A stretch of DNA of 29,115 nt, from positions 1 through 29,115 of IMG/VR virus record IMGVR_UViG_3300017751_000144. One strand, written 5' to 3'. This document shows positions 1-29,115 of the stretch, one piece after another. The notes below the pieces were generated by a model. It searched no databases. It saw nothing but the letters and a program-made list of their open reading frames with translations, and had not been told where the DNA came from. Source of the stretch: a virus. Position 1 is the stretch's first letter. Every line of letters begins with the position of its first letter. The position numbers and the translations under genes are program-made.

Positions 1-2451
1 GATGAAGACATTGAAGTCTTTTATCCTTCTACTGCTATACTCAAGCCTTCTGACTCTATATGGGGTGGGGCTGTTTATCTCGAACTAACGGGTGTTGCTA
101 GTATTAGTGACTATCCTGTAGAGCGTGGTGACAAAGTATCGGGCGACATATCAGGTGCTAATGCATTCGTAGATAATATCATCTTTGTAAACTTCTCAGG
201 CTCATTAACTCCTATTGCATATCTCTCTAATCTAGCAGGAACGTTCTCATCGAATGACAGTATCACTGTGCGAAAGCCTGACGGCACTACAGTGAATAGA
301 GGTAGACTTCTCGCTGGCTCACTGACTGATGTTACTATTAATCCTAATAATAGACTAGCTGGTCAGAATGTGGGCGACAAGCTCAATTTCGAATCTAGAT
401 CATCGGGTACAAGTGCTACAGGTACAGTCGAGAGTATTAATCTTACGACTACTGGCAAGATAGACTTTGACTTGTTGGATGGCGGCTTCGGATACTCTGT
501 TGCTCCTGCGGGCGCTACAGATGCAGAACAGGCGGCGGCGTTAGCGTTGAACGAGACTAGGATATCTAATCAGGTTGTAATTGTCGGTGGCAGTTCAGCA
601 GTATCATCAATCAAATTAGGCGATCCCATTCTAGCTGATTCTGTTACTGCTTCAGCAGGTACTGTAGTGACTGGCGGCGGAAGTGTTGTGGCTTATAATC
701 ATCCTCTCTTGTATTTCAAAACAGAGAGTCAAACGAAGGCTGAGTTTCTTACATATGTGGGCAGTCAAATTACTCTTGCAGGGGATGGCGCCTCGACAGT
801 AGACCCTAAGATGCTTGCCATCTTTAATAGAGACACAGAAGGGTTATCTACTAACTATAGACTAGGTGACATATCTAATTCTGGTTTCAACTTATCTACA
901 AGAAGATACGTCAACGAAGATGATGCCGACATCTTTGAAGCTTATAGAAGTGGCAATAGTATAACGACTGCACAGACTAACTGGATTGAAGATCGATTAT
1001 TGCCTGCTATCTATGCCGCTGGATTTGGACACTCATTCAACTCAATGGCACAAGGTGAGAGTGTAAGTCTTACTGTAGGATCAAACAATTCTGTTCCTCT
1101 TACTACTATAAGTGCATACAATGCTACAGCTAATTTCACAGTATCTAGTTTAAACAATACTGAAACAGTGAACGTCATTACTGACTTCATTGGAGACTTT
1201 GCTGATAAGCGTCTTGCTGTTATCATTAATGCAAGTTCTATGGTTAATCCAGGCATCTACGAGATCGAGACTACTGACGGCACTACATATTCTGATGCGT
1301 CCTCGCAAGCAATCGGTACGAGATTCGTTGCTTCTGGTCCACAGGCTGGTGGTTCAGGTACTGTAGTTGACGTTGTTGCGACTAACTATGGTATGAGTGG
1401 TACACTTATATCTCAAGGCTTTAATGCTGAGACCTTGAATACTACAATTTCAGATGCGTTTGAATCTAAGCAAATTACTATTGGATCCATAGACGGATTT
1501 ATTACAAACAGTACAGGCACTGACTACGAGAACGATGTATTCACAGAAGTTGAATATGTTGATGTCTCTAGATTTGATAAGAGAGATACTATTCTCACAT
1601 TCGATAGCCCTAGCTTCTTAATAGAGGTTGGTGATATTATAACTCAGACAGTTCAGATTGAAGACCCAACTCTTGCAACTAATAATTTAGTTTCTTACTC
1701 TGCAAAGGGTAGATTTATTAGACGAGATGGCAATGACTTCTATGTTAAGAAGTTATCTTTCTACGACTTCGATGAAGCTTCTACTATTACAATTAAGAAT
1801 GGAGTCTATACATTATCAAATGTTCGAGATGATGTCAACTCTTTACCTATAGGAAGAAATGCTAACTTTAGTGGCATAGCATCTTATGAGCCTGGTCAGA
1901 TTAAGACTGTTACTGTCGATAGCACGGGATATAGATATGCTAATGGCGAGACTGTTGATGTTAAGAACAGCATTGGTCAAATAGTTGCAACAGGAAAAGT
2001 AGACGCTACAGGTATTGGTAAGACAAAAGGAAAGTGGTCATCTAGTACATCCTTCTTGAGTGACGTTACTAAGAAGTTGCCAGACAATGATTACTACCAA
2101 GAGTACTCTTACGACATATCCACTATTGTTGATCCTGAAAAGTATACTCAGCTAATTAAAGATACTGTCGGAGTTGCAGGCACAAAAGTCTTCAGTTCCC
2201 CTCTCATAAATAGTAATAACAATTTAAACAGTACGCTTGATGTTGAGTTTCAAGTTTGGAATCTAAGCACTGAATCTTACGTAACAGAGGGATCGGAAAC
2301 TATGATGACAGAGTTTAATAACGATAGTAATGATTCAATTCCAGACACTACAGTACGTCCAGGATATACTGCATCAGAATCATTGGTATCACAAGTGATT
2401 GAACTTGACACGACAGCATCCGGTGCTATAACAACATCGATAGGAACATAG
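1..2451 (+). CDS. Large baseplate/virion structural protein, 5'-truncated (gp7 position)
   Basis: The frame is open from base 1 to the TAG at 2449-2451, so 816 residues of a longer protein are visible. The GTG at 268 is internal, because the same frame reads sensibly upstream of it. The protein is rich in Ser, Thr, Gly and Asp and has no membrane segment or signal peptide, as expected for a beta-rich virion protein. Two GxGY-type stretches (around 480-520 and 1925-1960) resemble repeated beta units. A GxYxI...GTxF...GSGTV module lies at 1249-1374. Near the C-terminus is YYQEYSYDI followed by KYTQLIKDTVGVAGTK (window-frame residue 698 onward), a motif I associate with large structural proteins of marine T4-like phages. 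It sits directly upstream of gp8, where T4 has gene 7, so a baseplate wedge role is inferred from position. It could instead be a gp6-like or other wedge component. Confidence 0.75.
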   Translation, partial: DEDIEVFYPSTAILKPSDSIWGGAVYLELTGVASISDYPVERGDKVSGDISGANAFVDNIIFVNFSGSLTPIAYLSNLAGTFSSNDSITVRKPDGTTVNRGRLLAGSLTDVTINPNNRLAGQNVGDKLNFESRSSGTSATGTVESINLTTTGKIDFDLLDGGFGYSVAPAGATDAEQAAALALNETRISNQVVIVGGSSAVSSIKLGDPILADSVTASAGTVVTGGGSVVAYNHPLLYFKTESQTKAEFLTYVGSQITLAGDGASTVDPKMLAIFNRDTEGLSTNYRLGDISNSGFNLSTRRYVNEDDADIFEAYRSGNSITTAQTNWIEDRLLPAIYAAGFGHSFNSMAQGESVSLTVGSNNSVPLTTISAYNATANFTVSSLNNTETVNVITDFIGDFADKRLAVIINASSMVNPGIYEIETTDGTTYSDASSQAIGTRFVASGPQAGGSGTVVDVVATNYGMSGTLISQGFNAETLNTTISDAFESKQITIGSIDGFITNSTGTDYENDVFTEVEYVDVSRFDKRDTILTFDSPSFLIEVGDIITQTVQIEDPTLATNNLVSYSAKGRFIRRDGNDFYVKKLSFYDFDEASTITIKNGVYTLSNVRDDVNSLPIGRNANFSGIASYEPGQIKTVTVDSTGYRYANGETVDVKNSIGQIVATGKVDATGIGKTKGKWSSSTSFLSDVTKKLPDNDYYQEYSYDISTIVDPEKYTQLIKDTVGVAGTKVFSSPLINSNNNLNSTLDVEFQVWNLSTESYVTEGSETMMTEFNNDSNDSIPDTTVRPGYTASESLVSQVIELDTTASGAITTSIGT
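1249..1374 (+). repeat. Beta module GxYxI...GTxF...GTV, copy 1 of 4
   Basis: This encodes GIYEIETTDGTTY, a short spacer, then AIGTRFVA and GGSGTVVDV. The same pattern recurs at 14800-14940, 15082-15234 and 21644-21778 in two other genes. It resembles a small beta unit common in phage fibre proteins. Similarity is at protein-pattern level, not nucleotide identity. Confidence 0.5.
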
Positions 2452-2460
2452 GGTAATATA

Positions 2461-4380
2461 ATGGCTAAGATCATTACAGAAAATTTTAGAGTAGAAACAA
2501 CTAAAGAGATGTTCTCTACTTTTACTAGTCAGAATGAGACTATTGAGGCAAACTTCTTGACTGGTTTGGATACGTATGTTGCTAATACTTCTGGCGTTTC
2601 TTTAACTGTTCAACAGAAAAGCGATATACAAGATATTGTAGAAGGACAACTATCAGCTAACCTGCCTGTTGCTTCTTATTATATTGTAGGCTCTAGTGTT
2701 GATAAGACAAATAGTATTTCAAATACACAATTCGAGAAGCGTGAGTTTCAACGTAGAGTTATCTTCGGCAACAAAGTAACAGATGAAAATATTCGTTATA
2801 TGTTTCACAAGAATACTTGGGCAATCAACACCGTATACGATGACTTCGATGATACACAAGATATCTCTTTACTGAATAACACAGTAACAATAGCAAGTTC
2901 GAGTGGAGATTATGAAGTATACAAATGTATCGAGAATGGTAAGAACATAACCTTTCCTAACGGAAGACCTTCGAAGATAGCTCCAAATAAAACTGATATC
3001 GATCCAACAACATACGAACAGATATTCGCTTCAGATGGATATGTATGGAAGTATCTTTTCACAGTACCACAGGGAGATGAACTCGTCTTCGGTACCTCTG
3101 ACAGTTTACCTCTTCCCTATCCATCGTATGGAGACCCATCTGTAATTGCAGCCGCTAAAGAAAATATTTCTCAGATTATTATTGAAGATACTAGGACAAA
3201 CTTATTTTCGGACTATAGATTCGGACCATGTGATACCAATCAAGATGCGAGTCAAGTAGAGTTCACATCTAGCGTATCTGCTTCAGGTAACACTTCAAAT
3301 GTTGTAGTGAAGGCTGCGACAGCATCAGGTAATGCTATAAAGTCTGGATGGTTACTTAAAGATGGCGCAAACTTTTATAAGAATATGTACTTGCGGGCTA
3401 AGTTCAACACAACCTATAATTACAATGTTGTAGAGAATGGTGCAGCCGTAGCAAAATCTATCAATCAAGGTACAGTATTTCTATACAACGTGATTGCATC
3501 AACTACTTCAACTAGCAGTCTAGACATGAGTATTACGATTGACGGTATTGAATCTAGCTTTGCAAACGATACTAATTTTTGGGATGCAACAGAACTTTCC
3601 ATCGTGCCAAAAATTAAAATCTCAAGAAGTACTTCTACTGGCACTCCTGCGATTGCGTATGGCAACATAGACAAGTTCGGCACATTAGACAGCATTTCAT
3701 TTTTCACTAAAGGCAGTGAATACAAATACGCTTCGGCAGAACTTATTCTACCATCTGCTTTGACTGGACTATACACTTCTACAGAGGCAGCCGATCTTAG
3801 ATGCGTTATCTCTCCCAAAGGTGGTCATGGCTCTGACATGATCAACGAGTTAGGGATGAGTAGACTGGCAATTAATACGAACTTCTCTGGAGAAGATGTA
3901 GCTATACCTAATTCCAATACTTACACTAAGGTTGGACTTATTAAGAACCCTATCTTCACTGACGGAATATTCCCCACACAAATTGATAACAGAACGTCTA
4001 TCGTGATTAATGGTGAAAACGTTACGGCTACAACAGTAGCAGGAAGATACGTGAGACAGGTTAAAGTGTTGGATAGTAATACTACAGAGGTTGTTACTGG
4101 TAAAATACATGAGAGTGTCTATGACGGAAGTAATACTACAATTTATCTTGTAGATTATTATGGAAACTTTCAAAGCACTTTTGAAACTGGTTTGATTTAC
4201 ATAAGCACAGATTTAACTACTTCCGCTACGGAGGGTGAATCAATCAGTATAAATAATACAGACGTTACTTACGGCAAGTACTCTCCTTACAGTGGAGAAG
4301 TTTTACACTTTGTAGACTTCGATCCCATTCAGAGACAAGCCGCACGTAAAGAAAAAATTAAATTTATTTTCGATTTCTAG
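2461..4380 (+). CDS. 8: Baseplate wedge protein gp8
   Basis: This is a homologue of T4 gp8, the wedge subunit that joins gp7, gp10 and gp53 in the baseplate. Remembered T4 gp8 hallmarks are visible in the right order: YEVYKCIENGK at residues 151-161 (T4 has a WLVYRCLD-type segment), DGYVWKYLFTVP at 192-203 (T4 DGYVWEYLFEIP), and a C-terminus GEVLHF...KIKFIFDF (T4 GEMIYM...INILFTF). The N-terminus, ITENFRVETTKEMF, is typical of marine relatives. At 639 residues it is nearly twice T4 gp8 (334 residues). The extra length lies mostly in the middle and at the N-terminus, so peripheral domains have been added. The ATG follows the preceding stop by 9 bases, and a GGG-type Shine-Dalgarno overlaps that stop codon, suggesting coupled translation. 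Confidence 0.9.
   Translation: MAKIITENFRVETTKEMFSTFTSQNETIEANFLTGLDTYVANTSGVSLTVQQKSDIQDIVEGQLSANLPVASYYIVGSSVDKTNSISNTQFEKREFQRRVIFGNKVTDENIRYMFHKNTWAINTVYDDFDDTQDISLLNNTVTIASSSGDYEVYKCIENGKNITFPNGRPSKIAPNKTDIDPTTYEQIFASDGYVWKYLFTVPQGDELVFGTSDSLPLPYPSYGDPSVIAAAKENISQIIIEDTRTNLFSDYRFGPCDTNQDASQVEFTSSVSASGNTSNVVVKAATASGNAIKSGWLLKDGANFYKNMYLRAKFNTTYNYNVVENGAAVAKSINQGTVFLYNVIASTTSTSSLDMSITIDGIESSFANDTNFWDATELSIVPKIKISRSTSTGTPAIAYGNIDKFGTLDSISFFTKGSEYKYASAELILPSALTGLYTSTEAADLRCVISPKGGHGSDMINELGMSRLAINTNFSGEDVAIPNSNTYTKVGLIKNPIFTDGIFPTQIDNRTSIVINGENVTATTVAGRYVRQVKVLDSNTTEVVTGKIHESVYDGSNTTIYLVDYYGNFQSTFETGLIYISTDLTTSATEGESISINNTDVTYGKYSPYSGEVLHFVDFDPIQRQAARKEKIKFIFDF
4248..4255 (+). promoter_or_regulatory. 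Possible intragenic late promoter (TATAAATA)
   Basis: An exact T4 late -10 octamer lies inside the 3' end of the gp8 gene, 141 bases before the start of the next gene. It could boost expression of the 1737-residue protein. At this AT content a few chance octamers are expected in the window, and this one is inside coding sequence, so support is weak. Confidence 0.3.
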
Positions 4381-4396
4381 GAAAAGAGTATAATAC

Positions 4397-7300
4397 ATGG
4401 GCATTAATACAGACTTAAATGTTGATCCGTACTATGACGATTTCAGTGAAGCTAAACAGTTTAACCGCATTCTGTTTAAGCCCGCAAAAGCCGTACAAGC
4501 ACGTGAGTTAACACAACTTCAAAGCATTCTTCAAAAGCAGGTAGAGCGGTTCGGCTCTAATGTTTACAAAGAAGGTACTATCATTAGTGGTATCAACATC
4601 ACTTCACGTCCAGATATTTCCTATGTAAAGTTGAATGACACCACCGGCTTTACAGACCCAGCAGTCTATAGTCAAACAGACGCAGTTACATACACAGTAA
4701 CTGGTCAAGCAACTGGTCTTGTCGCTGAGATCATCTTTGGTGAGAATGGTTTCCAGACTCAAGATCCTGATCTCAAAACATTCTACATCAACTACATAAG
4801 TTTCGATGATACGACAGTACCGGGTGCCAGCTCAACTGATGTAAAAGAATTCACACAAGGTGAAGTTCTCGCTATTAAAGATTCATCTGGAGCAGTTGTA
4901 CAATCTGTGACCGTAGCTACCGTCTCCGCCCATGCCGGTAAGTCTTTCGGTGTTTCATGTGAAGAAGGTGTTGTATATCAGAAAGGTCACTTTATCTTTG
5001 TCGATAACCAATTCGTCATTGTATCTAAGTACTCTAACATTCCAGGCGCAACATCTGTTGGTTTCTCTGTAGCAGAAAACTTAATCAATTCTAATCAAGA
5101 TACTACTCTGTTAGATAACGCCGCAGGCTTTAATAACGAAAACGCACCAGGCGCTGACAGATTACAACTTGTACCACAGCTAGTAGCGTTTCCAACAGTA
5201 ACAGAACCAGAAGAGTTCTTTGCGCTTGTTCGATACGTTGACGGTGAAGCGGTACGTATTCGTGACAGAACAGAGTTTAATGTAGTAGGTGACGAACTCG
5301 CACGTAGAACATTTGATGAGTCAGGCAACTATGTAACGAACGGTCTTAAAGTAACACTTGAGCAAGACGGAGCAAACTCTTATGCAGTCGTAGCTCCTGG
5401 TAAAGCATATGTGTTTGGTCGTGAGACTACTAATGTATCTGCAAGAAAACTTTTAATTGATCCTACTACTGTTACGCAAGCTAAGGATAATCAATACACT
5501 GGTGTACAGTACGGACAATACTTCACATTCAACTCCTCAGCCGGAGAGGACTTAGATGATTTCGATCTTGACGGAAGCGTTGTAAACCTTTTTAACGGCA
5601 GTACTATTATAGGCACATGTTCAGTGTCGAATGTTACTCCAGGTAAACTCTACGTATACAACATACGAAAGATAGCTACTAAAGAAAACACTGCTATTAC
5701 TAAAATAGGAAACACTGATGTCACTAATAGTGGAACGCTATATGGCGTGAACAGTGGCGGTAAGATATTCGATGCTGGTAAAGGTAGTATGAATTCGATA
5801 TCTAACGTAGCCTTCACTCAAAGAATTAGACAGAAGATTGATGGTCAGCCTGCTAATATTACTATTGCCGCTACCACCGACTTCAAGCCACTTCCTAATA
5901 GTAGTGTGATAGCAGTTGATACTGCCAACAATGTTTTAAGTTGTTCTGCATCATATGTTAACACTAACGATCTTCAAGTCAGTATCTCTACTAATGGTGT
6001 AGGTTATGACTATATTTACTTTGATGCAATCATCACTGCCACTCAAGAAGATGGACTACAAGAGCTGGATATATACGTCAACACATCTTACGATCTTGAC
6101 GGTAATGGAGCATTTGGTGTTTCTAATATGGCATCACTTGGTGTTCCCAATGCAATTAAACTTCTTGAAGTAGTTGACACTACTGCTCCTACAGTTGACA
6201 TAACATCTAAGTTCAAACTAGTTAACAATCAAAAAGACCATTTCTATGATCACTCTTTCCTTACCCTTAAAGCAGGAGAGACTATAGCAGACAATGCTTC
6301 AATCAGAGTTAAAGTTAAAGTTTTACGTAGACAGTCTACATTAGGAAGTGGCTACTTAACAGTAGATAGCTACAGTACTTTGCCTAATAAGAACTTAGTC
6401 GGAAACTTTTTAGGTAAGAATGGAGTGAATTACAATTTATCTAACTGCTTTGACTTCAGACCATATAAGCAACCTTTAGCGGCATATGCACTCGGTACTT
6501 CTGGCGCATCAACGGTAACTGCATTATCTTCTGCCATCGTACCTTGCATCTCTCCTTCTAACGAAAACACTATTCAGTCTAGCCAATCATATTTCATGTC
6601 ACGTATAGATAGCGTGGTGTTAGATGAGTTCGGAGATATGTTTATATACAAAGGCGGAGAAGCAGAGAACCCAAGTATTCCATCTATTCCTGGACTCTAT
6701 GCCTTAAGCAATGTGTATGTTCCAGGCAATCAAACTAAAATTAGTGGTAACGATCCTATTCGAACTATTGATGTGTCGAATAAGAATTACACTATGAAAG
6801 AGATTCAAGGTATTGAGCAAAAGATTGATAGACTTACTGATCTAGTATCACTCAGTCTACTTGAGACTCAAACCAAGAGTTTATTTATTCCAGACTCAAC
6901 CGGCGCTAATAGATTCAAAAATGGCATTTTAGTCGATAGCTTTAAAACTCTCGCTGTAGGCGATCTTAAAGATCCTGAATTTGGAGCCGCTATTGATAAG
7001 TCACGAACAGTTGCAACTCCTGCAGTAACTCAGTTCCCGATTGATCTTAAAGTTGAGACAAGCACCGGTGCAAATATCTATCAAGATGTGGTAACTCTTG
7101 CTGACACGGGAACACGTGTTACTGTAATTCAGCAACCATTTGCGACTAACTTTAGAAATTGTGTATCTAACTTCTACAACTACATAGGCAAATCCTCTAT
7201 CGATCCACCATTCGATGCTGGATACGATATCATTCAGAACCCAGCAATTAATTTAGAAATTGATTTCGCAACTCCTATATTGGAACTGATCGACAATCTG

Positions 7301-9610
7301 CAAGAATTTATTCCACTCACAAGAGAGCAAGTGAGTACTATTAGCAATGGAATCACACGTGTAAGAGATAATGGAATACTTAATACAGAAACTGGAACTA
7401 CCACTACTACAACCACAAGTCTAGTAGCTGATAGTGAATCGACTACAAGTAGTGTAGGAAACTTTGTCACTGATGTTACGATGTCTCCTTACATTCAATC
7501 TAGAGAAGTTAAGATTCTAGTAACTGGTCTCAGACCAAACGCTAGACACTACTTTTTCTTAGACGGCACTGCAATTAACACCCACGTTTATCCTGGCGAA
7601 GTTAATCCCACAGTAGTAGGATCAGCGTCAGAATATAATGTAAGTGAAGTCGAAGCTAAGGGCACATTAGGAAGTTCAGTACGTACAGATAGTGAAGGAA
7701 CCCTTGCCGCAGTATTCGTAATACCTGAAGCGACTTTCTTTGTAGGTGAACGTTCCATCGAAATAGCTGACGTTGATCAATACGTCAGTCTCGACAGCGG
7801 TAAAACATCTTACACTAAAGCTGTTTACAGAGCATATAACTTTGAGGTCAGTAAGTCAGATTTAACTCAGACAACTCGTACCCCAACATTTGATACTGAA
7901 AGAAACGTAACGACTAGATCCTTTACTAGACAGTGGAGAACTGATCCTATTGCTCAAACGTTTATCGTCAGACCTGCTCAAGCAAATGGTGCAAGCATGT
8001 CTATGATCAGTAGCGTAGATGTTTACTTCAAGTCTAAGTCTAGCTCCGTGGGCGCAACACTCGAATTGAGAGAAGTTGTAAACGGATATCCTTCTCAAGC
8101 GACTTTACCTTTCGGTAGAAAGCATTTGCGTCCAACTCAAATTACAATTTCGAATGACGGAACTGCGGCAACTACATTTGAGTTTAAGAATCCTGTAAAG
8201 CTTAACGTCAACAAGGAATACTGTTTCGTTGTTATTCCAGATGCTAACTCACCAGACTTCTTACTCTTCACCTCAAAAGTCGGCGGGACTGACCTAGCGA
8301 CAGGTACATCAATCACTAACGATTGGGGCGATGGAGTTCTGTTTACGTCTACTAATGATAGTGCTTGGAAATCTTATCAGGATGAAGATATCAAATTCGT
8401 TCTTAAAAGATATCAGCATCAGGCAACACCTGGATTCGTTGAACTGTCTCCTAATGATGTAGAGTTCTTTACTGTAACCGATACAACATCACAGTTTAGA
8501 GTTGACGAACTTGCTTATGTTAAAAAGCCCACTAGCTATGCGTGTGGTATTAACAACAGAACTTTGACAATTACTGGAGGAAGTGTATTCGGTGTAGGCG
8601 ATTACGTTCTTATTGAAGACGACGGTATCAAGTTCTTATCTGAGATCACTGCCGCAGATGCATCATCCGAAACTATTACATTACGTACTCCTTACACATC
8701 ATCTACAACAAATGCCGCAGTCGCATCTGTTGCGGTAGCGGGCAGAGTATCTTACTTCAATAAGAGAAAGAGTGATAAGGTATTCTTAAGAAAGAGTTCT
8801 GCTAAGTCAAATAACTTCTTTGCCGCAGGTGAAGTGTTGACAGGATATAGAACTGGAGCAACAACTACTATTTCAACAGTAGACGATGAGCCAATCTCAT
8901 ACTTCCAACCACAAATCTTTACCAGCAATGGACTTAGAACTTCTACTGACTTGACTCTTTATAATGGAGCAACGGTTGATAAAGTTATTCCATCAAACGG
9001 GAATGTGTATAACACAAATGCTTTGAGAAAAATTAACAGTACGTCTAATATTGTTAATGGAGATTTGAGTATAGAAAACGACTTTAAGATTAGAGTTGGT
9101 ATGACGAACAACGGATTCCAATCTGCAACTCCAATAGTAGATGCTGATCTTTCTATTCTTAATGTTTACAAATATAACATATCTGATAATAGTTCAGCAA
9201 CTTCAAGTTGGGTAACCAGAGAAGTAGTTCTTCAAGAGCAACTAGATGCAACTGGAATGCGAGTGTACTTAAGTGCATACAGACCAGCAGGAACATATGT
9301 CGATGTGTATGCTAGATTTGTTTATCCCACAGACGTTGAAGTCAAGAGTGACTGGATCAAACTGGTCAACTCAAGTGAGGATATGTATTCTAATCAATCG
9401 AATACTCTAGACTATAGAGAGTTTCAATATGATCTATCTTCTGAGACTAATGAGTTTAGTACATTCCAGTTGAGATTTGAGATGCGACACGCTACTAGTA
9501 ATGAAATCAATAATAGTAATGATGCAGGCACTACAAACGATATCAATGTATCGCCAGCGGAAAATATCTTCCCTCATATTTTTGATTACAGAGCGATTGC
9601 ACTGACATGA
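4397..9610 (+). CDS. DUF4815-type giant virion structural protein
   Basis: A 1737-residue protein with an N-terminus (NVDPYYDDF, ILFKPAKAVQARELTQLQ, then QVERFGSNVYKEG) characteristic of DUF4815 structural proteins of large myoviruses. The family feature FDESGNYV...PGKAYVFGRET follows at about residues 308-350. A run of seven Thr (1001-1007) looks like a hinge before a C-terminal section: MSPYIQSREV (1029), a LRPNARHYFFLDG unit (~1045-1057), and DPIAQTF (from 1183) leading to SVDVYFKSKS and an NGYP...LPF block. I associate that block with the C-terminal half of marine phage structural proteins. The role is presumably a baseplate-peripheral or fibre-attachment protein; the exact T4 counterpart is unclear. 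The ATG is preceded by GAAAAGAG. The last codons overlap the next gene by 4 bases (ATGA). The long beta-rich body carries no visible enzyme motif. Confidence 0.85.
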   Translation: MGINTDLNVDPYYDDFSEAKQFNRILFKPAKAVQARELTQLQSILQKQVERFGSNVYKEGTIISGINITSRPDISYVKLNDTTGFTDPAVYSQTDAVTYTVTGQATGLVAEIIFGENGFQTQDPDLKTFYINYISFDDTTVPGASSTDVKEFTQGEVLAIKDSSGAVVQSVTVATVSAHAGKSFGVSCEEGVVYQKGHFIFVDNQFVIVSKYSNIPGATSVGFSVAENLINSNQDTTLLDNAAGFNNENAPGADRLQLVPQLVAFPTVTEPEEFFALVRYVDGEAVRIRDRTEFNVVGDELARRTFDESGNYVTNGLKVTLEQDGANSYAVVAPGKAYVFGRETTNVSARKLLIDPTTVTQAKDNQYTGVQYGQYFTFNSSAGEDLDDFDLDGSVVNLFNGSTIIGTCSVSNVTPGKLYVYNIRKIATKENTAITKIGNTDVTNSGTLYGVNSGGKIFDAGKGSMNSISNVAFTQRIRQKIDGQPANITIAATTDFKPLPNSSVIAVDTANNVLSCSASYVNTNDLQVSISTNGVGYDYIYFDAIITATQEDGLQELDIYVNTSYDLDGNGAFGVSNMASLGVPNAIKLLEVVDTTAPTVDITSKFKLVNNQKDHFYDHSFLTLKAGETIADNASIRVKVKVLRRQSTLGSGYLTVDSYSTLPNKNLVGNFLGKNGVNYNLSNCFDFRPYKQPLAAYALGTSGASTVTALSSAIVPCISPSNENTIQSSQSYFMSRIDSVVLDEFGDMFIYKGGEAENPSIPSIPGLYALSNVYVPGNQTKISGNDPIRTIDVSNKNYTMKEIQGIEQKIDRLTDLVSLSLLETQTKSLFIPDSTGANRFKNGILVDSFKTLAVGDLKDPEFGAAIDKSRTVATPAVTQFPIDLKVETSTGANIYQDVVTLADTGTRVTVIQQPFATNFRNCVSNFYNYIGKSSIDPPFDAGYDIIQNPAINLEIDFATPILELIDNLQEFIPLTREQVSTISNGITRVRDNGILNTETGTTTTTTTSLVADSESTTSSVGNFVTDVTMSPYIQSREVKILVTGLRPNARHYFFLDGTAINTHVYPGEVNPTVVGSASEYNVSEVEAKGTLGSSVRTDSEGTLAAVFVIPEATFFVGERSIEIADVDQYVSLDSGKTSYTKAVYRAYNFEVSKSDLTQTTRTPTFDTERNVTTRSFTRQWRTDPIAQTFIVRPAQANGASMSMISSVDVYFKSKSSSVGATLELREVVNGYPSQATLPFGRKHLRPTQITISNDGTAATTFEFKNPVKLNVNKEYCFVVIPDANSPDFLLFTSKVGGTDLATGTSITNDWGDGVLFTSTNDSAWKSYQDEDIKFVLKRYQHQATPGFVELSPNDVEFFTVTDTTSQFRVDELAYVKKPTSYACGINNRTLTITGGSVFGVGDYVLIEDDGIKFLSEITAADASSETITLRTPYTSSTTNAAVASVAVAGRVSYFNKRKSDKVFLRKSSAKSNNFFAAGEVLTGYRTGATTTISTVDDEPISYFQPQIFTSNGLRTSTDLTLYNGATVDKVIPSNGNVYNTNALRKINSTSNIVNGDLSIENDFKIRVGMTNNGFQSATPIVDADLSILNVYKYNISDNSSATSSWVTREVVLQEQLDATGMRVYLSAYRPAGTYVDVYARFVYPTDVEVKSDWIKLVNSSEDMYSNQSNTLDYREFQYDLSSETNEFSTFQLRFEMRHATSNEINNSNDAGTTNDINVSPAENIFPHIFDYRAIALT

Positions 9611-9792
9611 TAGTTGAAGGATACATAAGAAAAGAAGCCGGCGTTGTCAACACTGATATATCTGCTTTTAGATCAGCTAAGGCAAGAATTGAACAGACTA
9701 GGACGATTCAGTCACTAGAGGCTCGACTAAATACTTTAGAAGAGGTAGTACAGTCACTACAACAAACATGCAAAGAGATAACAAATGAGTAG
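9607..9792 (+). CDS. Small coiled-coil protein (61 residues)
   Basis: An unrecognised short protein. Residues 18-61 are strongly helical, with heptad-like hydrophobics (IEQTRTIQSLEARLNTLEEVVQ) that predict a coiled coil. The N-terminus, YIRKEAGVVNTDISAF, contains no signal peptide. The start ATG overlaps the upstream stop (ATGA), and the stop region overlaps the next start by 8 bases. The gene is therefore embedded in a translationally coupled chain between the DUF4815 protein and the S74 fibre. An oligomerisation partner or assembly factor for a trimeric fibre is a reasonable inference, not demonstrated. Reality is supported by the perfect spacing with both neighbours. Confidence 0.75.
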   Translation: MIVEGYIRKEAGVVNTDISAFRSAKARIEQTRTIQSLEARLNTLEEVVQSLQQTCKEITNE

Positions 9793-11041
9793 AAATCTAA
9801 CTGGAATAACTAATCAAAACACCTTCGGTGTCTGGAAAACCAGAACGAATGATATTATAGCCGTTCTTAGTGATGTTGTTACGATTGGTGATAGCGAAAC
9901 TAATTCAGGAAACATTGTTATCGATGGTAATATTACCTCTACGGGAACACTGTTTGTTGACACTCTGCAAGAAACTTCTGGTAGTGGAACAAATACCATT
10001 TCGGTAAATGCCAACTTAGGAGTTGAGGGAAATTTAATACTTGATCAAACTGTTGGCTTAGCAACAAGCATTGAATTTCAGTCTGCTAATAGCACAACTT
10101 GGTCTATAGAAACATCTGCTGATCATTCCAGTATTGATATTAAGAAAGGCACAAAGTACCTGAGAGTGACCAGTCCCAGTGGGAATACTGCCGGGGAGAT
10201 TACTGGTGCAAACATTAAGCTTGACTTAGATTTACTTCCAGCAACAGGAACGATTGGTCTAGCTACTACAGGTAATGCCGCAACAGCAACGGTTTGGGAA
10301 GCCTCTCGCACAGTAACTTTTGCTACTGGTGCTGTCACGGGTAACTTCTCTATTGATGGCTCGGCTGATGTTTCTAATGTTGTATTGGCTGTAGATGGCG
10401 ATGAAGTCACTGTTCCAAATGCCAACGTCACAGGCTTAGACACTCTATTAAACGCTAAAGCGGCTCTAGATGGCGCAGTCTTTACTGGTGATGTTACAAT
10501 CCCATCGAGTCAATATTTGTTTTTTGGAAAAACAGCAAGCGACACGGATGGATACGCATCAATACAATACAATGCTAGCCGTGAGTTGTTTATTCAGATG
10601 GTTGATGGTAGTAACGCCAGTACGCCAACAGCAGGAATAAAAATTGATCTGGCTGACAAAAATCTTATCATCAACAGTGGATCTACTGGAAAAATTCAGT
10701 TTTCAAGTACTAACGGTAACATTGTAACAGTAGGCGACATCACAGCATTCGGTACCGTATCTGATCGAAACCGTAAAGAGAACATAGTTAAGATTGAGAA
10801 TGCTCTAGACAAAGTATCACAAATTTCTGGATACACATTTAATTATCTAGGTGATGATACTCCTATGACTGGTGTTATCGCACAAGAGTTAGAGGAAGTT
10901 TTACCTGAAGTTGTTTATGAAACAGAGATGCCTGATGGCACACAAAGCAAAGCAGTTCGTCATGGTAACATTGTAGGTCTGCTAATCGAATCTATTAAAG
11001 AATTGAAGGCAGAGATAGAAGAACTTAAGAAGGAAAAGTAG
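9785..11041 (+). CDS. Tail fibre with C-terminal intramolecular chaperone (Peptidase_S74)
   Basis: A 418-residue fibre. The N-terminus, NQNTFGVWKTRTNDIIAVLSD, resembles the attachment segment of marine phage fibres, followed by beta-rich shaft (NIVIDGNI...) and a GNAATATV unit at residues 163-170, common in fibre shafts. The C-terminus is a typical endosialidase-type chaperone domain: SDRNRKENI at 326-334, GVIAQELEEVLPEVV, then a helical IESIKELKAEIEELKKEK tail. Ser326 and Lys331 are spaced five apart like the self-cleavage Ser/Lys pair of the endosialidase NF chaperone. Release of a roughly 93-residue C-terminal domain after trimer folding is thus expected from family knowledge. It overlaps the upstream gene by 8 bases, and its stop abuts the next ATG. 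No carbohydrate-cleaving motif is evident in the shaft. Confidence 0.88.
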   Translation: MSRNLTGITNQNTFGVWKTRTNDIIAVLSDVVTIGDSETNSGNIVIDGNITSTGTLFVDTLQETSGSGTNTISVNANLGVEGNLILDQTVGLATSIEFQSANSTTWSIETSADHSSIDIKKGTKYLRVTSPSGNTAGEITGANIKLDLDLLPATGTIGLATTGNAATATVWEASRTVTFATGAVTGNFSIDGSADVSNVVLAVDGDEVTVPNANVTGLDTLLNAKAALDGAVFTGDVTIPSSQYLFFGKTASDTDGYASIQYNASRELFIQMVDGSNASTPTAGIKIDLADKNLIINSGSTGKIQFSSTNGNIVTVGDITAFGTVSDRNRKENIVKIENALDKVSQISGYTFNYLGDDTPMTGVIAQELEEVLPEVVYETEMPDGTQSKAVRHGNIVGLLIESIKELKAEIEELKKEK

Positions 11042-12460
11042 ATGGCTATCACGTCCGCAGATCCAGATAATCTACCGAACACTCCTAAGCCTGCTCTCAG
11101 TTTTGGAATTGCGGCAATAGGTACAGATCCAGAGGCAGACGGAACTCAAAGCTTAAGAGTAGAATTTCCATCTGAAAGTGGTACTGGAGGTGACACCGCC
11201 GCAACAAGTGCAAAATTAAGCGAATATTATCTTGGTTCAGGAGTGATACCTAGAAAGCCAGTTCCTGTAGGATCAACCTACACTTACGGAGCTGATAGAT
11301 TAAAAGAGTATAAACCAAGCACCCAGTCTTTCCTGAATGGACCTGGTGATGTTGTCAATGAAGCTCCTTCTAGTTTAGATTATGTTAGAAGGGTAACTGC
11401 CGCCGGTGCCGCCAGTTCTACAGGAATAGCCGCTGGTTGGAACGAAGGCGATCTTCTCTTTGCTTATAATTACAGTACACAGAATGCTAATGATTATTAC
11501 GGATACAGTTTCAAAATAGCTAATGGAACTATAGGTGAAGAATACGAATATAACAACTTCATGTACACAAACGGCGCAGATGCAAGCGCAGTTCCTATAC
11601 TCTTTACGACAGCCATAGAGATATCAATTGTCGTTGGTGGCGAAGGTGGCCAAGAGCAAATTGAGGATACATATTGGCAGGCAATACCTGATGATAAAAC
11701 AGCACAGTTTAATGTTCTTTTCGACAGATATTATATTAAGAGGCGAGTTATAGCGGCTGGTAACGAAGATGCACTGACTCCTATAAACTCTACCGTACCT
11801 GAGGCGAATCCTGATGCTAATGGAAGACCTAGGAATGCTATTAGCTTTTCAAATCTATATGGAACAACAAGGTTTGTAAGCGAAAATACTGTTGTAACAG
11901 GACACGACTCAACAAATTATGGTACTATAGGTACGAGATACAACTATATCCATAATTCTTATCCGACAACGATATCACTTGATGGTCAGCAGACGAGAAG
12001 TGGCAATTTCTCAGCAACAAGTACGAGTAATGCAGGCACATGGAGAACCGCCGTAGTTCCAATGAAGACTGTTTATGTTGATCCAGCTGTATATCTTTCG
12101 GGAACTAAATTCAAGTGGCCAATAATCACGTATCGATGTGCTGGTGATGCCGATCCTGGCGGTCGAAGAGTTGACATTAAAAATGTAGGAATCAAGATAG
12201 CTCATTCAGACGGTACTGGCGTAGGCTTTGCGAGCGACTCTAGTTTCGTATTAACAGGCGCTGATGGACAAAACCTTTCCACTGCCAATCCTCGAACTAT
12301 AAATTCCTCTGGCACATTTTCAGCAAACACTAATAAAACTGGAACTTTTATAATATCTCTAACCTTTAATCATTATCAGACAATCGCAACTGCATCTTAC
12401 GGTGACCCTGATCTTAATGTTAAAGTTGACGATTTTGTTATTGTGTGGGAATCACTATAG
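11042..12460 (+). CDS. Unrecognised 472-residue virion protein, probable fibre or baseplate component
   Basis: I do not recognise a family. The product is rich in Gly, Ser, Thr, Asn and Tyr, lacks membrane segments and signal peptide, and ends in a VKVDDFVIVWESL strand-like tail, in keeping with the beta-rich structural proteins around it. The N-terminal 60 residues are low in hydrophobics (SADPDNLPNTPKPALSFG). The ATG follows the stop of the S74 fibre with no gap, and the Shine-Dalgarno (AAGGAAAAG) lies within that gene's last codons, so the two should be co-translated in a fixed ratio. It is the last gene before a promoter-containing gap, closing the first transcription block. A partner of the S74 fibre (tip or adaptor) is one possibility, based only on coupling. 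Confidence 0.7.
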   Translation: MAITSADPDNLPNTPKPALSFGIAAIGTDPEADGTQSLRVEFPSESGTGGDTAATSAKLSEYYLGSGVIPRKPVPVGSTYTYGADRLKEYKPSTQSFLNGPGDVVNEAPSSLDYVRRVTAAGAASSTGIAAGWNEGDLLFAYNYSTQNANDYYGYSFKIANGTIGEEYEYNNFMYTNGADASAVPILFTTAIEISIVVGGEGGQEQIEDTYWQAIPDDKTAQFNVLFDRYYIKRRVIAAGNEDALTPINSTVPEANPDANGRPRNAISFSNLYGTTRFVSENTVVTGHDSTNYGTIGTRYNYIHNSYPTTISLDGQQTRSGNFSATSTSNAGTWRTAVVPMKTVYVDPAVYLSGTKFKWPIITYRCAGDADPGGRRVDIKNVGIKIAHSDGTGVGFASDSSFVLTGADGQNLSTANPRTINSSGTFSANTNKTGTFIISLTFNHYQTIATASYGDPDLNVKVDDFVIVWESL

Positions 12461-12522
12461 CTACTAATCGATCATATAAATAAAGACAGATAACAATACA
12501 TATTTTTTAAAGGCAGCAACAG
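12461..12522 (+). promoter_or_regulatory. Intergenic leader with T4-type late promoter (TATAAATA at 12475-12482)
   Basis: This is the largest same-strand gap in the window. It contains the exact late octamer TATAAATA, recognised in T4 by gp55-bearing RNA polymerase with the sliding clamp. The 40 bases between the octamer and the ATG at 12523 leave a short leader that includes a T6 run and the Shine-Dalgarno AAAGG. No GC-rich hairpin is present, so upstream transcription probably reads through and this promoter adds to it. Confidence 0.75.
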
Positions 12523-15500
12523 ATGACTAAAAAATTTAGCGAACTAAGTCCGATTACGACTCCGGCAAACGGTGATCTGTTTGCCCTGACGGATACTTCC
12601 GCAACTGAGTCTAAAAGGATTACGTTCGAAAGCCTGAAAGTGGCAATGATTGATGAGTCTACTTTTAACTATGCTACATTAATAGCGAGTTTAAACGCTC
12701 ATGATCCATCAAGTAGTGGTGTAAACGGTCTATATGCTACCAGACTAAATGTAGCAGGAGAGTATTACCCAGGATCTCACTTTCTATCGTATGCCAACAT
12801 AACAGGCAAACCTACACTTCTATCAAACATAGGTGCTACTGGTGACGCCGCAACAACAAAGCCTACTTCAACGCTTAATCTAGAACAGTTTGATAACACT
12901 ACAGGATTCTTAAGATTCAATAGTGATACTAATGATATAGGTTGGTATGGCAGTAGTACTGTGATTATGTCTACTTCTAATTTAGGAGAAGGCACTAATC
13001 TATATTACACTGATGAAAGAGCAAAAGCTAATTTAGTAGCTAACTTTGCAGAACAATTTAATATTTACAATAGCACGTTTGATCAAGGCGCTGTACGAGA
13101 TAGTGTCTACGGCTTAGAAGGTACTTGGCGGGATATCAATGTTTCTGGAGCACAGCATCAGTCTAAAAAATTCCGTATCACTGGAAATTCTGCTTCTTCA
13201 ACTAGGGCACAATTTCAAGTAGGACAAGTTTTAAGATTTTATGGAGCATCTACTCTATTCTCAGCTATCGATCAATCTGCCACACTAGCAGTGACCGTTC
13301 AAGGCTTCACAGAGAATTCTTCCAATAAAAAAACTGGAACGATAGCGGCAACATACTCATATAAGATAGCAGAGTTCGATTTAGAGAGTGGAGAAATTAG
13401 TCCCGTAGGTGCCGCAGTTACAAAAACTATTTACGTACCTTCAACTGGTGGCGCCGCTAATGTGGCTGATCAGTTTAACACTTCTCACTTCATTAGATGT
13501 AGCTTCACGGCAGTACCTGCCGATCGTGGTGTTGCAGTATACAGAAGAATAGGAACAAGTGGTGATTACAAACTAACTGCTGTACTTGGTAGAAAAGAAG
13601 TAGATGCGGGGTCATGGATTGATTATCAAGCATTCGATTACACTTCATGGTCAGGCAAAAACTCTACAGATAATACATTCACTAGCATCGTTCACTTTCC
13701 TCTAATTGCATCTAGTTCTTCTAGACGTGGGTGGGTAGATAAGACCATCACAGCCATCAATCAGAATACGAATGACTTTGACTTATCGGTAGATGATTGG
13801 GTGTTCGTTAATCCCAGTGTAGGCGGAGATCATACGGCACAAGTGTGTCACAATGACACTTCTATAATTCAGAACGCTATTACCAGTAACTCAGCAGTAG
13901 GAAAGAAGAGTATTGTTCTTAACGCTAAGACATACAACTCATCTCTTTTATCTATTCCGAATAACTTTGGTCTAGTTGGAACATCGTATATTACTAAGAT
14001 TAAAAAGCTTCCGTGGACAGGTGGAGAAGCAAGCGCATTGAACGGTAAATTTATTGTCGCTCAAACTCTAACGGGAGCGACTTCTCTTTCAATAGTTGGA
14101 GTTGATATTGACGGCGTAGCGCCTAATCAGTTCTTATGGCCAGACTCTACAACTGTTAATAGAAACTATCTTTTAGACTTTGGTATCAACTGTAGCTCTC
14201 TTCTTCTAGATAGAGTTAGAATTACAAATGCACCAGCCGGTGGCGTGTATGCTACTAGTCCAGTTGAGTTAAAGATTAATACAAGTGAAATTGTAGATAG
14301 TGCTACCACTGATAGATACGAATACAGTCCTTTGATTGCAGATTCTGGCACAGACACTATGATCACAGGCAATAGATTTCAGAACTATACAGACTATGTT
14401 GATGTATCAGTAACCAATAAAGGCATTGTTGCCAATAACGTAGTTAATAACTGCGGTAGCGGATTGTTTGTTTACGGTTCAGTATTCTTTGTATCGTCTC
14501 CTAACGTTCTTATGGGACCTGCACAAGAATTCTTACCAACTCCAGATATTTTAAATTCGGAATACGATCTCATTAATATCGACCTTTCGGAGGCTAGGGC
14601 AGCTGGCGATGACTATGATTCACCAGGACATGTATATCAAGAAGATGGTGCTGATTTTGACCTAGACGCTTCAGCAGGATCTATAAAAGATATTACTCAT
14701 CGTGCATTCTATCTTCAAAAGACTGAGCAAGGAGTTGAAGAAGTTTATGGCACAACAACAGTTGCAGGAAACTTCCAGGTTACGAGTCCTGAAACTAGAT
14801 ACACTATCTTAACGTTGGGTAATACTACTCCAGCACAATGGAACACAGCCGCTGGAACAACCGGTAAAGTATATTCAGTTGGTGATACATTCACAGCATC
14901 AGCCGCTGGAACAGGAACAGGAACAGCAACGAGTGGTGGAGTAGATACTATTCAAATGATTGACGTTGCTAAATCCGTAGCACAAAGAAAAGCTGGACAA
15001 TTCGCATTTGTGATTCCAGTTGCTACAGTTAATGCAATTAAGAACGCAGGAAACATAGTTGCTATCGGTAGCTTTGTTATCGGACAATCTTATACTATTA
15101 GTGTTCTAGGCGTTCAAACTACGCAAGCACATTGGAACACTGTCGCAGGAACTTCTGGAGTTACGTACTCAGTAGGATCTAATTTTACCGCAGCCGCTGT
15201 AGGAACAGTTGGAGATGGCACAGCTAGAGATGGATATCTCAGTGGAATCGGTCAACACTCATATAGTAGATTGAAGGCCGCTAACCCTCTACATGAAGGC
15301 ATCGGTTGGTCATCTACATTCAGAAATGAAGTTTCATGTGGTGTACCTACAGTTGGAGCAGATCCTTGGGCTGTAGATGCTACTAATGGTACAGATCCTA
15401 TATATACTGTTAGCGTAGAAAACTTATTGTATGCTTCAATTGGAAAAAGAGTTAAGTTTTCTAATCATACAGGATGGCAAAATCCTGGCAATATTACTTT

Positions 15501-15678
15501 TGGCACAATAACTGAAATATCAATTAACGGAGCGACTTACGCAGTGAAAATTAAATTTAAAGGAGCTGGAGGCGGTCAAGTGCAAGCTAACGCTGTTTCA
15601 GAGGGTCTATTACCTGGTGTCGGTGGTACGTTAAATATAATCGATAGCTTTGTGATGGCACAAGGAAGGATAATCTAA
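12523..15678 (+). CDS. Tail fibre with pectin-lyase-like beta-helix domain
   Basis: A 1051-residue fibre protein. The N-terminus, FSELSPITTPANGDLFALTDTS, is a common phage-fibre attachment segment. At about residues 160-170 is SNLGEGTNLYYTDERAKANL, a motif frequent in marine phage fibres. From Asn444 the pattern NDTSIIQNAI...GKKSIVLNAKTYNSSLLSIPNNFGLVG resembles the entry of a right-handed parallel beta-helix (pectate-lyase fold), and the repetitive strands continue to roughly residue 680. Two GxxYxI...GT module copies follow (14800-14940, 15082-15234). The helix could bind or cleave a surface polysaccharide, but I see no catalytic residues I can name. The promoter and AAAGG Shine-Dalgarno upstream support the chosen ATG. 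The stop is one base before the next gene. Confidence 0.8.
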   Translation: MTKKFSELSPITTPANGDLFALTDTSATESKRITFESLKVAMIDESTFNYATLIASLNAHDPSSSGVNGLYATRLNVAGEYYPGSHFLSYANITGKPTLLSNIGATGDAATTKPTSTLNLEQFDNTTGFLRFNSDTNDIGWYGSSTVIMSTSNLGEGTNLYYTDERAKANLVANFAEQFNIYNSTFDQGAVRDSVYGLEGTWRDINVSGAQHQSKKFRITGNSASSTRAQFQVGQVLRFYGASTLFSAIDQSATLAVTVQGFTENSSNKKTGTIAATYSYKIAEFDLESGEISPVGAAVTKTIYVPSTGGAANVADQFNTSHFIRCSFTAVPADRGVAVYRRIGTSGDYKLTAVLGRKEVDAGSWIDYQAFDYTSWSGKNSTDNTFTSIVHFPLIASSSSRRGWVDKTITAINQNTNDFDLSVDDWVFVNPSVGGDHTAQVCHNDTSIIQNAITSNSAVGKKSIVLNAKTYNSSLLSIPNNFGLVGTSYITKIKKLPWTGGEASALNGKFIVAQTLTGATSLSIVGVDIDGVAPNQFLWPDSTTVNRNYLLDFGINCSSLLLDRVRITNAPAGGVYATSPVELKINTSEIVDSATTDRYEYSPLIADSGTDTMITGNRFQNYTDYVDVSVTNKGIVANNVVNNCGSGLFVYGSVFFVSSPNVLMGPAQEFLPTPDILNSEYDLINIDLSEARAAGDDYDSPGHVYQEDGADFDLDASAGSIKDITHRAFYLQKTEQGVEEVYGTTTVAGNFQVTSPETRYTILTLGNTTPAQWNTAAGTTGKVYSVGDTFTASAAGTGTGTATSGGVDTIQMIDVAKSVAQRKAGQFAFVIPVATVNAIKNAGNIVAIGSFVIGQSYTISVLGVQTTQAHWNTVAGTSGVTYSVGSNFTAAAVGTVGDGTARDGYLSGIGQHSYSRLKAANPLHEGIGWSSTFRNEVSCGVPTVGADPWAVDATNGTDPIYTVSVENLLYASIGKRVKFSNHTGWQNPGNITFGTITEISINGATYAVKIKFKGAGGGQVQANAVSEGLLPGVGGTLNIIDSFVMAQGRII
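14800..14940 (+). repeat. Beta module GxxYxI...GTxF...GTGT, copy 2 of 4
   Basis: This encodes RYTILTLGNTTPAQWNTAAGTTG then VYSVGDTFTASAAGTGTGTA. It is clearly related to the next copy 140 bases downstream (QWNTAAGTTG versus HWNTVAGTSG; YSVGDTFTA versus YSVGSNFTA), so an internal tandem duplication in this fibre is likely. Confidence 0.7.
14908..14925 (+). repeat. Three tandem GGAACA hexamers
   Basis: GGAACA occurs three times in a row, encoding Gly-Thr three times in the glycine-rich turn of module copy 2. Slippage here would keep the frame and add or remove Gly-Thr pairs. It may simply be a low-complexity codon pattern. Confidence 0.6.
15082..15234 (+). repeat. Beta module GxxYxI...GTxF...GDGT, copy 3 of 4
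   Basis: This encodes GQSYTISVLGVQTTQAHWNT, then AGTSGVTYSVGSNFTAAAVG and GDGTARDG. It is the closest relative of the copy at 14800-14940 in the same gene, and a more distant match lies at 21644-21778 in a downstream gene. Confidence 0.7.
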
Positions 15679-15679
15679 T

Positions 15680-18600
15680 ATGTCAAGTATAACAAATGTA
15701 AATAATAACGCAAGTGTAGTCAACGTTGGACGTACTACACCCGTTTCTCCTGGTGTACAGCCCGCTTCTAAATCGATTCCAGTTGTAATCGCTTCTGATC
15801 AAACAGCAATACCAGTTGAGGAACAAAATAAAGTACAATCGGAAGTCGCACTTTCTCTCTTGGGTATTCCACGTGCTGAGGTTGCTTTGGGCATCTTCGC
15901 AGACGTTAACACATATGATGTTAACCCGACAGAATGGTCCTCTTCTCCGCAGTATCACATTACTGGTCACGGCATTCAACATTTGCCCACAGAAGCTGGC
16001 GCACTCGTAGAAGCACCTAGAAACAAAACAGCAGTTTTGACATCGAAGCGTTTCTTCAGATATCAGCCTGGTCGTGTGTCTGCCGCAACGTTTGGTGTTA
16101 AGTCAACTGTAAGTAATTCTGATTTTGCTCAGAACCCATCTATTAGAAAGTTTGGTATATATGATAACTTTGACGGATACTTCTGGGAAACTAGAAACAA
16201 TTCGCAAGAAGATAACTTCTCTGTAGTTAGACGTTCACAGTCATTAACTAAAGGTCCTTCTTCTCCAACTGGTATTGTAGGTGCCCCTCTTAAAGGTGGA
16301 GCTCCTGCTCAGACGATAGGAAGAACTCAGTTTGATGACTATCGCATCATCGGTAATGGTGCAAAAGAAGGTACACTTCCTAGCACACTTCTAGTTAAAG
16401 ATCGTGAGTTAATTTCTACTAATAGATTTACAATTATTAATACTGCCATGGCTGCTGTTGTTGCCGATAACGCATCTTACTACGCTGATCTAGCTACATT
16501 ACTTGGTGGCACTGCCACTGCGGCACTCATGGAAGAAAAATGTAAGCGGGATCTAGACTATTGGGTTGGCTTTTACATATTAGATATGGAGTGGGGCGGT
16601 ACTGCACACACTAAACTCAATATCACTAACTATGGCGGTGCTTTTTTACCTAATATTCCATTATATGAACAGCCAGCACACACTGAACTGAAGGCCGCAC
16701 TCATTGGATTCGCTGGACTATCTACTGCAGGTATTAATAAACTTACTGCACTTACAAACATAACGAATGCTGCCTTTAATAGAACTGTTGGACAGAGTAT
16801 ATTATTACAGTCTATTAGTGATAGTGATTATGGTAACAAAGGTAAGATTGATACTATCTTTGATACTAAGTCTCATTACTGGGCATACCACGTAGCTGTT
16901 AAAGATATTAGCGGTGGTACATTATCATATCAATATCCTTCAGATTATCCTTACAGTGAAGCTGAGTTGATATACAAATGTCAAAGAGATATTGGCTACA
17001 TCATCGGCGGATATAAAAATGACATCTCAGGTGGTGGAGACGCAGAAACGAAGTATAACATGTCTATGTACTTCAAGGGAGGAAGAGAAGCCACTGTCGG
17101 TGTAGCGGGCACACCTGGATTTGGAATGTCAATCTACTCACAAAACGCTGGCGGTGGATCTAACCCAGTACAAGCAGAGATAGATAGACACACGCACTTA
17201 AAAAGCACTATTCTCGAAGACCTCATTGGTGCTTCAGGTTCAACTACGAACGCAATCAGTGGTTTGGGATACACATCTTCATCAACGGAATATGTCAAAG
17301 CAAGTGCTTTATCGACTAGAGTTATTGCTAACTTCAGCGAAGAAGACACTCAGCAGATGGATAATAGCGGTGATAGAGGATTTGCTGGCAACATGGTAGC
17401 AATGCGAGATGGTATTATACTTACACATTCCGCAGTTTATGATCCTCAGTTGCTCAAAGATATCGAACAAATTAAAACTGTATCTGATACTGATAACCAA
17501 TTAAAACTCACTAAAGGACATGTAGTATTCAACGCACATGTCAAAGTTAAGACTGCTGTGCCATCTGTAAGCGGTAGTACAGGTCTTGCCGCTGATACAG
17601 TTTATAAAGTCAAAAATGTTGTTGGACCAAAGGGTAATGAGTTCACGCTAACAGATGAAGCTGGCGTTGCTCAGACTTTTGCTGTTGCTGATGTACCTGC
17701 GAACTTCTATGTTGAAACAGTTGTTCCTTTCATCTTCCCTAAAACAGGTCAAGCGGGTTATGTGTCAGACCGAAATAATGGATATACGGGTTATGATCCA
17801 GTATCCTATCGAGCAGGATTTACGCCAGCGTTGAATGTAGACGGATCTAATGATACTTTCCCAAGGGGAATGGTATTCCCTTACATGTACGCAATTGATG
17901 ACAATCTTATAGCTTCAGATTCGTCTACTAGTTTACGAGTAGGCTATATCAACACTGCGGAAGATATTTCCACCGCCGCCGGTTTGACTATAGTGTGCAA
18001 TCAGATTGACCAAGTAAACTTTGATCCAGGATACGTGACTTGGGTAAGAAACAATGTCAAGCCTGAGTATTGGGGCGTATACGATTATCGTGTACCTAGA
18101 TCAAGATTCAGCCATGATACGTTAGACGGCAGAACAGAGGTAACTAACCCTCCATCAAAAGACAGAGTGTTCAGTGACGTAGCGACTGGCGAAACTGGTA
18201 CTGCAAGACCAGGACAAAAGTTTAAGATAGGCGGTATTGCTCAGAATATGACTAGCTTATATAACTTTGACTTTACTAAAGTTACTATGCTTAAGATTGA
18301 ATTCTCATGGTATGGAGCTGTTGGTGCATTGTTCTTAGCATATGTTCCAGTCGATAATGGCGAAGCAAGATGGGTAAGAGTGCATCATCTACGTGCTTCT
18401 AACCAATATAAGAATGCTTCTTTGGGTAATGCGACACTTCCTATTACGTATACGACATACGGTGGTGGAGATCAATATTCACTAGGTGATGGGGAAGATC
18501 AAAACTTTATCGATAGAGGATATGGATCACAATCACACTCTATTGTTAAGTACGGTGCTTCATACTACATCGATGGTGGCGATAGAGGTACTGTTCGTCT

Positions 18601-19705
18601 ATACAGTCATAATAATGAAGACACTCAAGATGCTTACGGTAAGCAGTGGATGTTCAAAGACAGTAGTAGCTATAGTGTATCTGGAGGCCGACCTTCGCTT
18701 CTCGTTAATAATACTAACTTAACGACTGGTACTTCGGCTGGGATTGCTGTGAGTAATCCATCAGGCGCAGATTGGTACGCATCAAGCGCACCGGATCCGT
18801 CATTCTTTATGGGAGCTAGACTAAAAACCTCAAACAAAACTGATCAGAACATTAAAGTTATCTGGGCAGATAGCACTAGAGTATATCTAAGTGGTGTTCC
18901 TAACGGCACTCCAACTGGAGTAAAACTCCTCGTAGATAGAGCAAACGCTACTTATAATCTTGAGACTAAGCAAGTTATTCTTAGCACTCAACAATCTAAT
19001 GCTGTGCGTAATAGAGTTCAGGTTTATCCTACAAAACTCTCTGCTTCTAACTTAGGCAACAATCCAGTTCGTATGAGATTTAAGAAGACTCCTATATTCC
19101 AAACTGACACAGCCTACGCTGGCACATTCACATTAGATGCTCCTTACACACTCACTGCCGCAAACGAGCCATTGAGTTCTGTTGGAGTAACTGAGAGTGG
19201 TGGCGCTGGAACATACTTCGACAATAACGAAAGTCTTTTTGGATGGTTCGAAGCGTTAGTGGATTCTGATGCGATAACAGTGTTTGGTAGATTATATAAA
19301 GTCTCCGATGAGTACTACTTCGAACTCCTAGAATCTTACAACGGTACCATTGAGCTAAAAGCTGGTGTGTTCTTGCCCGATCTTAGATTTGAAGCAGATG
19401 GAGATAGTATCAACCAAGAAAGCATAACCAAAGTGTCACAAGAAAAGGAAGGATTGAGTTCAATTAAAATTACGAATGATACTGTAGTTCCTATTCCAGG
19501 AACCGGTACTAACGTAGCGACTATATACTTACAAGCGGGAACAGAACAACTCGACCTAAGTCCTTACTTTGATTACAATAAAGAATATCTATCATTCCCG
19601 CTTACGGACCAAGCAGATAGTCTTTATTTTGCAGTTGACTCTGACACATCAGCAGGAGATCCACCAGATCAAGTAAGTTTGGGTTGTACGTGGGAAGAAC
19701 AATAA
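15680..19705 (+). CDS. Giant virion structural protein with FRYQPGR module (paralogue A)
   Basis: A 1341-residue protein. The N-terminal part has PVVIASDQTAIPV, then SEVALSLLGIPRAE...FADVNTY (from residue 54), FRYQPGRVSAATFGV at 126-140, and a VVRR segment. The C-terminal part has LKIEFSWYGAVGALFLAYVP (from 872) and KYGASYYIDGGDRGTVRL. All these are matched in the next gene, so the two are paralogues. Between them this protein carries about 600 extra residues (roughly 232-860). That insert includes two copies of a KCxRD...YxxG...GGxAxTKxN unit anchored at Cys288 and Cys434, a repeat I associate with structural proteins of marine T4-like phages. The role is presumably a baseplate-peripheral or fibre protein; no enzyme motif is visible. 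The start has a strong Shine-Dalgarno, AAGGAAGGA, ten bases upstream. Confidence 0.8.
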   Translation: MSSITNVNNNASVVNVGRTTPVSPGVQPASKSIPVVIASDQTAIPVEEQNKVQSEVALSLLGIPRAEVALGIFADVNTYDVNPTEWSSSPQYHITGHGIQHLPTEAGALVEAPRNKTAVLTSKRFFRYQPGRVSAATFGVKSTVSNSDFAQNPSIRKFGIYDNFDGYFWETRNNSQEDNFSVVRRSQSLTKGPSSPTGIVGAPLKGGAPAQTIGRTQFDDYRIIGNGAKEGTLPSTLLVKDRELISTNRFTIINTAMAAVVADNASYYADLATLLGGTATAALMEEKCKRDLDYWVGFYILDMEWGGTAHTKLNITNYGGAFLPNIPLYEQPAHTELKAALIGFAGLSTAGINKLTALTNITNAAFNRTVGQSILLQSISDSDYGNKGKIDTIFDTKSHYWAYHVAVKDISGGTLSYQYPSDYPYSEAELIYKCQRDIGYIIGGYKNDISGGGDAETKYNMSMYFKGGREATVGVAGTPGFGMSIYSQNAGGGSNPVQAEIDRHTHLKSTILEDLIGASGSTTNAISGLGYTSSSTEYVKASALSTRVIANFSEEDTQQMDNSGDRGFAGNMVAMRDGIILTHSAVYDPQLLKDIEQIKTVSDTDNQLKLTKGHVVFNAHVKVKTAVPSVSGSTGLAADTVYKVKNVVGPKGNEFTLTDEAGVAQTFAVADVPANFYVETVVPFIFPKTGQAGYVSDRNNGYTGYDPVSYRAGFTPALNVDGSNDTFPRGMVFPYMYAIDDNLIASDSSTSLRVGYINTAEDISTAAGLTIVCNQIDQVNFDPGYVTWVRNNVKPEYWGVYDYRVPRSRFSHDTLDGRTEVTNPPSKDRVFSDVATGETGTARPGQKFKIGGIAQNMTSLYNFDFTKVTMLKIEFSWYGAVGALFLAYVPVDNGEARWVRVHHLRASNQYKNASLGNATLPITYTTYGGGDQYSLGDGEDQNFIDRGYGSQSHSIVKYGASYYIDGGDRGTVRLYSHNNEDTQDAYGKQWMFKDSSSYSVSGGRPSLLVNNTNLTTGTSAGIAVSNPSGADWYASSAPDPSFFMGARLKTSNKTDQNIKVIWADSTRVYLSGVPNGTPTGVKLLVDRANATYNLETKQVILSTQQSNAVRNRVQVYPTKLSASNLGNNPVRMRFKKTPIFQTDTAYAGTFTLDAPYTLTAANEPLSSVGVTESGGAGTYFDNNESLFGWFEALVDSDAITVFGRLYKVSDEYYFELLESYNGTIELKAGVFLPDLRFEADGDSINQESITKVSQEKEGLSSIKITNDTVVPIPGTGTNVATIYLQAGTEQLDLSPYFDYNKEYLSFPLTDQADSLYFAVDSDTSAGDPPDQVSLGCTWEEQ
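16541..17335 (+). repeat. Two protein-level repeats of a KCxRD...GGxAxTK unit
   Basis: Within paralogue A, residues 287-323 (KCKRDLDYWVGFY...WGGTAHTKLNITNYGG) and 433-469 (KCQRDIGYIIGGY...GGGDAETKYNMSMYFKGG) align, about 146 residues apart. Each is followed by a helical HTxLKxxxxxxxG segment. The nucleotide sequences have diverged, so this is an old duplication. Confidence 0.7.
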
Positions 19706-19708
19706 CTC

Positions 19709-22700
19709 ATGCCAAAGCAGATAAAACTTGGACTGGATAAAGTACCTGCTCCAGTTACGAAGCAGTTTACTCAGCTTATCGACATTGAAGGTAACCTTCT
19801 TTTCGATGCCGCAGGTAATCCAGTTGTAACAGAAGACGAAGCAGTACTTGGATCTTTTTCCAAGTCTGCTTCTGCAACTTCTATATTTTCTAATAACTAT
19901 AATTCTGATAAGCCAATATCAGTTCCTATTGCTGAACAATTTTCTGGAGAATCAGAAGTCAGTAGTTCGATACTTGGTGTGCCTCGTGCAGAAGAGCAAT
20001 TAAGTCTTTTCGCAGACGTTTCGACTTACGGTTTAGATGAGGAGAACTGGAACTATTACACGTTTTCAAATTCTACTTATCCAGGAGAATGGTATCGTAA
20101 ACAGAATCCAGTTTTCGGCAGAAGATTTGATCCTAAGTTTACCGAAGAAAGTTCAGAGCAAGCACTATCTATCTCGACCTTTCCTAGTCAGTATAACTTT
20201 CCAGGAAGTACGATAGCAGAAAGGCGAGAAGCGCCTACTGCTAATATGCAAGCCTACATGAATTTCATAGCCATGGGCAAGTATCTGTATACAATATTTA
20301 TCGATGTCAATCCAGTTTTCGCCAAAGCTAATTTTTTAGATACTACTATCAAAGTAATATCTTCAGGAGAATTAGAGTTTGATACTACGTCAAGCAGTTC
20401 GTTCAGTACTAATGGACTTTCATTTAGCAACGATGCCAATTTTCACGATGTAGAATATGGAGATGACCTTCAAGAATCTTTCGATCAGATAGAAAGATGG
20501 ACTTATATGTACGATAGAATTGTAGTGGGAGATGCAAGTTTTCCCACAATTCTTAACGAAGAGAAGTCCCGAAAATTCAAGTTAGAGTATGATTCTATCA
20601 GAAGATTCTTATCATCTAAGTCACAGCCTGGCGGTTCATCTCAAGCAACAAAGTTTGCTATTCTTGAAAGTAAGAAGACTTTCAGGTATCAGCCTGGTCG
20701 AGCAAGTGGATTCACGTTCGGTGTTAGACAAGAGACTGACCCATCTTCAAACGTAAACACTATCGAATGGGGATGCTCAAACGATACAGACGAATATATG
20801 TTTCAGTTAGTTGGTTCTAGATTTAACATTGTTCGTAGAAGTGTAATCAAGTTGCCAGATGATCTTCTATTGAAACAAGGACTGGAAGTAAGTGATCAAT
20901 CATCATCTGCTATTGAGCCAAAAGGCGTAGGCATTCGTGAGGCGATGTGGGAAACAGTAATACCTAGAACCAAGTTCAATGGAGACAGTCTTCTCGGTAA
21001 CGGTAAATCAGGATATATTCTATCATTCGAAGATGTAACTATGTACAAGATTGAATTCTCTTGGTATGGAGCGATCGGTGCCAAATTCTATGCGTATGTG
21101 CCTTCTTTGGTTGGAGATGCACGTTGGGTATTAATGCATAGATTAGTTATTGAGAATGGATTAGGAAAACCCATTCTTAAGAATCCAGACTTCAAATTCA
21201 AATATATGATCTTCACTGAAGATAATGCCACAATGCAAAAGCCCGTATCTCTATACAAATATGGTAGTAGTTATTATGTAGACGGAGGAGATGAAGGCAC
21301 TATTAAGTTGGCAACTACCACAGTAGACAGCAAAGACTTTACACAACGAAGTCCCATTCTAGGAATCTTGCCTAAGCAAAAAATATTCAATCAAGATGGT
21401 GAAGGTCTTACCAACTTTAAGAAAGCCTATCCATCTACGATGTCAATATCTAGTGATATTGATGCTAGAATTGATGTTGAGGATATTAGTGGATCTCCTG
21501 ATGGAGTACACTTCAACTTTTCTCCATCTCTACACAACGGAGTACATGCATTATCAACGACACTAGACTTTAGATTTATAGGCAGTGCTGGATCACAAGT
21601 AGATATATTAAGTGGACCAACATTAATCGCCAGTAACTTTCTTGAAGGCACTAAATATGAAATAGTGACTCCAGGAAACACCAACTGGACAGACATAGGA
21701 TCTGCCAATGCATCCGTCGGTACTAAGTTTATTAAAAATGCAGTAGTCGCAACAGGTACCGGAACAGCTAAGAAGGTCAGTTTAGGCATAGAAGACGATA
21801 ATGCACATATAATTGCAGACGGAATTTATAACGCTTATGTTGACTATGACTATGATCCTGTCGACCACGAATCGTCTAGTATCCGAAGAAGAAATAGTAG
21901 TCAAGTCTTGATTACAGATTCTATTAGAAAGTATGAAAAATATGATGGTACAGTTGAGGATACAATCAATAGTCCTACATTTACTGGTAGACTCTCTAAC
22001 TATCATGCGTTAGCGGCGTCAACTGTTCCTATCTACGGCAATAATTTTAAAATACATTTCTTGAATCCGTCATCAAAAGATAATAGTAGACACTTTGCAG
22101 AATTCGCAATATCTGTCACATCAAAGCTTCCTATTATCGACTCGACGGATAATAACAAGCTAAAATTTACTGATGATGCAGGCGTCTCAGAGCCTTATGA
22201 CATATATGGAGAACTTCATCAAGAGTATGCATGTGAAGGTACTCCTATAAACTACTCAACTAAAGCTGAAAGATATGAGTGGGATCCTGGATATTCTGAC
22301 ATGTTTATGGTAGATAACAGAATACCTTCTCCACTTGGAGCAGACTCTGGATATATATCAGCCGTAAAGGGTGAAGTGCGAGTAGTAAGTTATTCGGTAG
22401 AAAGTGTAGCCGAAGGCACAGGAGACTTTGCTGGTAAATGGAAAATAACTTTTGCGGGAGGTGCACCATCTACAAGCTTATTTACTGTAGATAGTTCTGG
22501 CAACATCGTCCCAGAAAGTACTGAAATTGGAGTAGCTAGTGAAGGCATAGGAGTATATTATACAACTCTTCCAGAGCAAGGCGATGACGGTAAGTCCTTT
22601 GCTTATGTATATCCAGATCCAACTGATGATGGTAGTGGTCCAGGATCAAGAACTATTACGAGCATTCAAACTAAAACTATAACACTTACTCACGATTGGC

Positions 22701-23197
22701 AACTTGACCCTGCATTGAATGGCGATAGCTTCACTAAATCTAAAGCAGTAAAGTTCAATGCACAGCCTTTGTATCTAGTAGTTGGCTTAAAAGATAATGC
22801 AAAAGTAAACAACATCATAGTAGAAGAATTTACTGCCGATCAAGTACTCACGCATACTCCAGTCTTTATTAAAGATGCTCCCAACTTAACAGTAGTCGGA
22901 TCAGGATCTTCGAGTAACGTACTCTCTCCTTCTGCGTTTCAAGCAGGCGATAGACTTTCTAGTATTAGATTTGATGATCAGTGTTTGAATCCATTAAGAC
23001 CTGGAACTAAAATATATTCGCTGTTCGTAAAGGGCGGGGTGCCAGAGAAGTTTGACTTGTCTAACATCTTCGGCAGAGATAGAAAAGGATTAGCTAGAGG
23101 ACTACTAAATAATAGTGCAGTATATCTCACTGCATCAGCCGTAGATGGAACATCTGTCGGCAATGTAGAACTAACTATCACAGTGAAGGAACAGTAA
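19709..23197 (+). CDS. Giant virion structural protein with FRYQPGR module (paralogue B)
   Basis: A 1162-residue paralogue of the preceding gene. Shared blocks are SEVSSSILGVPRAE...LFADVSTY (from residue 82), FRYQPGRASGFTFGV (325-339), an FNIVRRS segment, PRTKFNGDSLLGNGKSG, YKIEFSWYGAIGAKFYAYVP (from 447) and KYGSSYYVDGGDEGTIKL. Here the FRYQPGR and WYGA blocks are only about 124 residues apart, against 748 in the neighbour. Instead, about 200 extra residues (roughly 115-315) precede FRYQPGR. A beta module copy is at 21644-21778. The C-terminal 500 residues are beta-rich and not recognised. Only 3 bases separate it from the previous stop, and its own stop shares one base with the next start (TAATG), so it belongs to a coupled series. 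Virion structural role inferred; no catalytic motif seen. Confidence 0.8.
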   Translation: MPKQIKLGLDKVPAPVTKQFTQLIDIEGNLLFDAAGNPVVTEDEAVLGSFSKSASATSIFSNNYNSDKPISVPIAEQFSGESEVSSSILGVPRAEEQLSLFADVSTYGLDEENWNYYTFSNSTYPGEWYRKQNPVFGRRFDPKFTEESSEQALSISTFPSQYNFPGSTIAERREAPTANMQAYMNFIAMGKYLYTIFIDVNPVFAKANFLDTTIKVISSGELEFDTTSSSSFSTNGLSFSNDANFHDVEYGDDLQESFDQIERWTYMYDRIVVGDASFPTILNEEKSRKFKLEYDSIRRFLSSKSQPGGSSQATKFAILESKKTFRYQPGRASGFTFGVRQETDPSSNVNTIEWGCSNDTDEYMFQLVGSRFNIVRRSVIKLPDDLLLKQGLEVSDQSSSAIEPKGVGIREAMWETVIPRTKFNGDSLLGNGKSGYILSFEDVTMYKIEFSWYGAIGAKFYAYVPSLVGDARWVLMHRLVIENGLGKPILKNPDFKFKYMIFTEDNATMQKPVSLYKYGSSYYVDGGDEGTIKLATTTVDSKDFTQRSPILGILPKQKIFNQDGEGLTNFKKAYPSTMSISSDIDARIDVEDISGSPDGVHFNFSPSLHNGVHALSTTLDFRFIGSAGSQVDILSGPTLIASNFLEGTKYEIVTPGNTNWTDIGSANASVGTKFIKNAVVATGTGTAKKVSLGIEDDNAHIIADGIYNAYVDYDYDPVDHESSSIRRRNSSQVLITDSIRKYEKYDGTVEDTINSPTFTGRLSNYHALAASTVPIYGNNFKIHFLNPSSKDNSRHFAEFAISVTSKLPIIDSTDNNKLKFTDDAGVSEPYDIYGELHQEYACEGTPINYSTKAERYEWDPGYSDMFMVDNRIPSPLGADSGYISAVKGEVRVVSYSVESVAEGTGDFAGKWKITFAGGAPSTSLFTVDSSGNIVPESTEIGVASEGIGVYYTTLPEQGDDGKSFAYVYPDPTDDGSGPGSRTITSIQTKTITLTHDWQLDPALNGDSFTKSKAVKFNAQPLYLVVGLKDNAKVNNIIVEEFTADQVLTHTPVFIKDAPNLTVVGSGSSSNVLSPSAFQAGDRLSSIRFDDQCLNPLRPGTKIYSLFVKGGVPEKFDLSNIFGRDRKGLARGLLNNSAVYLTASAVDGTSVGNVELTITVKEQ
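21644..21778 (+). repeat. Beta module GxxYxI...GTxF...GTGT, copy 4 of 4
   Basis: This encodes EGTKYEIVTPGNTNWTDIG then ASVGTKFIKNAVVATGTGTA. It fits the GxxYxI..xGxTxWxxIG...GTxFxA...GTGTA consensus shared with the fibre encoded at 12523-15678 and, more loosely, the gene at 1-2451. Confidence 0.65.
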
Positions 23198-25662
23198 TGC
23201 CATTTAGAGGTCTAAACGTACAACTAGCACTAAACGATGTCGATTCTGCTTCTACGGCTCTTCGGAACTTAGGACTCGACCAAAGAGACTTGGCACTGAT
23301 CTCTGGTTTAGCTACGGGCGTACAAGTTCAGCCCGATGAACTGCACACTCTTGCAGGTCTCGTAGTAGATCAGAAAAAGGAGTTGGCCGCTTTAGCTAGA
23401 TCGTCAACAACAGTAGGATCAATACTAACGAGTCTTACTGACATTGGACAACCTTTAGATTTTAATCTTGAAATAGATAATCAGATTAATGCCGCTGCCA
23501 TCAAATACAAATATCTAGACTACTCCAATAACACAATGAAGACTGCTGATATATCCACGTCACGTGTATCATCTTGGTCGACAATAGGCACTTCTATTTT
23601 GTATGGCGGTGAAGTTAAAGTCACTGGTGATAGTATAACTCTCGACAGTTTAGGCACAAGTACCGCTCCAATCGCCAAAGCATTTAGAGCAGAGGTTCCT
23701 ACTCATAAAATTGGATTGAAAGTCAACGGGTCTGTTGAAGAGTTTTATGCGATGAAAGGAATTCCTTTAAAGTTTGACGCATTCTTTAGAAATGCAAATT
23801 TCAGACATGCCGTGACTTCTATAAGTGATAGTGCCGGCATTGTTCCTCCTGTTTGGAGAGTCACAAATAAGGCTGGAGGACAATCATATAATACTGGAGA
23901 TGCAACTGGATCTATTGGAGCTGGTAGTGTTGGATCTCCTGCACAATATTCATTCAGAGATAGTTCTAGTAAGGCTCGCACAGTTGAGTTCTTCTATAAC
24001 CCAGCGAACATTAACGAACTGGGCATGGCTAGCATAAACTTAACTACTTGGACGAACGTAGGTCTAGATAACTTACGTAAACTCGATATATCTCAAAATG
24101 ACTTTTACGAACTACCTAAGTTTGGAGACTCAAGTAGAAACGGAGATAGTCTTGCGGTTACGCTAGAGCAGATCGTGCTTACAGGTAATAACCTTTCAAG
24201 GGCAAAAGACTCTGCTGGCGTAAGTATTCCTGCCAATACGCAATTGAACACGCTTCCTCTCACGCTGACCCATTTGACGATGAACGGAGTATTCAGTGAT
24301 TCTACCACCATTGATTTAACTGACTACACACAATTAACTAATTTGAATATGAGTACATACTACGCTAGAAATGCTCAAAGACGTATGACTGGAGGAACAG
24401 TTACTCCAAAAACGTATCATAACGCAACTCTAGGTATTGTCAATTATTCTATATATCATCAACCTTATTCTCAACTTGCTAATGGAGTTTGCTCAAGCCC
24501 TAGATTGAACTATCTATACTTTCCTTGGTGTGGCGTGAATGCAAAAGAGGGCGGTGGTAATATAACCATAGCAAGTCCAGTCATAACATCATTTATTTCT
24601 TACGGTAATAGTCACAACGTAGTTAATATGTCGGGTAAAAATAACCTTGGCAATTATATTCAAGCATATTCTAGTCCAGGCTCAGATAAAAGTTTGCAAA
24701 ATAAATTTACTGGATGTTCAGCACTCACTCAAATATACTGCTATGCATCTGGAGGAATCACAGGTGATATAGGAACAGTTGTAAAAGATCAAGGTCTTAC
24801 ATCACTAAGCACTCTAGATGTTAGATACACTGGAGTTACTGGAGAACTAAGAGATGATAGCTTCAGTCAAGCAAGTGCGCTAGTCCATTTTAGAGTTTCT
24901 GGAGGAAACGTAGGCAGTGGAGTTGCGGCTGCCGATAGAGACTTTTGGGGAACTACAGATTCTATCAACAACAACTCATCTAACGGAGACGTATTCAAGG
25001 ACTGTGGTAACTTAAATTGGATATACTGCTATCAAGCTGGAAACGTAGGTGGACCATTACCAGACTTTTCTCGTAATCCAAATTTACGAGGAATATACAT
25101 ATATAATACTGCTATTAATGGCACTTTACCTAATCTAGTAAATAATCAAAGGCTTTACTATCTGAGATTGAATTCATCTCAACTGAGTGGCACTATCCCT
25201 ACTTGGTCAACAAATGCACTAAGTTACGTATTCATTAATAACAATAACTTAAGTGGCACTATACCAGCACTACAGACTCCTTATCTATACTATTTGTATG
25301 CTCAGTCTAATAACTTTTCTGGTAATTTGCCAACGTTTGCTGGTGCTGTAAGACTTCAGAGACTATATCTTAATAGTAATTCGATAACTGGATATACTTC
25401 AGAGGCATTGAAATATAACACAAGTCTAAGCATTATAGATTTAAGCAACAACAGTCTTCCTTCATCAGCAGGTATTCCCTTGATCGATGACCTGTTTGAT
25501 AACTACGGATTGAATCCTAGAAGTGGAGTTAGTGTAAACTTACTAGGTAACAATGGATTAAATAGATCAGATATAGTATCTCAGAATGAAGGCGAACAGA
25601 GTCCAGCTTCAAAGCTCGCTTTTCTGGAACAGTACTGGACAATTCTGCTAGATGCAACTTAA
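23197..25662 (+). CDS. Leucine-rich-repeat virion protein, putative receptor-binding fibre
   Basis: An 821-residue protein. Residues 1-60 are helical and carry ALRNLGL (21-27), a motif shared in position with the two following genes. Residues ~60-285 are beta-rich. From about residue 290 (NLRKLDISQND) to 760 there are leucine-rich repeats, most regular at the end. Repeat leucines fall at 606, 630, 653, 675, 697, 720 and 744, a period of 22-24 residues. Units read LYYLRLNSSQLSGTIP, LSYVFINNNNLSGTIP, LYYLYAQSNNFSGNLP, matching the LxxLxLxxNxLSGxIP class best known from plant receptors. A capping helix, ASKLAFLEQYWTILLD, ends the protein. There is no signal peptide, anchor or enzyme domain, and the gene sits among fibre genes, so it is probably a virion adhesin. 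The Shine-Dalgarno is GAAGGAA; the start overlaps the upstream stop by one base. Confidence 0.85.
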   Translation: MPFRGLNVQLALNDVDSASTALRNLGLDQRDLALISGLATGVQVQPDELHTLAGLVVDQKKELAALARSSTTVGSILTSLTDIGQPLDFNLEIDNQINAAAIKYKYLDYSNNTMKTADISTSRVSSWSTIGTSILYGGEVKVTGDSITLDSLGTSTAPIAKAFRAEVPTHKIGLKVNGSVEEFYAMKGIPLKFDAFFRNANFRHAVTSISDSAGIVPPVWRVTNKAGGQSYNTGDATGSIGAGSVGSPAQYSFRDSSSKARTVEFFYNPANINELGMASINLTTWTNVGLDNLRKLDISQNDFYELPKFGDSSRNGDSLAVTLEQIVLTGNNLSRAKDSAGVSIPANTQLNTLPLTLTHLTMNGVFSDSTTIDLTDYTQLTNLNMSTYYARNAQRRMTGGTVTPKTYHNATLGIVNYSIYHQPYSQLANGVCSSPRLNYLYFPWCGVNAKEGGGNITIASPVITSFISYGNSHNVVNMSGKNNLGNYIQAYSSPGSDKSLQNKFTGCSALTQIYCYASGGITGDIGTVVKDQGLTSLSTLDVRYTGVTGELRDDSFSQASALVHFRVSGGNVGSGVAAADRDFWGTTDSINNNSSNGDVFKDCGNLNWIYCYQAGNVGGPLPDFSRNPNLRGIYIYNTAINGTLPNLVNNQRLYYLRLNSSQLSGTIPTWSTNALSYVFINNNNLSGTIPALQTPYLYYLYAQSNNFSGNLPTFAGAVRLQRLYLNSNSITGYTSEALKYNTSLSIIDLSNNSLPSSAGIPLIDDLFDNYGLNPRSGVSVNLLGNNGLNRSDIVSQNEGEQSPASKLAFLEQYWTILLDAT
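25000..25440 (+). repeat. Regular leucine-rich-repeat tract
   Basis: Seven consecutive repeat units of 22-24 codons encode the C-terminal part of the LRR array. Two neighbouring units share near-identical coding for LSGTIP (starting at about 25186 and 25246), spaced 60-66 bases. This spacing could allow homologous unit gain or loss while keeping frame. Confidence 0.75.
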
Positions 25663-25671
25663 GGAAAAGAT

Positions 25672-26622
25672 ATGGCTCAAGGATTTGTAAGAGACTTAAA
25701 TTTAATAGAAAGTAGCACGGGTGCGCTTGATACTGCCTCTTTAAATAACTTAGGCGGTGCAGGCATTAAGAACGACCTAATGCTCTTTGACGGAAACTTT
25801 AAATTCTTATCTAAACTGGTACCCGCTGACTATAGCGTTTCAGGTGATACTGTTACAGTCTCAGGAGAAGGCAAAGTAGCGTTCTCTGACGGAACTAAGA
25901 TATCTATGGACGGTGCTGGGTTTTCTGGAGAGAGTGTATTTGAATACGAAGTTTTTGACTCGAATGGTATCGATAAGTTTCGAGTAAAGGATGGATTTGG
26001 ATCAGTGACTCCAGCGGGCACACTTAGACGGAACGACGGCGTTTCTTTTCAGAACCTATCGAATCTAAGCAGTAAACGACTTGAAGCTAGTTCATCATCA
26101 TCTACAGGAGTGGGAGCGGATGACGGTGCTTCTGATCTTTTCAATGCGTTTAATGCGTCTGAACAAGTAGACTACATTAGCGGTCAACTAGGAATATATT
26201 ACTATAAAAGAGGAAGAATTCCCTTAACATTTGAGGATTCTATCTTTGATCAAAAAGTTACTTTCAGAGGTCAAGTGATGATCGTTGATAGTGATGCTAC
26301 AGTAAGTAGTGTTCCAGATTCTAACTCACCAGGACTATTCATCATAGATGCTAATGATCCAACAGCTACAGCAGTTAGAGCATTTAGTGATGCGAGTAAT
26401 CCTTGGGATAATTCAGTAGCAGGTAAACTAGTTACAACTCAAGCAGTATCTCAGCCAAACGTTTTAACTTTTGAGCCCACATCTTCAAATGTTCCAAACT
26501 TTATTTCTAGTGGAAGTCCATTACTCATAGATTCCGAGAACAACACACTCGCTAGTTACACACATAAGCTTCCAGTAGTCGTTAACGGCACAACATTCTT
26601 TTTACTATTAAAGAATAGTTAA
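25672..26622 (+). CDS. Virion structural protein, fibre-associated (316 residues)
   Basis: No named family is recognised. The N-terminus, MAQGFVRDLNLIE, followed by SLNNLGGAGIKNDLMLF (residues 23-39) resembles the start of other marine phage structural proteins, and its SLNNLG matches ALRNLG and ALSNLL in the flanking genes. The middle (FNASEQVDYISGQLGIYYYKRGRIPLTF) and the C-terminal hairpin LPVVVNGTTFFLLLKNS are beta-rich. Similar GTTY/F-type endings occur in the convergent gene. A strong Shine-Dalgarno, AAGGAAAAG, ends four bases before the ATG and lies in the 9-base gap after the LRR gene. The two may therefore act together, for example as adaptor and adhesin (inference). The stop overlaps the convergent gene's stop. 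Confidence 0.75.
   Translation: MAQGFVRDLNLIESSTGALDTASLNNLGGAGIKNDLMLFDGNFKFLSKLVPADYSVSGDTVTVSGEGKVAFSDGTKISMDGAGFSGESVFEYEVFDSNGIDKFRVKDGFGSVTPAGTLRRNDGVSFQNLSNLSSKRLEASSSSSTGVGADDGASDLFNAFNASEQVDYISGQLGIYYYKRGRIPLTFEDSIFDQKVTFRGQVMIVDSDATVSSVPDSNSPGLFIIDANDPTATAVRAFSDASNPWDNSVAGKLVTTQAVSQPNVLTFEPTSSNVPNFISSGSPLLIDSENNTLASYTHKLPVVVNGTTFFLLLKNS
26595..26618. terminator. AT-rich hairpins at convergent gene ends, possible weak bidirectional terminator
   Basis: ATTCTTT (26595-26601) can pair with AAAGAAT (26610-26616). Alternatively CTATT (26605-26609) pairs with AATAG (26614-26618) around a four-base loop. Both lie just before the shared stop region. The stems contain only one G:C pair each and no clear U-run follows, so efficient termination is doubtful. 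Confidence 0.25.
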
Positions 26623-29033
26623 GAATCACCTGTTTTAAAGGCTAATGCCTTATAGGTTGTACCGCCGTGAGTTATCTTAAGATATTTACCCGAATTATTC
26701 GGAAGAGTGCCTATTGCATTTACATTTGCACTAGGCGTCACTACTTGAAGCTTACCAAATACTAGACCTTCTACTTCTAAATTACTATTGGCAGACGGTG
26801 TCGCTAGACCTAATTCAGTACCAGCAAACGGCGGAGCAGTATTCAGCGGGATCACGCAGAACTCTTTATTCGAAGTCAATGGATCATTTGTCGATTTTAC
26901 AAAAACTACAGTACGTGCCGCTGGTAGTTCTGCTAAAAGATTACCACTCGATGGACCAGTTAAAGTTATTGTATTAGTACTTGAGTCTATGCTAGAAACT
27001 GTAGTTGAATTAGTGCCAGAAATGATACCGCTATATTGAACGAAATCGCCTGTTGATATTCCAGTTACCGTAGTTAACGTTACTCGATTCTGTCCACTGG
27101 CATTACTTCCTGATACAGGGACTGCTACTTCTCTTCCGTAAACTCCATCGCATTGTAAGTATGAAGACTTATCATCTAGTCCTCTAGATGCATACACAGC
27201 GACTATTCTATATTGACTATTGTTTATAGTGCCTCCATTCCCTAAGTAATCGGATATAGTGATTGCTCTAGGTGAGGCACCGCTTGCATCGAAAACTCTT
27301 TTTGGTTGAAGTCCAGTTCCACCAGTAGACGATATAGACATCATGATTTGATCTGGAAATACAACACTGCTTGGATCGGGATTCAAAGATACTGGACTCA
27401 TTCGATACAAGTTCTGCACCGTATTGCTAGAATATCCACCTCTGAATATACCAACTAATCCTATGTTCTTAATGAATATTACAGCCTGAGTATCTCCTAT
27501 AGAGAATGTCGCATCAGCATTAAGAGTGTCTTTAACATATGCGTAAGTGTTTCCATCTTCGTCTTCACCGCTAATAGATTCTATCTGAAATGCATACATG
27601 CTGTTGTTAGCCTTCTTAAAGACCATCCAATCACCTGAAACAACTCCTGAAAAATTAGGTGCTGATATTTTACCGAAGTTATCACGTACGGTAATAGTCG
27701 TTGGAGTAACACTGGTGTTGGATCCAGTTATGCCCACAATCTTATCGCTTAATTGTCCTGGAGGAACTATGGGCAATGATATAGTATCTAATACGGATAG
27801 CTTTGCAGTCGAGGCTTGGTTAAGCGGACTGGCTTTATTATCTTCGAAGTACTTGTACGTATATGGACCAAAAACTTGGTTCCGATCGAATGTTTTATAG
27901 TAATCTGAGAAAGGCGCTCTTTCACTATTTTCAGTTAGTTCTCTAAAGGTTTTTTCTCTGTATGCAGTGCCGTTACCTGGATCAGGATACCAATGAGTAT
28001 ATCTAACTCTTACTCTACTACCTCTTTTTTGAGATGTAAATAATATAGGAGACTGTACTTCATCAGCTCCTAACTCGAAACTGAGTGAAATATTTCCGTT
28101 TTGAATAGAGGTACTTGACGCTACGGTGAAAGTTTTATCTATTGGATCTACTGTTATGATTTCGTAAGTGGTACTGCCAACTGTAAATTTCATGGCAACG
28201 CAAGGATAGTTAAGATTCGTAGATGAGGCGCTATAGTCTGCGGTAACTACATCATTACTAGGAGCGGAAAAGGTTACAGAACTTAGAGTCGCACTAGTCG
28301 CATAAACAGATTTAATTTGTGTCCAGTTATTTTCCGTACCATCATCTACCGTGTCCTCTTCTATGATAAATAAACCAGTAGAGCCCCAATCTTGATCATA
28401 GTTACTTGAAAGGTATCCTGTCCATTGTACAAGACCATACGTATCTTGCATCTGCGGATGAAGCTTTGCTGTAAACGAGAACACACCATTATTCCAGAAG
28501 TCTAATGGTCCAATAATAGGAGTGAATGATCCTGACGTGATATCAGTGGTAAACAGTTGAGAAGACGATAGTCCTCCCAATGTAGTAGCAGTACCAGAGT
28601 TACCTGTTATTGCTCCTGTGACGCTTGATTTTATTCGGTCACTGCCGATAAAGTTACATACAAGTCCATCACCACCATTAATCCACGGAGGGTTGCCTAA
28701 AACAGATTTAAAATTGCTTATATTATCTTGAAGTGTGATTACGGGTTCAACCACTTGAATAGAGCCAGCTAAGTTTGTAAACTCTACTAGACTGCCAAGA
28801 AGATCAGCAAGATCGGTAGATTGACCGTCTTCATTCGTAAAGTCTGCAAGACCAGTATTTCTTAAACCTGACGTGGCACTGATATCTGCAACAGTAAAGC
28901 CGGATTTGATACCGTTCTCATCTAATGCAGAAGAGATGTCATCCAGTAAGTTAGAAAGAGCTTGTTGAGGATTAGTCAAGTCTACTAAATTTTTATCGGC
29001 TCTAAGTCCGAATTTGATGTACTTTGAGGTCAT
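26619..29033 (-). CDS. Fibre-like virion structural protein on the minus strand (804 residues)
   Basis: This is the only minus-strand gene in the window. The N-terminus, KYIKFGLRADKNLVDL followed by ALSNLLDDI (residues 25-33), resembles starts I associate with structural proteins of marine T4-like phages and shares the ALxNL motif with the two upstream fibre genes. GNSGTATTLGGLSSSQL (from residue 144) is a fibre-shaft-type unit. An aromatic-rich central domain (SRVRVRYTHWYPDPGNG, REKTFREL, FGPYTYKYF) and a beta-rich C-terminal half follow, ending in ITHGGTTYKALAFKTGDS. No enzyme motif or signal peptide is seen. A TATAAATA late promoter faces it at 29068-29075, about 35 bases upstream of the ATG, with a weak GGAT Shine-Dalgarno. 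Its stop overlaps that of the convergent gene by 4 bases (TTAA). Probably a further fibre or decoration protein. Confidence 0.8.
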   Translation of the reverse strand: MTSKYIKFGLRADKNLVDLTNPQQALSNLLDDISSALDENGIKSGFTVADISATSGLRNTGLADFTNEDGQSTDLADLLGSLVEFTNLAGSIQVVEPVITLQDNISNFKSVLGNPPWINGGDGLVCNFIGSDRIKSSVTGAITGNSGTATTLGGLSSSQLFTTDITSGSFTPIIGPLDFWNNGVFSFTAKLHPQMQDTYGLVQWTGYLSSNYDQDWGSTGLFIIEEDTVDDGTENNWTQIKSVYATSATLSSVTFSAPSNDVVTADYSASSTNLNYPCVAMKFTVGSTTYEIITVDPIDKTFTVASSTSIQNGNISLSFELGADEVQSPILFTSQKRGSRVRVRYTHWYPDPGNGTAYREKTFRELTENSERAPFSDYYKTFDRNQVFGPYTYKYFEDNKASPLNQASTAKLSVLDTISLPIVPPGQLSDKIVGITGSNTSVTPTTITVRDNFGKISAPNFSGVVSGDWMVFKKANNSMYAFQIESISGEDEDGNTYAYVKDTLNADATFSIGDTQAVIFIKNIGLVGIFRGGYSSNTVQNLYRMSPVSLNPDPSSVVFPDQIMMSISSTGGTGLQPKRVFDASGASPRAITISDYLGNGGTINNSQYRIVAVYASRGLDDKSSYLQCDGVYGREVAVPVSGSNASGQNRVTLTTVTGISTGDFVQYSGIISGTNSTTVSSIDSSTNTITLTGPSSGNLLAELPAARTVVFVKSTNDPLTSNKEFCVIPLNTAPPFAGTELGLATPSANSNLEVEGLVFGKLQVVTPSANVNAIGTLPNNSGKYLKITHGGTTYKALAFKTGDS

Positions 29034-29067
29034 TTTAAATCCAATTGGTTAAAGGTTCTGTTCTTAT

Positions 29068-29079
29068 TATTTATAAATA
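29068..29079. promoter_or_regulatory. Palindromic bidirectional late promoter, TATTTATAAATA
   Basis: The 12-base sequence is its own reverse complement and contains the late octamer TATAAATA on the plus strand (29072-29079) and on the minus strand (29075 to 29068), overlapping by four bases. It lies in the 72-base divergent gap between the minus-strand gene (ATG at 29033) and the plus-strand gene (ATG at 29106). Leaders of about 20-30 bases result on each side, normal for T4 late transcripts. Polymerase cannot occupy both orientations at once, so the two genes probably share one promoter in alternation. Confidence 0.7.
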
Positions 29080-29105
29080 CATGTAGCATAGATTAGGGAA
29101 AAAAC

Positions 29106-29115
29106 ATGGCAGTTA
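29106..29115 (+). CDS. Start of next plus-strand gene (partial)
   Basis: An ATG reading MAV runs off the window end. It is supported by a late promoter octamer 26 bases upstream and a Shine-Dalgarno-like AGGGAA at 29095-29100. Nothing can be said about its function. Confidence 0.55.

Follow-up and report, generated by a model that had tools for sequence, protein, structure and literature searches.

What is a leucine-rich-repeat (LRR) protein of the plant type doing in a phage tail gene cluster, and does it, as the initial annotation proposed, act as a virion adhesin whose concave face binds a ligand on the host surface? The window analysed here is a 29,115-nucleotide stretch covering positions 1 to 29,115 of IMG/VR virus record IMGVR_UViG_3300017751_000144; what is shown directly concerns its sequence, fold prediction, gene order and conservation pattern. 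The LRR protein gene was found on the plus strand at 23197..25662 as a single ORF of 821 amino acids, the ATG of which shares nucleotides with the TAA that ends the preceding gene (TAATG) and follows an AAGGA. ORF, Pfam, phmmer, motif counts and an AlphaFold2 (AF2) model all confirmed the presence of an LRR protein at this position. The HMM search against LRR families returned Pfam LRR_4 (E 6e-10), LRR_8 and LRR_1, all exceeding their own gathering scores and thus placing the repeats above the family cut-offs of the plant-type LRR superfamily, and the closest PDB sequences retrieved by phmmer were plant LRR receptors (BRI1, E 2e-25). The strict signature LxxLxLxxNxLxGxIP was matched 3 times, compared to a mean of 0.0008 in shuffled sequences (maximum 1 in 20,000), and LxxLxLxxNxL 11 times, compared to a mean of 1.5. 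The most regular plant-type units (LxxLxLxxNxLxGxIP) map to residues 628-754 (25078..25458, plus strand). The LSGTIP and LSGNLP signatures of the initial annotation were recovered in part: LSGTIP occurs twice (residues 663 and 685), the third signature reading FSGNLP (residue 707) rather than LSGNLP.

The AF2 model, with a mean pLDDT of 79, displayed LRR-spaced strands from residue 272 onward, forming a curved solenoid to the concave face of which each turn contributes one strand (VIA Z 28). The LRR solenoid expected from the repeats was thus obtained, mostly at high pLDDT, over residues 268-774 (23998..25518, plus strand). It comprises ~19 turns and is closed by a C-terminal cap (residues 775-821; 25519..25659, plus strand) ending in ...WTILLDAT. 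The earlier count of seven regular repeats was therefore right as to their LRR nature but too low, and since AF2 shows high-confidence strands throughout 268-774, the preceding repeats described as more irregular are LRR turns as well. The best PDB matches of the model by Foldseek were BRI1-type ectodomains, and VIA-align against BRL2 yielded a Z of 28.4 over 485 residues with an rmsd of 5.0. Ahead of the solenoid lie an N-terminal module (residues 1-60; 23197..23376, plus strand) with the pattern GLNV..DV....AL.NLGL..DL..I.GL, a modelled helix (residues 59-79) that could be a coiled coil, the motif ADISTSRVSSWS (residues 117-128; 23545..23580, plus strand), mostly invariant in 63 N-termini and with STSR still present in cyanophage S-TIM5, and a beta-rich domain (residues ~161-267; 23677..23997, plus strand). 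Residues 1-150 were predicted with low confidence even with 63 sequences. Comparison of the N-terminal model with the PDB returned nothing above Z 4.7, the best value for the beta-rich domain, which was therefore given no fold.

The LRR gene belongs to a five-gene block in the order 1341-aa, 1162-aa, LRR, 316-aa and divergent 804-aa. The 1341-aa (15680..19705) and 1162-aa (19709..23197) members, both on the plus strand, match the virion structural protein family phrog_1645; the 316-aa member immediately downstream of the LRR gene (25672..26622, plus strand) bears a weak, sub-threshold End_tail_spike match, and the 804-aa member (26619..29033) is encoded on the minus strand. These neighbouring structural genes support the location of the LRR gene in a tail cluster. 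The 1341-aa and 1162-aa proteins have domains in common, which suggests a duplication inside the block. Elsewhere in the window, a 1737-aa DUF4815 protein (4397-9610) was assigned to phrog_358; a gp10 label for it was dropped in favor of the DUF4815 match. A 418-aa protein (9785-11041) ends in a C-terminal endosialidase chaperone domain (Peptidase_S74), a domain typical of self-processing tail fibres.

Direct tblastn of the LRR protein against cultured phages and a viral-contig scan returned zero relatives; the LRR part alone retrieved just weak Listeria phage matches (E 0.2 or worse) when searched in phages, and tblastn with the N-terminal region of the 804-aa protein recovered no relative among cultured phages. 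Relatives were instead reached through the upstream 1162-aa neighbour, the homologue of which was directly followed by an LRR orthologue in 19/19 IMG/VR loci. An alignment search gave 80 loci, and merging of both lists by contig name resulted in 81 distinct IMG/VR contigs in which the LRR orthologue occupies the same place with the same block order. All five block genes were present in 90 of 99 loci, most of the others being truncated by contig ends, and Pfam LRR_4 was matched by all 19 of 19 aligned members. The LRR feature is real and conserved, and its most likely role is that of a virion adhesin or of an attachment component.

How such a protein might be held on the particle is suggested by its N-terminus, which the initial annotation had likened to those of neighbouring fibre genes. 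In profile-profile comparisons (hhalign), residues 1-60 aligned with the 804-aa neighbour (probability 96.9%, E 1.4e-10), whereas the module was not detected in the 316-aa protein or other neighbours; the likeness therefore holds for one neighbouring protein only. Since their first 60 residues are in common, we infer a common docking site for the LRR and 804-aa proteins, and the module is the probable virion attachment part. Gene position, this module and the deposition of the S-TIM5 counterpart as a 'virion structural protein' together make virion status likely.

The predicted inner surface of the solenoid was next considered as a candidate binding site. Aromatic residues (Y/W/F) occupied 17 of 60 concave strand positions compared to 35 of 482 positions elsewhere (p 7e-6). 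Beta strands generally favour aromatic residues, however, so that the enrichment is insufficient as proof of a binding face. Across 19 orthologues, conservation was lower at concave positions than on the back (p 0.0013); no such excess of concave variability was seen among the seven closest ones (p 0.68). Aromatic enrichment and long-range concave divergence fit a putative ligand-binding surface, and binding of a host ligand by the modelled concave face is plausible. The explanation that we favor, and hold to be moderately probable, is that of a core tail or baseplate-associated virion protein, the plant-type LRR inner face of which binds a conserved ligand on the host surface. The protein would probably dock on the virion through the module of residues 1-60, which the 804-aa neighbour employs as well, a helical segment and the beta domain (residues 60-267) would connect this module to the 19-turn solenoid, and the aromatic-rich inner surface would most likely bind a host-cell surface molecule during adsorption. 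That the ligand is a conserved one is probable because the LRR part is co-inherited and displays no repeat gain or loss among close relatives; strain-level specificity would be left to faster-evolving neighbours, such as a 472-aa gene. We infer in this manner the virion location of the LRR protein in the phage of the window, its docking and its ligand binding.

Conservation within a close group of nine distinct relatives (82-98% identical in the 1162-aa homologue) bears on what the LRR face may bind. Of the four block proteins compared in this group, the LRR protein had changed least, with a mean identity of 0.907 vs 0.876, 0.837 and 0.799 for three neighbours, and no indels were found in it across the nine relatives. 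Pairwise distances in the LRR part correlated strongly with those of the protein's own N-terminus (Mantel r 0.94) and of the 1162-aa gene (0.86). Fixed size, high conservation and co-inheritance suggest that the receptor is conserved or that the role is structural. The same observations, along with the strict conservation of the block, would also suit an LRR face that binds another phage protein, for instance a block product, and works as an internal scaffold or connector holding the fibres together. We regard this alternative as unlikely given that the concave strand has changed more than the back over long divergence and that the LRR domain tolerates large insertions, neither of which would be expected of a fixed internal interface; since the neighbours diverge too, however, co-evolution could partly explain the lower concave conservation.

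Whether the protein might be a host-range-switching fibre tip that changes by gain and loss of repeats, a mode of variation floated in the initial annotation, was addressed from the length and divergence of its orthologues. Complete orthologues span 788 to 1641 aa, as such a tip might. Yet the extra length of 12 long aligned orthologues consisted mainly of insertions after residues ~408 and ~656 (window numbering), some of which carry a ~42-aa non-LRR mini-domain, and the LRR protein of the close relatives is devoid of indels, so that variation by repeat gain or loss did not hold up. Across the examined loci, 119 predicted proteins hold 180 copies of the mini-domain (Y.I...GNTT...WN.IG.....VGD.FTA), which recurs in neighbouring tail genes; in the window, it is found in the gene at 12523-15678 (residues 759-800 and 856-899) and in that at 19709-23197 (residues 649-685), and looks like a shuffled decoration unit. 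Relative to its neighbours, the LRR gene was neither more divergent nor swapped, and its low divergence is hard to reconcile with a tip that rapidly switches host range. The variable gene is rather the 472-aa one (11042-12460), for which neither PHROG nor Pfam gave a match. Its conservation among close relatives is by far the lowest of any gene: it is 19-45% identical in the closest ones, compared to 53-68% for the LRR protein, which makes it the better host-range candidate. With no indels, correlated distances and low divergence, a frequently swapped or repeat-length-varying tip is very unlikely and already largely contradicted; the LRR gene is inherited as a fixed part of the block, and not swapped or resized in the manner of an ordinary host-range tail tip. 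Least probable of all is a non-virion protein encoded in the late operon and active in or on the infected host, for example in superinfection exclusion, for although LRR proteins have many intracellular roles, the gene sits among structural genes and overlaps one of them translationally, its N-terminal module recurs in another tail-cluster protein, and the S-TIM5 homologue is annotated as 'virion structural'.

The T4-like label given to the cluster is based on baseplate-wedge PHROG matches in the window, a sub-threshold Pfam Gp8 match, and T4-type gp23 in five relatives. No T4-type gp23 was detected in the S-TIM5 or S-TIM54 genomes, and the gp8-like family gave a short partial match only; the block therefore appears to occur in at least two structural backgrounds, although divergent gp23 or gp8 homologues may escape detection. 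Host assignment was attempted and none was named: psbA was present in only 2 of 27 relatives, two MAG contigs fell in unrelated bins (Cellulomonadaceae and Opitutales), and the gp23 of one relative was ~60% identical to those of phages of Sinorhizobium, Methylophilales and Pelagibacter, and of cyanophages. Late-promoter-like sites TATAAATA were no more numerous than expected by chance.

Among known proteins, the plant ectodomains of BRI1, BRL2 and HAESA have LxGxIP repeats and the solenoid fold in common with the phage protein, but identity in structural alignments is ~17-19% and the N-terminal module is phage-specific; a predicted fold in common with plant LRR receptors shows no common function. 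Listeria internalins, which bind host ligands, and Leptospira LRR proteins also have an LRR solenoid (structural matches at Z 22-24), but these bacterial surface proteins differ in repeat subtype and N-terminal parts and are not virion proteins. In a coral-mucus vibriophage, an LRR-like protein was proposed in the tail module at only 10% HHpred probability and is absent from the sister species; that paper refers to studies of LRRs of double-stranded DNA viruses (PMC10945359). The LRR of the window, in contrast, is clear and conserved throughout. Other phage LRR proteins appear in viral structure annotations, so that LRRs in phages are not new as such; among the papers searched on LRR phage proteins, S-TIM5 and its relatives, no description of this conserved LRR block was found.

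The nearest known system is that of the cultured cyanophages S-TIM5 and S-TIM54, which have the same five-gene order and the LRR gene of which was deposited as a 'virion structural protein'. The S-TIM5 protein (AEZ65694.1; UniProt H6WFW9) was the top viral structure match of the LRR protein, and it and its S-TIM54/61/66 homologues are syntenic beside phrog_1645 proteins, have a homologous N-terminus with STSR and display LRR Pfam matches. By hhalign, their homology to the present family extends over the N-terminus and the first LRRs (99.4%, E 2.5e-21); pairwise identity is low and the S-TIM homologues are longer (1193-1217 aa vs 821 aa). A related protein had already been deposited, albeit in a record that does not name it LRR. 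Should the protein prove to be a virion adhesin, a fold known chiefly from plant and animal recognition receptors would serve as a conserved attachment device in an environmental phage group, cultured cyanophages included, and the occurrence of this block in genomes of both the T4 and the S-TIM5 type would indicate a portable adhesion module. We only tentatively entertain the broader and rather doubtful idea of a widespread LRR-centred five-gene adhesion block, common to the S-TIM5 lineage and to phages whose capsids are of the T4 type, that recognizes a conserved ligand through a first-contact mechanism unlike known fibre folds; for this block, S-TIM5 represents a culturable system.

Follow-up and report, generated by a model that had tools for sequence, protein, structure and literature searches.

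The palindrome and its genes

The locus described here raises the question of how the two genes on either side of the perfect 12-bp palindrome TATTTATAAATA are transcribed. The window, i.e. the whole stretch of 29,115 nucleotides that was analysed, is a 29-kb virus fragment with a single copy of this palindrome (Table 1). T4-type baseplate wedge and tail genes are present in it, one wedge protein (2461-4380) has its matches among those of cyanophages and other T4-like phages, each at less than 60% identity, and its source is a T4-like marine virus of bacteria. The gap that holds the palindrome is the only divergent one in the window, because the only long ORF of the minus strand is that of the minus gene and the next plus-strand gene is real. 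The late-promoter octamer TATAAATA occurs on both strands, and the two octamers overlap by four bases, the central TATA of the palindrome. The octamers are separated from the ATG codons by 26 bp (plus gene) and 34 bp (minus gene). An earlier sequence-only reading had noted the perfect palindrome, the exact octamers on both strands, their four-base overlap and the position in the only divergent gap, and each of these points was found to be exact on re-reading. These features, together with the observations described below, suggest that the palindrome is very probably a symmetric two-way T4-type late promoter, in which two late promoters are fused back to back.

Table 1. Features of the divergent locus, in window coordinates
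Feature	Position	Strand	Remark
Minus gene, 804 aa, presumed tail or virion protein	26619..29033	-	the window's only long minus-strand ORF
Divergent gap, 72 bp	29034..29105		without a sigma-70-like promoter match
Predicted transcription start (A) of the minus gene, 29-nt leader	29062	-	from the T4 late box position (passages of PMC1524935)
Palindrome TATTTATAAATA	29068..29079		putative back-to-back pair of late-promoter boxes; counterpart with identical sequence and layout at T4 116450-116461
Late-promoter octamer TATAAATA for the minus gene	29068..29075	-	
Late-promoter octamer TATAAATA for the plus gene	29072..29079	+	expected at -13 to -6
Predicted transcription start (A) of the plus gene, 21-nt leader	29085	+	from the T4 late box position (passages of PMC1524935)
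Plus gene, first 10 bases, ATG at 29106	29106..29115	+	cut by the window end; 110 aa in relatives

When completed from its relatives, the plus gene encodes a protein of 110 aa that falls into the PHROG family 'L-shaped tail fiber protein assembly'. The N-terminus of the minus-gene protein is conserved in 8/8 aligned relatives, with invariant columns that include K4, Y5, G9, R11, D13 and N15. The sequence-only reading had called both genes late virion genes, which is likely from their position among the tail genes; for the minus gene, no PHROG or Pfam family was matched to back this part of the claim. As neither the gap region nor the minus gene had a match in the phage collection, at the DNA or the protein level, IMG/VR contigs carried the comparison across relatives.

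At its other end, the minus gene converges with a plus-strand gene (25672-26622) in a 4-base overlap (26619-26622). No terminator-like site was found there, and the late transcripts of each gene may therefore continue as antisense RNA into the other. Among the presumed tail genes, 23197-25662 encodes a protein of 821 aa that contains leucine-rich repeats (Pfam LRR_4) at residues 719-754, close to the C-terminus.

Occurrence by chance

The 12-mer was found in 0/100 dinucleotide shuffles of the whole window, in 13/1000 such shuffles made with a separate script and in 7/20000 shuffles of the 72-bp gap alone. The octamer TATAAATA by itself is not rarer than chance, with four copies in the window against 3.13 expected, and the case therefore rests on its pairing, its placement and its conservation.

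Conservation and gene orientation

The strongest evidence comes from the comparison across relatives. A search with the plus-gene protein gave 80 loci (the best 80 of 162), of which 50 remained after de-duplication at 90% identity; two of these, L011 and L069 (at a contig end), were excluded from the counts that follow. One locus, L022, first labelled as plus where the contig ends nearby, was moved to the divergent class because a minus-strand frame begins with MARKYLKFG and the minus-gene search finds the same contig (L625). For the minus gene of L008-L010, the conserved start (followed by xxKY) was used and not the automatic call at -16, which is an in-frame upstream ATG.

Both octamers are present in 12/12 loci with a divergent neighbour. 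Ten of these have the 12-mer and two (L012 and L015) have the 14-mer TATTTATATAAATA, in which the spacing is altered, yet both octamers are left intact. The opposite-strand octamer occurs in 0/36 tandem loci, where the own-strand octamer is found alone in 14 and neither octamer in 22. The difference between 12/12 and 0/36 is highly significant (Fisher p 1.4e-11), with the reservation that p values overstate independence because the loci are related by descent. The sequence-only reading had proposed to ask whether the palindrome is conserved in relatives that keep the divergent arrangement, and these counts answer that it is.

Of the 80 records, 33 were searched whole, and 15 that belong to the window's lineage contain exactly one copy of the 12-mer, located at this gap. 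HTVC008M and P-HM2, in which the plus-gene homologue is in tandem, contain no copy. Locus L011 (G007, 23228-23455) keeps the palindrome though its upstream gene is on the plus strand and ends about 190 bp before the palindrome; this palindrome is possibly what a recent gene swap left behind.

For the reverse comparison, the search was made with an alignment of eight minus-gene proteins, of which four share just 27-32% identity with that of the window. It gave 54 loci, of which 53 were counted (L594 was dropped) and 31 remained after de-duplication. Viewed from this side, the palindrome again follows the gene order: 19/22 divergent gaps contain the 12-mer (18) or the 14-mer (one), and the other three (L626-L628), which are remote partial matches, contain neither octamer. 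In the five tandem loci the opposite octamer is found in 0/5 and the own octamer in two; for four loci no neighbour could be assigned, and two of these carry the 12-mer and two do not. The plus-gene and minus-gene searches are not independent, as they share contigs. A less biased test than the locus counts is to compare all 12-mers of the window's gap: the palindrome is present in 18/22 divergent gaps, and any 12-mer that does not overlap it in at most 2/22.

The three closest relatives alone prove little, because the whole gap is conserved in them, in one letter for letter. In this last case (L003, 3929-4000, a copy of window positions 29034-29105) the minus-gene proteins are about 60% identical. 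The gap and the N-terminus of the minus gene may form a swap boundary for tail genes.

The counterpart in phage T4

The T4 genome contains exactly one copy of the 12-mer, at 116450-116461, within the 50-bp gap between gene 26 (minus strand) and gene 51 (plus strand), which are annotated as genes for the baseplate hub and for baseplate hub assembly. Scarlato et al. (Virology, 1989) reportedly described overlapping promoters from which the T4 base plate cluster is transcribed divergently. In GenBank M77695, proteins 26 and 51 are each given a TATA box, and these opposed boxes overlap at the T4 palindrome. Phages JS09, S16, CBH8, Cronus and Lion_ER11 each carry exactly one copy of the 12-mer, likewise at the 26/51 gap. 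Among the nine records sampled, KNP1 included, seven have the 12-mer in this gap, the rest of which differs between genera; the two without it are PSTRCR_127, with a reversed fusion (TATAAATATTTATA), and MIZ3, with the plus-strand octamer only. Providencia phage PSTRCR_127 (MW358927.1, 118931 and 122648) has reversed or face-to-face octamer pairs both between inh and the helicase gene (+14) and in the 26/51-like gap (+6).

The site of the window fits the T4 26/51 kind, in which opposed late boxes overlap in the gap between divergent late genes. The same 12-mer occurs in both, with one copy per genome, and in each it lies in a short gap between divergent late genes of virion assembly. Unlike the T4 site, the one described here lies in a different phage lineage, between a non-homologous pair of genes (those of T4 being baseplate hub genes) and in a gap of 72 bp rather than 50 bp. 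The two boxes, their spacing, their conservation tied to the divergent order and their counterpart in T4 can all be read directly from the DNA.

Recurrence at other gene pairs

In two records of the set, G023 and G032, the homologue of the plus gene is in tandem, yet the 12-mer is found in other divergent gaps, that of G032 between a different pair. The 12-mer of G023 adjoins a gene that we take, as judged by eye, to be T4 gene 4. Relatives G002, G004, G005, G007 and G009 have a second divergent gap next to a gene-4-like gene (e.g. L216, 8430-8540), where the octamers are placed face to face with an offset of 24-29 bp, each inside the leader of the other. The octamers in the T4 4|53 gap are likewise face to face, offset by +15. 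In total, 27 sequences contain 33 opposite-strand octamer pairs within 80 bp, many of them homologous: the overlap is 4 in 17 and 2 in three, a face-to-face placement (+6 to +29) is seen in 12, and a single pair is back to back but separated. For this sole separated pair, the 120 bp downstream contain no gene start in either direction.

IMG/VR was scanned with the frame CCAT..palindrome..ATG for three palindromes, each among the matches listed (at least 120 stretches). After de-duplication, TATTTATAAATA lies in a called divergent gap at 38/95 sites among the matches listed, compared to 1/104 for TATAAATTTATA (p 1.3e-13) and 7/110 for TTATTATAATAA (p 5.5e-9), two dinucleotide-matched controls counted in the same way among the matches listed. 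Twenty flanking proteins from 11 of these divergent IMG/VR loci were tested, and nine of them, spread over seven loci, fall into PHROGs of named function; these functions include baseplate wedge, tail collar fibre, head-tail adaptor and head closure. A T4-type portal is encoded in 9/38 records with the palindrome in a divergent gap, among the matches listed. The enrichment of this portal in contigs of at least 40 kb with the palindrome in a divergent gap is not significant (8/15 vs 14/50 for controls, p 0.12), and not all of the 38 sites are therefore claimed to be T4-like.

The proposed process of two-way initiation

As described in passages of two papers, the T4 late promoter is an 8-bp box at -13 to -6 (PMC1524935), which is read by gp55 without a -35 site and is followed by AT-rich DNA downstream, the gp45 clamp activating transcription via gp33 (PMC2988020). 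By combining this with the geometry of the gap, it is possible to describe initiation at the palindrome in some detail. Each strand would offer a perfect TATAAATA as its -10 box, the central TATA being common to both. Host RNA polymerase carrying the phage late sigma factor gp55, and helped by gp33 and the gp45 sliding clamp, would bind in either of the two orientations. Initiation would then occur about 6 bp beyond the box, either at 29085, leading into the tail-fibre-assembly gene, or at 29062, leading into the 804-aa gene. As the two complexes would share bases and the predicted starts are only 23 bp apart, one bound complex would exclude the other at any moment. Both genes would therefore come on together, late in infection, from one site in the gap. 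The use of both starts, their exact bases and the mutual exclusion are what we infer.

The region 25600-29115 contains six sigma-70-like matches, none of them inside the gap, and a scan for terminator-like sites likewise found none inside it. The next 8 bp downstream of the palindrome in 12 related loci have a mean AT fraction of 0.78 on the minus side vs 0.65 on the plus side (p 0.016); in L005, which has the same 8 bp as the window, the fractions are 0.75 and 0.50. The more AT-rich DNA downstream on the minus side suggests that the minus direction may be the stronger one. Gp55 is encoded by G016, a palindrome-bearing relative, this being the only one of the 13 relatives' records searched, all fragments, in which it was found.

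The sequence-only reading had proposed two overlapping, opposed late promoters that serve either gene but not both at once, and this part has gained from the conservation, the T4 TATA boxes and the geometry. The 'built-in competition' that it added keeps the standing of a prediction. Late phage promoters may be active enough to compete, and the exclusion might balance or regulate the two genes.

Alternative explanations

The anatomy of fused promoters could be exactly as proposed and still have no regulatory effect, the fusion being merely a compact and easily evolved layout. We regard this explanation, which differs from a regulatory one only on the consequence, as evenly poised between right and wrong. 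A second promoter arises by few changes, because any existing octamer already contains TATA, half of a new one. Octamer pairs at the divergent genes of T4-like phages vary from an overlap by 4 or 2 to the face-to-face placements, and one gene pair can change its geometry between phages. In all five E. coli bidirectional promoters tested, basal activity was too low for polymerases to compete, competition being seen only on activation (passages of PMC12825309). Against a layout without consequence, just one of the 33 pairs is back to back and separated, without gene starts downstream, though a looser spacing would cost few bases; this argument is weak because many of the 33 pairs are homologous.

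It is very improbable that only one octamer works and that the rest of the palindrome is an extension owed to chance or hitch-hiking in a gap rich in AT. Such an extension would agree with the ordinary frequency of the octamer in the window and with the retention of the palindrome in L011 without a divergent neighbour, but the second half tracks gene orientation in 12/12 divergent against 0/36 tandem loci, the 14-mer variants preserve both octamers, and the gap has diverged around the palindrome. Slightly less probable still is an operator, where a DNA-binding protein that acts as a dimer, such as one similar to DsbA, would bind and regulate both genes. The dyad symmetry is perfect, as an operator would have it, and the T4 DsbA sites are AT-rich and overlap two late promoters (passages of PMC2988020); however, the two octamers fully account for the symmetry, and tandem homologues keep a single octamer at promoter distance, which is what a promoter, and not a dyad operator, predicts. 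Furthermore, DsbA was without effect in the T4 in vitro system, according to passages of PMC2988020, and no dsbA homologue was found in cyanomyoviruses, according to passages of PMC2984593.

A bolder version of the two-way late promoter is that direction is set by the sliding clamp and not by the box; clamp orientation would then turn a palindromic late promoter into a two-way switch. When the nick at which gp45 is loaded is placed in the other strand, late activation in T4 reverses its polarity (passages of PMC2988020). Since the -10 element is fully symmetric, direction would be the clamp's choice. We consider this rather unlikely; if true, the ratio of the two virion proteins would depend, through the switch, on the geometry of replication, i.e. 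on which strand is replicated or repaired.

Relation to other promoters and significance

The proposed late promoter resembles the sigma-70 bidirectional promoters of E. coli and other bacteria described by Warman, Grainger and colleagues (passages of PMC12825309 and PMC10268837), where a symmetric -10 element is used in two orientations. In both, the opposite-strand starts are close together and one binding event blocks the other, which here is predicted. Unlike the site described here, sigma-70 reads a different, shorter element and the starts are usually 18 bp apart, according to the same passages, spacings of 7-25 bp having been considered (PMC10268837); here it is the late-sigma octamer that is doubled exactly, with the wider spacing predicted above. 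The palindrome would work like a sigma-70 bidirectional promoter but is not a member of that class, as there is no TATAAT-type promoter in the gap. The late promoters of cyanophage S-PM2 (NATAAATA) share the same octamer upstream of late structural genes but are described as one-way, without a fused pair in the passages concerned (PMC2984593).

Fused, opposed late promoters (T4 26/51) and the sigma-70 bidirectional principle are already known. The gene pair, the depth of the conservation and the recurrence at unrelated pairs are new; a literature search in which subscription journals were thinly covered found no fused late promoter recurring at unrelated divergent pairs. When late promoters are scanned for on one strand only, half of the sites of this kind are overlooked.

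T4 is not alone in having fused two-way late promoters, as the same 12-mer is found at unrelated divergent late pairs and closely tracks gene orientation. The divergent and tandem homologues represent a natural experiment on the orientation of polymerase at a symmetric promoter, and with gp55, gp33 and gp45 long studied in vitro, the system is suited to the question of how that orientation is chosen.
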